Origin: Opitutaceae bacterium
Lineage (GTDB): Bacteria; Verrucomicrobiota; Verrucomicrobiia; Opitutales; Opitutaceae
DNA: 64,000 nt
Direction: 5' to 3'
Assembly: GCA_015075305.1 (NCBI GenBank)
Contig: JABTUS010000001.1
Span: forward strand, 496,001-560,000
In this document: in pieces, positions 1 to 64,000 of the stretch
Numbering within the stretch: the first letter of the stretch is position 1
Layout: every line of letters begins with the position of its first letter
Notes under the pieces: generated by a model
The model's input: only the letters and a program-made list of their open reading frames with translations
Database searches by the model: none
Told to the model about the DNA's origin: nothing
Program-made: the position numbers and the translations under genes

Positions 1-73
1 CGCGCATATCGCACCCAATTCGCAGCCACTGATTGATTGTTCTTTTCTCCCGGGATCAGCTGGTTTTCAATGA

Positions 74-1432
<1,359 letters not shown>

Positions 1433-1467
1433 CCACCGCGGTCATCGCGCATCATCCTTTCACCTCC

Positions 1468-1499
1468 AAGCCGGATGCGAGCACGCGTCCGGCTTTTTG
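1468..1499 (+). terminator. Rho-independent terminator of eno
   Basis: An 11-bp stem (AGCCGGATGCG paired with CGCGTCCGGCT, one G-T pair) closes on the loop AGCA and is followed by a run of five T. It lies 36 bp after the eno stop codon. On the opposite strand there is no T run, so it should act only on eno transcripts. Confidence 0.8.
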
Positions 1500-1519
1500 C
1501 GCGCGCCGCCTTCGGCTGC

Positions 1520-1915
1520 TCATTCCGAACCTTCGTCATCGGGATCAGCAAGGAACTCCTGGATTTGTCGCAGGATTTCCTGCTTGGGCGTGTCCTTGCG
1601 GACATAGCCGTCGGCGCCCGCATTGGCCGCCGCCATCACGGTGGCGGCAGCCGCCTCGCAGCTCAGGAAAATCACCGGGACATCCTCATCGACAGCGCGG
1701 ATGCGTTTCAAGAGATCCAGGCCCGAGGCGCCTCCCGGCAGGTGCAGATCGAGAATGATGACGCCGGGTTGATTCTGCTGGTAAAGCGAAAACCCGGTTT
1801 CGGCATCTCCCGCCGCGAGCGTATGCCCGACCCCCAGTTCCCGCAGGATCAGGGATACATACGTCTGAACATGCGCCTCATCGTCGACGACCAGTGCAAG
1901 ATTGGGGATGGCCAC
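1520..1915 (-). CDS. Stand-alone response regulator receiver protein
   Basis: A 131-residue single receiver domain of the CheY type. The acidic pair is D11/D12 and the phospho-acceptor is D56 in the motif ILDLHLPG; a lysine follows in GYVRKDTPK near residue 108. No output domain is attached, so it probably works as a phosphorelay shuttle or acts by protein-protein contact. No histidine kinase is next to it. It faces eno tail to tail. Roughly the first 230 bases upstream contain only a dispersed repeat and the 3' flank of a group II intron, so its promoter lies in mobile-element debris. Confidence 0.85.
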   Translation of the reverse strand: MAIPNLALVVDDEAHVQTYVSLILRELGVGHTLAAGDAETGFSLYQQNQPGVIILDLHLPGGASGLDLLKRIRAVDEDVPVIFLSCEAAAATVMAAANAGADGYVRKDTPKQEILRQIQEFLADPDDEGSE

Positions 1916-1983
1916 GATCTGAAGTGGCTAGATGCCAGCCGCCCTGTGGCAAGCCCGTTCTCGAAGAGGGCAACCCCGGAGGT

Positions 1984-2018
1984 TCTTGACCACGGATCGA
2001 ACGGGATGAATACAGGAT
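1984..2018 (-). repeat. Dispersed intergenic repeat (ATCCGTGGTCAA type), copy 1
   Basis: Read on the minus strand, this segment resembles 43007-43039: both contain TATTCATCC followed a few bases later by ATCCGTGGTCAA. The remaining DNA from 1916 to 2143 holds no gene I can support. It includes a short palindrome (GTGTCGTGACAC, 2110-2121) just beyond the intron's 3' end. Confidence 0.5.
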
Positions 2019-2184
2019 TTCGGACGCCGGAGAACTGCGATCGGGACACCACCAATCGCCTCCACAAAATGGACGGGCGCGGAAAGCTGCCTGCCATGGT
2101 GGATCCTGGGTGTCACGACACCATTTGTCGCTTCCACAAATTGATAGAGGTAGGAATGGCGTGGTTAGCGCCACTCCTCCCTCC

Positions 2185-2217
2185 GAACCGGACGGGCGGA
2201 TCTCCCGCATCCGGCTC
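2185..2217 (-). ncRNA. Group II intron domain V
   Basis: On the minus strand the 33-nt hairpin runs from GAGCCGGATGCGGG through GAT to CCGCCCGTCCGGTTC. It has the conserved outer stem and bulge of the catalytic domain V. It lies 17 bases after the reverse transcriptase stop codon at 2234, the usual arrangement. Confidence 0.85.
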
Positions 2218-2233
2218 TCCAGTCAGTGGTTTC

Positions 2234-3557
2234 TCAGCGAGACTGACCGTAGGTACAAGAACCGTGCTTCAGACTGAACAATCCTTGTGCCGCAAACCAG
2301 CGGTTTGGCCATTGGGTATGATCGTTACGGCTAAACCCGAAGGCGGGGCGTTTCTCCCGTTTTCGCAGCATCGCGCGCAGGCGACGCCGCAGCCAGCCGT
2401 CCATGTCACTAAGACCGGACGGCAGGCTGTCATGGAAGTAACCGTGCCAGCCCCGCAGGATAGGGTTCACCTTGGCGATGATTTCGCTGAGGCTTCGCCC
2501 GATGGCGCGCCGCGTGAGCGGACGCAGCTTGTCATGCAGTTTCTGCACGCTTTTCTTCGGGGCCATTTCTTGGCCCCGCGGAAGTGCCAGCCCAGAAAGT
2601 CGAAGCCTTCGGTTGCGACGTTGACGATGCGGGTCTTGGTCGGGTGCAGGGTCAGCCCCGCTCCGTGGTCCATTCGCGCAGCCACGCCAGCACGCTTTCA
2701 GCTTCCTCCACGGTCGGGCACAGCACGACAAAGTCATCCGCGTATCGCACCATTGCCCACCCTCGCCGGACCATTTCGTGGTCAGGCGGGTTGAGTACAG
2801 GTTCGACAACATCGGACTGATCACGGCCCCTTGCGGAGTCCCGCGCTCGGTCGGCTGCCAGCCCGCCAGGTTCCTCCAGCACTCCGGCTTTCAGGCTCTG
2901 GGAGATCAACGTCAGGACGCTGCCGTCCACGATGCGTTGTTCGAGCAGCGCCATCAACCGTCGTGCGGAATCGTATCGAAGTAACTCTTGAGATCGACGT
3001 CCACGCACCAGCCGCGTCCCTCGCTCAGGAGTTCCTGCACGCGTCCACCGCATCGCGGCATCCACGTCCGGGCCTGAACCCCAGCTGTGCTCGGCAAAGT
3101 CGCGCTCAGAATATGGGTTCGAGCACGTGCCGCAGCGCCGCTTCCACGGTCGGTCCGCACCGCTGGAATGCCCAGCGGGCGTTGTTCGGTCGTGCCGGGT
3201 TTCGGTATCCAGACGCGTCGCGCCGGTTGGCGGCGGTAGCGTCTACCCTGCAGTTCTTCGCGCAGCCGGGCCAGTTCGGCTTCGGCACGGCCAAACTGCC
3301 CTGTCGTTTGGCCGTCGACTCCGGGGGCCCGCGTTGCGCCAGACCGACCGGAAGGCCGCCTGAAGATTGCGCGCGTCGAGCACCTTGTCCCAGAGCCGGA
3401 ACCACTTCGTTGCCGGCTCGCTCTGTTCGAGCCGGGTCAGCATGCGTTCGGTCCACCGTGCGTTCCACCCACGGCCAGCGCTCGCGGATGTCTGCGGCTT
3501 GCTGAGGCGGGGTCACCCCGCCACTGGCGCCGCTCGGTTTTCACCATCGTTCGTCAT
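2234..3557 (-). pseudogene. ltrA: Group II intron reverse transcriptase/maturase, frameshifted
   Basis: Intron-encoded protein broken into overlapping frames. The N-terminal piece starts at an ATG at 3557. The next frames contain WFRLWDKVLDARNLQAAF, then DVDLKSYFDTIPHDG, then VRYADDFVVLC (the catalytic YADD), then the maturase-type tail with LRGWHGYFHDS. All hallmark RT blocks and the X/maturase region are present in order, so this was once a complete gene, but several frame changes separate them and no single frame spans it. It cannot make a working protein unless recoded. The intron could move only with RT supplied from elsewhere. Confidence 0.85.
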
Positions 3558-3856
3558 GGACTTCACGCCTCCACCTTCCTGCGTCCCTTCCGCTCCCCAG
3601 GTACCCGCTTCATCGCTACTGAACGCTCTGACTTCCACCGGGCGGCTCTTCGGGCGTCTCCGCCCTGAACACCGTTCCGACCGGCGTTCTCTCCTGTTTA
3701 CTTCGTCCCCGCTTCCAACCCTTCTGTCCCCAACCACAACGCCGCCCCGACCACCGCATTTGCGCTCGTTCACGCTCTTCTTCTGTCGGTGGCCGCAAGC
3801 CAGGGACCCTGCGTCATTGCTGGCGCACAGGAGTTGTTCCCGCGGGTCATGGCAGG

Positions 3857-4545
3857 GCTTCGCCTTACCCTCGCGAGCTCGCTGGTCGACGTAGCGAATC
3901 AGGTTCACGCTTGCATCATGTGTCATGTTACTTGTTACGGACGGGTTGTTCACCTCCGGCAGCTCTCCACCCCGTGTTGCCACGACGCAGTAGCCTTCGG
4001 TTGCAGGCGGGTGAACGTTCCGCCTGACGGGGACTTGCACCCCGCTGTGTGGACGCCCTCACAGGCGCACGAGGGGCACGCTCCGTCGTGACCTGGGGAC
4101 GCGCCTCGCGTATCTGCGCCGGAAATACCTCACGCAGAGCATCAGCGCACAGAGGAAACAATTGGCATCAGGTGGCACACTTGAAGCGTGCGGCTTGGAG
4201 GAGCTTCGCCTTACCCTCGCGAGCTCGCTGGTCGACGTAGCCGAATCGGGTTCACCTTGCATCATGTGTCATGTTACTTGTTACGGACGGGTTGTTCACC
4301 TCCGGCAGCTCTCCACCCCGTGTTGCCACGACGCAGTAGCCTTCGGTTGCAGGCGGGTGAACGTTCCGCCTGACGGGGACTTGCACCCCGCTGTGTGGAC
4401 GCCCTCACAGGCGCACGAGGGGCACGCTCCGTCGTGACCTGGGGACGCGCCTCGCGTATCTGCGCCGGAAATACCTCACGCAGAGCATCAGCGCACAGAG
4501 GAAACAATTGGCATCAGGTGGCACACTTGAAGCGTGCGGCTTGGA
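3857..4545 (-). repeat. 346-bp tandem duplication of intron 5' end plus 5' exon
   Basis: Segments 3857-4199 and 4203-4545 are nearly identical at a constant offset of 346 bases. Each contains, on the minus strand, the exon hairpin ending GGAGCGTGCCCCTC, then GTGCGCC... and about 210 nt of intron domain I. Only the copy at 4070 continues into the full intron; the copy starting at 4416 is truncated at about 4203. The two differ by a few changes, for example near 3896-3912 against 4242-4258. Confidence 0.85.
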
Positions 4546-4942
4546 ATCTGACATGCCAAATTCGAGGTCAATCGAACCCCCAAACCGGGCACGACGAAGC
4601 GTGCCCCTCCAGGGGAATATTGTGACGGAGCGTGCCCCTCCATAAATCCTCACACACGTCCATAGGTTTTCACGCGCGTCCATAGGTTCTCGCATGCGTC
4701 CATAGGTTCTCGCATGCCTCCTCCGTTGGAGGTGGCACGCAGAAGCGTGCGGCAGGATCTGACATGCCAAATTCGAGGGTCAATCAGACTGAGAAACCGG
4801 GCACGACGAAGCGTGCCCCTCCAGGGGAATATTGTGACGGAGCGTGCCCCTCCATAAATCCTCACACACGTCCATAGGTTTTCACGCGCGTCCATAGGTT
4901 CTCGCATGCGTCCATAGGTTCTCGCATGCCTCCTCCGTTGGA
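4518..4942 (+). repeat. 212-bp tandem duplication containing REP hairpins and 20-bp minisatellite
   Basis: Two copies (about 4518-4730 and 4731-4942) at an offset of 212 bases. Each has the hairpin GGGCACGACGAAGCGTGCCC, then AGGGGAATATTGTGACGGAG and a second GCGTGCCCCTCC, then three degenerate 20-bp units of the form CGTCCATAGGTTCTCGCATG. The first copies differ slightly at their left ends. No coding potential is evident; open frames across this stretch are by-products of the repeat. Confidence 0.85.
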
Positions 4943-4954
4943 GATGACATGTAG

Positions 4955-4988
4955 CCGACAGGCGGCTGAAAAGCAGCCAACCTGTCGG
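4955..4988 (+). other. Strong hairpin just upstream of the IS110 remnant
   Basis: CCGACAGG pairs with CCTGTCGG, and inside it GGCTG pairs with CAGCC around an AAAAG loop. It ends 4 bases before the ATG of the transposase remnant. It could be an element end, a structured 5' leader, or part of the non-coding end from which IS110 elements make their guide RNA; the sequence alone does not decide. Confidence 0.5.
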
Positions 4989-4992
4989 CGTT

Positions 4993-6070
4993 ATGAATAA
5001 TAACATACATAAAATAGATGGTGAGCGTGTCGCTGTCGAGATGGCGATGACGGTTAAGTTGGGGCTGGATCTGCACGCCAGGGATGTGGTGGTCTGCCGT
5101 CAGAATGACGGGCAGCAGCCGAAGCCAGTGTGCAGAATGACGCACAAAGAGTTGCTGGATCTGGTTGCGGGGCTGATCGCTGCAGGACACCGTGTGGAGA
5201 GTTGCTGCGAGGGCCGGACCATTGCGGATGCAGGTTGCATCGCAAGTTGATCCAGATGGGGAGCGCGCAATCAGGTGATCGTGCCTCGGAAATGGGACGC
5301 GGAAGGCAGGCGTGTGAAAACTGATCGCAGGGATGCCCGGGGATCTGTGATGCGCTGGACCGATACCTGCGAGGGGCAGCACACTGCCTTTTCGGTGGTG
5401 TACGTTCCGACGGAGGAACAGGAAGAGACTCGAGCGTTGGGTCGGCAGCGGGAATGCTGGTGAAGGAGCGCCAGCGCTGTGTGGTGCGGTGGGTCACGGC
5501 CTGATGCTGACCGCCGGTGTGCAGGCGGATCCAGACTGGTGGCATCCCAGGCACGGGTGAGCTGGCGAGACATTGCCGCCGGGCTGCGCGCACGGATAGG
5601 CCGACTGGCAGCGTCAAGCGCGCTGCATTTTGAATCCGAGGATAGAAGCGTGGACCAAGCGGGTTGAGGTATGGGCGAGGAAACAGATTTCTGGTGAAAG
5701 GACTGGGTCTGCTCACGAACACGCTCCTGGGAATGGAGGTGTGCGATTGGGCCCGCTTTGGCGGTCGTCGAAAGGTGGGGAGGGGGTACAGCGGATTGTG
5801 CCCGGTGAGTACTCGACGGGGAACACACGTCGCCGTCAGGGCAGCATCTCAAGCACGGAAACCCTCAGAATGCGTCACCTGCTCGTCGAGGCCGCACGGC
5901 GTCTGCTGCGCTGGCAGCCCGACTACCTCCGCTGAAAAACTGCGCCGGGCGCTCGGCGCCCGTGCGCAAACGAGCCGTGGTCGCGGTGCACGCGCGACGG
6001 CTCGCAATCGATTTATGGCGCATCCACCGGTCGCTGCACGCCCGAACAGCTGGGCCTGAAAGTGGGTTGA
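4993..6070 (+). pseudogene. IS110-family transposase, multiply frameshifted
   Basis: The first frame (4993-5250) reads VKLGLDLHARDVVVCRQNDG, an IS110-type DEDD N-terminus. A second frame near 5275-5463 contains VKTDRRDAR, the family's conserved KTDRRDA motif. Frames from about 5760 onward give PGEYSTG..RRQGSIS and LLVEAARRLLRWQPDY, then AIDLWRIH and PEQLGLKVG before a stop near 6070, which is the C-terminal Transposase_20 region. The middle is heavily degraded. It is a dead insertion sequence abutting the tandem repeat block. Confidence 0.8.
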
Positions 6071-6182
6071 GCGCCTAAATGGGACTTTGGTGGCGGGGGC
6101 GGAGTGTGTTCGTCATGCCCCTTGGGTGAACCCCGTCTTGGAGATCGAGCCGCTTTGTCTCCGCCACTACTCTTTCCGCATA

Positions 6183-8041
6183 AGGGCGTGTGCAAAATTT
6201 AATTCCCACTTTCGTTTGGCAGGAGAGTGTAGTTCCAATCGGGGAGCACAGGGTGTCGATGAAGACTGATTTTGTCGATTTGGTCCGGGGCGAGTTTGAT
6301 GCCGGTCAGGTAACGCTTGGGATTCAGTTCGCAGGCGACGGTGAGCCCGGAATCGGGTGCGGGTCTGGCGGATGAGACGCGATCGTCGCATGGTCGCTTG
6401 CAGCGTACTGGCCCGGCCATTGTTTGCTGATTTCGGAGAACAGCCTGTGTTCGATGGGATTCCGCTTCGGAAGCGCCGGTGGGATAGTGGCAAACGGTGA
6501 CGCACAGCGCGAAGGGGTCGACGAGCTTCGTTTGCGGGGCGTGTTTCCAGGAGCCGGCAACTGCGCCGTTGCTGCCGCCATTGTCTGCGAGGATGAGCAA
6601 GCGGGATGCGTTGGGATAGCGGCGACGGCCGTCGTGCAGCCACCAGTGCCGGATCGACTCGGCGGCGAAGTCAGGGGTGTTGCGGGAGGTGCCGATCGGA
6701 CGTAACCGCGATTGGCCGCGCCATCGCCAGATGCCATAAGGGATGGCGATGCCCAAGCCGAGCGAAGGGAAGTCGTGGTCGTGCACCGGCGGTGGCGCGC
6801 GACTCCACACGCGGCCCGGATTCTTGAACTGGCCGACCAGTTCGCGTTTTTTGGTGTCGACGCTGATGATGGGGCGTGCTCCGCGGTGAAGCGGCGGCGC
6901 TGCCAGGTGAGATAACGGAACTGCCGATCGCGCTCAGGACAGGACTGGCCGAGGCTCTTGCGGTTGGCGTGCAGTGCGTAACCAAGTTTTTCAACAGGCG
7001 GCGCACCGTGTTTGGACAGACCCGCAGGTGCAGCCGGCGCACAATTGCCAGCTGATCTGGCTCGCAAACGCAGACCGGTCCACAATCGCGCCGGCCCATC
7101 GGATCGCCGGCGGTGTCGGCGGTCAGCAACCAGCGGAGGTTCGTCAGGATCTCCGCCGTTTTCCACCGGCTGGCGTCCGGCTCCGGCAGCGGACGCGCCC
7201 GTCACAATACACGGCCGGTGAGCAGTTTCGCGCCGGCCGCGTGCCACGGTCGCCGCATCCAGGTAATGGCCCGGCCATCCGTCGGTCCCCGCCATGACCG
7301 CGCTGCGGGCTTTCCAGCCCGGCGTAGAGCCAGCGCTGCTGCTCGTCAGGCAGGCCGTAGAAAGGGCGACTGCCGCCGGCGTTCGTCGTCCAGCCCTGCG
7401 GCCGCCCTGCTCCTGCCAGCGGGCGCGCTCAGCGGCGCCGTGGAGGTAACAGTCCGGACAGGGCCGGCGCTGCAAGCGGTCGCGTTGCACCAGCTGGCGC
7501 AACGCATCCTTGCACAACACGCCGACGACGGCATCAACTCCTCGGTGAAGTACCCGGCCGGCGCCCTGGGTGGTGAGCACGGCCACGGTGTCGAGAAAAA
7601 GTGCCATGCCGGGAAAACGAACGTCCTGATACGACCAAAGTCCCTGAGCATCATAACGGGCGATCGGTGGAGAGTGTAATACGCTCCCCGATGCGAATAG
7701 CTGGTGGTGTAGTCCAGCGTGGCGAGTTGCGGAAAACCGTGAGGGCCTCGGTCCCCCAGCGCCGCTTTCAGTTCAGGCAAGGTGGCCACGGCCTGACGTT
7801 GGAAAACCTCGACGAGGTCGCTCCGCAGAATAGTGAATCCGATTCATAATGTTAGCTTAACGCCAAAACCCGGCGAGTCGAGCGTTAATATAACATCCAC
7901 TCCATCTCAATCACCACACGACCGGCCCTCGTGTTTCTCCTCTAACCGGATCCATAGATCTGCCCAGTCTTTCTTCCGAGCACGCCCGTCCAATTGTACT
8001 CTTTACGCTCCATTGAATGAAGTTATTTTTGCACACGCCCT
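6183..8041 (-). mobile_element. ISAzo13-like insertion sequence bounded by inverted repeats
   Basis: The left end from 6183 reads AGGGCGTGTGCAAAATTTAA and the complement of the right end from 8041 reads AGGGCGTGTGCAAAAATAAC: 15 identical terminal bases followed by a weaker match. These ends enclose the decayed transposase on the minus strand, giving an element of about 1.86 kb. I see no clear target-site duplication at the flanks (ATA to the left, AGT to the right). DNA from 8042 to 8222 shows no gene. Confidence 0.75.
6199..7828 (-). pseudogene. ISAzo13-family transposase, frameshifted
   Basis: Conserved pieces appear in three frames. The N-terminal part has LATLDYTTSYSHRGAYYTLH and later DAVVGVLCKDALRQLVQRDR. 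The middle has KLGYALHANRKSLGQ and PERDRQFRY. The C-terminal DDE part has VHDHDFPSLGLGIAIPYGIW, RRYPNASRLLILADNGGSNG, VTVCHYPTGAS and NPIEHRLFSEISKQWPG. These blocks are in ISAzo13 transposase order, but frame changes lie between them. The start is uncertain: no in-frame ATG precedes the homologous N-terminus, and 7828 is the CTG that opens the similar region. The gene is inactive as written. Confidence 0.8.
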
Positions 8042-8222
8042 AAGTCATCTTAACGGCGCACATCACGCGCTTTGGATAGCAGGTTGGACCGTCAGTTGCG
8101 CTGACGTGTCAGCGGCGGAGAACGTCCCCGGCGCCACAATCCCAATTCTCTTTTTTCAACGCACGTCCATAGCGTGCGAAGGGCGTAGCTTTTTTCGCTT
8201 GCCCATTACGGCTTCATAGCAG

Positions 8223-8242
8223 GGGCATGCTTTGTCATGCCC
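8223..8242 (+). repeat. REP-like hairpin, diverged copy
   Basis: GGGCATG, a CTTTGT loop and CATGCCC form a perfect 7-bp stem. Its complement GGGCATGACAAAGCATGCCC is the GGGCACGACGAAGCGTGCCC hairpin of 4587 with transition changes, so it belongs to the same family in opposite orientation. Confidence 0.6.
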
Positions 8243-8330
8243 AGGGGACGCCTATCATCACGCATCGCCGGCTGGTCCACTCCTTGGTGCACTGTTTGGA
8301 ATTTCAGGTCGGAGATTTCAGAATCAAACC

Positions 8331-8452
8331 CCAAACCGGGCACGACGAAGCGTGCCCCTCCAGTGGAAACATTGTGACGAAGCGTGCCCCTCCAGGAGAA
8401 TATTGTGACGGAGCGTGCCCATCCGGGGGAATATTGTGACAAAGCGTACCCA
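8331..8452 (+). repeat. Array of four REP-like units
   Basis: Four successive units of about 33 bases: each has GTGACGRAGCGTGCCC (the first begins GGGCACGACGAAG), then CTCCAG and GGAATATT or a variant. The last unit is degenerate (GTGACAAAGCGTACCC). There are no unique spacers, so it is not a CRISPR. It sits between the insertion sequence and the esterase gene ending at 8508, and could serve as that operon's downstream boundary. Confidence 0.75.
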
Positions 8453-8507
8453 ATCGGTCACGGATTCATGAGGTCAGAATTCGGCGTTCGGCCCCGCAAC
8501 TCCACGA

Positions 8508-9995
8508 TCAACGGACAGCCTGAATCGCACGGGCACCTCCGCCAGGCCCCGGATTGGCGGCGGCTGCGTCGAGTTCCGCATCGTTCGGAAACCAATCAAA
8601 CGTACAGTCCCTTTTCCCGCGCAGGTGGCGGTCGGCGAAGTTCATCAGTGCTGTCCAGTCTTCATCGGTGAAGGCGTGGCTGTGATGCGAAAAATGGACG
8701 CCGATCCGATCCGCGGCGTCATAAAGCGCGTAGGCCGGCTTGGCGTGGAGCACTGACTGCCTCACGGCCTCCGGCAGCGAGATGCGATCGGTGTCACCCT
8801 CGAGGGAGAGAAAGGGCGTGGGCGCACACAGCGCAAGAAACCAATGTTGATCAAACGGCAGCTTTTCGCGGTGCCCCCAAAAATCGTGCAGGTTTGGTGA
8901 AAACCAGTTCGGCAGCTTCTTCATCATGAGATCGAGGGTCTCACTGTTGCGCGGGCCGGCATAACGGAACGCACCCACTCCACCGCCGCCCGTCACCACG
9001 GGAGCGCCCATCAGGCGGTTGTCGAATGCCGCCGCGAACATCGCCGCTTTGCCGGATCGCGACGCACCCGTGATGATCAGCTTCTTTCCGTCGATCACGG
9101 GATCGGTCTCGAGATAGTCGGCAATCCGCGAAATGCCCCAGGCCCACGCGCCGATCACGCCCCAGTCGTATTCGGGATAGGCCGGTGGAAAGCGCGTGGT
9201 TCGGAACGCCCAACTGCCGTCGGGCATCCTCAGCGTCGTATCCTCGGCGCAATCGTTGTGGTTGAACAATACAAGCGCGTAACCTCGCCGAAACACCTCG
9301 GCATACCGCTGGGCCGCGGCCTCAGCCGTCGCTTCGCCGCGCCGGCCTCCGCGCTCTGCGGATGTCGGAGGCTCTTCATCCGCCGCGGCGCCAGCGGCGG
9401 CCACTTTGGCGGCGACCTGCCGTTTGATTTCATCCACCGGCAGCAGCACGTCGACTCCCAAGCGGCCGAATCCGCGATGCAGCCGCGGCAATACCACTCC
9501 ACCGGGCGGCGTGCCGGCCTGATTGATAATCGTGGGGAAGGGCCCTCCGGTCGCCGGAGTCCAAATGCCGATGTCCAGGCTCAGCTTCTCCTGCGGACCA
9601 AACGTCAACCGCATCAGCCGGTACCGCACCTTGCCGTCCTGCACCATTTCGGTCGCAATCTCCTTTCCGGTCACGTTGCCGGGCGGCGGTGGCATCTGGC
9701 CGACGCAGTAATACTGCAGGATCACTTTCATTTCCTCCCGTCGCTTTTGCCACTGTTCCAGGCTGGTGACCCTGCTGCCGTCGTTCATCGTCATGATGTC
9801 CGGCATTTCCTTGCGCAAGGGAAGGTCATCCGGCCCGGGCATCCTTCCCAGCGGTCCCTCGATCCAAGGGACTGGAATCTCACGGGGGTCAGGCCTCGAT
9901 TCCACGTTTGCCGCGAGCGCAATCGGCAGGCATGAGCAGAGAATGGCCGAGCCCAGCGCCATGGAAAACTGGCGGACTATGGAGTTTGTCTTCAT
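8508..9995 (-). CDS. CE15-like exported esterase (glucuronoyl esterase family)
   Basis: A 495-residue alpha/beta hydrolase with an N-terminal signal peptide (hydrophobic to about ALAAN, residue 30). The nucleophile motif is GASRSGKAAM, the GxSRxGK form seen in bacterial CE15 enzymes. Further on are GGGGVGAFRYAG, LPFDQHWFLALCAPTPFLS and a histidine region VHFSHHSHAFTDEDW that should supply the catalytic His. CE15 enzymes cleave esters between lignin alcohols and glucuronic acid side chains, and some act on other uronate esters. It is the last of eight minus-strand genes running from 24214. It contains an AAGAAADEEPPTSAERGGRR insertion, typical of variable surface loops. The exact substrate is not predictable. 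Confidence 0.75.
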   Translation of the reverse strand: MKTNSIVRQFSMALGSAILCSCLPIALAANVESRPDPREIPVPWIEGPLGRMPGPDDLPLRKEMPDIMTMNDGSRVTSLEQWQKRREEMKVILQYYCVGQMPPPPGNVTGKEIATEMVQDGKVRYRLMRLTFGPQEKLSLDIGIWTPATGGPFPTIINQAGTPPGGVVLPRLHRGFGRLGVDVLLPVDEIKRQVAAKVAAAGAAADEEPPTSAERGGRRGEATAEAAAQRYAEVFRRGYALVLFNHNDCAEDTTLRMPDGSWAFRTTRFPPAYPEYDWGVIGAWAWGISRIADYLETDPVIDGKKLIITGASRSGKAAMFAAAFDNRLMGAPVVTGGGGVGAFRYAGPRNSETLDLMMKKLPNWFSPNLHDFWGHREKLPFDQHWFLALCAPTPFLSLEGDTDRISLPEAVRQSVLHAKPAYALYDAADRIGVHFSHHSHAFTDEDWTALMNFADRHLRGKRDCTFDWFPNDAELDAAAANPGPGGGARAIQAVR

Positions 9996-10062
9996 TCGGT
10001 GGATCGCTACTTGAATCTTGGTGGCTTGGATCTACGCGCGCGTATCGTTGGCGTGGCGATTG

Positions 10063-12573
10063 TCAGTGGTCGCGAGGAAACTGCCGGCCCAGCCAGTCGA
10101 TGACGTCCTGATGGATTGGGTCGACCAGGCGGATCTCTTCGAAGGGTGTCACCAGCTCGATGCCGTGTTCGTTGCCCAGTGATTTGTAGGTCAACCTGGC
10201 GAACTCCACCGCGTCGTGAACCTCGCCCAGCGTGGCATAGCGGTCTTCGGTGGGCGCGATGATCAGGACTTTTCTCGGAGCGACCGACGCCAGGATCTCG
10301 TTGTAATCGACGGGAATCCGATCCTCATGCCCGATGAAAGCGCCCAGGCGGGGAAGCCAGCCGTACAGTTGGCTCAGGCGGGCCAGACCACCGTCGCGCC
10401 GGTCGGCCGTGTCGGTGCGCAACGGCGTGAAAGCCGCCGCGGCGGCCACGCCGTCGACCCGCGCATCGAGACCCGCGGTCAGAATCGCCACGGTTCCACC
10501 CATGGCAAATCCATACAGGCAGACCGGCCGCGGCGTTTTCAGCAGCTCTGTGGCGGCGTCAATCGCCTGGCGTGCATCGCAGACCATCTTGCCCATCAAC
10601 GATGCATTCGGATGCCGGACAAAAAACTCGCGGCGCTCCTCCTGCCGATAGAAAGTGCCAATGGGATCAAACGCAAAGACAGGATAGCCGGCCTTGAGCA
10701 GCGCCACGGGGGCAAATTCCCCCATGCTTCGGCCGGGAGCATAGCCTTGGGCGGGCTGAAAAGCCGCCAGCCAGATGATGACGGGGCGATGCTCGTCTTT
10801 CCTGGGCGTGAAGAGGCAGCCCGTGACGCCATCGCCGAATGTGACGACTGTGGCGGTGACACTGGACTCCTTCGAGCGCTCCCCTGGCGATTCGGGTTCG
10901 TCGCCGTCCTCATGGTTCGCAGCGCCCCGGACGGGTGCTGGAGGCGGCACTCCGTCAACCGCATCCTGAATCTTCGTGAAGTGATTGCGCACCCCGACGG
11001 GCAGCGCCGAAAAATCATTCACGATCACGGCGGCTTTCCGGTAGGGAATCTCATCCCCGATCAGCCATTGAATCCTGCGGGCAACCTCCCGATGAGCGGC
11101 TTCCTGAGACTCCGCTGTCACTGGCGTGACCGGAGCATCGAGGGACAGTCGCTGACCAACCCGCGGAAATTCAGCGACGTTGATCGGATTGCGCGCCGCC
11201 CAAGCCTGATAGTTCCAAGGGTGCAGCGGCTTGAAGGGAAACACTGCCGACAGCGGCTGCGCGCCGCTCCGCGCATTCAGCAGAAAATCGCTGTAAGCGT
11301 CAAAGGTGTCAGTGCCGGTGATCGTGTGGCCACCCGGGCGGTAGCGCACGACCAAGTTCGAACTCCGGTCGAACATGTCGTAGATGGGAAGGATGGACTG
11401 GTGGACCTGCTCGACCGCCCACGTGTTTTCCACCGCGTCTTCCGTGGCCGTGCTCGTTATGAGAGGGCGCGGCGCGATCAGCGCGTAGAGAAAGTGGCTG
11501 TCCACGGGGAGCTTGTCCTCATTGCCCGCAAAAAACCGCGCACGCAGATTGATCCAGTCGGGATTCTGACGGGTCATTCGCTCGACCGAAGGCCCGGAGT
11601 AGTTCTGGTCGGCGAAGCGATAAGGTATCGAGCCCGCCGTGCCCGAGCTCGAGGAGATGACGCCCGCAAAGCGCTGGTCGAAAGCCGCCGCTGTCAGTGC
11701 CACCTTGCCCGAGCGGGAATGTCCCCCGATGTAGATTTGCTTCGGATCGACGAACGGCAGGGTGATCAACCAATCCACCACGCGACTGGCGCTCCAGCCG
11801 CGCCGCCGGAGAGCGGACCAGTCCAGCTTCCCGAAGAGTTCGCTGTATTGCAGCGATTCGTCTCCTCTCCCGTCGCGGGCGTTGTGGACCGCAAAGCCAA
11901 AATCACCCGTCTCCATCGCCTTCCTTGCCCAGGACCGGTAGCGTTCACTGTCGCAGAGAAAAATCCCCGACGGCGTGCGGTTCTTCGGCAGGTAAAGTTT
12001 GACGCCCAGCCTGGCCGCGTGGTTTGGCCCGAAGGTCAGGCGCACGTTCCAAACGTCGTATCCGTCGACGGTCGTCTTTTCGAGGATTTCAGCCGCGACA
12101 TTGCCCGGCGGTGGCGGTGCGGTGCCGAGCACCCATTTTTCCATCATATCGGCCACTTGCTGGCGGCGGACCGGCCAGTTGGCCAGGGTGGCTCGCTGAC
12201 CACGCCCCTCCTCCACCCAGCTCATGGGATCCGGGAGGAAGAACTGCGACGGCATCAGGTCGAAATCGGGCGGCAGTTCTCCGCTGCGCTTCAGGAACTC
12301 GCTGAATGCCGGCGAGGGAGGCAGGCGCTGCTGGAGCTTCTCGAGAATGAGCTGTCGTTTCGCAATGCTACCGGGTTCGAGCGCCCGATTGATCTCGGCG
12401 GCGGAACGGCCAGGACTGGAAAATGCCAGTACACCCAAAAGCATCACCATGCTCCTCGCGAGCCATTGCCGGAAGGAGCGCCCCCCAACAACCAGAGGAG
12501 ACCTGAGTTTCAAGAGGATCGCGTTCGAATGAAAGCGAGCGGAGCGACAGGGTGGAGATGATGATAGTGACAT
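10063..12573 (-). CDS. Tandem alpha/beta hydrolase: CE15-like domain plus degenerate second domain
   Basis: An 836-residue exported protein with two hydrolase domains. Domain 1 (about residues 90-440) has GGHSRSGKVAL, NEDKLPVDSHFLYALIAPRP and a likely catalytic His in RPGGHTI, matching CE15 glucuronoyl esterases. Domain 2 (about 560-836) has the hydrolase fold signature LYGFAMGGTVAIL, but the nucleophile position is alanine (Ala690, codon GCC at 10506-10504) instead of Ser. Domain 2 is therefore probably non-catalytic and may bind substrate. The start is uncertain: the ATG at 12450 (MVMLLGVLAFSSPGRSAAE) gives a cleaner signal peptide than 12573. It lies between the sulfatase gene and the smaller CE15 gene. 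Confidence 0.75.
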   Translation of the reverse strand: MSLSSSPPCRSARFHSNAILLKLRSPLVVGGRSFRQWLARSMVMLLGVLAFSSPGRSAAEINRALEPGSIAKRQLILEKLQQRLPPSPAFSEFLKRSGELPPDFDLMPSQFFLPDPMSWVEEGRGQRATLANWPVRRQQVADMMEKWVLGTAPPPPGNVAAEILEKTTVDGYDVWNVRLTFGPNHAARLGVKLYLPKNRTPSGIFLCDSERYRSWARKAMETGDFGFAVHNARDGRGDESLQYSELFGKLDWSALRRRGWSASRVVDWLITLPFVDPKQIYIGGHSRSGKVALTAAAFDQRFAGVISSSSGTAGSIPYRFADQNYSGPSVERMTRQNPDWINLRARFFAGNEDKLPVDSHFLYALIAPRPLITSTATEDAVENTWAVEQVHQSILPIYDMFDRSSNLVVRYRPGGHTITGTDTFDAYSDFLLNARSGAQPLSAVFPFKPLHPWNYQAWAARNPINVAEFPRVGQRLSLDAPVTPVTAESQEAAHREVARRIQWLIGDEIPYRKAAVIVNDFSALPVGVRNHFTKIQDAVDGVPPPAPVRGAANHEDGDEPESPGERSKESSVTATVVTFGDGVTGCLFTPRKDEHRPVIIWLAAFQPAQGYAPGRSMGEFAPVALLKAGYPVFAFDPIGTFYRQEERREFFVRHPNASLMGKMVCDARQAIDAATELLKTPRPVCLYGFAMGGTVAILTAGLDARVDGVAAAAAFTPLRTDTADRRDGGLARLSQLYGWLPRLGAFIGHEDRIPVDYNEILASVAPRKVLIIAPTEDRYATLGEVHDAVEFARLTYKSLGNEHGIELVTPFEEIRLVDPIHQDVIDWLGRQFPRDH

Positions 12574-12726
12574 GTTTGCCTTGATTAAATGCTGTGAGGC
12601 CTGACTCGCGGATCTTTACTTTGGAGTCGTCTTCTTGAGCGCGGACACGGACTTGGTCGCGGGCGTGGACGCAACGACGAGGCGGCGGATTCGTGTACCT
12701 CCGCCCGCAACGCTGCGCCCGCCGCC

Positions 12727-14199
12727 CTATTGATCCCGGTCCTCGCCTCTCGCAGTTTTGGTTTCCTTTGGCTGGCTGGCGGCCTTGGCTCGGTCGTCCT
12801 TCAATTCCTGTTTCGTTTTCATGACGGGCATTTCAGCGTGCACGCTGGTCCGCCAGGCGGCCAGTCGAGCCTCCAGCTCCTTCACCTTGTCCGGCAGTTG
12901 CGCAGCGAGATTGTGCCGTTCCCCGATGTCGTCGCGGAGGTTGTAAAGTTCGACCTTCCCCGATTCGAAGAACTCCATCAGCTTGAAATCGCCGCTGTGG
13001 ATCGCGCCAACGGGACCGGTCCTCAGTCCGGTGCCGCGGTGCACATAGGACGGGAGATAGCCTGGAAAATGCCACATGATCGGCGGCCGGTGATACGGTG
13101 CCGCAGGGTTTCGCAGGACGGATAAAAAGCTGACCCCGTCCAGCGGGTAATGCGGCTTCGGGGTCGCGCCGGCGATCTCGAGGAAGGTCGGGTAGATGTC
13201 GACATGCACCGCCATCGCCTCGCTCGTGGCGGCGGGCGGCACGACCCCGGGCCAGCGGATGATGAACGGCACGCGCAGTCCGCCCTCGTAGAGGGTGCCC
13301 TTGCCGCCGCGCAGCGGTGCGTTGTCTGTAAAGCCCTTGATCTTCGATGGCGGCTCGGTCCGCTGATACCCGCCCAGGCCGCCGTTGTCCGACGAGAAGA
13401 TGAGCACGGTATTGTCGGCGAGCTTCAGCGCCTCGAGTCGCGCCATCACCCGGCCGACGCTTTCGTCGAGGCTCTGGATCATCGCGGCATACGCCGGATC
13501 CCAATGCGTGCCCTTCGGCGCCTTTTTTTTCCAGGCAGCCTCGTATTCGGGCTTGGGAGTGATCGGGGTATGAACCGCGAAGTACGGCAGGTAGAGGAAA
13601 AACGGGCGGTCCTGGTGCCGGTCGATGAAATCCACCGCGCGGTCCGTCAGGAAATCCATGAGATATTGTTCCGAGGGCTGCGGCACGGACGGCAGCCTGA
13701 GAAATGAGCCGCGTGTGGATGCAACCATGGCGTCGTCAAAGCCGCGCGCGCCAGGATGATACTCCCCGTCGTTGCCAAGGCCCCATTTGCCAAATATCGC
13801 CGTCGCGTAGCCCGCGGTCTTCAGCACCTGGGGCAGGATGAACCTGTCAAGTCCGAGTCTCGTCGAGTTCTTCGGCACGTTCATGCGGCGTTCGAGCAAC
13901 GGGCCGCGATCGAGCGACTGCACCGTGTAGACGCCGGTCCGCGGCGCATACTGGCCGCTCATCAATGCGGCCCGGGTCGGTGTGCAATTCTGGGAGTTGT
14001 AGAAGCGCTGCATCCGGAGGCCCTGCGACGCCAGCCGGTCGATATTGGGCGTCTCGTAGTACTCCGAGCCCTGACAGTGCAGATCCGTCCATCCCAGATC
14101 GTCCGCGAGAATGTAGACGATATTCGGAGGCCTGGTCGCCGCCGCGTGCGAGAACGCAGCCAATTCGGCCAGGAGGAGAAATGGGATCAGGAACCTCAT
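12727..14199 (-). CDS. Exported cysteine-type sulfatase
   Basis: A 490-residue member of the arylsulfatase family, with a signal peptide ending around SHAAA. The metal site begins with ADD (D33, D34), and the formylglycine motif is C72-T-P-T-R followed by AALMSGQ. Other family blocks are GKWGLG, SSDNGG and LRGGKGTLYEGGLRVP. It should remove sulfate esters from a sugar in the periplasm after maturation by a formylglycine-generating system, which is not in this window. It follows the beta-helix gene by 14 bases in the same operon. After the TAG stop the frame stays open for 36 more codons to a TAA at 12616. Confidence 0.92.
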   Translation of the reverse strand: MRFLIPFLLLAELAAFSHAAATRPPNIVYILADDLGWTDLHCQGSEYYETPNIDRLASQGLRMQRFYNSQNCTPTRAALMSGQYAPRTGVYTVQSLDRGPLLERRMNVPKNSTRLGLDRFILPQVLKTAGYATAIFGKWGLGNDGEYHPGARGFDDAMVASTRGSFLRLPSVPQPSEQYLMDFLTDRAVDFIDRHQDRPFFLYLPYFAVHTPITPKPEYEAAWKKKAPKGTHWDPAYAAMIQSLDESVGRVMARLEALKLADNTVLIFSSDNGGLGGYQRTEPPSKIKGFTDNAPLRGGKGTLYEGGLRVPFIIRWPGVVPPAATSEAMAVHVDIYPTFLEIAGATPKPHYPLDGVSFLSVLRNPAAPYHRPPIMWHFPGYLPSYVHRGTGLRTGPVGAIHSGDFKLMEFFESGKVELYNLRDDIGERHNLAAQLPDKVKELEARLAAWRTSVHAEMPVMKTKQELKDDRAKAASQPKETKTARGEDRDQ

Positions 14200-14213
14200 G
14201 GTTTCGTTTCCCT

Positions 14214-15689
14214 TCAGGGTTGGCGGTCGATATGGCCGCGGGCCGCCGCCGGATTGGATGTGAGCGGCGCTTCGGGGGTTGCTCCGGATTCGAACGCACC
14301 GGCATCGTAGGGCACGGAACGGGCGACCCGGTCATGATCGATGACGGGAGCATGGGCGGTCCGCCCAATCCCGACCGCGCCGCTCGTGGATTTCAGATGA
14401 AGATCATATCCCGAATTGAGGTTGTCCGCGGGGTAGTATGCAAAATTGGCGTTATGGGACTGAGACTCGAAATTGCTGGCGTTGGGATAGTCGACCACGC
14501 CCTGCGCCGCCCAATAGTCACGTCCCGACGGAAGGTCTGAAGCGAAATTGTTCTCGATGATGTTTCCGCTGCTGGCGAGCGAGGGGTGTTCCGGATAGCT
14601 CTTGTGATGCCTGATGGTGATGATGGGAATGTTGTTCTTGGGATGATAGGGGTTTTGAATCACGGTGTTGTTGACGATCCTGCAGCCGGTCGCACCCAGC
14701 ACTGTCAAGGCATGGACGTGATCGACGATGATGACGTTGTTCTCGAATACAAAATCGACGAACATGCCGCTGAAGAATCCCATGCCATTCACCCCGTGTC
14801 CCTCGTCATCCGGAAAGGGGCGCCCGGGACCGGTCGTGTTGTTGATGATCGTGTTTCCCCGAAAGACATTGCGATAAAGCGTCCGTTCCCCGGTCGGAAT
14901 CCCGTTTCCCCCGCCAGAGGTCCAGGATTGGATGCCGTCGTCGTGATTCGAATTCACCCCATACCAGTTTCTCAGGGTATTGTATTCGTAGAGCCCGTCG
15001 TTCGACAGCGCAAAGATGCCATCGTTCAGAATGTCCTCCACGACATTTTCGCTCACGACCACGTTGTCGGCTTCAAACTGCACCCACACGCCGGTCCTTA
15101 TGTTGCGGATGTGATTTTTCCGGATCGTGCAATGCACGCCGGCGACATGCACGCCGGTTCCCATCCTCGCGCCGAAATCCGAACGGCTCCACCCGGATAC
15201 CGACGTGGAACAGCGGATGGCGCAGTTCTCCACCGTGATGTGGTGCGAGGACGGCAGAATATCCACGAGTCCCCGCACCGCGCCTTTCTGATCGACCCGA
15301 TCGACGTCCCCTGCGTTTTCCTGACTGATATTCAAGCCGGAAATGATCCAGTGCTGCGCGTGATCCACCCCGAGGCGGCGCAATTTCGGAGAATTTCCGT
15401 CCTGCGGCCGGATGGAGACACTTCCCGAGGCGGGCCCTCCGGTTACGACGGGCGCGCCATGAAAACCGTCTCGAAGGTAAATCACATCGCCGGAGGCGAA
15501 CGTCCTGCCGTTGGCGAACACCGTTTCAAGCGCGCCCCACGGTGATTCCATAGTTCCAGGATTGCGCATGCTGCCATTGACCGGGTCACAGTAGTAATCG
15601 GCGGCGTGAAGTCCCGCGACGGCGAGCCACCCGGCCAGCGTCAGGGTGAGCACACCTGGGAATGTTTTCAGCGTGAGCGGGAATCTCAT
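14214..15689 (-). CDS. Exported right-handed beta-helix protein (polysaccharide lyase-like)
   Basis: A 491-residue protein with a signal peptide (cleavage near GLHAADYYC). Repeated short turns such as HHITVENCAIRC, CTIRKNHIRNIRTGVWV, VVVSENVVEDI and NNVIIVDHVHALTV mark a parallel beta-helix of the pectate-lyase/NosD type. The N-terminus DYYCDPVNGSMRNPGTMESP resembles the start of PL-type helix proteins that act on pectin or alginate. I cannot identify catalytic residues with confidence, so it may be a lyase, an epimerase or a binding protein. Its start codon lies at the left edge of the near-identical duplicated block, immediately downstream of the Tat hydrolase gene. Confidence 0.75.
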   Translation of the reverse strand: MRFPLTLKTFPGVLTLTLAGWLAVAGLHAADYYCDPVNGSMRNPGTMESPWGALETVFANGRTFASGDVIYLRDGFHGAPVVTGGPASGSVSIRPQDGNSPKLRRLGVDHAQHWIISGLNISQENAGDVDRVDQKGAVRGLVDILPSSHHITVENCAIRCSTSVSGWSRSDFGARMGTGVHVAGVHCTIRKNHIRNIRTGVWVQFEADNVVVSENVVEDILNDGIFALSNDGLYEYNTLRNWYGVNSNHDDGIQSWTSGGGNGIPTGERTLYRNVFRGNTIINNTTGPGRPFPDDEGHGVNGMGFFSGMFVDFVFENNVIIVDHVHALTVLGATGCRIVNNTVIQNPYHPKNNIPIITIRHHKSYPEHPSLASSGNIIENNFASDLPSGRDYWAAQGVVDYPNASNFESQSHNANFAYYPADNLNSGYDLHLKSTSGAVGIGRTAHAPVIDHDRVARSVPYDAGAFESGATPEAPLTSNPAAARGHIDRQP

Positions 15690-17885
15690 GGCTCGGGAAA
15701 AAGCGTTGAGCTCGCCGCCTTACGCCGGGACACCGGAGGCGGAGGCGGGCTCGATCTGGCGGAGTTTTTTAGATTCCAACTCGCGGTAGCAATCCGGCAG
15801 ATCGAATGCCTTCAGCACGCCAGGGACAAGCGTGGCCCACGGCCAGTCGTATCCCGGGGTCTCAGCCACGTCCGCGTAGCTGGCAAGCGCGTGCTTCAGA
15901 GTGACCTGCTTCACGCGGTCGTGCAGGACGGCCGCAAACGTGCCTGGAATCGCGCCCCAGCCGCGGGCGACAAGGTGCACTTCCTCATGGTCGTAGCCGG
16001 CCATCCAGTCGAGCACGCGCAGGAGGTCGAATGTGCGCTGTCCCGCAGTGGGATAGTCGAACAAGACCCCGAATCCCGCGTGCATGTTGTCGACCCTGCT
16101 CTTCTGCGGGTTGTCGGATGTCGAGATCCCCGGTTGCGATTCCCCTACTCCGCGCACGTCGCAGGCGTAAATTGCCGCCTTTGGCTCCGCCTCGCAGATT
16201 TCCTTCAACCAGGGATCGGTGCGCAGTTCCTCGTCGGCGGAGCGATGGGCGACATACAGGACCGCCCGTTTGGGCCCGCGTGGCGGGCGCGAGAGGAGTC
16301 TTCCTTCGCTGAGGCGATAGACGAAGACCTGGATGTCAGGCTCCGTTTCCAGCAGGTATTCGGCATGGTTTTTTTTCGGGTATCCCCGGGCGCTTGCTCC
16401 GGTCATGATCCGGAACTCGCACACGCCCTCGCGTGAGGGCAGCCTGAGTGTCGATGTGATTCGCTGCCGCAGCGCGGCTCCCGTCAATGCCGGTCTTGTG
16501 GAGCGCAGTTTTCGCGACAATTCAGCGCCATGGGTGAACTCCGTTTTCGCCTTCAACTCGGCCACCTGGCCGTGGGGCAGGCATCGAAGATTGTCCCAGT
16601 TCTCGCGCGTGAGCTCCGGTTCCTTCGGCACCTGGGGCATGCCCGAGTGATGGCTGAACCAGCGGTACATCGCCTCGCGGTTGGGCTGGGCAAATCCGTG
16701 GCCCCCCGTTCCGAGATAGAAGGAGAAGTTTTCCTCCGCACCGAGCAGCGCATAGAGCCGGCGAAGCCTGACACAGGCCTCCTCGAAGCCGCGCACATCA
16801 AAAAAATCGTTCTCCTGTCCAACCAGCAGCACGGCACGCGGGGCCATCGCAGCCAGGAAGTCGGAATGATCGAGTCCGTGCGCGAGCAGCCCCCACGGCA
16901 GATTCTCCGGATCGAGCGGACGCTCGTTTTCAACAAGCCTGCGCAGCGAGGTCACATTGCAGCTCGGCGCCGCCATTGTCAGGCGCAAATCGAAACCGCA
17001 GAGCAGCTTCGTCTGGTTCCCCCCGCCGGAGCTGCCCGTGATGCCGAGGTGGCGGGAATCCACTTCTGGCCGCAAAATGAGATAATCCAGCGAACGAATG
17101 CAGTCCCACACGAACCAGGTGGGCAGGGTCTCCCCCACCAGCGGCATGCGCACGCCGCTGTAGATGTGCTCGCCCGTGCCGCCGCCGTGCATGGGCTTGA
17201 ATGCGGCGTCCACATACTGGTAGCGCTCGCCCTGACCGATCGGATCGAAGGCAAGCGCGACATAGCCCTGCCGCACGAGAGCCTGGGCGATGGTCGCTGA
17301 ACCGACCTTGCCCGAGGAGAAGTGGCCCACGGGAACCAACACGCCGGGCGAAGGCGTCCGTCGATTGGTCGGAACGTAGAGATTGGCCGTCACCGGAAAT
17401 CCGGGGCGGCTCTCGTAAATGACGTTTTCAATGCGGTAGCCATCGCGTTCGAGCGTCTTCAGGACTCGCGCATTGAGCGGAGTCTTTTCCGGCATGGGTC
17501 CAAAGCACTTGCCCAGTCGTTCCCGCACATCGGCGACATAACGCTCCGCGTCCGCCTTGGTGCGCAACGCCGCGCGGCGCGCATCGGCCTCCTGCATCAC
17601 CTCGCGCGTGCGCCGCACGTAGTACTCCTGCACGGAACGCGGCGATCGGTTGTGCCTGGCGAGTCCTCCCGGTTCGGACCCCGCCGCACTGGCGGGAGGA
17701 TCGTCGCCCTCGTCATCGGTGGAGGGCCGGGCGCGAACATCCGCGCCCATGGCGGATGGCATGGCCGCGCCAAAAAGCGCGAAGCCGCTGCGTTGCAGCA
17801 TTTGACGGCGGGTGAGATCATTCATGATTTGAAAGGTGCAACGTGGATGTTGGCGCGCAACCGGCAGGCGCACCATGAGGTTTCA
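15687..17885. repeat. 2.2-kb near-identical duplication, copy A
   Basis: Bases 15687-17885 match 28430-30628 at a constant offset of 12743, with only a few substitutions seen (for example near 15765-15771, 17694 and 17845). Sequence beyond both edges is related but clearly diverged. The block is one complete hydrolase gene plus its leader. Confidence 0.9.
15720..17825 (-). CDS. Tat-exported two-domain alpha/beta hydrolase, copy A
   Basis: A 701-residue protein starting MNDLTRRQMLQRSGFALFG, a Tat-type leader. The frame is open 17 codons further, but this ATG puts the twin arginine at the right place. Domain 1 (about 110-400) resembles acetyl-xylan-esterase-type hydrolases: nucleophile S266 in GSSGGG, acid probably D343, H376 in GTGGHGF. 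Domain 2 (about 450-690) has the hydrolase outline LYVAHRSAD..YACDVRGVGES, but its nucleophile elbow reads VARGWGA, with Gly where Ser is expected. It is probably a polysaccharide deacetylase/esterase with a non-catalytic C-terminal domain. It lies 30 bases from the beta-helix gene and 74 from the SGNH gene. A near-identical copy ends at 28463. Confidence 0.78.
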   Translation of the reverse strand: MNDLTRRQMLQRSGFALFGAAMPSAMGADVRARPSTDDEGDDPPASAAGSEPGGLARHNRSPRSVQEYYVRRTREVMQEADARRAALRTKADAERYVADVRERLGKCFGPMPEKTPLNARVLKTLERDGYRIENVIYESRPGFPVTANLYVPTNRRTPSPGVLVPVGHFSSGKVGSATIAQALVRQGYVALAFDPIGQGERYQYVDAAFKPMHGGGTGEHIYSGVRMPLVGETLPTWFVWDCIRSLDYLILRPEVDSRHLGITGSSGGGNQTKLLCGFDLRLTMAAPSCNVTSLRRLVENERPLDPENLPWGLLAHGLDHSDFLAAMAPRAVLLVGQENDFFDVRGFEEACVRLRRLYALLGAEENFSFYLGTGGHGFAQPNREAMYRWFSHHSGMPQVPKEPELTRENWDNLRCLPHGQVAELKAKTEFTHGAELSRKLRSTRPALTGAALRQRITSTLRLPSREGVCEFRIMTGASARGYPKKNHAEYLLETEPDIQVFVYRLSEGRLLSRPPRGPKRAVLYVAHRSADEELRTDPWLKEICEAEPKAAIYACDVRGVGESQPGISTSDNPQKSRVDNMHAGFGVLFDYPTAGQRTFDLLRVLDWMAGYDHEEVHLVARGWGAIPGTFAAVLHDRVKQVTLKHALASYADVAETPGYDWPWATLVPGVLKAFDLPDCYRELESKKLRQIEPASASGVPA

Positions 17886-17898
17886 TTGTCCTCGGCCG

Positions 17899-18684
17899 TC
17901 AGGGTTTCAAAGCGGAGGCGAGTGGGACGTCCTTCAGTTTTCGAATGCCTTCGACGACGCATTCGGCATTGATCCGGGCACCCGCCTTTCTTGTGTGCTG
18001 GCGGTCGTTGAAAACCTCTCGGGCCTTGTCCTGTCCGAGCGCATCGAAGCGATCGGCGGCAAGGGCATTCAGGTCGATGAACAAGGCACCGCCGACGCGC
18101 GCAGCCTCGGCCGCCCATTCGGCGTAGCCATCAAAGCCGCGTTTGATCCGACCATCGCTCCACTCGTTGCGCGGAACAGGCGAGCAGATGATGCACGTGG
18201 CCCCCTTTGCCTTCGCGTCCCTGACGTACTGACGCAGGTACCACCCGTAGCTATGAATGAGCCTGGGGGAGTCCTTCGTGCCCGCCTGGAGCGTTTCATC
18301 ACCGGCGGAAGTGATGGTGGAGCGATCCGCCTTGCTCGAATTCCATGTGTCATTGTGGCCAAACTGGAGGATGACAAAATCGCCCGGCTGCACCTCCTTC
18401 AGCACGCGCGCCCACGAGCCCTCTTCGATATAGCTTCGACTGCTTCGGCCGCCGATCGCCGCGTTGTAAACGTGAATCCGCGCCGGATCGAAGAACTCAC
18501 CGAGCTCTGATCCCCAGCCCCACGGCCCGCGCTCTCCATTGCCGGAGCCGGTCTTCATGATCGAGTCTCCAACGAGAAAAAGGGCCGGATGATGGACGGG
18601 ACCATCCGGAAGAGGCGGTGGAGCCTCGGCTGCGCCGACCACGGCAGCCAGCAGCAGAGTCATGGCGAAACAACGACTTTTCAT
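17899..18684 (-). CDS. SGNH/GDSL esterase, rhamnogalacturonan acetylesterase-like (CE12 type)
   Basis: A 261-residue exported protein; the signal peptide ends near GAAEA. SGNH blocks are present in order: LVGDSIMK (catalytic Ser), NAAIGGRSSRSY (block II Gly), LQFGHND (block III Asn), and DRQHTRKAGA near residue 230 (catalytic Asp/His). The GGRSSR and GHND forms are those of CE12 enzymes, which remove acetyl groups from rhamnogalacturonan or xylan. It sits between two Tat hydrolases and is 12 bases from the upstream one. A truncated C-terminal stub of a homologous gene lies at 30642. Confidence 0.85.
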   Translation of the reverse strand: MKSRCFAMTLLLAAVVGAAEAPPPLPDGPVHHPALFLVGDSIMKTGSGNGERGPWGWGSELGEFFDPARIHVYNAAIGGRSSRSYIEEGSWARVLKEVQPGDFVILQFGHNDTWNSSKADRSTITSAGDETLQAGTKDSPRLIHSYGWYLRQYVRDAKAKGATCIICSPVPRNEWSDGRIKRGFDGYAEWAAEAARVGGALFIDLNALAADRFDALGQDKAREVFNDRQHTRKAGARINAECVVEGIRKLKDVPLASALKP

Positions 18685-18696
18685 GGCAAAAACGGT

Positions 18697-20826
18697 TCAG
18701 GCATTGACGCCCATGGCAGAGACCGGATCGATCTGGCGGAGGTTCCTGCTCTCCAACTCGCGGTAGCAGTCCGGCAGGTCGAACACTCGCAGCACGCCAG
18801 GGGCGAAGGCGGACAGCGGCCAACTGTAGTCCTCGACCTCGGCGATGTCGGAATAACTCGTCAGCGCATGCTTCAAGGTGACCTGCACGACCTCGGGCGA
18901 CAGCACGGCGGCAAACGTGGCCGGCAATGCGCCCCATCCTTTCGCGACAAGGTGAATGGCTTCGTGTCCTGATGCTTTCAACCAGGCGATCACGCGCAGG
19001 ACGTCATGCGTTCGCTGGCCGACACAGGGATAGTCGAGCATCAGCCCGTGCGCCGCATAAAAATAGTCCGGACCATAGGGCGCGTTGGGTGGAAGATTGG
19101 TCGTGTTGGGCGCCGACTCTCCAATTCCCCGAACATCGCAGGCATGGACAGCCGCCGCGCTTTCAGCAGCAACAATCTCGGCAAGCAATGGCTCGTCGCG
19201 CAGCTCGGCATCGGCCGACTGGTGCGCAATGTAGAGCACGGCCCGCTTCAATCCGCGGGGTGGGCGTGACAGCAGCGGTTCGTCCGAAAGCCGATAGACC
19301 AGCGCCTGTATTCCCGGTTCGGTCTCGACGACATAGGTTGCCGCGAAAGGTTTCGGATAGTTCCTATCACGGCCTGGCCGCAAGATCCGATAATCCGGCA
19401 CGCCGTCGCGAGACGGCAGCTTGAGCACCTCAACGAGCGCCTTCCGCAACTTCGCGCCGCTGAGTCCGGCCCGCCCGCGTCGGGCCGCTGCCGAGGCGTC
19501 GCGGGTAAAGTCGCACACCGTGCGCGATTTCAAGTCAGCGACCTGGCCGCGGGGCGTGCACCAAAGTGTTTCCTCCTTTTCGAGCGTGAGTTGGGGTTCG
19601 GTTTCGGCATCAGAGGCCTTTGTGACCCGGTTGAACCATCGATACATCGCCTCACGCACGGGCTGCGAGAAGCCATGATAGTCCGGACCGATGAAATGCG
19701 CGATGTCCTTTTCCGCGCCGAGCAGCCGATAGAGCGTCTGAAGCCGCTCATAGGCCTCCTCCATGCCGCGCACGTCGAAAAAATCCTTCTCCTGATCGAG
19801 CAGGATGACGGGCTTGGGGGCGACCGCCGCCAGAAAATCCGAGTGATCCAATCCAAGCGCCAGGGCCCCCGGCGGGCATTGCTCCGTGTCGGACGGCAGC
19901 TCGTTCTCCAGATTCCGCAGAAACGTCGTGACGAAACAACTGGGCGCGGCCATTGCCCACCTCTGCTCAATGCCGCAGAGCCAGGCCGTGTCGGTCCCGC
20001 CGCCCGAGTTGCCCGTGACGCCCACCCGCTGCGGGTCAACCTCCGGACGCGTCAGCAAGTAGTCCAGTGCGCGCACGCCATCCCATGCCCGCCAGGCACC
20101 GAAGAATTCGCCGACCAGAACCTGCTGGTTGCCCACATACAAATGTTCACCCACGGCCACGCCGTGACGCGGCTTCAAATCAGGGGTGAGGAGCTGCACG
20201 CGCTCGCCCTGCCCGATCGGATCAAACACCAGCACGATGTAGCCGAGTCGCGCCAGGCCTTGAGCGAAGGACTGGTATGTTCCACCGGCCTTGCCACTGT
20301 GCGTGTGGCCGCAGGCTCCGACGACTCCGGGCCGCGGAAAGGGGCGCCCCTTGGGCACATAGAGATTGGCCGTCACCAGGAATCCCGGACGACTCTCGAA
20401 GATCACCTTCTCGATGCGGTAGTCATCGCGTTCGACCATGCCCGTGACCCGCGGATTGAGCGGAGTCTTCGGGGGCAATGCGCCGAACGATTGCCGGATC
20501 TTGCCGCGGACCTCCCGCACATAGGCCTCGGCATCCGCCTTCGTTTGGATGGTGGCTCGACGCGCATTGGCTGTTTGCTCCACTTCGCGCACGCGTGTGA
20601 CGTAGTACTCCTGCACCATCCGGCCGAAACGATTCAATGGGGCCGGCGCCAGTGGCAGCTTGGGCGTGAAGGGAACATTCGTCTCGGCGGCCGCTCCCAT
20701 TGCGGATTGCGGCGCGCCAATTTTTCCCAAAACGACGCCGCACAGCCCGGCGCCTGTTGACTTCAGGAGCGCCCGCCGCGAAATGCGGCCGGTCGAACCA
20801 ACCGGAGACGATGATGAATGTCTCAA
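18697..20826 (-). CDS. Tat-exported two-domain alpha/beta hydrolase, diverged paralogue
   Basis: Paralogue of the hydrolases ending at 15720 and 28463, sharing domain order and many blocks. The leader is ISRRALLKSTGAGLCGVVLG. Domain 1 has GNSGGGTDTAWL (nucleophile Ser), QEKDFFDVRGMEEA (acid) and IGPDYHGF (His). Domain 2 again lacks a nucleophile: VAKGWGALPATF. The open frame runs to 21213 but the upstream part overlaps the receptor gene's 3' end and is not protein-like. A TTG at 20826 gives 709 residues and a full Tat leader, so I prefer it, though no Shine-Dalgarno is clear. It lies about 40 bases after the receptor stop codon. Confidence 0.72.
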   Translation of the reverse strand: MRHSSSSPVGSTGRISRRALLKSTGAGLCGVVLGKIGAPQSAMGAAAETNVPFTPKLPLAPAPLNRFGRMVQEYYVTRVREVEQTANARRATIQTKADAEAYVREVRGKIRQSFGALPPKTPLNPRVTGMVERDDYRIEKVIFESRPGFLVTANLYVPKGRPFPRPGVVGACGHTHSGKAGGTYQSFAQGLARLGYIVLVFDPIGQGERVQLLTPDLKPRHGVAVGEHLYVGNQQVLVGEFFGAWRAWDGVRALDYLLTRPEVDPQRVGVTGNSGGGTDTAWLCGIEQRWAMAAPSCFVTTFLRNLENELPSDTEQCPPGALALGLDHSDFLAAVAPKPVILLDQEKDFFDVRGMEEAYERLQTLYRLLGAEKDIAHFIGPDYHGFSQPVREAMYRWFNRVTKASDAETEPQLTLEKEETLWCTPRGQVADLKSRTVCDFTRDASAAARRGRAGLSGAKLRKALVEVLKLPSRDGVPDYRILRPGRDRNYPKPFAATYVVETEPGIQALVYRLSDEPLLSRPPRGLKRAVLYIAHQSADAELRDEPLLAEIVAAESAAAVHACDVRGIGESAPNTTNLPPNAPYGPDYFYAAHGLMLDYPCVGQRTHDVLRVIAWLKASGHEAIHLVAKGWGALPATFAAVLSPEVVQVTLKHALTSYSDIAEVEDYSWPLSAFAPGVLRVFDLPDCYRELESRNLRQIDPVSAMGVNA

Positions 20827-20869
20827 GGGAAAAAGAGAGCGCGGGAAACTCGCAACCCCGCGATCCGAC

Positions 20870-23800
20870 TCAAAGGTCGAATGTCGTCGTGAACACGAAT
20901 GTCCGCGGATTGATGATGCGGAAGGTGTGCGGTTCGCCGTTGGGATACGCTCCGACGGGTTGGAGACGGGCTTTTGACTCCTGGATATTGCGAACATTGA
21001 GTTGAAACCGCGCGCGTATCTTGCCGCCGAAAAGCTTCGTCTGGTAGATCGCGAAGGCGTCAAAATACGCATGGGCCTTGTCCCAAATGGGACGAGTGGG
21101 ATCGAGTGTTTCTGCCGCATCGATATTGCCGTCGATCGGAACGCCGTAGAAGCCGATGGCGCCCTTGCTTTCCCAGCGCACGCCTCCGCCGACAGTGAAA
21201 TTCTTGAGCACACGGTGGTCGGTCAGCCCGGCGAGCCGGTAACTCGTGGCGAGATTGAAGCGCCATTCACGAATCTGCGGGCGGGCCGTGCCCGCAGTGG
21301 CGCCGTCGATGCGGAGCGGTGTGAGGATGCTGCTGAGAATGTAGTCGCGCGGCGTGCGCGTGCCCGTCGAGGGAAATTCTCCGGAATAACTGCTGTCCAG
21401 CCACTTCTTGCCGGTGCGCGGATCGACAATCGTTTCCCATACCGCCATCCTTTCATCGAGCCATTCGCGATTGGCTGGTGACTGCAAGCCGTCGATGGAA
21501 ATGGTGCGCGTCACATTGCTGCGCAGTGTCCAGAAACTCGTGGGATTGAAGTTCAGTTCATACTCTTCACCCTTCGCATTGATATTCGTTGTATCTGCGA
21601 CGGTGTTGCCACGCCAGGTCGTTTCCACGTCCGGGGAGAGTTTCTGGATGCGGTTGGCTTCGGCATTGGCCGCATCGATACTCATGGAGGGATTGAGCTG
21701 GGTCAGCCAGTTGACTGCCTGCCGGTGCAGCGAAAAGGTGTCCGCAAGGGCGGCAAAGTCATCATAATCCATTTCCTTCAGCCGATTCGCCATGAGCGCT
21801 CCCTGCCCGGCGCGGGAGTTGATATTGTCCGTGGTGTAGTGGTTGACTCGAAGCCAGAACTTCGTGCCGAAACCCAGGGTGAAGCCGTAGTCCTGACCGA
21901 CCGAGCTGGGATTGGGCAGCGCCTCCAGCTTGATGTTGATCGCGGGCTCCGCAGGACGGAAGCTGTCGGAACGGTTGTAGAACACGCTCAGGCCCTGCAG
22001 CGCAGAGGCCAGATGCGACTTCCAGCCTGTGCCTGTGCGGGCGCTTTCGATGAAACTCCAGTCGCGGAAGGGTCGGACAACCGCACCCTTGGTTGTCGTG
22101 TCACCCTCACGTATCGCCCAGTCGCCACGCCACCCGGACATCCGCGCGTAGTCGTATTCATAGCCGTTGGGCAGGAGCTGAACCCTGTCCTGGCGCTTGT
22201 ACCCGCTCTTGTCCGAACGCCGGCCGAAAGTGGTTACAAGTCGGTTGCCAAGAAACGTGCTCTGCAGAATCGCGCCCTTTGTCTGGATCAGGTTGACCGT
22301 GGAGCTGGCATTTTCACCAGCACTGCCTTCGGCGACAGCGGATTGGCCAAAGGTGGCCTTGTCAGTCACCCACTGCTTTGTCTTTGGGTCATACCAGGTG
22401 AAATCATAGATTCCGTAACTCGTCCTCGACGGCCCATAGTCCGCATCCTGGCCCGAGGCGTCTCCAACGTAATAGTGGAAGTAGGGGCGTGTGGCCTGCG
22501 ATGAGGGGCCATAGCCATTTGTGGTGAGGGCATTGCCCTTTGGCGCGCCGGCCGGTGCATACACCGGATTGTCCGAAATCATCACGTCGCGAAAATTATA
22601 GACGCGGTTCTTGCTCTTGCGCTCTTCGTAGTAGCCGAGCAATTGCTGCCGTCCCAGCAGTCGCAGCCATTTCGACTTCTCCTTGGTCAGGTCGAGCACG
22701 TAGGCAAGCTGCCCGCGATAGCTGTCCTGCTCAAAGGGCCGCTCATTGTAGACCGGCTCTACGGCGCCAAAATATGGTTTCAGGAAAAACGGATTGGGCC
22801 GGCCGTCGAGCAGCCGGCTGTTGGGGTCGACTCTGAGCAGAAAACTTTGCCCGACACCGCTGATGGTATTCACGATTGTCCGACGAACCCGGTCCGATTC
22901 CTCACGCTGCCAGGCAAATTGAAAAGCGAGCGTATTGCGCTCCGAGTTGAGAATCATCTGCTCGAATTCCACGGTCGACGTATCGGTCTCCTCCCGCTGG
23001 TAGTTCGCACTCGCCAGGTTCACATGGGCGTAGTCGTAAACGGAGGAGTCCGACACGCCGCGCAGTATTGCGAAAAGCGGACGACCATCCTGGATGGGGT
23101 CGCTAATGCTCTCAAGCATGCGATTGACCCCGGTGATGCTGCCGGCGCCGTTGCTTGCGTTGGCCGCCGGCATCCGCCCAATTTCCCAGAGTTGAATCCC
23201 TCCGTTGTCGACGAACATGATGGGACCGGCCCGATTCAAGTTCGCGAGACCAGGGGGATTGTTGGTGCCGGTATAGGTCGTCGAAACGCCATTGACAGTC
23301 GCAGTCTGGGTAACTGGGTCCCATGTCGGACTTCCCGTTTCGCGCCAGTAGGTCACACCGTCGCGGGGCGTCACTGTCGTTCCCCGCGCACCATCACCAA
23401 AATAGGTTTGGAACGATGCACGCAGCGTGGTGTACTTGAATGGCTGGACCCTGATCATGGCATTGAGCCGGCGGGTATTGAAGCTGGATGGCTTCTGATA
23501 GTCCTCGTCGTGCTGATAGACGCCACTCACGCGCGCCGCGAGTTTTCCGGGAATCAGCGAGCGATTCAGGTCAAACGAAGTGCGCCAGCCGCCCGTGTTG
23601 TCGACGCGGAACTGAACCTGGGAGATCTCGCGCCTCAGGTTGGCGGACGCGGCGACCATGTTGACCGTGCCGGAGCCCTCGCCGAGTCCGAAGATGCTCG
23701 AATTGGGACCACGGCTGATTTCAACGGCGTCGATGTCGATCGGATCGACGGGAACGCGACCGCTGGAGGCGAAACCGGAGCGCGAGATATTGGCAGCGCC

Positions 23801-24214
23801 GATGCCGCGCAGGCGGTTGGACGTCGCCCGATCCGACTGAACATTGTCGTCTATCTGGCCCTTGCGATTGATCTCAAAATCCGTGTAGGTGCCCACACCC
23901 TCCGCGCCGGCCTCGTAGGCAAAGATGTCGTTGATGTCCAGCATCGCGAAATCTGACATCTGCTGCTTCGTGACAACGGAGATCGACGATCCCAGGTCCT
24001 CCAGGCTGGTGTTCAGCCGCGTTCCGGACATCGTATTCGTCGCGAGGTAGCCGTTGTTCGATTCGACCACCTCGAAAGGCGACAGGACCACGGCTTTTTC
24101 CTTCTCGTTTGGATCCGTGTCGGTGGAGGATTGACTCGTGGTGGACTGTGCCGCCACGGAAGCGGCGCAGGCGGCAAGCATGGCGGTTATCTTGGAGGCG
24201 AACGAGGATTTCAT
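20870..24214 (-). CDS. TonB-dependent outer-membrane receptor, copy A (no STN domain)
   Basis: A 1114-residue outer-membrane receptor. MKSSFASKITAMLAACAASVAAQ is a signal peptide. The plug begins VVLSPFEVVESNNGYLATN and contains LEDLGSSISVVTKQQMSDFA; the C-terminus ends RTFVFTTTFDL, a typical beta-barrel end. The frame extends to 24343, but the ATG at 24214 directly precedes the signal peptide. The N-terminus goes straight into the plug with no STN signalling domain, unlike its close paralogue at 30712-34392. It is probably the first gene of the minus-strand locus and imports an oligosaccharide released by the downstream enzymes. It is divergent from the LacI gene. Confidence 0.92.
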   Translation of the reverse strand: MKSSFASKITAMLAACAASVAAQSTTSQSSTDTDPNEKEKAVVLSPFEVVESNNGYLATNTMSGTRLNTSLEDLGSSISVVTKQQMSDFAMLDINDIFAYEAGAEGVGTYTDFEINRKGQIDDNVQSDRATSNRLRGIGAANISRSGFASSGRVPVDPIDIDAVEISRGPNSSIFGLGEGSGTVNMVAASANLRREISQVQFRVDNTGGWRTSFDLNRSLIPGKLAARVSGVYQHDEDYQKPSSFNTRRLNAMIRVQPFKYTTLRASFQTYFGDGARGTTVTPRDGVTYWRETGSPTWDPVTQTATVNGVSTTYTGTNNPPGLANLNRAGPIMFVDNGGIQLWEIGRMPAANASNGAGSITGVNRMLESISDPIQDGRPLFAILRGVSDSSVYDYAHVNLASANYQREETDTSTVEFEQMILNSERNTLAFQFAWQREESDRVRRTIVNTISGVGQSFLLRVDPNSRLLDGRPNPFFLKPYFGAVEPVYNERPFEQDSYRGQLAYVLDLTKEKSKWLRLLGRQQLLGYYEERKSKNRVYNFRDVMISDNPVYAPAGAPKGNALTTNGYGPSSQATRPYFHYYVGDASGQDADYGPSRTSYGIYDFTWYDPKTKQWVTDKATFGQSAVAEGSAGENASSTVNLIQTKGAILQSTFLGNRLVTTFGRRSDKSGYKRQDRVQLLPNGYEYDYARMSGWRGDWAIREGDTTTKGAVVRPFRDWSFIESARTGTGWKSHLASALQGLSVFYNRSDSFRPAEPAINIKLEALPNPSSVGQDYGFTLGFGTKFWLRVNHYTTDNINSRAGQGALMANRLKEMDYDDFAALADTFSLHRQAVNWLTQLNPSMSIDAANAEANRIQKLSPDVETTWRGNTVADTTNINAKGEEYELNFNPTSFWTLRSNVTRTISIDGLQSPANREWLDERMAVWETIVDPRTGKKWLDSSYSGEFPSTGTRTPRDYILSSILTPLRIDGATAGTARPQIREWRFNLATSYRLAGLTDHRVLKNFTVGGGVRWESKGAIGFYGVPIDGNIDAAETLDPTRPIWDKAHAYFDAFAIYQTKLFGGKIRARFQLNVRNIQESKARLQPVGAYPNGEPHTFRIINPRTFVFTTTFDL

Positions 24215-24300
24215 CGTCGGGAGATGCGGGGGGTTGGCGGTTTGCAGTGAGCGCCACGAGGCGTTCACTGAGAAGCAGGAAGAAACAACCCGACGATGTG

Positions 24301-24316
24301 GCAACCGCAGCGTTGC
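24301..24316. promoter_or_regulatory. Candidate LacI-type operator in the receptor/regulator promoter region
   Basis: GCAACCGCAGCGTTGC has 5-bp inverted arms (GCAAC/GTTGC), roughly the size and CG-containing centre of LacI-family operators. It lies 87 bases upstream of the receptor start and 180 upstream of the regulator start. This is a single site judged by eye. Confidence 0.3.
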
Positions 24317-24495
24317 TTGTATCGTATAAGCGGAAAACCCCAAGGCACGCCGGGCACTTTTGGATGCATCTTGGTGTCAAAGACCGCAGGTGTGACCCCG
24401 GTCAATGGACCCGGTCCAGCCTGTTCACACCCATCGCCGCCGAAAGAACTTTAGCCGTTGAAATCCCTGTCGGATCGGAAACGCTTCGGCCGCCA

Positions 24496-25554
24496 ATGGG
24501 AAAGATCTTGCGCATCACTATGGCCGATGTCGGCGTGGCGGCGGGCGTCAGCCAGGCTGCGGTGTCCCTGGCCCTCCGCAACCACGCCAGCATTCCACCC
24601 GCGACGCGTGAGCGCATCCGCGCGGCTGCGCGAAAAATCGGTTATCATCCCCATGCCGGCATTTCGTCCCTCATGGCGCAGATCCGCTCGAAACGGCGGG
24701 TGAAGTTTGGGGCCAGGCTCGCAGGGGTGACCAACTGGTCGGGTCCCGGTGAGTCCTGGCAGTTCCCCGCATGGCGCGTACAATGGGAAAGCGCCCGGCG
24801 GCGGGCGACCGAACTGGGATGGGGTCTCGAGGAGTTCTCGATCGGGCAGCGCGGGCTGAGCGTCCCCCGCCTCGCCTCGATCCTGCAGGCGCGCGGCATC
24901 GAGGGCGTGATCGTGTTTCCGCTCTCGACCCACTCAATCCTTCCCCTTCCTTGGGAGAAATTCGCCAGCGTTGCGATTGGCTACACCCTCGAATCGCCCC
25001 TGTTGCATCGGGTCGTGACAGCGCATTTCGATTCCGTGCCAATCGCCCTCGAACAGCTCCGCCTGCGCGGATATCGCCGCATTGGCATCGCCCTGGATGG
25101 GCGCCTCAGCGTGCGCGTCCACCGGTGCTGGCTGGCGGCTTTCTGCGCGTTCGGGTTCGAGGCCGCGGGGATCGATCCGAGCGCGATCGCCGTCCTGCCC
25201 GCGATCGGAACCAAGTCCGCACTGAGGAAATGGGTGAAGTCCTTCCGACCGGAAGCCGTGCTGTACGGCGGGCCGTATCCCATCCGCCGATGGATGGAGG
25301 AGTCCGGCCTTTCGGCGCCGGACGAGATTGGCATCGCCGGACTTGCGGACTTTCGGCCCGATGAGGGCTGCGCACACATCGACGAGGGCTGGCATCACAT
25401 CGGGTCCGCGGCGGTCGACAATGTCGTCGGCCAGCTTTCTCGAGGCGAAAGAGGGGTTCCGTCCCACGCCGTCCTCAGCCTGATTCGAGGCGAATGGATC
25501 GACGGCGATTCCGTTCGTCCCGCTCCGGCCGCGCATTCGGTTGCCGTCAAGTAA
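24496..25554 (+). CDS. LacI-family transcriptional regulator
   Basis: A 352-residue one-component regulator. The helix-turn-helix occupies about residues 8-50 (ITMADVGVAAGVSQAAVSLA, then PATRERIRAAARKIGYHP). A periplasmic-binding-like effector domain follows (GIEGVIVFPLSTH, LRGYRRIGIALDG, DEIGIAGLADFRPDEGCAHI). The frame is open from 24109, but only the ATG at 24496 fits the family. It is divergent from the receptor gene at 24214 and followed by the MFS gene, so it most likely controls both directions in response to a sugar. The residues after the HTH (HAGISSLMAQIRSKRR) differ from the classic hinge helix. Confidence 0.88.
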   Translation: MGKILRITMADVGVAAGVSQAAVSLALRNHASIPPATRERIRAAARKIGYHPHAGISSLMAQIRSKRRVKFGARLAGVTNWSGPGESWQFPAWRVQWESARRRATELGWGLEEFSIGQRGLSVPRLASILQARGIEGVIVFPLSTHSILPLPWEKFASVAIGYTLESPLLHRVVTAHFDSVPIALEQLRLRGYRRIGIALDGRLSVRVHRCWLAAFCAFGFEAAGIDPSAIAVLPAIGTKSALRKWVKSFRPEAVLYGGPYPIRRWMEESGLSAPDEIGIAGLADFRPDEGCAHIDEGWHHIGSAAVDNVVGQLSRGERGVPSHAVLSLIRGEWIDGDSVRPAPAAHSVAVK

Positions 25555-25640
25555 TACGACAAAAGTAAGTCGTGGATTGTGTTTCACCCGCGCCGGCGGC
25601 TTAGCTCGGATCCACGCCGGAACTTTCCCGTGAAAACCCA

Positions 25641-27017
25641 ATGAGCTCCATGGAGAATGACCACTCCACCCCGCCGGCGACTGCGCGGACGTCGCGTGGA
25701 TTCACCCGGACCGTGTATTTTTTTGGGGCGCTGGGCGAGCTGATGTTCGGCTACGACATCGGCGTGATCGGCGTCGCGCTGCTGTTCATCTCGCGCGAGA
25801 TGAACCTTTCGCCCGTCTCGCAGGGGCTGGTCGTGAGCGCTCTGCTCGCCGGAGCGGCCCTCGGCGTGGGCTGCGCCGGAGTCCTGTCGGATCGTTTCGG
25901 TCGCCGGCCGCTGCTCATCGCAATGGCGGCGGTCTTCGCTTTGGGAGGACTTGCGGGCGCGCTCGCCCCCTCCGTCGCGGCGCTCATCGCCGCGCGCGTC
26001 GTCATGGGCGTCGGCGTGGGGGCCTCGGCCGTGGTCGTGATGGTCTACCTCGCCGAACTCGCGCCCGCCGAACACCGCGGCCGGATCGCCGGCCTGGGAC
26101 AGCTCATGGTCGTGTGCGGCATCTTTCTCGCCTTCGGGGTGGACTACCTGCTGGAACCCTGGGGCGCGTGGCGCTGGATGATCGGCTTGAGCGCGGTGCC
26201 GTCGGTTGTGCTGCTGGCCGGGCTCCTCGCCATGCCGGAGTCGCCGCGCTGGCTCATCCAGGCCGGCCGCATCGCGGAAGCGCGCCGGGTGCTGCAACGC
26301 ATGGGGCGGGGCGGCCGCGCTGACCGGGAGATCGCCGCAATCCAGGCCGCATCCGCGGCCGCGCGGGCCTCGGTGGAGACCGCGAGCGGCAAATCCGCGC
26401 CGGGACTGGGCCGTGCCCTGCTCGCCTGCACTGGACTCGCCGTCCTGGTCCAGCTGCTCGGTGTAAACACGATCATCTACTACGCGCCCACGGTGCTCAT
26501 GCAGGTGGGATTCGGACAGAAAGGCGCGGTGATCGCCAATCTCGGGATCGGGGTGGTCAACATCCTCGTGACAGTCGTGGCGCTGCAGTTGATCGACCGG
26601 CTCGGGCGGCGGCGCCTCCTGCTGACGGGTTCGGTGCTCATGACCGCGGCAATGCTGCTGCTCACTGCGGCGGGCTTCTCGGGCGGGAGCGGAGGCTGGG
26701 GCATGCTCGCCGGCATGCTGATGTTCCTGGCCGCCTTTGCACTCAGCTGGGGCGCGTGCGTGCGCGTCCTCATCTCCGAATTGCTGCCCCAGCACGTGCG
26801 CGGCGCGGTCATGGGCTATGTGCTCGTCCTAAACTGGGCCACCAACTTCGGCGTTGGCCTGCTGTTTCCGGTCATGCTCGCCCACCTCGGCATGGGCCTG
26901 ACTTTCCTCGTCTTCGCCGGCATGGGCGCCCTGTCGTTCGGATTTGTCCATCGTTTCGTGCCCGAGACCAATGGACGCACGCTCGAGGAAATCCAGGCCT
27001 TGTTCCTTCGAAGCTGA
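25641..27017 (+). CDS. Sugar-porter family MFS transporter
   Basis: A 458-residue inner-membrane protein with about 12 hydrophobic segments. Sugar-porter signatures are present: FGYDIGVIGVALLF in TM1, DRFGRRP between TM2 and TM3, MPESPRWLIQAGR after TM6, LIDRLGRRRLL in the matching position of the second half, and VPETNGRTLEEIQ at the C-terminus. It should import a monosaccharide or small oligosaccharide, probably with protons. The gene lies 86 bases after the LacI gene and 22 before a sulfatase gene, suggesting one operon. The start could also be the ATG at 25650. Confidence 0.9.
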   Translation: MSSMENDHSTPPATARTSRGFTRTVYFFGALGELMFGYDIGVIGVALLFISREMNLSPVSQGLVVSALLAGAALGVGCAGVLSDRFGRRPLLIAMAAVFALGGLAGALAPSVAALIAARVVMGVGVGASAVVVMVYLAELAPAEHRGRIAGLGQLMVVCGIFLAFGVDYLLEPWGAWRWMIGLSAVPSVVLLAGLLAMPESPRWLIQAGRIAEARRVLQRMGRGGRADREIAAIQAASAAARASVETASGKSAPGLGRALLACTGLAVLVQLLGVNTIIYYAPTVLMQVGFGQKGAVIANLGIGVVNILVTVVALQLIDRLGRRRLLLTGSVLMTAAMLLLTAAGFSGGSGGWGMLAGMLMFLAAFALSWGACVRVLISELLPQHVRGAVMGYVLVLNWATNFGVGLLFPVMLAHLGMGLTFLVFAGMGALSFGFVHRFVPETNGRTLEEIQALFLRS

Positions 27018-27039
27018 GCGCCAGCCAACCGACCTCCCC

Positions 27040-28392
27040 ATGGAGTCATCCCTCCGCCACGCCACTCCTCCCAACATTGTAGTGCTGATAGCCGACGACC
27101 TTTGCAAAGGCTCGCTGGGCTGCTACGGCGATCCGCACGTGCGCACACCCAACATCGACCGGCTTGCCACCGAGGGGCTCCGCTTCGAGCGCGCCTACGT
27201 GACCGCGCCCCAATGCAGCCCCAGCCGTTCGTCGCTGTTCACCGGCCGCACACCCCACGCCACCGGCACCTCGCGTCTGCACGCCCCGCTGCGCAACGAC
27301 GTACCGACGGTCCTCGAACCGCTGCGGGAGCAGGGCTATTTCACCGGCGTTCTCCGCAAGCACCATCTCGGCGAGGACTTTCGCCGCCGCTTTGATTTCT
27401 CCGGCGGCAATGATGCTTCCGCGTCCGCGTTTTTCCGCCAGGCGCCTGCCGACCGTCCCTTTTTCATGTGGGTCGGCTTCAACGATCCGCATCGCGACCT
27501 TTACACGAATTATGATCATATCCGCGGCCTGGTCACGCCACCGCACGACCCCGCCGAAGTCACGGTTCCCCCCTTCCTGCCGGACACCCCGGCCCTGCGC
27601 GCGGATCTGGCGCTGCACTACGATGCCATTCACCGGCTGGACCGGGACTGTGGCGAGGTTCTCCGTCTGCTCGAGGATTCCGGCCGGGACAGGAACACCG
27701 TGGTCGTATTCATGAGCGACCATGGCATGCCCTACCCGCGAGCCAAGGCCACCCTTTATGAAGCCGGCATCAACGTGCCGCTCGTCGTCCGCTGGCCCGG
27801 TCGCGTCGCTCCTCACCAGGTGACTTCCGAACTCGTTTCGTCGGTCGATCTGCCCGCCACCTGGCTCGAACTGGCGGGACAGCCTGCGCTCCCCGCCATG
27901 GAGGGCCGCAGCCTCCTTTCCCTGCTCACCGGCCGGCCCCACGAGTCGCGGCGATACATCCATGCCGAGCGCAACTGGCACGACACGTGGGAGCCAGCCC
28001 GCGCGATCGTCTCGCAAAAGCACGCCTTGATCTGCAATTGTCGCCCGGAGGTGTCGTACCGGGGCTCCCTGGACCATGTTTCAGCGCCGGTCTGGAGAAT
28101 CATGGAAAGGGAGCACGAGGCAGGACGCCTCCCGCCCACGCTCGCGGCGATGTTCCGCTCACCCCGCCCCGTCGTCGAGCTCTACGACCTGTCAGCCGAT
28201 CCCCATGAGCTTTCCAACCTCGCCGAGAATCCCGCACACGCAGCAGTGGTCGACGAACTCCTTCTCGAGCTGGATCGCTGGATGCGCGCAACGAACGACT
28301 TCCTGCCTCCCCCGGCATCGTTCCCGGAAATTGTTCAGGAGGGAAAACTGACCATGGCCCGCATGCTCGACGGTCCGCTCCCGAAACTCTGA
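27040..28392 (+). CDS. Cysteine-type sulfatase without a signal peptide
   Basis: A 450-residue sulfatase starting MESSLRHATPPNIVVLIADD. The metal ligands D19/D20 and the formylglycine motif C59-S-P-S-R (QCSPSRSSLFTGR) are intact, with FMSDHGMPYPRAKATLYEAG and VELYDLSADPHELSNLAENP further on. The frame extends upstream to 26944 inside the MFS gene, but the upstream residues are charged and not a signal peptide, and the family core begins at once. It is therefore predicted to be cytoplasmic, acting on a sulfated sugar imported by the MFS protein encoded just before it. The neighbouring sulfatase ending at 12727 does have a signal peptide. Confidence 0.87.
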   Translation: MESSLRHATPPNIVVLIADDLCKGSLGCYGDPHVRTPNIDRLATEGLRFERAYVTAPQCSPSRSSLFTGRTPHATGTSRLHAPLRNDVPTVLEPLREQGYFTGVLRKHHLGEDFRRRFDFSGGNDASASAFFRQAPADRPFFMWVGFNDPHRDLYTNYDHIRGLVTPPHDPAEVTVPPFLPDTPALRADLALHYDAIHRLDRDCGEVLRLLEDSGRDRNTVVVFMSDHGMPYPRAKATLYEAGINVPLVVRWPGRVAPHQVTSELVSSVDLPATWLELAGQPALPAMEGRSLLSLLTGRPHESRRYIHAERNWHDTWEPARAIVSQKHALICNCRPEVSYRGSLDHVSAPVWRIMEREHEAGRLPPTLAAMFRSPRPVVELYDLSADPHELSNLAENPAHAAVVDELLLELDRWMRATNDFLPPPASFPEIVQEGKLTMARMLDGPLPKL

Positions 28393-28429
28393 GCGGGCGG
28401 TTCGAAAACCTTCAAGTGAACGGAAATCA

Positions 28430-30628
28430 CATGGCTCGGGAAAAAGCGTTGAGCTCGCCGCCTTACGCCGGGACACCGGAGGCGGAGGCGGGCTCGATCT
28501 GGCGGAGCTTTTTCGATTCCAACTCGCGGTAGCAATCCGGCAGATCGAATGCCTTCAGCACGCCAGGGACAAGCGTGGCCCACGGCCAGTCGTATCCCGG
28601 GGTCTCAGCCACGTCCGCGTAGCTGGCAAGCGCGTGCTTCAGAGTGACCTGCTTCACGCGGTCGTGCAGGACGGCCGCAAACGTGCCTGGAATCGCGCCC
28701 CAGCCGCGGGCGACAAGGTGCACTTCCTCATGGTCGTAGCCGGCCATCCAGTCGAGCACGCGCAGGAGGTCGAATGTGCGCTGTCCCGCAGTGGGATAGT
28801 CGAACAAGACCCCGAATCCCGCGTGCATGTTGTCGACCCTGCTCTTCTGCGGGTTGTCGGATGTCGAGATCCCCGGTTGCGATTCCCCTACTCCGCGCAC
28901 GTCGCAGGCGTAAATTGCCGCCTTTGGCTCCGCCTCGCAGATTTCCTTCAACCAGGGATCGGTGCGCAGTTCCTCGTCGGCGGAGCGATGGGCGACATAC
29001 AGGACCGCCCGTTTGGGCCCGCGTGGCGGGCGCGAGAGGAGTCTTCCTTCGCTGAGGCGATAGACGAAGACCTGGATGTCAGGCTCCGTTTCCAGCAGGT
29101 ATTCGGCATGGTTTTTTTTCGGGTATCCCCGGGCGCTTGCTCCGGTCATGATCCGGAACTCGCACACGCCCTCGCGTGAGGGCAGCCTGAGTGTCGATGT
29201 GATTCGCTGCCGCAGCGCGGCTCCCGTCAATGCCGGTCTTGTGGAGCGCAGTTTTCGCGACAATTCAGCGCCATGGGTGAACTCCGTTTTCGCCTTCAAC
29301 TCGGCCACCTGGCCGTGGGGCAGGCATCGAAGATTGTCCCAGTTCTCGCGCGTGAGCTCCGGTTCCTTCGGCACCTGGGGCATGCCCGAGTGATGGCTGA
29401 ACCAGCGGTACATCGCCTCGCGGTTGGGCTGGGCAAATCCGTGGCCCCCCGTTCCGAGATAGAAGGAGAAGTTTTCCTCCGCACCGAGCAGCGCATAGAG
29501 CCGGCGAAGCCTGACACAGGCCTCCTCGAAGCCGCGCACATCAAAAAAATCGTTCTCCTGTCCAACCAGCAGCACGGCACGCGGGGCCATCGCAGCCAGG
29601 AAGTCGGAATGATCGAGTCCGTGCGCGAGCAGCCCCCACGGCAGATTCTCCGGATCGAGCGGACGCTCGTTTTCAACAAGCCTGCGCAGCGAGGTCACAT
29701 TGCAGCTCGGCGCCGCCATTGTCAGGCGCAAATCGAAACCGCAGAGCAGCTTCGTCTGGTTCCCCCCGCCGGAGCTGCCCGTGATGCCGAGGTGGCGGGA
29801 ATCCACTTCTGGCCGCAAAATGAGATAATCCAGCGAACGAATGCAGTCCCACACGAACCAGGTGGGCAGGGTCTCCCCCACCAGCGGCATGCGCACGCCG
29901 CTGTAGATGTGCTCGCCCGTGCCGCCGCCGTGCATGGGCTTGAATGCGGCGTCCACATACTGGTAGCGCTCGCCCTGACCGATCGGATCGAAGGCAAGCG
30001 CGACATAGCCCTGCCGCACGAGAGCCTGGGCGATGGTCGCTGAACCGACCTTGCCCGAGGAGAAGTGGCCCACGGGAACCAACACGCCGGGCGAAGGCGT
30101 CCGTCGATTGGTCGGAACGTAGAGATTGGCCGTCACCGGAAATCCGGGGCGGCTCTCGTAAATGACGTTTTCAATGCGGTAGCCATCGCGTTCGAGCGTC
30201 TTCAGGACTCGCGCATTGAGCGGAGTCTTTTCCGGCATGGGTCCAAAGCACTTGCCCAGTCGTTCCCGCACATCGGCGACATAACGCTCCGCGTCCGCCT
30301 TGGTGCGCAACGCCGCGCGGCGCGCATCGGCCTCCTGCATCACCTCGCGCGTGCGCCGCACGTAGTACTCCTGCACGGAACGCGGCGATCGGTTGTGCCT
30401 GGCGAGTCCTCCCGGTTCGGACCCCGCCGCACTGGAGGGAGGATCGTCGCCCTCGTCATCGGTGGAGGGCCGGGCGCGAACATCCGCGCCCATGGCGGAT
30501 GGCATGGCCGCGCCAAAAAGCGCGAAGCCGCTGCGTTGCAGCATTTGACGGCGGGTGAGATCATTCATGATTTGAAAGGTGCAATGTGGATGTTGGCGCG
30601 CAACCGGCAGGCGCACCATGAGGTTTCA
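28430..30628. repeat. 2.2-kb near-identical duplication, copy B
   Basis: Partner of 15687-17885 (offset 12743). At the left edge the shared bases end at the ATG that starts the beta-helix gene in copy A; here the same ATG is followed at once by TGA and then by a decayed resemblance to that gene's 5' end. Confidence 0.9.
28463..30568 (-). CDS. Tat-exported two-domain alpha/beta hydrolase, copy B
   Basis: A 701-residue protein differing from the product of 15720-17825 by one amino acid that I can see (Ser for Ala at residue 45) plus silent changes. It has the same Tat leader, the same GSSGGG/D343/H376 catalytic set in domain 1 and the same VARGWGA nucleophile-less elbow in domain 2. It follows the STN-containing receptor gene with only a short SGNH gene stub between them, so it is presumably expressed with that receptor. 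Downstream it converges on the plus-strand sulfatase, with 70 bases between their stops. Confidence 0.78.
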   Translation of the reverse strand: MNDLTRRQMLQRSGFALFGAAMPSAMGADVRARPSTDDEGDDPPSSAAGSEPGGLARHNRSPRSVQEYYVRRTREVMQEADARRAALRTKADAERYVADVRERLGKCFGPMPEKTPLNARVLKTLERDGYRIENVIYESRPGFPVTANLYVPTNRRTPSPGVLVPVGHFSSGKVGSATIAQALVRQGYVALAFDPIGQGERYQYVDAAFKPMHGGGTGEHIYSGVRMPLVGETLPTWFVWDCIRSLDYLILRPEVDSRHLGITGSSGGGNQTKLLCGFDLRLTMAAPSCNVTSLRRLVENERPLDPENLPWGLLAHGLDHSDFLAAMAPRAVLLVGQENDFFDVRGFEEACVRLRRLYALLGAEENFSFYLGTGGHGFAQPNREAMYRWFSHHSGMPQVPKEPELTRENWDNLRCLPHGQVAELKAKTEFTHGAELSRKLRSTRPALTGAALRQRITSTLRLPSREGVCEFRIMTGASARGYPKKNHAEYLLETEPDIQVFVYRLSEGRLLSRPPRGPKRAVLYVAHRSADEELRTDPWLKEICEAEPKAAIYACDVRGVGESQPGISTSDNPQKSRVDNMHAGFGVLFDYPTAGQRTFDLLRVLDWMAGYDHEEVHLVARGWGAIPGTFAAVLHDRVKQVTLKHALASYADVAETPGYDWPWATLVPGVLKAFDLPDCYRELESKKLRQIEPASASGVPA

Positions 30629-30641
30629 GCATCCTCGGGCG

Positions 30642-30700
30642 TCATGGTTTTAGAGCGGAGGCGAGTGGGACATCCTTGAGTCTGCGGACGCCCTCAATCC
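30642..30700 (-). pseudogene. C-terminal stub of an SGNH esterase gene
   Basis: The minus strand reads IEGVRRLKDVPLASALKP followed by a stop at 30642. The SGNH esterase at 17899-18684 ends VEGIRKLKDVPLASALKP at the equivalent distance from its Tat hydrolase. About 18 codons survive; upstream of them the sequence passes within about a dozen bases into the 3' end of the receptor gene. It shows that this copy once had the SGNH gene and, by analogy with copy A, probably the second hydrolase too. Confidence 0.8.
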
Positions 30701-30711
30701 CGAGTACATGC

Positions 30712-33700
30712 TCAGAGATCGAAGGTCGTGGTGAACACGAACGTGCGCGGATTCACGATGCGGAAGGTGTGCGCCTCGCCATTGGGATACGCGCCGACGG
30801 CCTGCAGGCGTACTTTCGACTCCTGGATATTGCGGACATTGAGCTGAAAGCGGACAGGGACCTTGCCGTTGAAGAGCTTCGTCCGGTACGTCAGGAAAGC
30901 GTCGAAATAGGCGTGCGCCTTGTCCCAGATCGGGCGTGTCGGATCCAGTGACTCGGCCACTTCGATATTGCCGTCAATCGGTATGCCGTAATAGCCGATG
31001 GCTCCCTTGCTTTCCCAGCGCACACCGCCGCCAACGGTAAGGTTCTTGAGCACACGGTGGTCGGTCAGCCCCGCGAGCCTGTAGCTCGTGGCGACGTTGA
31101 AGCGCCACTCGCGAATCTGCGGACGGGCGGTGCCCGCCGTCGCCCCGTCGATGCGGAGCTGGGTGAGGATATTGCTGAGGATGTAGTCGCGTGGTGTGCG
31201 CGTGCCGGTCGATGGAAACTCCCCGGCATAGCTGGTATCGAGCCACTTCTTTCCGGATCGCGGATCGACGATCGTTTCCCACACCGGCATCCGCTGGTTC
31301 AGCCAGTCAAAATTGTCCGGAGATTGCGCGCCATCGATTGAAACGGTCCGGGTCACGTTTGCACGCAGCGTCCAGAAGCTCGACGGATTGAAGTTCAATT
31401 CATACTCCTCCCCCTTGGCAAAGATGTTGGTTGTATCCGCAACGGTGTTGCTCCGCCAGGCCGCCTCCACATCGGGGGAGAGTTGCTGAATTCGGTAGGC
31501 CTCAGCCTCGGCCGCCTCGAGGGTCATGGAGGGGTTGAGTTGAGTCAGCCAGTTGACCGCCTGGCGGTGAAGTGCGAACGTGTCCGCAATGGCGGCAAAC
31601 CCCTGAAAATCGGTTGTCATCAGCCGGTTGGCCATGAGAGCCCCTTGTCCGGCGCGGGAGTTGATGTTATCCGTGGTGTAGTGGTTGACCCGAAGCGAAA
31701 ACTTGCCGCCGAAACTGACGGTGATGCCGTAATCCTGCCCGATCGAACTGGGATTGGGCAGCTCGTTCTGCTTGATGCTGATCGCAGGCGCCGCGGGGCG
31801 GAAACTGTCGGAACGATTGTAGAAGAAACTCAAACCCTGCAATACCGAGGCCACCCCGGCCTTCCAGCCCGTGCCACTGCGGGCGTTTTCGATGAAGCCC
31901 CAGTCGCGGAACGGGCGGATCACGCCACCCTTCGTGGTCGTGTCGCCGTTGCGTATCGCCCAGTCGCCACGCCATCCGGACATTCGCGCGTAGTCGTATT
32001 CATAGCCGTTGGGCAGGAGCTGAACCCGGTCCTGGCGCTTGTTTCCACTCTGGTCTGAGCGGAGCCCGAACGTGGTGACCAGACGGTTGCCGAAAAAGCT
32101 GCTCTGCAGAATCGCACCCTTGGTCTGGATCAGGTTGACGGTCGAATTGGCATTTTCTCCCGCACTGCCCTCGGCAACAGCAGACTGGCCGAAGGTGGCC
32201 TGATCGGTCACCCACTGCTTCGTCTGTGGATTGTACCAGGTGAAATCGTAGATGCCATAGGTCGTTCGCGAGGGGCCATAGTCCGCATTCTGGCCGTTGG
32301 CGTCGCCCACGTAGTAGTGAAAATATGGCCTGGTGGCCTGTGACGACGGGCCATAGCCGTTTGCAGTCAGGGCATTGCCCTTCGTCTGACCGGCCGGCGC
32401 GTAGATCGGGTTGTCTGAAATCATCACGTCGCGGAAATTATAGACGCGGTTCTTGCTCTTGCGCTCCTCGTAGTAGCCGAGCAGTTGCTGACGGCCCAGG
32501 AAGCGGAGCCATTTCGACTTCTCCCTTGTCAAGTCGAGCACGTAGGCCAGCTGGCCACGGTAGCTGTCCTGTTCGAACGGCGTCTCATTGTAAACCGGTT
32601 CCACAGCACCGAAGTAGGGTTTTAGAAAGAACGGGTTGGGGCGGCCGTCGAGCAACCGGCTGTTGGGATCGACGCGCAGCAGGAAACTCTGGCCCACCCC
32701 ACTGGTGGTGTTCACGATGGTCTTGCGGAGCCTGTCGGATTCCTCGCGCTGCCAGGCGAACTGGAAGGCCAGTGTGTTGCGGCCCGTATTAAGAATGAAC
32801 TGCTCAAATTCCACGGTCGAAGTGTCGGTTCTCTCCCGCTGGTAATTCGCGCTGGCCAGATTGACATGGGCATAGTCGTAGACGGAGGGGTCCGACACAC
32901 CGCGGAGGATGGAAAAAAGCGGCCGGCCATCGCGAATGGGCTCGGCGAAACTTTCGAGCATGCGATTGACTCCCGTGATGCTGCCGGCGCCGTTGGTCGC
33001 GGTGGCCGCCGGCATGCGGCCGATCTGCCACAGCTGGATCCCTCCATCGTCGACGAACATGATTGGACCAGCCCGATTGAGGTTGGCAAGACCGGGGGGA
33101 TTGGTGGTGCCGCTGTATGTTGTCGAAACGCCGTTGACGGTGGCCGTCTGCGTCACCGGATCCCAGGTCGGACTGCCCATCTCGCGCCAGTAGGTGACGC
33201 CATCGCGCGGCGTCACTGCGGTCCCCCGCGCGCCGTCGGCAAAGTAGGATTGAAACGAAGCGCGCAGCGTGGTGCTCTTGAACGGCTGGATCCTGATCAT
33301 GGCGTTCATCCTGCGGGTGTTGAAGCTGGAGGGCTTTTGAACGTCTTCATCGTGCTGATAGACTCCGCTCACTCGGGCCGCGAGCTTGCCGGGAATGAGC
33401 GTCCGGTTCAGGTCAAAGGATGTGCGCCAGCCTCCCGTGTTGTCGAAACGAACCTGGGCCTGGGAAATCTCGCGATTCAGGTTGGCCGATGCTGCCACCA
33501 TGTTGACGGTGCCGGATCCCTCGCCGAGGCCGAAGATGCTCGAATTGGGGCCGCGGCTGATTTCGACGGCATCAATGTCGATCGGATCGACGGGGACGCG
33601 GCCGCTGGTGGCGAAACCGGAGCGCGAGATGTTTGCCGCGCCGATGCCGCGAAGACGATTGGATGACTCCCGATCGGATTGCACGTTGTCATTCATCTGG

Positions 33701-34392
33701 CCGTTGCGGTTGATCTCGAATGCGGTGTAGGTTCCCACTCCCTCGGCGCCTGCCTCGTAGGCGAAGATGTCGTTGATATCGAGCATCGCGAAATCCGACA
33801 TCTGCTGCTTCGTGACCACGGAAATCGACGAGCCAAGATCCTCCAGACTGCTGTTGAGCCGGGTACCCGACATCGTGTTCGTCGCCAAATAGCCGTTGTT
33901 CGACTCTGTCACCTCGAACGGACTGAGCTTGACGACATCGTCCCGACCGACGACTCCGCTCCGGCCTGGACCTTCATCGGGGCGGACGCTTCTGCTCTGT
34001 TGCGCCGCCCTTTGCACGTTTGGGCCGGCGCCCTCCGGCTTGTCCAGACGGACAATCGAAAGCACATCCGTCTTCTCATCCATGATCACGCCCAGGTCCG
34101 TGCCCGCCAGTAATCGGTTCACCGCCTCCATGGGGGTAAATTCACCTTTCAAGGCAGTGGTGCGCACACCGTCCGTTGCGTCGGGCGCGAAGACGACCTG
34201 CAGACCCGACTGCTGCGAAAATTTCTTGAGCGTCTGTTCCGCCGCGCCGGCCGGAACATCGAACGCCTTCCGGTCCTGCTTCGCGGCCCGGCCGACAAGC
34301 GGGGAGATCACCATGGCCGCAAGGAGCGCGAATGAAACGCCAAGGGTCCGGGCACGGACGCCCAGCGGCCTGGAACAGGGTATCAAGGTCAT
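30712..34392 (-). CDS. TonB-dependent receptor with STN signalling domain, copy B
   Basis: A 1226-residue outer-membrane receptor closely related over plug and barrel to the one ending at 20870 (same LEDLGSSISVVTKQQMSDFA block and FVFTTTFDL end). Unlike that copy it has an N-terminal extension: a signal peptide (to about VGRAA), then an STN domain (about 40-115: KAFDVPAGAAEQTLKKFSQQ, LNRLLAGTDL-like MEAVNRLLAGTDLGV) and a linker before VVKLSPFEVTESNNGYLATN. STN domains contact FecR-type anti-sigma factors, and a sigma/FecR pair starts about 120 bases away on the other strand. It likely both imports a glycan fragment and signals its presence. Confidence 0.93.
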   Translation of the reverse strand: MTLIPCSRPLGVRARTLGVSFALLAAMVISPLVGRAAKQDRKAFDVPAGAAEQTLKKFSQQSGLQVVFAPDATDGVRTTALKGEFTPMEAVNRLLAGTDLGVIMDEKTDVLSIVRLDKPEGAGPNVQRAAQQSRSVRPDEGPGRSGVVGRDDVVKLSPFEVTESNNGYLATNTMSGTRLNSSLEDLGSSISVVTKQQMSDFAMLDINDIFAYEAGAEGVGTYTAFEINRNGQMNDNVQSDRESSNRLRGIGAANISRSGFATSGRVPVDPIDIDAVEISRGPNSSIFGLGEGSGTVNMVAASANLNREISQAQVRFDNTGGWRTSFDLNRTLIPGKLAARVSGVYQHDEDVQKPSSFNTRRMNAMIRIQPFKSTTLRASFQSYFADGARGTAVTPRDGVTYWREMGSPTWDPVTQTATVNGVSTTYSGTTNPPGLANLNRAGPIMFVDDGGIQLWQIGRMPAATATNGAGSITGVNRMLESFAEPIRDGRPLFSILRGVSDPSVYDYAHVNLASANYQRERTDTSTVEFEQFILNTGRNTLAFQFAWQREESDRLRKTIVNTTSGVGQSFLLRVDPNSRLLDGRPNPFFLKPYFGAVEPVYNETPFEQDSYRGQLAYVLDLTREKSKWLRFLGRQQLLGYYEERKSKNRVYNFRDVMISDNPIYAPAGQTKGNALTANGYGPSSQATRPYFHYYVGDANGQNADYGPSRTTYGIYDFTWYNPQTKQWVTDQATFGQSAVAEGSAGENANSTVNLIQTKGAILQSSFFGNRLVTTFGLRSDQSGNKRQDRVQLLPNGYEYDYARMSGWRGDWAIRNGDTTTKGGVIRPFRDWGFIENARSGTGWKAGVASVLQGLSFFYNRSDSFRPAAPAISIKQNELPNPSSIGQDYGITVSFGGKFSLRVNHYTTDNINSRAGQGALMANRLMTTDFQGFAAIADTFALHRQAVNWLTQLNPSMTLEAAEAEAYRIQQLSPDVEAAWRSNTVADTTNIFAKGEEYELNFNPSSFWTLRANVTRTVSIDGAQSPDNFDWLNQRMPVWETIVDPRSGKKWLDTSYAGEFPSTGTRTPRDYILSNILTQLRIDGATAGTARPQIREWRFNVATSYRLAGLTDHRVLKNLTVGGGVRWESKGAIGYYGIPIDGNIEVAESLDPTRPIWDKAHAYFDAFLTYRTKLFNGKVPVRFQLNVRNIQESKVRLQAVGAYPNGEAHTFRIVNPRTFVFTTTFDL

Positions 34393-34515
34393 GCACGTAA
34401 ACGACGGACCAAGTGGGGGTCGCGACGTATGGGAATCTCAATTTTTTTGACATATCGGTTCATGCTTGAACTCACTGCGCGACCGGACCAAAGACCGGGG
34501 GCCCCCTCCTGCGCG

Positions 34516-35097
34516 ATGAGCCCTCCCCCCTCAACACCCGCAACCCTCCTTCCCGCGCCGAACGACCGGTCGCGCTGGTTCAGCGAAGAGGTGCAACCGC
34601 ACGCATCCTCCCTGCGCTCCTATCTCCGCGCTTCCTTTCCCGGAGTGCGCGATCTGGACGACGTCGTGCAGGAGTCCTACCTGCGCCTGTTCCGCACTGC
34701 GGCAAGGCAGCCCATCCGCTCCGTCCGGGCCCTGCTCTTCACCGTCGCCAAGCGGCTCGCCCTCGACACCGTGAGGCACGACAGGGCTTCGCCAATCGAT
34801 GCCACCCTCGACCTCGACGAATTGGACATAGCAGCCGAAGAGCCTGATGTCGCGGAATGCGCCGACCGCCGTGAGCGGATCCGACTTCTCGCGAGCGCCA
34901 TCGCCAAACTGCCCGGCCGGTGCCGGCAGACATTCATCCTTCACAAGATAAACGGCTGCTCCCGCAGGGAAGTCGCCCTCCAACTCGGCCTGTCGGAACG
35001 GACCGTCGAGGTGCAAACCGCCACGGCCATGAAACGCTGCGCCGACTACCTTCGACGCCGCGGGGTCAACGGTCTGTTTGCCAATGAGCCCCGATAA
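34516..35097 (+). CDS. ECF sigma factor, FecI-like
   Basis: A 193-residue two-region sigma factor. Region 2 contains FPGVRDLDDVVQESYLRLFR and FTVAKRLALDTVRHDR; region 4 contains AIAKLPGRCRQTFILHKING followed by SRREVALQLGLSERTVEVQ. The frame is open to 34429; the ATG at 34516 is used because residues before it are not conserved in type, but 34462 is possible. It overlaps the FecR gene by 14 bases, indicating translational coupling. It is divergent from the STN-containing receptor it probably activates. Confidence 0.9.
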   Translation: MSPPPSTPATLLPAPNDRSRWFSEEVQPHASSLRSYLRASFPGVRDLDDVVQESYLRLFRTAARQPIRSVRALLFTVAKRLALDTVRHDRASPIDATLDLDELDIAAEEPDVAECADRRERIRLLASAIAKLPGRCRQTFILHKINGCSRREVALQLGLSERTVEVQTATAMKRCADYLRRRGVNGLFANEPR

Positions 35098-36109
35098 CCA
35101 CAACCGGCCCGGGTTCGATGCCAGTCCGCCGAAGGTGGAAACGGACGAATCCATCCTGACTGCGCTGGGATGGATGCGCCGCGCCCGCGCGGAAGACGAA
35201 CTCCTTCAGGAGGTTTCCCGTCAGTTGCACCGCAACCGACGCCGGCGTCTCGCTCTGGCCTCGGGCCTGTTGAGCCTGGGCCTGATCACAGGCGTAGTCT
35301 GGCGGATCTCCCGGCCGAGCTCTGCATCGAACTCCGCGCCAGGCCTGTCCCCTGCCATTGCTTCAGGACTCGTCGGAAATTCTCGGACCGCCACCGTCAC
35401 CTCGCCCGAACGCCGGATCCTTCCAGACGGCTCGGTGATGGAGCTGATCGATGGCGCGCGTGTCATCGTCGACTTTTCCGGCTCGCTCCGGAAAGTCGTC
35501 CTCGAGCGCGGCAAGGCGCATTTTCAGGTCACCAAGAATGCCCGGCGGCCCTTTGTCGTCGACGCGGCCGGCGTGCATGTGCGAGCCGTGGGAACGGCTT
35601 TTGTTGTCGACCGGAATGAACGCCGCATCGAGGTGCTTGTGACCAATGGCGTGGTTGCCGTGGCTGCGGACAATGCGGAAGCGCTGGCGGACAACCGAAC
35701 ATCCAGCAACTCCCAAGCGAAGGAATCGCTGGAGCCGCCACTGGCGAAGCTTGAGGCAGTGCAGGGCGGGGGCTCTGGCGTGCAACTCCTCGATGCCGGC
35801 AAGGTGTGGAGCGTGGACCTGAAGACCTCGGCGACCCATGTTCAGGCACTCTCCGACACGGACATGACGGAACGGACTTCGTGGCGCATTCCCCAGTTGG
35901 AATTCACGCGGCCCCCCCTGCCCGACGCCCTTGCGATTCTGAATCAACACAATCAGGTGCAATTCGAGATCGCCGACTCATCGTTGAACAAGCTGCAATT
36001 GAGCGGATTTCTGCGTGCCGACAATGCCGAGGGCATGGTGCGGCTGCTCGAGGCAAACTTTGGAATCAAAGCGACGCGTCAAGGCGGCGTTATTTCCCTC
36101 GCTCGATGA
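35084..36109 (+). CDS. FecR-type anti-sigma factor / signal transducer
   Basis: A 341-residue inner-membrane regulator. A short cytoplasmic part (about 1-60) is followed by one membrane segment (LALASGLLSLGLITGVVW). The periplasmic FecR domain contains RRILPDGSVMELIDGARVIV, VLERGKAHFQVTKNARRPFV and GVHVRAVGTAFVV, and the C-terminal domain (about 275-341) contains FTRPPLPDALAILNQHNQVQ. An in-frame TTG at 35078 is an alternative start. It should hold the preceding sigma factor inactive until the STN domain of the loaded receptor contacts it. Confidence 0.9.
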   Translation: MSPDNHNRPGFDASPPKVETDESILTALGWMRRARAEDELLQEVSRQLHRNRRRRLALASGLLSLGLITGVVWRISRPSSASNSAPGLSPAIASGLVGNSRTATVTSPERRILPDGSVMELIDGARVIVDFSGSLRKVVLERGKAHFQVTKNARRPFVVDAAGVHVRAVGTAFVVDRNERRIEVLVTNGVVAVAADNAEALADNRTSSNSQAKESLEPPLAKLEAVQGGGSGVQLLDAGKVWSVDLKTSATHVQALSDTDMTERTSWRIPQLEFTRPPLPDALAILNQHNQVQFEIADSSLNKLQLSGFLRADNAEGMVRLLEANFGIKATRQGGVISLAR

Positions 36110-36174
36110 CTCCGGGGCGGACTCCGAACACACACGGCCCGCTCCCCTCGCCCTGCCCGTCCAATCATTGGCCG

Positions 36175-36651
36175 TCAATGATCGCACACGCAGGCATACT
36201 CCTTCAGCGAGCATTCGCCGCAGGTCGAAAGCACCAGGTTGAACTTTTCGGTCACCGTCGCGCCATCCGAGCTCGACTTGATTTGTACGACCGTCGCAAA
36301 GCCGTCCCCCGCAGGCACCACCCCGTCCGAGATCAGCGTGTTGCCGGACTTCTTGAAGGAGAGCCTTGTCGGCGACAGCCGTTCGCCCGTGAATACGGTG
36401 ACAATCTGGTCCGCAGGCGCCACGATCCGTCCATCATCGTCAACAAACGTGATCTGAACCCTGCGATCCGCGGTGAGCAGGAATTCCGCGTGCGGCTCGA
36501 CGCGCGTCAGCACGCGTCCGCCGTTTGGCGCCTTGATTCTTGCCCCGGCATCACGGGCATGCGAGTGATTGTCGTGCGCATGCGCGGATACGGCGGGCAT
36601 ACCGCACGCGAGCATGGCGAGAATCGGGAGGATGTTGGATTTGATTTTCAT
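36175..36651 (-). CDS. Small exported protein of the metal-efflux operon
   Basis: A 158-residue protein with a signal peptide ending AVSAHAHD. The mature N-terminus is His-rich (HAHDNHSHARDAG) and the C-terminus has a cysteine cluster and His (CGECSLKEYACVCDH). The middle (IKAPNGGRVLTRVEPHAEFL) resembles small periplasmic proteins found next to metal RND pumps. I infer a metal chaperone or sensor role; no catalytic motif is visible. It is 48 bases downstream of the RND pump gene on the same strand. An 18-residue fragment of shared family style alone cannot name it. Confidence 0.7.
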   Translation of the reverse strand: MKIKSNILPILAMLACGMPAVSAHAHDNHSHARDAGARIKAPNGGRVLTRVEPHAEFLLTADRRVQITFVDDDGRIVAPADQIVTVFTGERLSPTRLSFKKSGNTLISDGVVPAGDGFATVVQIKSSSDGATVTEKFNLVLSTCGECSLKEYACVCDH

Positions 36652-36699
36652 GGTCGTTGAAGAAATGGAATGCGCCGAAACCAGTCTGGCGTGACCGGC

Positions 36700-39600
36700 C
36701 TACTGGGATGCCGCCGCACCGGTGGCGACAGCCCGCTCGGCGGCGCGTCTTGAAAAGTGGAAGAATATCAGGGGCGTAATCAGGAAGTTCAGGAGCGTGG
36801 AGGACACCAGCCCGCCCACGATCACCACGGCCACCGGATGAAGGATCTCCTTGCCCGGTTGATCCGCCGCAAACACAAGCGGGATGAGCGCGCACCCTGC
36901 CGAAAGCGCGGTCATGAGCACGGGCGCCATCCGTTCCAGCGTGCCGCGCACAACCATTTCGCGGGTGAACCGCTCCCCCTCATGCCTCATCAGGTGCAGA
37001 TAGTGCGAGATCATCATGATCCCGTTGCGCGCGGCGACGCCCCCCACGGCGATGAACCCCATCAGCGTCGCAATGCTGATGTTGTCGACCTTCAGCCAGG
37101 TGAACACGAGTCCGCCGACCAGCGCCAGCGGGATGTTCAGCATGACCTGCAGCGCAAGCGAAAGGCTTCGGAAGAAGCCCTGAAGGAGAAACAGGATGAC
37201 CAGGAACACCACCGAGCTGAACACCGCGATGCGAACGGTCGCCTCCTGCTGCGCCTGAAACTCGCCCTCGTAGGTGACGAAATAACCCTCCGGCAGCTTC
37301 ACCTCCTGGCGAACCCCAGCCTGCAGCCGCTCCACCAGCGCACCCACATCGCGCGCCGTGGGCTTGATCGCCACGGTAAAGCGCCGCTGGCTGTTCTCCC
37401 TGAAAATGACGTTGGGGCCCTTCGCCTCGCGCACATCGGCCACCAGGGCCAGCGGAAGCCTGCGGCCCGACTGCGTTTCCACCGGCAGCTCGGAGATCCT
37501 CTCCGGTGTGTCGCGCCATTCCGCGGGCAGACGAAGCACGAGCGACAGCGATCGCTGGCCTTCGCGAAGCTCCGCAATCTCCCTGCCGCCCACCAGCGCA
37601 CCCACTTGCTCGTTGATCGCGCCGGGTGTCACGCCGTAACTCACCGAACGAATGCGGTCCGGCTCTATGCGCAGTTGCGGGATGGTCGACTGCTGGTCCA
37701 GTTTCGCATCCTCAAATCCCGGAATCTTCGCCGCAACAGACTGGATCTCCGTTCCAATGCGGCGCAGTTCGTCCAGATTTGGACCAAAGATCTTTATCGC
37801 AACAGGCGCCGAGACCCCGCTCAGCATGTGGCCGATGCGGTCGGCCAGGGGACCGCCAATCACTGAAAACACCCCGGGAACCGAGTGCAGCCTCGCGCGA
37901 AGATCATCTAGGATCTGCTTTCGAGAACGCACTCCCACGGCGCTTCCCTCTTCAGTCCGGAAATCCACATCAAACTCCACTGTGGACACCGGCACAACGT
38001 GGTCCCCCCGCTCCGCGCGCCCGAGACGCCGACCAACCTTTCTGACTTCCGGCACGGCCAGGATCTGCTGCTCGAGCACGTCGGAAATCCTGTTCATCTC
38101 CGGCAGCGAGGTTCCCGGCGCGGACGTCACCGCAATCAATGCGGTCTCCTCGCGAAACGCGGGCAGGAAATCCTTGCCCATCCTCGGATAGAGCATGAGC
38201 GCCGCGGCAACGCCGATCGCCACGATCGCAAGCACGGGAACGGGAAGATCCAGCGCAAGCCGGAGAAAGGTGGCGCGAAGCACGCGCTTCATTCCACGAA
38301 CCAGCGCACCGTCCGGATGCTTCCGTCCCGCCTTCGGGCGCAGCAGCAGCGAACAGAGCACCGGTATCACGGTCAGCGAGACGACGAATGACGCGACCAT
38401 GCTGATGATGGTTGCGATCGCTATTGGCGCAAACAGCCGTCCCTCCACACCGCTCAACCCGAGCAGCGGCAAAAAGACCAGGATCACCAGAACCGTCGCA
38501 TAAAGGATCGAGTTTCTCACCTCGGTGGAGGCCGATCCGATCACTTCCAGCCTTGGCCGCGGTTCCACTGTGGCGGCGTTTTCGCGCAATCGGCGAAAGA
38601 CGTTTTCCACGTTCACGATCGCATCATCCACAACCATGCCGATCGCAACCGCGAGCCCGCCGAGCGTCATCGAATTGACGGTGAGTCCCATCCATTGAAA
38701 CGTCAGCAGCGTGATCGCAAAGCTCATGGGTATGGCCATGAGCGAAATGAACGTCGTGCGGAAATTGAGGAGGAAGACAAACAGGACGACCGTCACCATG
38801 ATCGCACCGTCACGAATCGCCTCCTTCAGGTTGCCGATCGCATGGTCGATGAAGTCCTTCTGCTGAAACAGCAGCACGGTTTCCACCCCGGCGGGAAGAC
38901 CCGGCTTCAGCTCGGCAAGCGCGTTCCGGATCTCCCCCGTGAGCCCCCGGGTGTCGAACCCCGGTGACTTCGTGATCGACATGATCACGCCATGCGTCGG
39001 GGTTTTCTCCGGGGCGACGCTGACCGACGCATCCCCTCTCATTGGCTCAATGCCCCACTCCACACCGGCCACGTCTCCGATGGTGACGTTGCGCCCATTG
39101 GACTGCTTGATCACGGTGCGCGCGATCGCCGACGGGTCGGTTGTCATCGCGAGATTGCGGACCATGATCTCCGTTGGACCGCTGTCGATGAATCCGCCGG
39201 TTGTCGTGCTGGCGGATTCCCGGATCGCCTGCTCGAGCTCCGCGAGGCTGACGCCATGGGCCTGCAGGCGATAGGGATCAGGCTGGACCTCGATGCGCCG
39301 GATGCCTCCGCCCATGTTGAGGATCTCGGCGATGCCGGGCACGCTTTGCAGGCGGCGCTTGATCGTCCAGTCAGCGATGCTGCGAACCTCCGCTGGAGAC
39401 AGGTATCCCGGCTCGCCCTCCTTGATGGTCGAACGCACGCCCACGAGGAGAATCTCCCCCATGAGCGACGCCACAGGCGTCATGAAGGGCTCCACACCCT
39501 CCGGCAGGGATTCCCTCGCCGACTGCAGGCGCTCCTGCACGAGCACACGCGCCTTGTAGACATCCGTATCCCAGCCGAACTCGGCGTAGACGAGCGAGAG

Positions 39601-39867
39601 CGCAACGTCCGAGTTCGAGCGCAGCCGCGTCAGGCCCGCAACGCCCAGGAGCGCGCTTTCAAGGGGCTGGGTGACACGAACCTCGACCTCCTCAGGTGCG
39701 AGTCCCGGAGCCTCGGTCAGTATGACAACCGTCGGTTTTGTGAGGTCCGGCAGAACCTCGACGGGCAGCTTCAACCCCGATCGCACCCCGAGCGCGAGCA
39801 GGATGACCGAGACGCCAAGTATGATCGCCCGGTTTGAGAGCGACCATAGAATCATTCGGTTAAGCAT
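36700..39867 (-). CDS. Heavy-metal efflux RND pump (CzcA/CusA type)
   Basis: A 1055-residue inner-membrane proton-driven pump with the usual RND layout: TM1 at the N-terminus, a large periplasmic loop, six more TM segments, then a repeat of the pattern. Markers are LPVEVLPDLTKPTVVILTEA, the TM4 acidic motif VAIGMVVDDAIVNVENV, and the C-terminal GVAARNGIMMISHYLHL. HME-RND pumps export Zn/Co/Cd/Ni or Cu/Ag. The TM4 form GMVVDDA is not the classical IDFGxxVD of CzcA, so the ion is uncertain. It partners with the adaptor and outer-membrane genes immediately upstream (6 and about 1170 bases). Confidence 0.93.
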   Translation of the reverse strand: MLNRMILWSLSNRAIILGVSVILLALGVRSGLKLPVEVLPDLTKPTVVILTEAPGLAPEEVEVRVTQPLESALLGVAGLTRLRSNSDVALSLVYAEFGWDTDVYKARVLVQERLQSARESLPEGVEPFMTPVASLMGEILLVGVRSTIKEGEPGYLSPAEVRSIADWTIKRRLQSVPGIAEILNMGGGIRRIEVQPDPYRLQAHGVSLAELEQAIRESASTTTGGFIDSGPTEIMVRNLAMTTDPSAIARTVIKQSNGRNVTIGDVAGVEWGIEPMRGDASVSVAPEKTPTHGVIMSITKSPGFDTRGLTGEIRNALAELKPGLPAGVETVLLFQQKDFIDHAIGNLKEAIRDGAIMVTVVLFVFLLNFRTTFISLMAIPMSFAITLLTFQWMGLTVNSMTLGGLAVAIGMVVDDAIVNVENVFRRLRENAATVEPRPRLEVIGSASTEVRNSILYATVLVILVFLPLLGLSGVEGRLFAPIAIATIISMVASFVVSLTVIPVLCSLLLRPKAGRKHPDGALVRGMKRVLRATFLRLALDLPVPVLAIVAIGVAAALMLYPRMGKDFLPAFREETALIAVTSAPGTSLPEMNRISDVLEQQILAVPEVRKVGRRLGRAERGDHVVPVSTVEFDVDFRTEEGSAVGVRSRKQILDDLRARLHSVPGVFSVIGGPLADRIGHMLSGVSAPVAIKIFGPNLDELRRIGTEIQSVAAKIPGFEDAKLDQQSTIPQLRIEPDRIRSVSYGVTPGAINEQVGALVGGREIAELREGQRSLSLVLRLPAEWRDTPERISELPVETQSGRRLPLALVADVREAKGPNVIFRENSQRRFTVAIKPTARDVGALVERLQAGVRQEVKLPEGYFVTYEGEFQAQQEATVRIAVFSSVVFLVILFLLQGFFRSLSLALQVMLNIPLALVGGLVFTWLKVDNISIATLMGFIAVGGVAARNGIMMISHYLHLMRHEGERFTREMVVRGTLERMAPVLMTALSAGCALIPLVFAADQPGKEILHPVAVVIVGGLVSSTLLNFLITPLIFFHFSRRAAERAVATGAAASQ

Positions 39868-39873
39868 GACCGG

Positions 39874-41037
39874 TCATTCTCCTTTCGGCTTTCCGGCGGC
39901 GGCTTCATCCGCCGAGGCCGAAGCGGTCCTTCTGCGAATCGAAACAGCCAGGAGAAGGACGAACAGGGCGCCACTGACGATCATCCAGAAGGGACTGTGC
40001 GCCTCCTCGTGGTCGTGATCCGCATGAGCCGCGGGCTGGCCGCCGGCATTCGTTTTCTGCTGCCCGGCGGATATCTCGGAGCCATCCTCATTGTGCGCGT
40101 GGCCATGGGCTGCATCGAGCGCGGCCTTCAAGGAGACCGTGCCGCCGCCTACAAACGCCAGCGAATAGGCGCCCTGGGTGACAACCTCGTCCGTGGGCAG
40201 CAGGCCGTTCACGATTTCGACAAAGCGGTCATTCTCCTTTCCCACTATCACGGGTGTCTTGATGAAGGCGTTCTTCAGATCGAAGTCCTTCACGTAGACA
40301 TACCGCGATGCCGGCTCACCCTGAAGCGCGCTTCGGGGAACCGTGACGACTCCCGAACGGCGGCTCAGCACGATGGAAAACTCAACGCGCATTCCGGGTC
40401 GAATGGCCCCCTGTGGATTCGGCAGGACAAAAAACGCGTCAATCGTGCCTCCCGTCTCATCCGCCGAGGTCCCGAACCGCAGGAGCCGCCCGGTGATGTT
40501 TCCTTCAGCGATCGCGGGAATCCGGATGTGCGCCGTAGCGCCCGGTTGGATACGCCCCGCCAGATGCTCGGGAACACGGGCGACGGCAAAGACCTCCGCC
40601 AGATCACAGACCTCCGCGAGCGGCCGGTCGGGTTCAACCGGATCGCCCACCCTCACATTCAACTCAGTGACCATCCCCTTTATCGGCGAGGTCAGGGAAA
40701 TGACCGGTGGCGGATTCCCCGGCTGCCGACTCTCCACGCGCAGAATCTGAGCCCCAGAATCAATGGAATCCCCCGGCAATGCCGCGATCGCCGTCACACG
40801 TCCGGGGATCCTGCTTGCAACCGCGGCGATCCGCCCCGGCATCGCGTCGATCCGTCCGAGCGCAAAGGCGGTCTCCTCAAAATCCCCTGGTTCAATCGAG
40901 ACCGTTTCGATCCGGAGATTCCGGATCGCCGTCTCATCCAGGATGATCTTGTCCGCCTTCCCGCCAGCGGTCTCGGCCTGCGCCAGGTTCACCGCAGCGG
41001 CCATTGAAATGAGAATGGAAAGGATTCGTGTCTTCAT
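39874..41037 (-). CDS. Efflux membrane-fusion protein (HlyD/CusB-like) with extra C-terminal TM segment
   Basis: A 387-residue periplasmic adaptor linking the RND pump to the outer-membrane channel. The signal peptide ends AQAETAG. Family blocks are RIPGRVTAIAALPGDSIDSG (lipoyl-like), SPIKGMVTELNVRVGDPVEP, RPGMRVEFSIVLSRR and VPRSALQGEPASRYVYV. After the usual end there is a His-rich stretch (HGHAHNEDG, then HADHDHEEAHS) and a membrane helix FWMIVSGALFVLLLAVSI, which most adaptors lack. The His-rich part may bind metal. It overlaps the outer-membrane gene by 4 bases (ATGA). Confidence 0.9.
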   Translation of the reverse strand: MKTRILSILISMAAAVNLAQAETAGGKADKIILDETAIRNLRIETVSIEPGDFEETAFALGRIDAMPGRIAAVASRIPGRVTAIAALPGDSIDSGAQILRVESRQPGNPPPVISLTSPIKGMVTELNVRVGDPVEPDRPLAEVCDLAEVFAVARVPEHLAGRIQPGATAHIRIPAIAEGNITGRLLRFGTSADETGGTIDAFFVLPNPQGAIRPGMRVEFSIVLSRRSGVVTVPRSALQGEPASRYVYVKDFDLKNAFIKTPVIVGKENDRFVEIVNGLLPTDEVVTQGAYSLAFVGGGTVSLKAALDAAHGHAHNEDGSEISAGQQKTNAGGQPAAHADHDHEEAHSPFWMIVSGALFVLLLAVSIRRRTASASADEAAAGKPKGE

Positions 41038-42299
41038 TGTGCTGAAATCAGTTCTATCACGCCGGGAAAGCGGGTGGCGGTCAGGCCCTCGATCCGCGCG
41101 AGTGCGATGACGTAGGAGGCCTCGGCCTCCAGCAGTTCGCGCTGCACGGTCAGCAGCGTCCGCTGCGCATCGAGCACGTCGATGAATGCCAGTTCGCCGT
41201 TGTCATAGGCTCGCTTCACCGCGTCAAAGGCGTCCTCATTCGCCGGAAGCACGTCGCGCCGAAGCCCGAGGGCGGTTGCATGCGCGGCCTTCAACTCCTG
41301 CCAGTCCGCATCGAAGGCCGCCTTCAATTCGAGCCTCACCGCACGCAGCGTCTCCCCGGCGCCAAGGGCCTCCTCGCGGGCCGCGCGGATTCTTCCCTGG
41401 TTCCGGTTGCGCACCGCAAGTGGTATGGAAACCGACGCCACCAGCGCGGCATCGCTGCCATCCCGGAGAAACCGCAGCCCTCCCCCCACGGAAACATCCT
41501 GGCTGGCCATCGACACCTCCACGTCCACCGCCGCCTGGCGGCTTTCGATGGCGGCCCGCTGCAAGGCAACGCGGGGATGCTGGCCCATGCGGGAGAGAAG
41601 CATCGATTCGTCCGGCAACGCATCAGGCACGCGCAGCGTCCCCGCAACCTCCAGGGCGTCATCGGGACCGCCACCCCAGATCGCGGCGAGCGCGGTCTGC
41701 GCGCCGGACACCAGCGCGCGCGCGCGCACGACCTCTCCGCGTGCGGCCGCGACCGCCGCACGGGCGCGGGCCACATCGATGGTCGACGCGGCCCCGGCCT
41801 TTTCGCGCGACTCCGCGGCGGCCAGCGTCTCGACGGCAAGCCGGAGCGGAGCCTCCGCCAGGGCGAGCCTCTGCCTGGCGGCAAGAACCCCGACATAGGC
41901 AACTGCCGTGCGTGACAGAATCTCGTTCTGCAGGACCGCCAGTTCCTGCTCCGTCAGTTCACGTTCGCGGTTCGCCAGCGCCACGCGCTTCTGTCGCTTC
42001 CCGCCGCGCTCAAGGGTCTGTGTCGCCAGGACTGTGGCTTCGGCTCCGCGAATCCCGCGGACGTCACCGGTGCCGAGCACGTTCTCGAGTGTCGCCTCGA
42101 TCGTTGGATTCGGCCGGTAGCCGGCCTGCTCGATCAGGGCGTCCGCAGCGAGTCGAGAATGCCGCTGCGCCGACAGGATGGGACTGGCGTCGGTCGCGCG
42201 CTGCAACGCATCCGCCAGCGTCAGCGGCGCTCCGGAGCCGGCCAGCGCGGCGCCGAAGCAGGCGCCAAAAAAGAAGGGAAATCTGTAAATTCTATTCAT
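41034..42299 (-). CDS. Outer-membrane efflux channel (TolC/CusC family)
   Basis: A 421-residue TolC-family protein. MNRIYRFPFFFGACFGAALA is the signal peptide; the frame extends to 42494 but this ATG at 42299 fits best. Two outer-membrane-efflux repeats are visible: LTLADALQRATDASPILSAQ near the N-terminus, then AVLQNEILSRTAVAYVGVLA, and the second repeat ending DNGELAFIDVLDAQRTLLTV. Long alpha-helical, Ala/Arg-rich stretches fit the periplasmic tunnel. It forms the exit duct for the adaptor and RND pump encoded next. Confidence 0.92.
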   Translation of the reverse strand: MNRIYRFPFFFGACFGAALAGSGAPLTLADALQRATDASPILSAQRHSRLAADALIEQAGYRPNPTIEATLENVLGTGDVRGIRGAEATVLATQTLERGGKRQKRVALANRERELTEQELAVLQNEILSRTAVAYVGVLAARQRLALAEAPLRLAVETLAAAESREKAGAASTIDVARARAAVAAARGEVVRARALVSGAQTALAAIWGGGPDDALEVAGTLRVPDALPDESMLLSRMGQHPRVALQRAAIESRQAAVDVEVSMASQDVSVGGGLRFLRDGSDAALVASVSIPLAVRNRNQGRIRAAREEALGAGETLRAVRLELKAAFDADWQELKAAHATALGLRRDVLPANEDAFDAVKRAYDNGELAFIDVLDAQRTLLTVQRELLEAEASYVIALARIEGLTATRFPGVIELISAQ

Positions 42300-42421
42300 T
42301 GAGTCTGAACGTAATCGCCGAAACACAGCACACGAATCACGCATGCTGACACACCGCCGCGCCGGCACCCGCGCCGGCACGGCACTACGGAATCGCCCAA
42401 CGGTCCGCGCAGGGACCCCGT

Positions 42422-42820
42422 TCAGGCCAGACTCAACGACGGGGCCCGCGGAGAAAGCGCGGCCCTGCGGTGGAAACTCCAGGAGGGAACCCAATCGAGC
42501 GGCTGCTCGACGCCCCCGGCAAATGCCGTGGGTGGCGCCTCTGCAATGGCAGGCTCAAGAATGAACAGATCGCAGAGTATGAAGCTGTCGAGCAACTGCG
42601 GGCTGGGAACCTTCACGGACGCGGCCGCCGCGGAGAATGAGTCTCCTTCGGCAAGGTTGCAGCGCTCGTGCGAACTGTCGTTCTGCTCGTCGCAGCACGT
42701 ATCCCGCCCGCAGGCATCAACATCTGCCAGGACGCCCGCCGCCTCCAGGACGCAGTGCTGCCCGGCCGCCAGCCACACGGCCAGCAGGACAAACGGCAGC
42801 AGACGTCGGATCGCCTTCAT
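42422..42820 (-). CDS. Small cysteine-containing protein at the head of the efflux operon
   Basis: A 132-residue protein, MKAIRRLLPFVLLAVWLAAG at the N-terminus (signal peptide or anchor). The segment CGRDTCCDEQNDSSHERC clusters four cysteines and a histidine, suggesting metal binding. The frame is open to 42931 but the ATG at 42820 begins the hydrophobic leader. It is 122 bases upstream of the outer-membrane channel gene on the same strand, and so probably the first gene of the operon. I do not recognise the family. Confidence 0.6.
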   Translation of the reverse strand: MKAIRRLLPFVLLAVWLAAGQHCVLEAAGVLADVDACGRDTCCDEQNDSSHERCNLAEGDSFSAAAASVKVPSPQLLDSFILCDLFILEPAIAEAPPTAFAGGVEQPLDWVPSWSFHRRAALSPRAPSLSLA

Positions 42821-42963
42821 GGGGCCACAGACAGTCAATACCCGGCAAAATGTCAATTTCCGCCTGAACCACGGTTTGAGCGCCGCAATTGTTCCGTTCA
42901 TTTCAAGACTCGGACTCGAGCCCCCGTTCAACCACAGATTGCGCGGATTCCACCGATCCTCCC

Positions 42964-43039
42964 AAACCGGTCACGACGGAGCGTGCCCCTCCAGGTTGTG
43001 GAGGACATCCGGTATTCATCCGGTTCCATCCGTGGTCAA
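42964..43039 (+). repeat. REP-like hairpin joined to ATCCGTGGTCAA repeat
   Basis: 42964-42995 carries ACCGGTCACGACGGAGCGTG and CCCCTCCAGG, the same unit as the arrays at 4.6 and 8.4 kb. 43007-43039 carries TATTCATCC and ATCCGTGGTCAA, matching 1984-2018 on the other strand. Both lie between the efflux operon promoter region (42821-43063, no gene seen) and the ApbE gene's 3' end. Confidence 0.65.
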
Positions 43040-43063
43040 ACACTCCGACCCGTTCGATCCGCC

Positions 43064-44104
43064 TCAACCAAGATACTCCGCAAACCCGCGCGTCCATCGC
43101 TCCGCATGGCCGCCGGTCGCACACCGTTCGACAAACAGCGCCGCGAGGCCCTGCGTTTCCGCGAGCCGGATCCCCTCCTCCGGACCCATCAGAAAAAGCG
43201 CCGTCGCAAAAACATCCGCCTCCATGCAGCTTGGCGCTAGCACGGTCACGCTTTCCAGCTCCAACGGCACCGTGCAGCCCGGCAGCGGGTTGACGATATG
43301 CCCAAGCTCTCCGTCGGGGAGGCTGCGCTTCCGCAGCGCGTTTCCTGATGTCGCCAGCGCGAGCTCGCAGACTGCAGCCACGGTGACCGGGAAATCCGCA
43401 GCGGCATTCCGCGGTGCCTCGATGGCGCACCACCAGGGATTCCCATCCGGCTTGCATCCCACCCCCCGCGCCTCCCCACCGATTTCCAGAAAGCAATCGC
43501 ATGCTCCGGCCGCCACGAGCCGCTCGACAGCCAGATCGACCGCATGGCCCTTCGCGATCGAGCAGAGATCAAGCGCGTATCCGCCCGGTTGATACACGGC
43601 CCCCTTTTCCCCATCAATCCTCACGCGCGCATGCCCGGTGAACGATCGAGCCACCAACGCCGCCCGCGACGCCGGATGCACGGCTCCTTCCGTCCCGCCG
43701 GGTCCGAACCCAAGGGCATCTGTCAGCCGGCCGATCGTCGGATCATACGCGCCGCGTGTCAGCGCGGCCACCTCCAGGGCGCGCCGCAGCACCGTCAGCG
43801 TGGGCTCGCGGAAGGGCACCCACGAGTCCGCAGGCGCTTCACGGTGGCGGGCGAGATCAGACGCCGGCTCCCACGGGCTCATGCAATCCACGACGAGCGC
43901 GAGCGCCTCGCGAATCAAAGTCTCAGCTTCGTGCCGCCGCACGGCATCGTTTTCAACCACCCGGGCGCGCCAGTACGTTCCCATCGTTGCCCCGCTCATG
44001 CCCCAGATCCCTCGCCCGGCCCGCAAGGGGCGACGGAGTGAAGCCGGAAGTTTTGGCGGCACCAGAACCCGCCGCTCCGTCCCGGGCGTTGCCAGCAGCG
44101 CCAT
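43064..44104 (-). CDS. apbE: FAD:protein FMN transferase
   Basis: A 346-residue ApbE-family protein that covalently attaches FMN to Thr/Ser of target proteins in the periplasm. Markers are GATMGTYWRARV near residue 40, GAYDPTIGRLTDALGFG, GYALDLCSIAKGHAVD, LEIGGEARGVG and ALATSGNALRK, with HIVNP for the metal site. No clear signal peptide is visible from 44104, and the real start may be further in (for example M36, MSGATMGTYW). It ends a four-gene minus-strand operon with PepSY, DUF2271 and DUF4198 proteins, 35 bases after the last of these. No protein in the window shows an obvious flavinylation motif. Confidence 0.92.
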   Translation of the reverse strand: MALLATPGTERRVLVPPKLPASLRRPLRAGRGIWGMSGATMGTYWRARVVENDAVRRHEAETLIREALALVVDCMSPWEPASDLARHREAPADSWVPFREPTLTVLRRALEVAALTRGAYDPTIGRLTDALGFGPGGTEGAVHPASRAALVARSFTGHARVRIDGEKGAVYQPGGYALDLCSIAKGHAVDLAVERLVAAGACDCFLEIGGEARGVGCKPDGNPWWCAIEAPRNAAADFPVTVAAVCELALATSGNALRKRSLPDGELGHIVNPLPGCTVPLELESVTVLAPSCMEADVFATALFLMGPEEGIRLAETQGLAALFVERCATGGHAERWTRGFAEYLG

Positions 44105-44139
44105 TGCTCAGGAGATTCCGGTGGCGATCAAGTTCGCGA

Positions 44140-44982
44140 TCAGTCAGGAAGCACTTCAAACGTGGCGATGTACGTGAAGGACTTCTCCGAGGGAACACCA
44201 TGCAGCGTCCCCTCGGTGCCCGCCGACGCCTCAAACCAGTAGCGGCCGGCCTGCGGCCACTTGATTTCGACGACACCATCAGCATCCGTCCGGAGAGTGA
44301 TGTCGCCCGCCTCATCGCGATACCGATCGTCGCCCCGCACGACCGTCACCTCGGCGCCGGGAGCGGGCTTTCCATCAAGCAGCAGCCGGAAGCGCGCCGC
44401 TTCGCCCACAAAAAGGTCGTTTGGATGCGTCAGGTATTCCACTTCAATTCCCTTTCCCGTCGTGCGCAGAACACCGTCGCTCGGTTTGCCACAGGTTACA
44501 AACGTGACGACCTGCCGTCCGCCCGATTCGCGGAGTTTGAATCCCGGTTTGCCCGCCATGCCCTCGGCGACGAGGGACTCCGGCGTTCCCCGCCAGCGCT
44601 CGACCTTGCCGGCTTTTTCATAGCTGCCAAAAAGCGTGGGGTCTCCGGGCAAGGTCGGACGGCGCACAATGCCCGGCTTGAGTGAAATCGCATAAGTGCC
44701 CTGCTGCTTGAGCTGGAGCTCGAAGGAGCTGCGCACCTCTCCGCCCACGGCATTCTGCACGGCGACCGGCTGGCCGTCGGGCCCGCGCACTTCGATCGCC
44801 GCGATCGGAACCGGCCGGTGATTCGGGAAGAAGAGATTGTTCGAGACCGCCGCCTCAAACGAGGCCCATTGGTCGGTCCCGGAAAACACCGTCATCGACG
44901 GAAGAATCCAGACGCGGTGGGCCTGCAGGGTGGAGGCTCCAAGGAGGAGTCCGGCGACAACGAGAGTGCGATGGAATTTCAT
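44140..44982 (-). CDS. DUF4198 family exported protein
   Basis: A 280-residue protein with a signal peptide MKFHRTLVVAGLLLGASTLQ followed by AHRVWILPS, the usual DUF4198 start with its N-terminal His. The C-terminal half (VGEAARFRLLLDGKPAPGAE onward, with DITLRTDADGVVEIKWPQAG) is an immunoglobulin-like carboxypeptidase-regulatory-type fold common in the family. Related proteins sit beside metal uptake and TonB systems, but the biochemical role is unknown. An upstream TTG at 45000 would overlap the previous gene; the ATG at 44982 is preferred. Confidence 0.8.
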   Translation of the reverse strand: MKFHRTLVVAGLLLGASTLQAHRVWILPSMTVFSGTDQWASFEAAVSNNLFFPNHRPVPIAAIEVRGPDGQPVAVQNAVGGEVRSSFELQLKQQGTYAISLKPGIVRRPTLPGDPTLFGSYEKAGKVERWRGTPESLVAEGMAGKPGFKLRESGGRQVVTFVTCGKPSDGVLRTTGKGIEVEYLTHPNDLFVGEAARFRLLLDGKPAPGAEVTVVRGDDRYRDEAGDITLRTDADGVVEIKWPQAGRYWFEASAGTEGTLHGVPSEKSFTYIATFEVLPD

Positions 44983-44996
44983 GAGTGGACAATGGG

Positions 44997-45521
44997 TCAA
45001 TCAACCTGGCGAAGCGTGACGGCACCGAGTTCGCGTACGCCCTTGGCCGCGACATCGATTCTGGCAGTCTTGGAAATCGCAAAGGGCACCCGCACAACCT
45101 CGCGTCCGCCCACCTCACGCGCGGCTTCGACATAGAGCGAATAGTCGCCATCAGCCAGCTTCGCGACAATCGCGCTTGGAATCTCCACCTTGTGCACGCC
45201 CACGGGGCGGGTGGGCCCGCTGAGTCCGTCGATGGGCAGATCGAGTTCCCGGCCCGCCTTGCGCCACCACTGACGCAGGTCCTTGAGCCAGGTTTCGCCC
45301 TCGTCCTTCTTCATCTCCACATCGTACCAGACACCCACATTGATGAAGGCGCGATCCGGACCCTCGATCCAGAGGGCGACATACGGCCGGTGGTACTCGG
45401 CGACGTCCAACTGGGGAATCTCCACGGTGGCGACAAGCTGCGCCGCCGCCGATGTGGCGACCGTGCAGGCAAGCCCGGGGGCAATACGGGATGCAAGGCG
45501 TGACAAGGCAGGCGAGGACAT
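44997..45521 (-). CDS. DUF2271 family exported protein
   Basis: A 174-residue protein with an N-terminal hydrophobic leader (to about SAAAQ). Conserved features are VATVEIPQLDVAEYHRPYVA, ALWIEGPDRAFINVGVWYD, WLKDLRQWWRK and the beta-rich tail with YSLYVEAAREVGGREVVRVP, as in DUF2271. This family recurs with PepSY membrane proteins and ApbE, which suggests a periplasmic redox function; that link is inference. It lies 12 bases after the PepSY gene. Confidence 0.8.
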   Translation of the reverse strand: MSSPALSRLASRIAPGLACTVATSAAAQLVATVEIPQLDVAEYHRPYVALWIEGPDRAFINVGVWYDVEMKKDEGETWLKDLRQWWRKAGRELDLPIDGLSGPTRPVGVHKVEIPSAIVAKLADGDYSLYVEAAREVGGREVVRVPFAISKTARIDVAAKGVRELGAVTLRQVD

Positions 45522-45533
45522 GGAAGGCGCAGG

Positions 45534-46277
45534 CTAAAGATGCAGAAAAAAGATGATGAGAATGACGGGGAGAACGATGCCCGCCAGGACCACCGGCCAG
45601 GTCATCGGACGGCGCCACGCGTGCACCACGAGCAGTACCAGTCCAGTGACACAGAACACGACCGACACCACCGAAAAGAAGTCCATGAACAGGATCCACG
45701 CTCCTCCCGTGTGGCGGCCCTTGTGCAGATCATTGAGCCAGGCAACCACACCGCGCGTGGTGATCTCGCGGTGGATATTTCCCGTCGCCCTGTCGATCGT
45801 CAGCCAGCCGTCGCCGCCAGGCCGGGGAAGATCGATATAGATTTCGTCTTCCGACCACTCAACCATCCGCGCACCAGGATCGGAATCGAAGTGTTCACGC
45901 AGCCAGTCCCGCACTTGGACGGGAACGACCCGCCTCCCCTTGGCCGACGTGCCTGAGTCCGAAGCGATGCTCGAGAGCAGATCGTCAGGAAGCCTGGCCT
46001 CAGTCTGTGTGACATGCGGCTTGGTGCTAAAACTCGCCGAGTGATTCAGCGTGATGCCCGTGGCGGCGAAAAAGATCATCGCCGCGAGTGCAAACGCGCC
46101 GCTCACCCAATGCCACAGGTAGAACTGCTTGATCCAAAATCCGCGACCCGCCCCCCTGCCGGGCGCAGCTTCGGCGGGTTTTTTCGCAGTCGCCGGTTCA
46201 ACAATGTCCACTCGACTCATGTCAGTTTGAATCGAATGTTCCCGCGCATCCGGATCGACCGGCGCGAGCTCGGGCAT
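45534..46277 (-). CDS. PepSY-associated transmembrane protein
   Basis: A 247-residue inner-membrane protein. The first membrane segment is LWHWVSGAFALAAMIFFAAT (with a His likely to bind haem), then LNHSASFSTKP. A periplasmic PepSY-like part follows (VRDWLREHFDSDPG, GDGWLTIDRATGNIHREITT), then WLNDLHKGRHTGGAWILFMD and two C-terminal membrane segments. This is the short form of the PepSY_TM family, seen in ferric-siderophore reductase-type systems. It heads the operon with DUF2271, DUF4198 and ApbE. An alternative start is the ATG at 46220 (MSRVD). Confidence 0.85.
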   Translation of the reverse strand: MPELAPVDPDAREHSIQTDMSRVDIVEPATAKKPAEAAPGRGAGRGFWIKQFYLWHWVSGAFALAAMIFFAATGITLNHSASFSTKPHVTQTEARLPDDLLSSIASDSGTSAKGRRVVPVQVRDWLREHFDSDPGARMVEWSEDEIYIDLPRPGGDGWLTIDRATGNIHREITTRGVVAWLNDLHKGRHTGGAWILFMDFFSVVSVVFCVTGLVLLVVHAWRRPMTWPVVLAGIVLPVILIIFFLHL

Positions 46278-46433
46278 GACGAAAGAGAATCCATGGACCG
46301 GAGATCGATCATTGGCCGCTCAACCGGGAAACCCGTCCATGCCAGCGACTGGAGTGGTAGCTTCAGCGACCACACTTGGCCGCATATGTCTACCATCCCA
46401 TAATTTACGATTCGCTTCGTGCATGTGAAACAA

Positions 46434-46452
46434 AATGAGACTGAGGCTCATT
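46434..46452. promoter_or_regulatory. Fur-box-like palindrome
   Basis: AATGAGACTGAGGCTCATT is a 9-1-9 inverted repeat matching in 8 of 9 pairs, and resembles the 19-bp Fur consensus of Gammaproteobacteria (AATGAGA..TCTCATT type). It lies about 157 bases upstream of the PepSY gene. The stretch from 46278 to 46596 has no supported gene. Confidence 0.45.
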
Positions 46453-46470
46453 ATCTAGGTCAAGATTTTT

Positions 46471-46485
46471 TGAGACTTTGTCTCA
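46471..46485. promoter_or_regulatory. Second TGAGAC/GTCTCA palindrome
   Basis: TGAGAC-TTT-GTCTCA is a perfect 6-bp-arm inverted repeat centred 35 bases from the centre of the first box, which shares the same half-site. Two related sites this close suggest co-operative binding by one regulator. Confidence 0.4.
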
Positions 46486-46596
46486 TGAGTCGCCTTTGCC
46501 ACCCCAGAGAGCAATGCTCAAAGGTGTTTGATCGCACAACCTTGACAGTCCTGCGAGTGGCTGATTCCCCACCAATCCTTCACGTGGTTCAGCCAC

Positions 46597-46636
46597 CCGG
46601 ACGAGACGCGCCGTACCCGGATTCGCAAGACGACGC
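46597..46636 (+). ncRNA. Guanidine-III (ykkC-III) riboswitch
   Basis: The segment begins CCGGACGAGACGCGCCGTAC, continues CCGG at 46617-46620, and ends CAAGACGACGC. It follows the published ykkC-III pattern CCGGACGAG..GCGCCGTACCCGG...CAAGACGGCGC almost base for base. P1 is CCGG (46597-46600) with CCGG (46617-46620). The pseudoknot pairs GCGCC (46608-46612) with GACGC (46632-46636) in 4 of 5 positions, the mismatch being C46611/A46633. It ends 22 bases before the start of an SMR exporter gene, the expected target. Guanidine binding should sequester the 3' strand and switch expression on. Confidence 0.9.
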
Positions 46637-46658
46637 ATGACAAGCCTACTCTCGCCGC

Positions 46659-46985
46659 ATGAAATCCTGGCTCATCCTGATCGCCGCCGGCCTGCTCGAA
46701 GTCTGCTGGGCCTCAAGTCTCAAGTCGACAGCCGGTTTCACCCGCCTGTGGCCAACGCTGTTTTTCCTGGGATCGCTTTCCGCCAGCATGTTCCTGCTTG
46801 CCCTTGCCGTGAAGCACCTGCCGGTCGGCACCGCCTATGCGGTCTGGGTGGGAATCGGCGCAGCTGGCACCGCCATAGTCGCCATCTTTCTCCATGGAGA
46901 AGTCCTCTCCCCAAGTCGCGGGCTTTTCCTGGGCATGCTCATAGTATCCATCATCGGACTCCGGCTGACGACTCCGTCGCAATGA
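46659..46985 (+). CDS. gdx: SMR-family guanidinium exporter (Gdx/SugE type)
   Basis: A 108-residue inner-membrane protein with four hydrophobic helices. It has the SMR glutamate (E14 in GLLEVCWASSLK) and the Gdx-type helix 3 block LPVGTAYAVWVGIGAAGTAI, then IIGLRLT at the end. This subtype exports guanidinium in exchange for protons, as opposed to the multidrug EmrE subtype. The guanidine-III riboswitch immediately upstream independently supports that assignment. No strong Shine-Dalgarno is visible before the ATG. Confidence 0.92.
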   Translation: MKSWLILIAAGLLEVCWASSLKSTAGFTRLWPTLFFLGSLSASMFLLALAVKHLPVGTAYAVWVGIGAAGTAIVAIFLHGEVLSPSRGLFLGMLIVSIIGLRLTTPSQ

Positions 46986-47084
46986 CCCGAACCGGGCATC
47001 GAGCGCACTTGACGCGATGCCGGGTATGAAGTCTGTCGATTCCTCCCGTTTCAGCAGATTCATCCACGCAGCCCAGCCTTACCC

Positions 47085-47177
47085 ATGCTCTTCAGTCTCA
47101 CCCGGCAGGAGAAAAGGATGCTTGCCTGGATCGCGGTCCTGCTCGCGCTCGGCGTATTGGGCATATGGATACTCTAG
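47085..47177 (+). CDS. Possible 30-residue membrane microprotein
   Basis: The ATG at 47085 encodes MLFSLTRQEKRMLAWIAVLL and ends ALGVLGIWIL before TAG. It is a short charged start followed by one hydrophobic helix, like the N-terminus of some small DNA-uptake or secretion-associated proteins. It could be a genuine microprotein or the surviving start of a longer gene. The rest of 46986-47260 shows nothing else. Confidence 0.35.
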   Translation: MLFSLTRQEKRMLAWIAVLLALGVLGIWIL

Positions 47178-47260
47178 CCTGGACTCGCTCAGCCTGAAAT
47201 TGTCGAGGCCCGATCGCGGCTCCAGCGGGATGCCGGACTGCGTGGAGCCTTCCTGAACCG

Positions 47261-47605
47261 TCACGTTTTTGGCATCAACTGCCTTCGTAAATCAGCGGAC
47301 AGCACTGGCAGTTTTGTCTTCACCAGGTCCCACACGATCTGGTCGTCCACCGAATCGTAGCCGTGGATCAAACGATTGCGCAATCCAACGATGCGTCGAA
47401 TTTCGGGCACTGTTCGCACCATCGACGCGTCATCGCGAACCACCCGACCCGGTGCTTCTCCGATGATTTCGAACTGCCTCTCGACCGCTGAGCGGACCAA
47501 CGTGCTGCTCGAGTATCCGCCAAAGTCCAGTCCCTGTGTGAACGTGGCAATCGCCTCGCAGGCTGCAAGAGCATCGGCCAGACGCTTGGTGGTCTCAGGC
47601 CGCAT
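47261..47605 (-). CDS. hepT: HepT-like toxin (DUF86)
   Basis: A 114-residue all-helical protein with the HEPN RNase motif R-x4-H-x-Y visible in GLRNRLIHGYDSVD around residues 75-88. HepT toxins act as RNases and are silenced by the partner nucleotidyltransferase. The gene overlaps the end of the antitoxin gene by 11 bases (47595-47605), so the two are translated together. Confidence 0.88.
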   Translation of the reverse strand: MRPETTKRLADALAACEAIATFTQGLDFGGYSSSTLVRSAVERQFEIIGEAPGRVVRDDASMVRTVPEIRRIVGLRNRLIHGYDSVDDQIVWDLVKTKLPVLSADLRRQLMPKT

Positions 47606-47903
47606 AGACCGTGACGCGATCCGCTGCGATGCTCCTCAGGAATTCAGGGTTCCTCAACGAGCGCTCAGTCACAAGATCCACCCGTCTGCCCAGGATGCCT
47701 TCCAAGGTTTCCGCAAGGTCGAAGTATCGATCGGCCAAACCCGGTTGATCGGACGCGCTGAAACGGACTATCAGATCGATATCGCTCGTCCCCTCGTCAA
47801 AGTCAGCACGCGTCACTGAACCAAATGCCTCCAGCCGCTCCACGGCATAGCGCCTGCAGGCCGCAGCAACTTCCTTGCCGCGAGATATGAGGAGCGGGTT
47901 CAT
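47595..47903 (-). CDS. mntA: MNT-type nucleotidyltransferase antitoxin
   Basis: A 102-residue minimal nucleotidyltransferase. The catalytic signature GS(x)nDxD is present as FGSVTRADFDEGTSDIDLIV around residues 27-46, with a third acidic position in GRRVDLVTE. In MNT/HepT modules this protein AMPylates the tyrosine of the HEPN motif to neutralise the toxin. Antitoxin-first order and overlap with hepT are typical. Confidence 0.88.
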   Translation of the reverse strand: MNPLLISRGKEVAAACRRYAVERLEAFGSVTRADFDEGTSDIDLIVRFSASDQPGLADRYFDLAETLEGILGRRVDLVTERSLRNPEFLRSIAADRVTVYAA

Positions 47904-48019
47904 TGCGTGGATCCATAAACCGGTCCATTCGCGGGGTCAAGAGACAGGCAAAGCGTGCTGCCCTTCCTCTATCACGGCAACATCCCGGCATCCGCAACTG
48001 AGATCAGCCAGCCCCCACA

Positions 48020-49945
48020 CTACAACTTCAACAGCCGCCTCACCTCGGCCTCCAGCTTCTCTCCGCGTGCATCGGTTGCGACAACCTTGCCGCTCTGGTC
48101 GAGGAGGAACATGGCTGGAATCGCACGAATGCCATAGCGCACGGCAAACTCGTTTTTCCAGTACTGTCCATCGAAATGCTGGGGCCATGGCATGTGTTCG
48201 CTGTTGGTGAAATCGATCAGCTTCTGCCTGTCTCCCGCCCGGTCCAGCGAGATGCCGACGATCTCAAAGCCCTTGTCGTGGTAGGCGCCATACACCTTTT
48301 TCACATTTGGCAGCTCAGCGATGCACGGGCCACACCAGGTCGCCCAGAAGTCGACAAGCACGACCTTGCCCCGCAGGCTTGCGAGATCGACCTTGCGGCC
48401 ATCGACGGCAGTGAAGGCGATATCCAATGGCCGGCTAAGCAGTTCCATGAATTTGAGGCGTTCCCCAGCCCTCGCGCGCAAGGCTGCGTTGGGAGCTGTG
48501 AGCAGGTGCTCCCACACCCTGCCACTGCTGCCTGGCTGATTGCGTTCAAGCGCGCCGAGATAATCAGATGCGCGACTCGCGACAATGTCCATGGCTGCAA
48601 ACCGGGAAACATGCGCATCGAAGCTGGAAACAAACGCCGACCAATCCACCGCCTGTCCAGCTTTCATCGCCTGCGACGCGGCACGGAAGTCCCTGGCAAA
48701 TTCCGTCCACTCCGTCTTTTCCTGCTCCGCCGAAGCCGACACCCCGGACGACGCCGCTGTTGACGATCGCGCCGCTCCCGCGTCTCCGGTGACAGCAGCA
48801 ACGGCTTTTCCAATCTCCACATCGAAAGCCTCGCCTCGGAGCTCGGTTGCGATCACCCGTCCCGATCTGTCCAGGAGGAAAACCGCGGGAATGCCCTTGA
48901 TCCGGAATTTTTGCGCAAACTCATTCTTCCATCCAAGATTGTCGAAATGTTGAGGCCAGGGCATCTGTTCGCGCTTCAGGAATGCCAGAAAGTCCTCGCG
49001 GGTTTTCACTCCTGACTGAATGCCCTTGGTAATGCCACCGCCATCAAGCGAGATTCCAATCACCTCGAAGCCTTTGTCGCGGTATTTTGCATAGGCGGCT
49101 TTTACGTTGGGCATCTCATTCATGCAGGGGCCGCACCAGGTTGCCCAAAAATCCACCAGCACAACCTTGCCGCGCAATTTCTCCAAGTCGACCTCGCGTC
49201 CATCGGCGGACGTGAACTTCATCTCCAGCGTGCGGCCCAGATGCCCGGCCTTGTCGAGCAAAGCCGCCGCGAGATCGGCGACTTCCTGGTTCTTGTCGCG
49301 TTCCGCCACCAGCCGTTGCATTCGTGAAACTGCGGCGGGCGAATCCGCGTTCTCAAGCAGATTGAGCAAGGCACGCTCCTGGGAGGCTCTCATCCGTGAG
49401 GAGGGATGGCGACTGGCAAATCCATCCACAATGGCCTGAATTGCGGCGCCATCGAATGCGCGTCCCGCCAATTGGTCCTCCCGAAACTGTTCGAGTGAGA
49501 GTTGGACGAGCGTTGCATGCGCCTGTTCCGCCAGATCCGGGCGAATTCCAGGCACCGCCATGATAGTACGCAAGCGTTCAAGGTTTCGGTTGTCGGCGAC
49601 ACGCTTGGCAGCCGCACTCTCATGGTTTCGCCAGCGCGCCATCTGGATGGATCGCAGCATGATCTCCCATCGCCGGCCATCGTCGGGATGATCCACAACA
49701 AACTTCTCAGCCAGTGCGTCCATTTCAGCAGCCTTCTCCCGCCAAAACTGATCGACCTGTTCCTTCGTTCGGCTGCGCTTTCCCTCGGACGACGGGCCTT
49801 GCCTTTGGACAATCTGCCAGGCCGCGTAGTCGGCGTCGGCCGATGACGCCGACGCAACCGGGTTGAGGGCCGGTTTCTGGGCAAAGGCGGAACACCCGAT
49901 GAAAAGCGGTAGTCCCAGAACAATAGCGTGGAGTGTGGCTTTCAT
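48020..49945 (-). CDS. Exported double TlpA-type thioredoxin protein
   Basis: A 641-residue periplasmic protein with a signal peptide (FIGCSAFAQ could also be read as a lipobox, less likely). An N-terminal helical part (about 40-235) is followed by a TlpA/ResA-like domain with W270-CGPC, a helical linker (about 395-500), and a second TlpA domain with WCGPC at C538/C541. Both domains share VVLVDFWATWCGPC and a cis-Pro region (IKGIPAVFLLD, IRAIPAMFLLD), so both look redox-active. The gene begins 15 bases after the upstream receptor stop and is probably the last gene of the sigma-FecR-receptor cluster. Confidence 0.87.
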   Translation of the reverse strand: MKATLHAIVLGLPLFIGCSAFAQKPALNPVASASSADADYAAWQIVQRQGPSSEGKRSRTKEQVDQFWREKAAEMDALAEKFVVDHPDDGRRWEIMLRSIQMARWRNHESAAAKRVADNRNLERLRTIMAVPGIRPDLAEQAHATLVQLSLEQFREDQLAGRAFDGAAIQAIVDGFASRHPSSRMRASQERALLNLLENADSPAAVSRMQRLVAERDKNQEVADLAAALLDKAGHLGRTLEMKFTSADGREVDLEKLRGKVVLVDFWATWCGPCMNEMPNVKAAYAKYRDKGFEVIGISLDGGGITKGIQSGVKTREDFLAFLKREQMPWPQHFDNLGWKNEFAQKFRIKGIPAVFLLDRSGRVIATELRGEAFDVEIGKAVAAVTGDAGAARSSTAASSGVSASAEQEKTEWTEFARDFRAASQAMKAGQAVDWSAFVSSFDAHVSRFAAMDIVASRASDYLGALERNQPGSSGRVWEHLLTAPNAALRARAGERLKFMELLSRPLDIAFTAVDGRKVDLASLRGKVVLVDFWATWCGPCIAELPNVKKVYGAYHDKGFEIVGISLDRAGDRQKLIDFTNSEHMPWPQHFDGQYWKNEFAVRYGIRAIPAMFLLDQSGKVVATDARGEKLEAEVRRLLKL

Positions 49946-49960
49946 GAGAATCGACGGAGT

Positions 49961-52900
49961 TTAGAGGGACTTCTTGATTTGGAGGGAAACATAACGCATC
50001 CGCGGGTCCGAATAGCGGCTGTAGAAACCACTGGAATTCCAAGGCGGCATGCGATTGAGGATGTTCTGGACATTGAGTATCCAGTGGGTGCCAGTGAAGA
50101 AACCCTTCCAGCCACGCGCGTCCGCACGATAAGCGACCCTGTAGCCAAGCTGAACGTCCCAGACGAGATCACTGCCGATATGCCGACCATCGATTCCGGT
50201 GGCATTGGGAAACGCCGGTGAAGGCGACGTGGTATTGGTCTTGTAGGAATCCGTGTAGCGCCCAGTGACCCCCGCGGTCCAACTGTTCTTCTCCCAGAAA
50301 AGCGAACCACTCCCGCGCCACCGCAGCCCACCGTCAGTGGTGCCAATACTGTCTATCGCTGGAGTCAGTGGAGTGATCGCGGTGAGAAAATCTTTTGTGT
50401 AGGTCCCGGTTCCGCGCCATGTAAACTGCCCAAAGCGGCCGGCATCCATGTTCCACGTAACCTGCGCATCGACACCGCGGGTCTGAATTCGGGAAAAGTT
50501 GATGAACCGAAGATCAGTGCCTGTCACCTGGCCCGCCCACCCCGGCTGGTCGCCGGGAAGATTCGGCCCGCGGGTTATGCGATCCGGGAAAAACTTCTCG
50601 TTGTCGAGGATCTGCTGCAGCGTTGGAGCGCGGATGGCATCGACCTTCTTGGTGCGCCAGAAATCCAGAGAAAGACGCAGGCCCTTCGCAAACCGCGGAC
50701 TCAGAATGACACCAAGGTTGTCGGACGTCGACGTCTCAGGTCGCAGGCCAGGATTGGGACCGGAGGTATTCGTCAAAGGAACGTTCAACTGCTGCAGTCC
50801 ACCTCGACGCGGATCGGTGAAAGTGAACGTATTCGTGACCGAGGTGCCAAAGGCGTAATCTGAGAGATAGAGATTGTTCTGTTCCGGGGGAAAAAAACCC
50901 TGCGTGCGTGAGAGACGCAACGTCAGGTCCTGGGTGATGCCCATGCGAATCGCGGCGGCGGTTGTTGTGGCCGACTTTGAATCATTTGCGTCCTCATAAC
51001 GCCCGCTCAAATTGAGATCGAGCGAATGGATGGGCAGAGGTCGCCACAATCTGCTGAAGATCGGGACGATCATCTCGCCGAAAATGGCGTCCGTGCGCCT
51101 GCCTTGCTTCAAAAACGCGATGTTCCTGCTCAGATTGTCCCTTCCTCCCATGATATCGATCAATGGCTGGCGCATGTCGTAGGGTCGTTTCCCCTCATAC
51201 TGCCACCAGTAGGATTCCACTCCCGCGGACGCCTTGATCGTCCCCGCACGCCAGTCCGTCACGTCACCCGTGAGCCTGGCGATCAGGTTTGAGGCATATT
51301 GCCAGTAGCGCTGTCGGCCAATGACATTGAAATAGTCCTGATTGACGCTCTCGTCGACAGGCTGGGTGTTGTGATCGACAAACGGATTGTAGAGCGCCCA
51401 GCGCTGTGCGAAGGTCGACGGATTGATCGTGCTCGCGAAATAGGAAGCCAGGATGATGTTGTCGGCGCCAACCTGTGAGTCGCCCTCAATCACGGTGACT
51501 TCCGATGTGCCGTCTACCGACCATTCCCACCGGTCTCCGAGACGTCCCTTGACGCCAACGACTCCCCGGTAGGAGTCCCTCTGCATCTTGGTGGAGCTGT
51601 CGCGCAGATCTATCGGCAGCACATTCAGAACGACATTGCGCCCGACAAAGCCTGGAGTCACTCCAGTGCGAAAAGGGTTGAACGGGTGTGTCGCCGAGAG
51701 AGTGAGGGTTGTCCCTGTGCCGAAGAACTTTGGATTGTGGATATCCTGACTGTTTCGTGTGAATGTGAATTCCGTGTAGAGCGTGATTCGCTCGCGCACG
51801 AGTTGATGCTCGGCCGTCGCGCTGAAGGAGAACATCTTCGATGGCGTGTAGATGAAATTGTCCTGATAGCGGTCAAATGTCGGCGTGAACTGACCGGCGG
51901 TCGCGACAAAAGAGGCGGGAGTCAGCGCATTGGCCTGAGTCGGCGTCAGCCCGGAGGGCACAAGAGCATAGCGCACACCTGGAGCTCCGGGAATTCCAAG
52001 TTCGCCGGTGGCGCTGCTCAATCGTATGACACCCGGCATCTGGGTAAAGCTGCCGATGGCAGCCTCGGTGCTCAAGCGCTGGAGCGCCCGGTCCAGCATC
52101 CCCCTGCGCTGCGCGAAACTCAGCGGACCACGATCCTGGTAGTTGATTGTCAACGTGCCCGACGTGCGCCCTCCGAGCAGCGAGAAACCCTGCAGGTAAT
52201 TGAGACCCCACAGAGTTGATCCGCCATCGGTGCTGCGCCCCATGTTCAAAGTCAGTTCGCGACCGCTGTAGTCCTTGCGCAGAATGACGTTGATCACACC
52301 GCCGATTGCGCCACCACCATACATGGCGGATCCGGACGATGGAAGGATTTCGATTCGCTCGATTGCGCTGACAGGGATTCGAGTCAGGTCACCGCTGGAG
52401 CTGCCCACAAGGTTCGGAAAGGAGGAGCGGGCGATCCGGCGGCCGTTGATCAACACCGTGGTTTGATTGGCATCAAACCCGCGCATGCGCAGGTTTGACG
52501 ACAGACTGCTGGAACCGACGATCTGTACAACCGACGCCTCTTGATTGGGGGTGCTGTAGGTTGTTATGGATGGGACGTTGCGGAAGACTTCCTCTATATT
52601 CGTCGCACCCATCCGCTCAATATCCTGTCTGCTGATGACATCATAGTGCAGCGGAGCATCCTCGTCTGTGGGAAGAAGGCCCTTGTTGATCAGGCCGTCC
52701 ACGCGGCTGCCTGTAATCTCGACCTTGTCGAGGACGAATTTTCCATCTGAAAAGTCAGACTCCTTCCCAAGGCCATCACTGGCCCGATCCTGTGCTGTCC
52801 CTGGGACATTTGGATCCGCGCTCCTTCTTACAGCAAAGGCACCAGTCTTCCGGTCCTGCACGACCGCCAGGCCGGTCTGGTCAAGCATACGGATGAGCGC

Positions 52901-53143
52901 CTCGTGGGCGGAAAGTTCGCCTTTCACCGCATTGGTGATCACCCCCTGCACGGTCGACGCAGGAAACATGATCTCCACCCCACCCTGCCTGGCGGCCTGC
53001 TTGAGCGTGGCGGCCGCCTCGCCGGCGGGAACATCGAAACTCCGTTTGGGCGCTTCCGCAGAGCGGAGGTGCGGCATGAGCGCGCAGAGGACCAAGCCGA
53101 AGGAGAGCAGCGCTCTCCCGATGGGGGTGGGGCGGAATGTCAT
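49961..53143 (-). CDS. TonB-dependent receptor with STN domain
   Basis: A 1060-residue outer-membrane receptor. The ATG at 53143 precedes the signal peptide RALLSFGLVLCALMPHLRSA; the frame is open to 53194. The STN domain occupies about 30-105 (RSFDVPAGEAAATLKQAARQ, then LDQTGLAVVQDRKTGAFAVR). The plug has MGATNIEEVFRNVPSITTYS and NLRMRGFDANQTTVLINGRR; the C-terminus ends MRYVSLQIKKSL. It is not close in sequence to the two receptors of the esterase loci. With the FecR and sigma genes upstream it forms a surface-signalling unit; the ligand is unknown. Confidence 0.93.
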   Translation of the reverse strand: MTFRPTPIGRALLSFGLVLCALMPHLRSAEAPKRSFDVPAGEAAATLKQAARQGGVEIMFPASTVQGVITNAVKGELSAHEALIRMLDQTGLAVVQDRKTGAFAVRRSADPNVPGTAQDRASDGLGKESDFSDGKFVLDKVEITGSRVDGLINKGLLPTDEDAPLHYDVISRQDIERMGATNIEEVFRNVPSITTYSTPNQEASVVQIVGSSSLSSNLRMRGFDANQTTVLINGRRIARSSFPNLVGSSSGDLTRIPVSAIERIEILPSSGSAMYGGGAIGGVINVILRKDYSGRELTLNMGRSTDGGSTLWGLNYLQGFSLLGGRTSGTLTINYQDRGPLSFAQRRGMLDRALQRLSTEAAIGSFTQMPGVIRLSSATGELGIPGAPGVRYALVPSGLTPTQANALTPASFVATAGQFTPTFDRYQDNFIYTPSKMFSFSATAEHQLVRERITLYTEFTFTRNSQDIHNPKFFGTGTTLTLSATHPFNPFRTGVTPGFVGRNVVLNVLPIDLRDSSTKMQRDSYRGVVGVKGRLGDRWEWSVDGTSEVTVIEGDSQVGADNIILASYFASTINPSTFAQRWALYNPFVDHNTQPVDESVNQDYFNVIGRQRYWQYASNLIARLTGDVTDWRAGTIKASAGVESYWWQYEGKRPYDMRQPLIDIMGGRDNLSRNIAFLKQGRRTDAIFGEMIVPIFSRLWRPLPIHSLDLNLSGRYEDANDSKSATTTAAAIRMGITQDLTLRLSRTQGFFPPEQNNLYLSDYAFGTSVTNTFTFTDPRRGGLQQLNVPLTNTSGPNPGLRPETSTSDNLGVILSPRFAKGLRLSLDFWRTKKVDAIRAPTLQQILDNEKFFPDRITRGPNLPGDQPGWAGQVTGTDLRFINFSRIQTRGVDAQVTWNMDAGRFGQFTWRGTGTYTKDFLTAITPLTPAIDSIGTTDGGLRWRGSGSLFWEKNSWTAGVTGRYTDSYKTNTTSPSPAFPNATGIDGRHIGSDLVWDVQLGYRVAYRADARGWKGFFTGTHWILNVQNILNRMPPWNSSGFYSRYSDPRMRYVSLQIKKSL

Positions 53144-53246
53144 GGTTTGATGAAGTGTCGTCTCCAAGACGCGTCGTCTCCAAGACGCCTTCATGGAAAA
53201 ATCACACTAAAAGATTTTTTGCCGGTTGTCGCCGGCACCACCACGC

Positions 53247-54293
53247 TCAGCGCGCCGCATGCAGGGCAATCGTGTCGCCCGTGCGATCCGCCTTCATGCC
53301 TGCGGTCAACTCAAGCAATCGCACAAATCCTTCGACGTTGTCCGAACGGAAGGATGCAACAATGGGCATCTGAAGCAGCGCCTCATCCTCCACCGTGAGT
53401 TGGATCCGGTTGCGCTTGTTGAAAGCTGCGACCACCTCACCCAACGGCGTGGCGTTGAACTCGAGCAATTCCGGAAGCCAGGCCAGCTGCCGTGCGATAT
53501 CCTCGCCGGTCACGGCCACCACCGGAACCGGAGCAGGCGGGCCCAGGGGAATCGTCACCTGCTCGTTGGCCGCGAGCATGGGGGTATCGCCCGCCGTTGT
53601 CTGTGCAAGCACCGATGTGCCCCAAACCGCATCGTCAACACGCACGCGGCCTTCAGTGACCAAAACATGAACCGCACCCTCGCCCAGGCGGACATTGAAC
53701 ACCGTTCCGACTGCCCGCACATCCACACCGACGGCGCGGACGACAAATGGGCGATCAGGGTTCTTGGCGACAGTGAAACTGGCCTCCCCCTGCTCGAGCC
53801 GCACCCGACGCTCACCGGTGGAATAGGCAACCTCGATTCGGGCACCGTCATTGAGTTCCACGACAGACCCATCTTCCAGCACCCGACGCTCGTATCCCTT
53901 GGCAATCAGCACAGTCGGGGCCGCCTCCAGGGTCGGTCGACTCCACGGCTGTTTCCACAATACTGCCACGGCAAACCCGGCGGCGGCCGCGAGTCCCCCA
54001 AACCGCGCCCATCTTAGGATCGGAGTTTCCGTCCGTGGCCGGGCGAGGAGATCGGGATTGGGTTCGGTGCTATGCTCCGGTTTCCACTCTGCGAGGCGAT
54101 TGAACTCATTCCAAGTCTGCCGGTGACGGCTGAACCATTCGCCATGTCGCGGATCGGCGGCCAGCCACTGAAAAAACGCGTCCTGGTCTTCAGGCGTGAA
54201 TCCAAGGTCCTGCCTGACAAGCCAGCCGGCCGCCTCGCAGTCGATGCGGCGGTAATCATCCGGAGAATGGCAATGCATATCGTGCGGATTCAT
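53247..54293 (-). CDS. FecR-type anti-sigma factor / signal transducer
   Basis: A 348-residue FecR protein from the ATG at 54293 (MNPHDMHCHS). The cytoplasmic N-terminal domain has AAGWLVRQDLGFTPEDQDAF and FFQWLAADPRHGEWFSRHRQ; a membrane segment follows (FGGLAAAAGFAVAVL). The periplasmic FecR domain has RRVLEDGSVVELNDGARIEV and GVDVRAVGTVFNVRLG, and the C-terminal domain FNATPLGEVVAAFNKRNRIQ. It overlaps the sigma gene stop by 4 bases and lies 103 bases before the STN receptor. Confidence 0.92.
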   Translation of the reverse strand: MNPHDMHCHSPDDYRRIDCEAAGWLVRQDLGFTPEDQDAFFQWLAADPRHGEWFSRHRQTWNEFNRLAEWKPEHSTEPNPDLLARPRTETPILRWARFGGLAAAAGFAVAVLWKQPWSRPTLEAAPTVLIAKGYERRVLEDGSVVELNDGARIEVAYSTGERRVRLEQGEASFTVAKNPDRPFVVRAVGVDVRAVGTVFNVRLGEGAVHVLVTEGRVRVDDAVWGTSVLAQTTAGDTPMLAANEQVTIPLGPPAPVPVVAVTGEDIARQLAWLPELLEFNATPLGEVVAAFNKRNRIQLTVEDEALLQMPIVASFRSDNVEGFVRLLELTAGMKADRTGDTIALHAAR

Positions 54294-54823
54294 GTTTCTC
54301 GCTCCTTCCGAAAGCGGCTCATGTACTCCGTGCATTTGTGCACGCCGATCGTAAGCTGCGCAGAAACCGTGTGGGTGGACACACCCAGCTTTCCCGCAAT
54401 GTCCGATTGGGACAGGCCATAAACCTTGCGCAGCGTGAAAATCCGGCGGCAGCGGTCAGGCAGGGACTGAATGGCGGCGGTCAGGAGTTCGAGTTCCTGA
54501 TTACGGGCAACGCTTTCACTGACGTCGGCCGTTTCGTCACAGATGTCAAAATCCTCAATTTGCGCCCGGTCGTTCTCGCGTGCAACCTGCCGGTGCCGGG
54601 CCTGATCGAGAGCCAGGTTGCGCGCCACCGCAAACAGGAAAGCCTTTGGCGACTGCATTGGCTCCTTTTCCCGGGCCTGCAATACGCGCAGGTAAGCCTC
54701 CTGCAGGATGTCGTCAGGCTCGGCTCGGGGGAAGCGACTCTGCAGCCAGGCGCGAAGCATGGGCTCGTACGGACGCAGATGCGTCTCGAACCAACGGCTT
54801 TGCTCTGAATCCTGTGGAGGCAC
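54290..54823 (-). CDS. ECF sigma factor, FecI-like
   Basis: A 177-residue ECF sigma factor. Region 2 is visible in FPRAEPDDILQEAYLRVLQA and FLFAVARNLALDQARHRQVA; region 4 in LPDRCRRIFTLRKVYGLSQS followed by DIAGKLGVSTHTVSAQL. It is the first gene of the unit sigma-FecR-receptor-TlpA on the minus strand. The 201 bases between it and the cyclophilin gene (54824-55024) must hold both promoters; I see no clear operator. Confidence 0.92.
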   Translation of the reverse strand: MPPQDSEQSRWFETHLRPYEPMLRAWLQSRFPRAEPDDILQEAYLRVLQAREKEPMQSPKAFLFAVARNLALDQARHRQVARENDRAQIEDFDICDETADVSESVARNQELELLTAAIQSLPDRCRRIFTLRKVYGLSQSDIAGKLGVSTHTVSAQLTIGVHKCTEYMSRFRKERET

Positions 54824-55024
54824 GAAGAGAGGTCGGGTTGAGTATGGTTGATGGCGCAGATCAAATTTCTGACCATCAGCAGACTAGACGTGGCAGGAAG
54901 GAAAATACACTAAAGAAACCGTGTTGGTGGAGCGACCTGCTCTTATGGCAAAAACCTCACGCCTTGCCGCAAATCAAAGCTGGCTTGCACCTTTTGGGCG
55001 GAGGACGCTTGCTGATCGTTTTCC

Positions 55025-55546
55025 ATGAGCACTCCCATCGCGCCTGAAAACGCCATCATCACCACCAGCCACGGGGAAATGACCCTTTCGTTCTGGTCCG
55101 ACGTCGCCCCAAAGACGGTCGAGAACTTCAAGAAACTCGCCCGGGAGGGTTTCTACGATGGCACCGCATTCCACCGCATCATCAAGGGATTCATGATCCA
55201 GGGCGGCTGTCCGAATACAAAGGAGGGTGCACGCGGCATGCCGGGCACCGGCGATCCCGGCTACAAGCTCAAGGCCGAATTCAATGCAAAGCCCCATGTG
55301 CGCGGAGTCATCTCGATGGCCCGCGCGTCGGACCCGAATTCCGCAGGCTGCCAGTTTTTCATCTGCCACGGCGAAGCCCGTTTTCTCGACAGGCAGTACA
55401 CTGCCTTCGGCGAGCTCATCAGCGGCGACGACGTGCTGGAAAAAATCGCATCCGTGCCGACAAAGTCCGGTGGCGGTGGAGAGAAAAGCACGCCGATCGA
55501 ACGCATTGAGGTGAAATCAGTCCGGATAGTTCCAGCAGCGGCCTGA
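55025..55546 (+). CDS. Cyclophilin-type peptidyl-prolyl cis-trans isomerase
   Basis: A 173-residue cyclophilin without a signal peptide, hence cytoplasmic. Family blocks are VENFKKLAREGFYDGTAFHR (with the catalytic Arg), GFMIQGGCPNTKEG, NSAGCQFFICHG and LDRQYTAFGELISGDDVL. Length fits the short bacterial PpiB type with a small insertion. It stands alone and converges on the alanine dehydrogenase gene. Confidence 0.93.
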   Translation: MSTPIAPENAIITTSHGEMTLSFWSDVAPKTVENFKKLAREGFYDGTAFHRIIKGFMIQGGCPNTKEGARGMPGTGDPGYKLKAEFNAKPHVRGVISMARASDPNSAGCQFFICHGEARFLDRQYTAFGELISGDDVLEKIASVPTKSGGGGEKSTPIERIEVKSVRIVPAAA

Positions 55547-55614
55547 TCCAACGGCGCCCTTGAATCCGCTCTTCTCCTGATCCCGGTCAAGGGGCGGACC
55601 CGGTTCAGCCTGCA

Positions 55615-56709
55615 TCAAGCGGAGGCCGCTTCCAGCGCCTTCGCGACCGCGAGATTGGTGATTCTTCCCTCCCGGGTGTTCACTCCTTTCGCCAGGCCAC
55701 GATGTTCCTCCAGGGCTCGCTGCACCCCCTGTTGCGCAAGCTTCAGGACAAACGGCTCCGTCGCCTGGGTCAGAGCGATCGTCGAAGTCCGGCCGACCAG
55801 CGCCGGCATGTTCGGGACGGCATAGTGCACCACTCCGCGATGCCGATAGGTGGGCTCGTGATGCGATGTCGGACGGATCGTCTCCACGCAGCCTCCCTGG
55901 TCCACGGCAATGTCCACAACCACGCTTCCGGCACGCATGGAGGCCACCGCGGCCTTGCGCACAACAATCGGCGCCTTCGCCGCGGGGATCAAAACCGCGC
56001 CGATCAGGAGGTCAGCCGATGCCACGGATGCCTCGATATTGGACGGATTGGACAGCAGGGTGACAACACGTCCGCCGTATTCCTCCTCGATGAGTTCAAG
56101 TTTCCGGGTGTCCAGATCGAGAATGGTCACCCGCGCACCCATGCCGGAAGCCATGCGGCACGCGTGAGCCCCTGAGTTTCCCGCGCCAACGATGACCACG
56201 TGCCCGGGGGCCGTCCCGGGAATCCCTCCAAGCAGCACACCCGAACCGCCATTCTGGGATTGAAGAAAATACGCGCCGATCTGGATCGCGAGACGTCCGG
56301 CGATTTGTGACATCGGCTTCAGCAGGGGCAGCGTGCCATCCTGCGCCTCAACCGTCTCATACGCAATTCCGAGGATTCGACGCGCCAGGAGGACTCGAGT
56401 GAGCTCCGGCCCCGCGGCAAGGTGCAGGTACGTGAACAACGCCTGGCCCTCCCGAAGCCGTGTGTACTCGGATGGCAGCGGTTCCTTGACCTTCAACACG
56501 AGATCCGCGCCTTTCCAGACACGGGCCGCGCCGGACACAATCTCCGCCCCGGCATGCCGATATTCCGCATCGACAAATCCCGCGGACAGCCCCGCCCCGC
56601 GCTCCATCAGCACTGTCGCACCCATCGACACGCATCGGCGGGCAAGACTCGGCGTCAAGGCCACGCGGGTCTCCCCGTCCTTGATTTCCTTCGGCACGCC
56701 AATGACCAT
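55615..56709 (-). CDS. ald: Alanine dehydrogenase
   Basis: A 364-residue NAD-dependent enzyme that interconverts L-alanine with pyruvate and ammonia. MVIGVPKEIKDGETRVALTP is the family N-terminus, with the catalytic Lys in VLKVKEPLPSEY. The nucleotide-binding site is VVIVGAGNSGAHACRMASG, and DIAVDQGGCVETIRPTSHHE lies in the substrate region. The frame extends to 56799 but the ATG at 56709 is clearly right. It is divergent from the antiporter gene. Confidence 0.95.
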   Translation of the reverse strand: MVIGVPKEIKDGETRVALTPSLARRCVSMGATVLMERGAGLSAGFVDAEYRHAGAEIVSGAARVWKGADLVLKVKEPLPSEYTRLREGQALFTYLHLAAGPELTRVLLARRILGIAYETVEAQDGTLPLLKPMSQIAGRLAIQIGAYFLQSQNGGSGVLLGGIPGTAPGHVVIVGAGNSGAHACRMASGMGARVTILDLDTRKLELIEEEYGGRVVTLLSNPSNIEASVASADLLIGAVLIPAAKAPIVVRKAAVASMRAGSVVVDIAVDQGGCVETIRPTSHHEPTYRHRGVVHYAVPNMPALVGRTSTIALTQATEPFVLKLAQQGVQRALEEHRGLAKGVNTREGRITNLAVAKALEAASA

Positions 56710-56949
56710 GACGAGAGTCTGGCAGGCAGTCGTCCCGATGCAATCCCACAGGGGGCGTCCGCTTCTCAATGCAGAAGGCTGCCATCGTGCGGATGCCATG
56801 ATACAACCGACGCTCCAAGCGCAGCTCGAAGCACGCAGGGTCCAACCTTGCCATCATCCGGACAGGCCCCGCAAAGTGGAAACACAACACCACGGATCCG
56901 CCCACGCACCAAGGACGCGACAAATCCGAATGCGACTCCCAACACTTTC

Positions 56950-58416
56950 ATGCCCTTTTCCCTGTTAGCGACATTGGCGACCAACCCGGTGATCCCAAGA
57001 CCACTATCGGATTACGCCGATCCAGCGGGAGCGGGCCTGTGGAGCCTGCTGGCGCATCGTATTCAGGCCGATCCGCTCAATGCCGTCGCCACAGGCATCT
57101 TCCTCCTGGCGATTCTCCACACGTTCGCCGCATCGCGCTTTCAACACTGGTCACACCGGGTCAACGCGGCTCATCTCAAGGCGATCGGTCGGTCCAACCG
57201 CACCTCGGACCACAATGAGGATGGCATAGCGGATCCCGTGAGCTTCAAGGGACAGGTGCTTCACTTTCTTGGCGAAGTCGAGGCGGTCTTCGGGTTGTGG
57301 GCGATCGCGTTGCTCGTCGCGATCAGCGCCACTCATGGCCGGGACGCAGCGACTGATTACCTCAGCCATCGGGTCAACTTCACCGAACCGATGTTTGTTT
57401 TTGTCATCATGGCGCTTGCCGGCACGCGTCCGGTGCTTCGGTTTGCCGAGCAATGCCTGGCGAAGCTCGCGGGGCTCGGTGGACACCGTGTCGGCGCCTG
57501 GTGGCTTTCCGTTCTCATTGTCGCCCCCCTCCTCGGATCCTTCATCACCGAACCGGCCGCAATGACCATTGCCGCGCTTCTCCTTTCAAAGCAGTTCTAC
57601 GCACGGAATCCTTCGCCGCGGCTGGCCTATGCCACGATCGGACTGCTGTTCGTGAATGTATCCGTCGGCGGCACGCTCACCCATTTCGCAGCCCCTCCCG
57701 TGCTGATGGTTGCCGGGCCTTGGAATTGGGACACCGCCTTCATGCTCGAACACGTGGGATGGAAAGCGCTCGTGGGGATTCTTGCCGGCACCACGCTGTT
57801 CTACCTCGTGTTCCGCCGCGAGCTCCGATCACTCGACCGCACGGCCCGCCCCGAGGCGGCGGATCACGATGAGAGGCGCGCTCCCATCCCTGCATGGATC
57901 ACCCTCGTCCATCTCCTGTTCATGGGATTCTGCGTGGCGACCGCACACCACCCTCCGTTCTTCCTCGGTGCGTTTCTCTTCTTCCTCGCCTTCAGCCAGG
58001 CCACCGCACACCACCAGAGCCGCCTCGAGCTGCGCGCCCCTCTGCTCGTTGGCTTCTTCCTCGCCGGGCTCGTCATTCACGGCGGACTGCAGGGCTGGTG
58101 GATCGAGCCCGTGCTGAAAAGCCTGGACGAGGCCTCGCTCTTCGCCGGGGCCGCGGTGCTGACGGCGTTCAACGACAATGCCGCCATCACCTATCTGGCA
58201 ACGCTTGTGCCCGATTTCACCGAGCCCCTGAAGTATGCCGTGGTCACCGGCGCAGTGACGGGTGGAGGACTCACCGTCATCGCCAACGCGCCGAATCCGG
58301 CTGGACAGAACATCCTGCAGAAGCACTTCCCAACGGGGGTCAAGCCGCTGGGACTTTTTTTGGGGGCGCTTGTCCCCACCCTGGTCATCAGCGCCGTGTT
58401 TTTCCTTTTCCGGTAG
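56950..58416 (+). CDS. Putative Na+/H+ antiporter (PF07399-type)
   Basis: A 488-residue inner-membrane protein with about a dozen hydrophobic segments. Conserved stretches are FLGEVEAVFGLWAIALLVAI, GSFITEPAAMTIAALLLSKQ, NVSVGGTLTHFAAPPVLMVA and TAFNDNAAITYLATLVPDF, which match the putative Na+/H+ antiporter family related to the ArsB/NhaD ion-transporter group. The frame is open back to 56422 only because it runs antisense to alanine dehydrogenase; the ATG at 56950 starts the membrane protein. It overlaps the GH15 gene tail to tail by 29 bases. Confidence 0.85.
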   Translation: MPFSLLATLATNPVIPRPLSDYADPAGAGLWSLLAHRIQADPLNAVATGIFLLAILHTFAASRFQHWSHRVNAAHLKAIGRSNRTSDHNEDGIADPVSFKGQVLHFLGEVEAVFGLWAIALLVAISATHGRDAATDYLSHRVNFTEPMFVFVIMALAGTRPVLRFAEQCLAKLAGLGGHRVGAWWLSVLIVAPLLGSFITEPAAMTIAALLLSKQFYARNPSPRLAYATIGLLFVNVSVGGTLTHFAAPPVLMVAGPWNWDTAFMLEHVGWKALVGILAGTTLFYLVFRRELRSLDRTARPEAADHDERRAPIPAWITLVHLLFMGFCVATAHHPPFFLGAFLFFLAFSQATAHHQSRLELRAPLLVGFFLAGLVIHGGLQGWWIEPVLKSLDEASLFAGAAVLTAFNDNAAITYLATLVPDFTEPLKYAVVTGAVTGGGLTVIANAPNPAGQNILQKHFPTGVKPLGLFLGALVPTLVISAVFFLFR

Positions 58417-60853
58417 GGACCGCGGGAGCGGGTGCAGGCGTTTCCTCACCAGGACCTGCATCGACAAGCGCGACGGAGAAGTTGCGGCCCTCCCATCGAT
58501 CATCAGCCTTCCAGTGGAAGGTGAACTCGACGGTCGCGCCAGCCGCAAGGCTGTCCGTTGAAAGGTCCGCTGACCACAGATCCAGCGATGGAAATCGCGC
58601 TGCATCCACAGCATGGTTACTGGCCCATCCATCAGTCGTCCAGATCACGGCCGCCTCAGCCAGCACCACAATTCGGAGAATTTTTCCCGCAGGCATGCAG
58701 CGGATGGGATGGCGGTGACTCCAGAACTCACACGGGTTCCTCGCCCGCCTGACGACATAACGCTGGTAGGCGGGCTCGATGCGATCAAAGCAGACCCCGT
58801 CGCTCGCACTGCGCACGAGCGAAATGTACTCCGCGTGGGACCAGCACAGCGGCATCGCCGCTCCCGTCGGCCGGCCACGCCGCATGTGCGCACCCGGCAG
58901 ATCGTCGTCGTCCCAAAGCTGTTCCGTGAGCATGCCTCCCACATTGGCAAAACGCTCCATCGTGGTGATGAGGAGGGACGGATCCCGGCCCGCGGCGAGC
59001 TCGTAGTGTCCCCGCTCCCCGGTCAGGATCGGCCAGGATCGGCCGACGCCTGTGCCGTCAAAGGCGCCCCCATCATCCATCTGTCCATAGCAGTCGTGAT
59101 TGTATCGCCGCCAGCAGGGACCCTGGGGCAGATCTCGCTTCAGCACACGGTCGATGACCTCCACTGAATCGCGCACAATGGGATCCGAGGCCGGTCGGAT
59201 GCCGAGCCTCACCAAGTGCAGAAAATCACCGCCAACGACATTTCTCGCCGGATGGACCCCTCCCCCGTTGGCCACTCCCAGCATGGTCACATCGGGATTC
59301 GCATGCGGGTCGGGCGCCTGCTGGTCGGTCGGATTGATGCGGATGTAGTGGCGGCGGATGCCATCCACCAACTCGCCGCAGGTCGTCACAGTCCATTCCT
59401 CGACATGCGCGGCCAGCCAGTCCGCGTAATCGAGGACAAAGGAAGCGGTGCCCGGCTGGTCGCGACTTTCCGCAAACTCCGCCGCGCACACCAGGCCGGC
59501 GATCACCGTTGCAAGTGTTGAAGGTGAGTATCCGCTGTTTTCCTCCCAGCGGTCCTGCGCCGTGACCGGACCATTTCGAATGAGAAAACCCGCCGCACGG
59601 AATATCATGACGCTGGGGTCGAAGCGCCCCAGGGAGGTGCCCTTGTTCCGCAGCCGCCACGCCAGAAGCATGGGGGCGGCAATCTCGTCAAGCTGCACCG
59701 CGCACCAGTACGGCTCGCCATTTATCCAGCTGTTCTGCGGGAACCGGCCATCGGACATCTGGATGGATGCAAGCCAGATCAAAGCGCGCAAGGGAGTCCC
59801 GGTCTGGCCTGTCGCCAGCAGCGCTGTCGCGCTTTGCACCAGATCGCGGGTCCACACGAGATGGTACCCACCGAGGTCCCTGTCGTCCTTCGTCTCACCC
59901 CAGGGAATGCTCATCGAGGCGACCATGGCTCCCTGGAACATCTTGTCCTCATGGCAGAGAAGGACGCACCGGCTCAGGCGAAACAGGCTCCCGCCATCCG
60001 AGGTGCAGCCACTGAGATCGAACTTCGGATCCATCACCGTTCGCTGCCATTGCCGGACATACGCCTTGTGATGGGCCTCAAAGGGCTCCGCCAGCGACTG
60101 CATCAGATGCGCGACCGCGTTCTGGGAGCTTCCTCCAAACGCGACCGCGATCGTGAATTCATCTCCATCATCAAGACCAACCTCGCCCATCAGCGCGATG
60201 TTGCCATCGGTTGCCGTCGAGAACTCCCAATCCATGCGGAAATTGTCCATGAGGTCGCGCCACCCGTCGCTCTCCCCGACATAGCCGACCGAGCGTCTCA
60301 CGAAGCCGCTGCTGCTCCCCATCACCAGGTGCATGTGCTCGCGGGCTGCATGAATCAACTGGTTGCCGTCGACCTCGGAACACCAGCCGGAGTTGCCGGC
60401 ACCGCGGCCTCCGACATGCGGCGCCAGCAGCGCGTAGATGCGCAGTTTGCCGCGCAAAGCGGGATCGATGATCTCCAGCCTGGTGTGAACCAGAAGAACC
60501 GAGCGATGCGGATCGGCAAGGACATGCTTGATCACCCGGTAGCGCCCGCTCCGATCCGAATTTGTCAACCGGTAGAAGGGGCACGATGGTTCGGGCAGCT
60601 CGAGCTTGTGATCCAGATCGCGCTTCTCCTCGTGACAAAACGACTCTCCGTCGCAAACAAGAAACTGAAGATCGCGGGTGTTGGGCTGATCGACCGTCGG
60701 GTAATAGACCTCGTTGACTATGCCATGACTGAGCGTGAACCACACACGGCAACTGGTGTGATAGGCGGTCCCAAGCCCTTCCTTGGCACTCGAGGTCCAA
60801 CGCGGGTGAATGCCCGGCGCGCCAAAAGCCGGGGAGGTCGGGGATGAATTCAT
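58388..60853 (-). CDS. Glycoside hydrolase family 15 (glucoamylase/glucodextranase-like)
   Basis: An 821-residue enzyme. The N-terminal beta-sandwich (about 1-270) has AYHTSCRVWFTLSHGIVNEV and YYPTVDQPNTRDLQFLV, the usual super-sandwich of bacterial GH15 proteins; the catalytic (alpha/alpha)6 domain follows with GGYHLVWTRDLVQSATALLA, PQNSWINGEPYW and QLDEIAAPMLLAWRL. No signal peptide is seen at the ATG 60853, so it is probably cytoplasmic and releases glucose from alpha-glucans or related sugars. The frame is open to 61018, but upstream residues are not GH15-like. Confidence 0.9.
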   Translation of the reverse strand: MNSSPTSPAFGAPGIHPRWTSSAKEGLGTAYHTSCRVWFTLSHGIVNEVYYPTVDQPNTRDLQFLVCDGESFCHEEKRDLDHKLELPEPSCPFYRLTNSDRSGRYRVIKHVLADPHRSVLLVHTRLEIIDPALRGKLRIYALLAPHVGGRGAGNSGWCSEVDGNQLIHAAREHMHLVMGSSSGFVRRSVGYVGESDGWRDLMDNFRMDWEFSTATDGNIALMGEVGLDDGDEFTIAVAFGGSSQNAVAHLMQSLAEPFEAHHKAYVRQWQRTVMDPKFDLSGCTSDGGSLFRLSRCVLLCHEDKMFQGAMVASMSIPWGETKDDRDLGGYHLVWTRDLVQSATALLATGQTGTPLRALIWLASIQMSDGRFPQNSWINGEPYWCAVQLDEIAAPMLLAWRLRNKGTSLGRFDPSVMIFRAAGFLIRNGPVTAQDRWEENSGYSPSTLATVIAGLVCAAEFAESRDQPGTASFVLDYADWLAAHVEEWTVTTCGELVDGIRRHYIRINPTDQQAPDPHANPDVTMLGVANGGGVHPARNVVGGDFLHLVRLGIRPASDPIVRDSVEVIDRVLKRDLPQGPCWRRYNHDCYGQMDDGGAFDGTGVGRSWPILTGERGHYELAAGRDPSLLITTMERFANVGGMLTEQLWDDDDLPGAHMRRGRPTGAAMPLCWSHAEYISLVRSASDGVCFDRIEPAYQRYVVRRARNPCEFWSHRHPIRCMPAGKILRIVVLAEAAVIWTTDGWASNHAVDAARFPSLDLWSADLSTDSLAAGATVEFTFHWKADDRWEGRNFSVALVDAGPGEETPAPAPAVPTGKGKTRR

Positions 60854-61387
60854 CTCCACCCATGCTCGCGAAGCAAGCCGCGGGTGCAAGGCTTCCCGCG
60901 CAGCCAGGGATCTGTCGCGAATACACACTGATCCTGAAAATCGGCTCTTCCTGCACCCTCCGACAGAAGCATCATCGTTGTACCGTAAATGCCCATCCAC
61001 GAACTGCGTTTCTCTCACTCGGACCTGGCATCGTCAGCGCCTGCTCCTGCTTCGCAAGTGCGGATCCCATCCCACCAAAATTCCCGGCCGCAACTTCGGC
61101 GGATTTTCGTGCGAACATCGAAAATCAGAATCCACCCAGGCGGCATCCCATCAAGGGTGTGATAGTGGACGTGCGCACGGACAGGCAGGCACTTCCGGTC
61201 AAGCACGAAGCCATACCGGGAGTCATGCGGGCGATGACCATGACGGCAATTTGCATTAGATCGGCCTGCGTAATAATACTGCCCCCAATTCCAGGGTAAA
61301 CCCCTTTGGTGACTGGACAGTTCACCCTGGATCAGACATTGTATCGCAACTTTCCCGGTGCGATTGCGCGCTGTGTGAGAGCATGCC
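60854..61387. other. Gene-free intergenic stretch
   Basis: This stretch separates the GH15 gene from the lipoprotein gene starting at 61388. It must contain both divergent promoters. I find no convincing ORF, repeat or structured RNA in it. Confidence 0.4.
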
Positions 61388-62071
61388 GTGCCCCGGTCCC
61401 TAATCATCGCAGTTTGTCCTTGTCTCGCGCTCCTGTCATTCAGCGCGTGCAGCACCGCGCCGCAAACGACTGAACTGCCCAAGGCCGCTCCCGTTGTCGC
61501 GCCGGAATCTCCCGCGGCAAGTCTGGCGGATCAGATTCAGGAGAGCATCAAGTCCATCGACCAGATTCTGCTTCGGTATGACGCGCTGCTAACCACCGTG
61601 GAACGGCTGCCCGAAGGCAAGCCCGCGGAGAAGATCTTTGAGGAAATCGGGGCCTATATCGGTGGCGACCTCTTCGAGTCCGCAAAGGAGCCGACGTCGG
61701 ATGAGATACTCGCGCAAATCTCAAAGTCGTTCTCCTTCCCCACGCAGGTCGTCATGATCGAAACCGGTGTGCAGGCCGATCTTGTCGCCATCTCCGAACG
61801 TATCGCGAATCTCAATACACGCACCATCGACCTGGCCAGCCGCTTCGACCGGGGGCAGATGGTCCGGGAATACGCGCGCCGCGTGCGCCGCGAGCTCATG
61901 CCGCTGATGGCGCAGCTTCGCTCGATGGCTCGGGCGGACAACAGTGATCGCGAAGGCGTGGCCAGGCTTGATGAGGAGACAAAGAAGATCATCGCCACCA
62001 GCCGTCAGTCCGTGATGGCCCTCGAGCGCGAGGCGCGCAGCATCGAGAGCGAACTGGGAGTCAAGCCATGA
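61388..62071 (+). CDS. Lipoprotein with coiled-coil region
   Basis: A 227-residue protein starting at a GTG. The leader IAVCPCLALLSFSAC ends in a lipobox (LSFSAC), so Cys is the expected lipidation site. The rest is mostly helical and charged (SLADQIQESIKSIDQILLRY, RLDEETKKIIATSRQSVMAL). I do not recognise the family. Its stop overlaps the next start by 4 bases (ATGA), so it belongs with the following two genes. Confidence 0.75.
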   Translation: MPRSLIIAVCPCLALLSFSACSTAPQTTELPKAAPVVAPESPAASLADQIQESIKSIDQILLRYDALLTTVERLPEGKPAEKIFEEIGAYIGGDLFESAKEPTSDEILAQISKSFSFPTQVVMIETGVQADLVAISERIANLNTRTIDLASRFDRGQMVREYARRVRRELMPLMAQLRSMARADNSDREGVARLDEETKKIIATSRQSVMALEREARSIESELGVKP

Positions 62072-62790
62072 CCCGGAAGGCCATCGTCGTCCTAGGTTCG
62101 TCAGTCAGCGCGCTTCTTGCGATGGGAGCCGGGGTCACCTCCTACCAGCAGATGCAGCGGGAACAGCGCGAAGCATTGAAGGCAACGGTTGTCGCGATGG
62201 AGTTTTTCGACGGCACCATGGAACGCGTCAAGTCGACGATCATGCAGTCCACCGATCTGCGCGAGGATCTGCTGCGTCGGACCGATGCCCTGCTGCAGGA
62301 CACCGTGAGTTCCGAACGCGAACTGCTCGACCACAGCGCGCGTGTCGCTGAGCTCGGCAGGCGTCGCGCCGAACTCAGCCCCGAGGCGTCCCGCATTCTG
62401 GCGGAGGCGCGCGCCGGTCTCGGCCAGGCCTCCGAGGCCATGGGCAAGTGCGAAAAGATCATTCGTGAGGACAAGCTGAAAGCCAGCCAGTCCGCCCGCA
62501 TCGCCGAACAGATCCGGAGCAAGACCGAGCAGATGCAGGGTCTTCGCAACGATCTCGGCCGATTTGAAAGTCTGGTCGCCCGATGTGAGGCTCTGAACTC
62601 CAGCCTTGAGTCCTATGCGGCCCAGAATCGCGAGGCGCTCGAACGCATTCAGGCCATCAAGAAGCAGGCGGAGGAGCGCCGCGACATCCAGCGGACGCGG
62701 CAAGAGGCATCAAAGGCGGCGACAGAGCGCCTTTCCAAACTCCAAGCCGAACTCCAGCACGATCTGGAGGCTCTCCGGCCCGAGAAGTGA
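62068..62790 (+). CDS. Membrane-anchored coiled-coil protein
   Basis: A 240-residue protein with an N-terminal hydrophobic segment (IVVLGSSVSALLAMGAGVTS) and then almost continuous helical heptads rich in Glu, Arg and Lys (RREQREALKAT-like QREQREALKATVVAMEFFDG; EERRDIQRTRQEASKAATER). It probably projects a coiled coil into the periplasm next to the lipoprotein encoded upstream. No known family recognised. Confidence 0.75.
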   Translation: MTRKAIVVLGSSVSALLAMGAGVTSYQQMQREQREALKATVVAMEFFDGTMERVKSTIMQSTDLREDLLRRTDALLQDTVSSERELLDHSARVAELGRRRAELSPEASRILAEARAGLGQASEAMGKCEKIIREDKLKASQSARIAEQIRSKTEQMQGLRNDLGRFESLVARCEALNSSLESYAAQNREALERIQAIKKQAEERRDIQRTRQEASKAATERLSKLQAELQHDLEALRPEK

Positions 62791-63233
62791 ATCAGGCTGC
62801 GTGCCTCCGCGCTGCCGTGCGGGAGGGCAAACGAGGATTGTCTCAGGCCTCATGGTCTTCTGAGATGGAGCGCATGACGGACAAAGTTCAAGCATTGGTT
62901 GAGGATGCGACGCTCGATTTCACATTGGGGGAGACCGAGACGGCGCTGGCCAAGCTTGCCCGCGCCACTGCCTGCTCGCCGGACTCCTTTGAGGCCTGGC
63001 ATGCAACGGCGGAAATCAACCTTTCACTGCGCCGCCTCGACGCCGCGCTTGCGGCTGCGGAAAGAGCCTTTGCCCTTCGCAAGGGCGATCTCTTCATCAA
63101 TACAACCTTGTCGCGAATCTGGATGGAGCGTGGGGAAAAAGCTAAGGCTGAACACTTTGGAGCTCAGGCAAGAATCCTGGGCTGGAAGGATCAGCTGGCC
63201 AATCCTTCACCGGAAAAGGATGGACTCGCCTGA
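62787..63233 (+). CDS. TPR-like protein
   Basis: A 148-residue protein whose C-terminal two thirds has tetratricopeptide character: TETALAKLARATACSPDSFE, AWHATAEINLSLRRLDAALA, and AERAFALRKGDLFINTTLSR. The GTG at 62787 overlaps the previous stop; an ATG at 62865 (MERMTDKVQ) is an alternative start that matches the conserved start of the TPR part. It completes a lipoprotein/coiled-coil/TPR trio that looks like an envelope complex of unknown function. Confidence 0.65.
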   Translation: MNQAACLRAAVREGKRGLSQASWSSEMERMTDKVQALVEDATLDFTLGETETALAKLARATACSPDSFEAWHATAEINLSLRRLDAALAAAERAFALRKGDLFINTTLSRIWMERGEKAKAEHFGAQARILGWKDQLANPSPEKDGLA

Positions 63234-63475
63234 CGCGGGATTCGTCGAACCGATGCGCGGAACGGTTCCCGCTCTTGACAAGCTCGAACTTACCCTGGCC
63301 CTGGCTGTCGGTGCTGATCGCGATCGAAAGACGCTTCAGCTTCGTCGGGAATGAAGATCGGGAGCGACTTCCCTGGGTGGTGATTCAATTCGTACTGGGC
63401 CTGTGCCTTCACTGAGCGGTTAAGTGAGTTGAAAGTCGTGGACATCGCCGGCGACACCAGCCTAATGTTCGGTGC

Positions 63476-63718
63476 ATGTCTTCGCCGGATACCAAATTTC
63501 CCGTTACAGCAGTGAGTCTGGTTGTGGATGCCATTCTCGTGATCGGATTCTTTCTGCTCATGCTCTGGGTTGTGGAATCCCATGTCCCCTCCACGGATCC
63601 AAAGATGATTCTGCTCTGGGGTGCCTTGGGCTCGGCATGCCTAACCGGAGTGTTCTGGCTGGCCTTGCAGATGTTTCGCGTCGTCCTGCAGGCGCAGCGC
63701 CAGCAGAAGAGGAAGTAA
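63476..63718 (+). CDS. Small two-helix membrane protein
   Basis: An 80-residue protein with two hydrophobic segments (VSLVVDAILVIGFFLLMLWV and LLWGALGSACLTGVFWLALQ) and a basic tail (QAQRQQKRK). Family not recognised. The 242 bases before it (63234-63475) hold no supported gene. It precedes the MntR-like gene by 40 bases. Confidence 0.65.
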   Translation: MSSPDTKFPVTAVSLVVDAILVIGFFLLMLWVVESHVPSTDPKMILLWGALGSACLTGVFWLALQMFRVVLQAQRQQKRK

Positions 63719-63758
63719 CGCGTTGACTCAGGTGATCGCGGCACCCGAATTTGCCTGA

Positions 63759-64000
63759 GTGCCAGATGACTTCAAGCCCGACTCCGAAACGCCGCGAACC
63801 ACAGCGGCGGTTGAAGATTATCTCGAACGGATCCGGGAGCTGATTCGCAGCAAGGGCTATGCCCGCGTGGTCGACATCGCGGCGGAGCTCAAGATCTCCC
63901 AGGCGAGCGTGACCACCATGATCCAGCGCCTGGATGCGGAGGGCCTGGTCAAGTATGAGAAATACCGGGGCATGGTCCTGACGAGCGCCGGTGAGGCGGT
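63759..64000 (+). CDS. mntR: MntR/DtxR-type metal-dependent regulator, N-terminal part
   Basis: Partial gene cut by the window end. From a GTG at 63759 it reads VPDDFKPDSETPRTTAAVED and continues YLERIRELIRSKGYARVVDI, AAELKISQASVTTMIQRLDA, EGLVKYEKYRGMVLTSAGEA. This is the winged-helix DNA-binding domain of MntR-type manganese/iron regulators, including the position of the first metal ligands. The metal-binding and dimerisation domains lie beyond 64000. Confidence 0.85.
   Translation, partial: MPDDFKPDSETPRTTAAVEDYLERIRELIRSKGYARVVDIAAELKISQASVTTMIQRLDAEGLVKYEKYRGMVLTSAGEA

Follow-up and report, generated by a model that had tools for sequence, protein, structure and literature searches.

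A SusD-less receptor–esterase–sulfatase locus of an Opitutaceae bacterium with a beta-helix protein as candidate backbone cutter

Introduction

Can a gene cluster which encodes a receptor, several esterases and a sulfatase, yet no evident glycoside hydrolase, serve the utilisation of a polysaccharide and, if so, which of its products would cut the backbone? This question is raised by a run of eight long minus-strand genes at positions 8508-24214 of the window, by which we mean the whole analysed stretch of 64,000 nucleotides from an Opitutaceae bacterium. A sequence-only reading had regarded this run as a system stripping a heavily decorated uronate polysaccharide and possibly as an undescribed type of polysaccharide utilisation locus (PUL).

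Results and Discussion

Gene content and extent of the locus

The eight-gene run is borne out by the ORF lists, and Pfam confirms CE15-type domains in the first two products as well as a sulfatase, a beta-helix, a GDSL/SGNH and a TonB plug domain, while the pair of Tat-type hydrolases is weakly matched. The intergenic gaps of 12 to 153 nt represent an operon-like spacing, and the genes may well be co-transcribed. No GH or PL model of Pfam or NCBIfam passed an E-value of 0.001 in any of the eight proteins, which upholds the earlier statement that a catalytic domain of this kind is not evident.

With respect to its extent, the sequence-only reading was right about the eight genes but not about the end of the unit, as this runs on beyond 24214 up to 36109. 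On the plus strand there follow a LacI-type regulator (24109-25554, ORF as listed), a sugar porter family MFS transporter (25641-27017; TIGR00879, E 4.8e-105, over cut-off) and a second S1 sulfatase (26944-28392, ORF as listed; PF00884, E 2.5e-49; maturation motif CSPSR). The LacI-type matches of NCBIfam, which stay below their cut-offs, cover residues 134-192 and, since the DNA-binding part thus begins near residue 134, the true start of this gene lies downstream of the listed one. On the minus strand, a second copy of the hydrolase gene hyd1 (28463-30619; 4 nucleotide differences in 2157) adjoins a second TonB-dependent receptor gene (30712-34392). This copy is part of a 2.28 kb repeat (15673-17952 and 28416-30695) which is 99.1% identical. 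Receptor 2 shares 81.8% nucleotide identity with receptor 1 over 3211 nt and carries an N-terminal extension which we take to be STN-like. An ECF sigma factor (34429-35097; PF08281, E 1.7e-12) and a FecR-type regulator (35078-36109; PF04773, E 1.3e-13), both on the plus strand, complete the unit.

Receptor 1 (20870-24214, minus strand, ATG start) is recognised by the plug domain model PF07715 (E 2.7e-6). Of the SusC/SusD pair by which a Bacteroidetes-type PUL is recognised, only a receptor was seen: no SusD family member was found with Pfam and NCBIfam among the scanned locus proteins, i.e. all except receptor 2 and the second Hyd1 copy.

Esterases

Both hydrolases designated Hyd1 (15720-17876, minus strand, 718 aa) and Hyd2 (18697-20826, minus strand, start uncertain), which are 53% identical, harbour an RR motif near their starts (TRRQMLQ and SRRALLK, respectively), in agreement with their earlier description as Tat hydrolases. 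For Hyd2, the TTG at 20826 is the closest of the common start codons to lie below the gene of the receptor and would leave a gap of 43 nt to receptor 1; a start at 20802 was discarded since the codon there is GTT, not GTG. The nearest solved relative of Hyd1 is the pectin methylesterase BT1017 (PDB 6goc, CE19; E 1.2e-18). A profile of 20 sequences including Hyd1 and Hyd2 retrieves BT1017 with an E-value of 1.6e-32, the next family following at 5.8e-11. Passages of PMC7939467 present BT1017 as the enzyme on which a family of pectin methylesterases was founded and name its catalytic triad, with which S283, D357 and H393 of Hyd1 align. These three residues are invariant in all 20 aligned Hyd sequences. 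Judged from sequence, Hyd1 and Hyd2 are thus CE19-like candidate methylesterases, a placement which leans on one characterised relative. A structure model of Hyd1 calculated from four sequences turned out to be poor (mean pLDDT 49.6) and was not used for fold comparison.

The CE12-like SGNH esterase (17899-18684, minus strand; PF13472, E 9.9e-18) shares its GDS, GHND and D-x-x-H blocks with its nearest match, rhamnogalacturonan acetylesterase (PDB 1deo, E 5.7e-26). The two CE15-type proteins, both encoded on the minus strand, are predicted members of the glucuronoyl esterase family, as both contain the motif G-x-S-R-x-G-K and the catalytic histidine. Esterase a (8508-9995, 495 aa; PF22244, E 2.6e-30; PDB 7nn3, E 2.8e-42) displays GASRSGK as nucleophile motif and its histidine within HSHAF. 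Esterase b (10063-12573, 836 aa; PF22244, E 2.6e-32; OtCE15A, PDB 6syr, E 7.5e-22) consists of an N-terminal CE15 domain with GHSRSGK and a C-terminal alpha/beta-hydrolase domain in which alanine occupies the nucleophile position.

An unexpected observation is that such a second hydrolase domain lacking the nucleophile serine is present both in the CE19-like proteins (serine in 0 of 23 sequences) and in this one CE15 protein (0 of 9). In Hyd1 and Hyd2 the domain is indicated by profile comparison and by weak Pfam matches (two for Hyd1, one for Hyd2), with no Pfam match in two of the Hyd homologs scanned. In both esterase families a nucleophile-less domain has been retained beside an active one, an arrangement which can be tested for substrate binding.

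Sulfatases

The S1 sulfatase of the run (12727-14199, minus strand; PF00884, E 1.5e-59) contains the C/S-x-P-x-R maturation motif as CTPTR at residue 72. Its best match among solved structures, 9fo1 (E 3.5e-110), belongs to subfamily S1_16, as do the further matches 6ust and 7oza. Passages of PMC10154612 and PMC11760155 describe a tryptophan of S1_16 enzymes which stacks on galactose; this residue aligns to a gap in the present sulfatase. Together with the gene at 26944-28392 the extended locus holds two sulfatases, and the entire genome yields 80 sulfatase matches, several of them fragments of one gene.

The beta-helix protein

All other recognised enzymes of the eight remove substituents, and the right-handed beta-helix protein (BH; 14214-15689, minus strand) is, as had been proposed, the only candidate among them for a backbone cutter, and the best one. 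The further suggestion that it may be a lyase is favoured by its PL9-like fold and disfavoured by the absence of the PL9 lysine motif. Fold comparison of BH with the PL9 structures Pel9A (1ru4) and 5olr results in Z-scores of 27.3 and 26.9 over 330-337 residues, and profile comparison reveals its N-terminal cap to be homologous to that of PL9. The FKxGG motif, invariant in nine aligned PL9 relatives, occurs in 0 of 75 BH homologs, while a nearby column holds phenylalanine (F306) in 76 of 76 sequences. The lysine of this motif is presumably the catalytic base of Pel9A. That a lysine serves as base in this enzyme is stated in passages of PMC6796002.

Further fold matches are BT_1002 (Z 27.8), the AlgE4 epimerase (Z 27.0) and the lacto-N-biosidase LnbX (Z 22.8), the latter being the top Foldseek match; BT_1002 and LnbX we take to be members of GH141 and GH136, respectively. 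These enzymes have the beta-helix in common with BH, whose catalytic part shows no sequence-level match to them. Against solved structures, the BH sequence gave nothing significant (best E 0.5) and the BH profile matched at the level of the cap only.

A genome scan with the peptide patterns [ND]HDDG[FI]QS and PW[SG][TA]L[EQ][AT]VF detected 221 relatives of BH, a member of a widespread, unnamed family. Residues 248-255 are conserved in 71 of 75 homologs by construction, via the scan pattern. In the four homologs found through the second pattern alone, H249, D251, Q254 and S255 are kept, while either D250 (replaced by N or R in two of the four) or G252 varies. An alignment of seven sequences built without patterns retains N215, D223, H249, D250 and D251, and in the full set D223, H249 and D251 are present in 76 of 76 sequences, partly through pattern selection. 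We regard D223, H249, D250 and D251 as candidate active-site residues. From their spacing, D223, D250 and D251 may correspond to the calcium site of PL9, although BH and PL9 profiles align over the N-terminal cap only.

The gene neighbourhoods of BH relatives reveal no dominant family: 95 ORFs from 36 loci chosen out of 80, a choice leaving out most Myxococcota and Deltaproteobacteria, comprise three rhamnosidases, four beta-helix proteins and two GH2 members. For one relative from Pedobacter, the surrounding locus includes SusD, PL8, GH88 and a rhamnosidase.

Sister modules with a PL9-like lyase

A related module with the order TonB receptor, Hyd, CE12, sulfatase, PL9-like, sulfatase is present at four of four sister loci, of which one lies on another contig (C3) of the same genome and the others in the same-genus relatives G055, G169 and G082; CE12 was called as an ORF in three of them, and the lyase of G169 was seen by tblastn. 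The PL9-like protein of one such locus (L159:14662-15807) matches PF22842 with 82.2 bits (cut-off 25.2) and possesses the FKxGG motif. Each of these loci contains two sulfatase-like ORFs, assigned by similarity, one of which was checked against Pfam. The notion of an undescribed PUL type without backbone enzyme is therefore not supported. Evidently, a locus can come to have no such enzyme because this was lost or moved elsewhere, which becomes visible only by comparison with sister loci.

While full-length in the three relatives, the PL9-like gene on C3 is broken, as it is devoid of the parts which correspond to residues 40-89 and 220-336, approximately, in the ortholog of G055, the lysine motif included. 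This broken gene is the sole PL9-like match in the genome, the window itself having yielded no trace of PL9. Among ten same-genus genomes, this one included, the same four hold PL9-like matches together with several for Hyd and with BH matches, and G169 has kept the order receptor, Hyd1, BH at 66-77% identity. We tentatively suggest, while considering it somewhat doubtful in its entirety, that BH founds an unnamed carbohydrate-active family (Verrucomicrobiota, Planctomycetota, Myxococcota, Bacteroidota) whose candidate site D223/H249/D250/D251 is distinct from that of PL9, and that it replaced PL9 as backbone cutter in this module, the PL9 gene of the genome having meanwhile fallen into decay. 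In any event, BH offers a specific protein on which the idea of a new beta-helix family of this type can be tested.

Substrate and alternative explanations

Every recognised enzyme of the eight strips substituents, as judged from Pfam and the closest solved relatives, and from these homologies a decorated uronate polysaccharide, as originally put forward, is the most likely target. We consider it probable that the eight genes together constitute a single transport-and-stripping module, PUL-like though SusD-less. Its polysaccharide would be rich in uronates and carry methyl esters, acetyl groups and sulfate, a pectin- or rhamnogalacturonan-like one being most likely. In the scheme which we envisage, the order of its steps included, oligosaccharides would first be taken up by receptor 1, presumably located in the outer membrane. 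Hyd1 and Hyd2 would then act on methyl (or other) esters of the uronates, the CE12-like enzyme on acetyl groups and the two CE15 enzymes on bulkier uronate esters, before the sulfatases detach sulfate and the MFS porter takes up sugars. The backbone might be cut by BH here and by the PL9-like lyase in the sister modules of the genus. LacI and ECF sigma/FecR would probably control the two receptor units.

Ordinary lyase-based pectin use normally needs more than this genome (97.6% complete) offers, since it yields one GH28 match and no GH88 match, and thus fits poorly. The absence of GH88 is not decisive because G169 (89% complete), which has a full PL9-like gene, also lacks a GH88 match. It does accord with an alternative which we rate as fairly unlikely, namely that the substrate is a sulfated, uronate-ester-bearing exopolysaccharide of algal, cyanobacterial or bacterial origin; its glucuronate esters would then be the target of the CE19-like and CE15 enzymes, and BH would cut its backbone. 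The abundance of sulfatases in the genome, in the extended locus and in the sister loci as well as the company of the Pedobacter BH relative are in line with this, while the CE12-like protein and the PL9-like sister lyase indicate galacturonate/rhamnogalacturonate chemistry.

The broken lyase gene also permits a scavenging life style, in which relatives cut the backbone by PL9 and this species, having lost it, does no more than strip and import oligosaccharides which other organisms set free, with BH being non-catalytic or a binding protein. Few backbone enzymes of the searched types in the genome would suit such a habit. Yet the deletions on C3 could be an assembly fault, and conservation of D223, H249 and D251 to the extent given above would be unusual for a pure binding protein, so that we deem this explanation distinctly improbable. 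That the genes lie together with no shared function, a receptor for iron chelates standing next to unrelated esterases, could be read from the best NCBIfam matches of receptor 1, which are of siderophore-receptor type, all far below cut-offs. However, no scanned neighbour is named as a siderophore gene by NCBIfam or Pfam, and we reject this very remote explanation because the module recurs: the array receptor, hydrolase, CE12 and sulfatase on C3 and in relatives, the hydrolase-sulfatase pair on a further contig (C10) and in three relatives, and the receptor-hydrolase pair within the window.

Comparison with known systems

Among titles and abstract openings of the open-licence literature we found no description of this gene combination in Opitutaceae. 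According to passages of PMC10807430, CE15 enzymes occur beside pectin-targeting genes in pectin PULs of Bacteroidota, as is probably the case here. These PULs are described there as containing GH28, GH78, GH106, GH105 or PL11, whereas none of these families is matched in our eight genes, which encode CE19-like enzymes and a sulfatase instead. The sulfatase-rich loci of Verrucomicrobiota portrayed in parts of PMC8857213 have in common with the present one the phylum and many sulfatases, those described there including S1_16, but are placed in gene contexts with glycoside hydrolases, for which the eight genes gave no match. BT1017, which stems from the rhamnogalacturonan-II system of Bacteroides, shares with Hyd1 the alpha/beta-hydrolase esterase domain and the aligned triad. 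Its own C terminus is formed by a DUF3826 domain, and it has a metal site of two cysteines and two histidines, whereas Hyd1 is free of cysteines where the CPC stretch aligns and features a Tat-type signal as well as the nucleophile-less second hydrolase domain. From the locus, CE19-type esterases seem to occur beyond gut Bacteroides as well, in a SusD-less, sulfatase-rich setting. In relation to these systems, the module appears to be a modified form, including one unstudied enzyme family, of a familiar type of system.

Gene content and predicted function of the cluster

The ORF listing confirms a run of eight closely spaced genes on the minus strand (8508-24214). An eight-gene locus lacking an evident glycoside hydrolase had been proposed by the sequence-only reading, and both points are borne out: the genes are present and tightly packed, and no GH or PL model from Pfam or NCBIfam matches any of the eight products at E 0.001. 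By Pfam, two products carry CE15-type domains, a third is an S1 sulfatase, and a right-handed beta-helix, an SGNH hydrolase domain and a TonB plug are recognised in one product each; the Tat-type hydrolases Hyd1 (15720-17876) and Hyd2 (18697 to about 20826, start position uncertain) obtain weak scores only. The cluster is real and, as judged from its gene content, represents an operon-like, SusD-less module predicted to strip substituents from a glycan.

The best solved relative of Hyd1 is BT1017 (PDB 6goc, E 1.2e-18), whose family we take to be CE19. A profile of 20 homologs including Hyd2, which shares 53% identity with Hyd1, recovers 6goc at E 1.6e-32, the next structure following at 5.8e-11. 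The BT1017 study describes this enzyme as the founder of a family of pectin methylesterases, with Ser282, Asp352 and His388 as catalytic residues (PMC7939467). These align with S283, D357 and H393 of Hyd1, which are invariant in all 20 sequences. The CE12-like SGNH protein (17899-18684) is closest to rhamnogalacturonan acetylesterase and the sulfatase to S1_16 enzymes. According to two studies, a tryptophan of characterised S1_16 enzymes stacks on galactose (PMC10154612, PMC11760155); in the alignment this residue falls opposite a gap in the cluster sulfatase.

In a profile comparison the C-terminal region is a homolog of the esterase domain both in Hyd1/Hyd2 (97.3% probability) and in CE15b, the larger CE15-type protein (10063-12573; 99.7%). 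At the position aligned with the nucleophile, this second domain carries Gly or Asp in Hyd homologs (Ser in 0 of 23) and Ala, Thr, Glu or Gly in CE15b homologs (Ser in 0 of 9 rows that reach this position, three others stopping short of it). The Thr present in three CE15b-homolog rows may possibly act as a nucleophile; for the second domain as such, our guess is a putative role in substrate binding. In two CE15b relatives (L194 and L195) the first domain is likewise devoid of the nucleophile serine.

Duplication and sister modules

This genome holds five Hyd1 matches, of which three lie in the window and one each on contigs C3 and C10. A segment of 2.28 kb spanning the Hyd1 gene (15673-17952) is repeated at 28416-30695 with 99.1% identity, the gene copies differing at just 4 of 2157 nt. 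Since the duplicated segment carries the final 54 nt of the SGNH gene, the copy beside the second TonB receptor (30712-34392) probably descends from the eight-gene cluster, a direction we infer from this remnant. The receptors of the cluster (20870-24214) and of the copy are 81.8% identical over 3211 nt. Upstream of the locus, repeats of 49-344 bp are found (3857-4949 and 8322-8424), similar pieces of which adjoin the 3' end of the cluster. Residues 376-404 of the ORF at 6324-7607 match a DDE transposase model of the ISAZ013 type; this ORF is possibly a decayed insertion element.

On contig C3 the gene order is TonB receptor, Hyd, CE12, sulfatase, beta-helix, sulfatase, an arrangement repeated in three same-genus genomes (G055, G169 and G082; in G169, CE12 is not called as an ORF). 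The beta-helix gene of the G055 sister locus is PL9-like above the Pfam cut-off and possesses the lysine motif. It is full-length in the relatives (381 residues in G055; 380 aligned in G169 and 381 in G082); the C3 gene (L156:9945-10555) is broken, with a change of frame and loss of the stretches that correspond to about residues 40-89 and 220-336 of the G055 ortholog. On C10 and in the same three genomes a Hyd gene also adjoins a sulfatase, no CE12 or PL9-like neighbours being found within the stretches viewed. PL9-like matches occur in 4 of 10 same-genus genomes (this one counted), and the same four hold several Hyd matches as well as matches to BH, the beta-helix protein of the cluster. G183 has a single partial Hyd match and neither a PL9-like nor a BH match.

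This genome yields no GH88-family match, one GH28 match, seven CE15-type matches in six ORFs (two of them in the cluster) and 80 sulfatase matches, some of which are fragments of a single gene. At least one GH88-family match is present in 6 of the 10 same-genus genomes searched (this one counted); G169, with its full PL9-like gene, has none. Such counts would fit a sulfated substrate rather than ordinary lyase-based pectin use.

The beta-helix protein

Potentially the most novel point of the cluster is the family of its beta-helix protein BH (14214-15689). A single-sequence search against solved structures returned nothing significant. Scanning genome contigs with two peptide patterns gave 249 matches, 221 of which encode BH relatives; 80 of these were retained. 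By their titles, the records come from Verrucomicrobiota, Planctomycetota, Myxococcota, Bacteroidota and further groups; within the host's family BH is uncommon, matching in 11 of 200 genomes (this one counted). In 76 aligned sequences N215, D223, N237, H249, D251, Q254, S255 and N279 are invariant. Because one pattern spans residues 248-255, the conservation of this stretch in 71 of 75 homologs follows from the search itself. The four homologs caught by the other pattern alone, however, all keep H249, D251, Q254 and S255, and an alignment of seven sequences assembled independently of the patterns, which offsets the selection effect, keeps N215, D223, H249, D250 and D251.

The neighbours of BH in other taxa are mixed. 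At three Pedobacter loci a BH relative accompanies PL8, GH88, rhamnosidase and SusD, labels assigned by Pfam at L046 and by clustering at L048 and L057. A BH-like domain is fused to CBM9 and Ig-like domains in L019:7836-10742 and lies within a 3305-residue ORF in L021:4295-14212. Apiosidase-like proteins and DUF6298 are encoded near a BH relative in G055 (L016), together with BT_1020-like and MGH1-like proteins, and near a Hyd2 relative in G043 (L169), together with a GH123-like protein.

The predicted structure of BH (pLDDT 85.9, pTM 0.88) most closely resembles BT_1002, presumably a GH141 enzyme (Z 27.8), followed by Pel9A of PL9 (27.3), AlgE4 (27.0) and rhamnogalacturonan lyase 5olr (26.9); lying within 1 Z of each other, these four are tied. 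Foldseek ranks lacto-N-biosidase LnbX first. In a profile comparison with PL9 the cap alone aligned, and none of the 75 BH homologs carries FKxGG, a motif that all nine aligned PL9 relatives share. BH is therefore called PL9-like in its predicted fold, not PL9.
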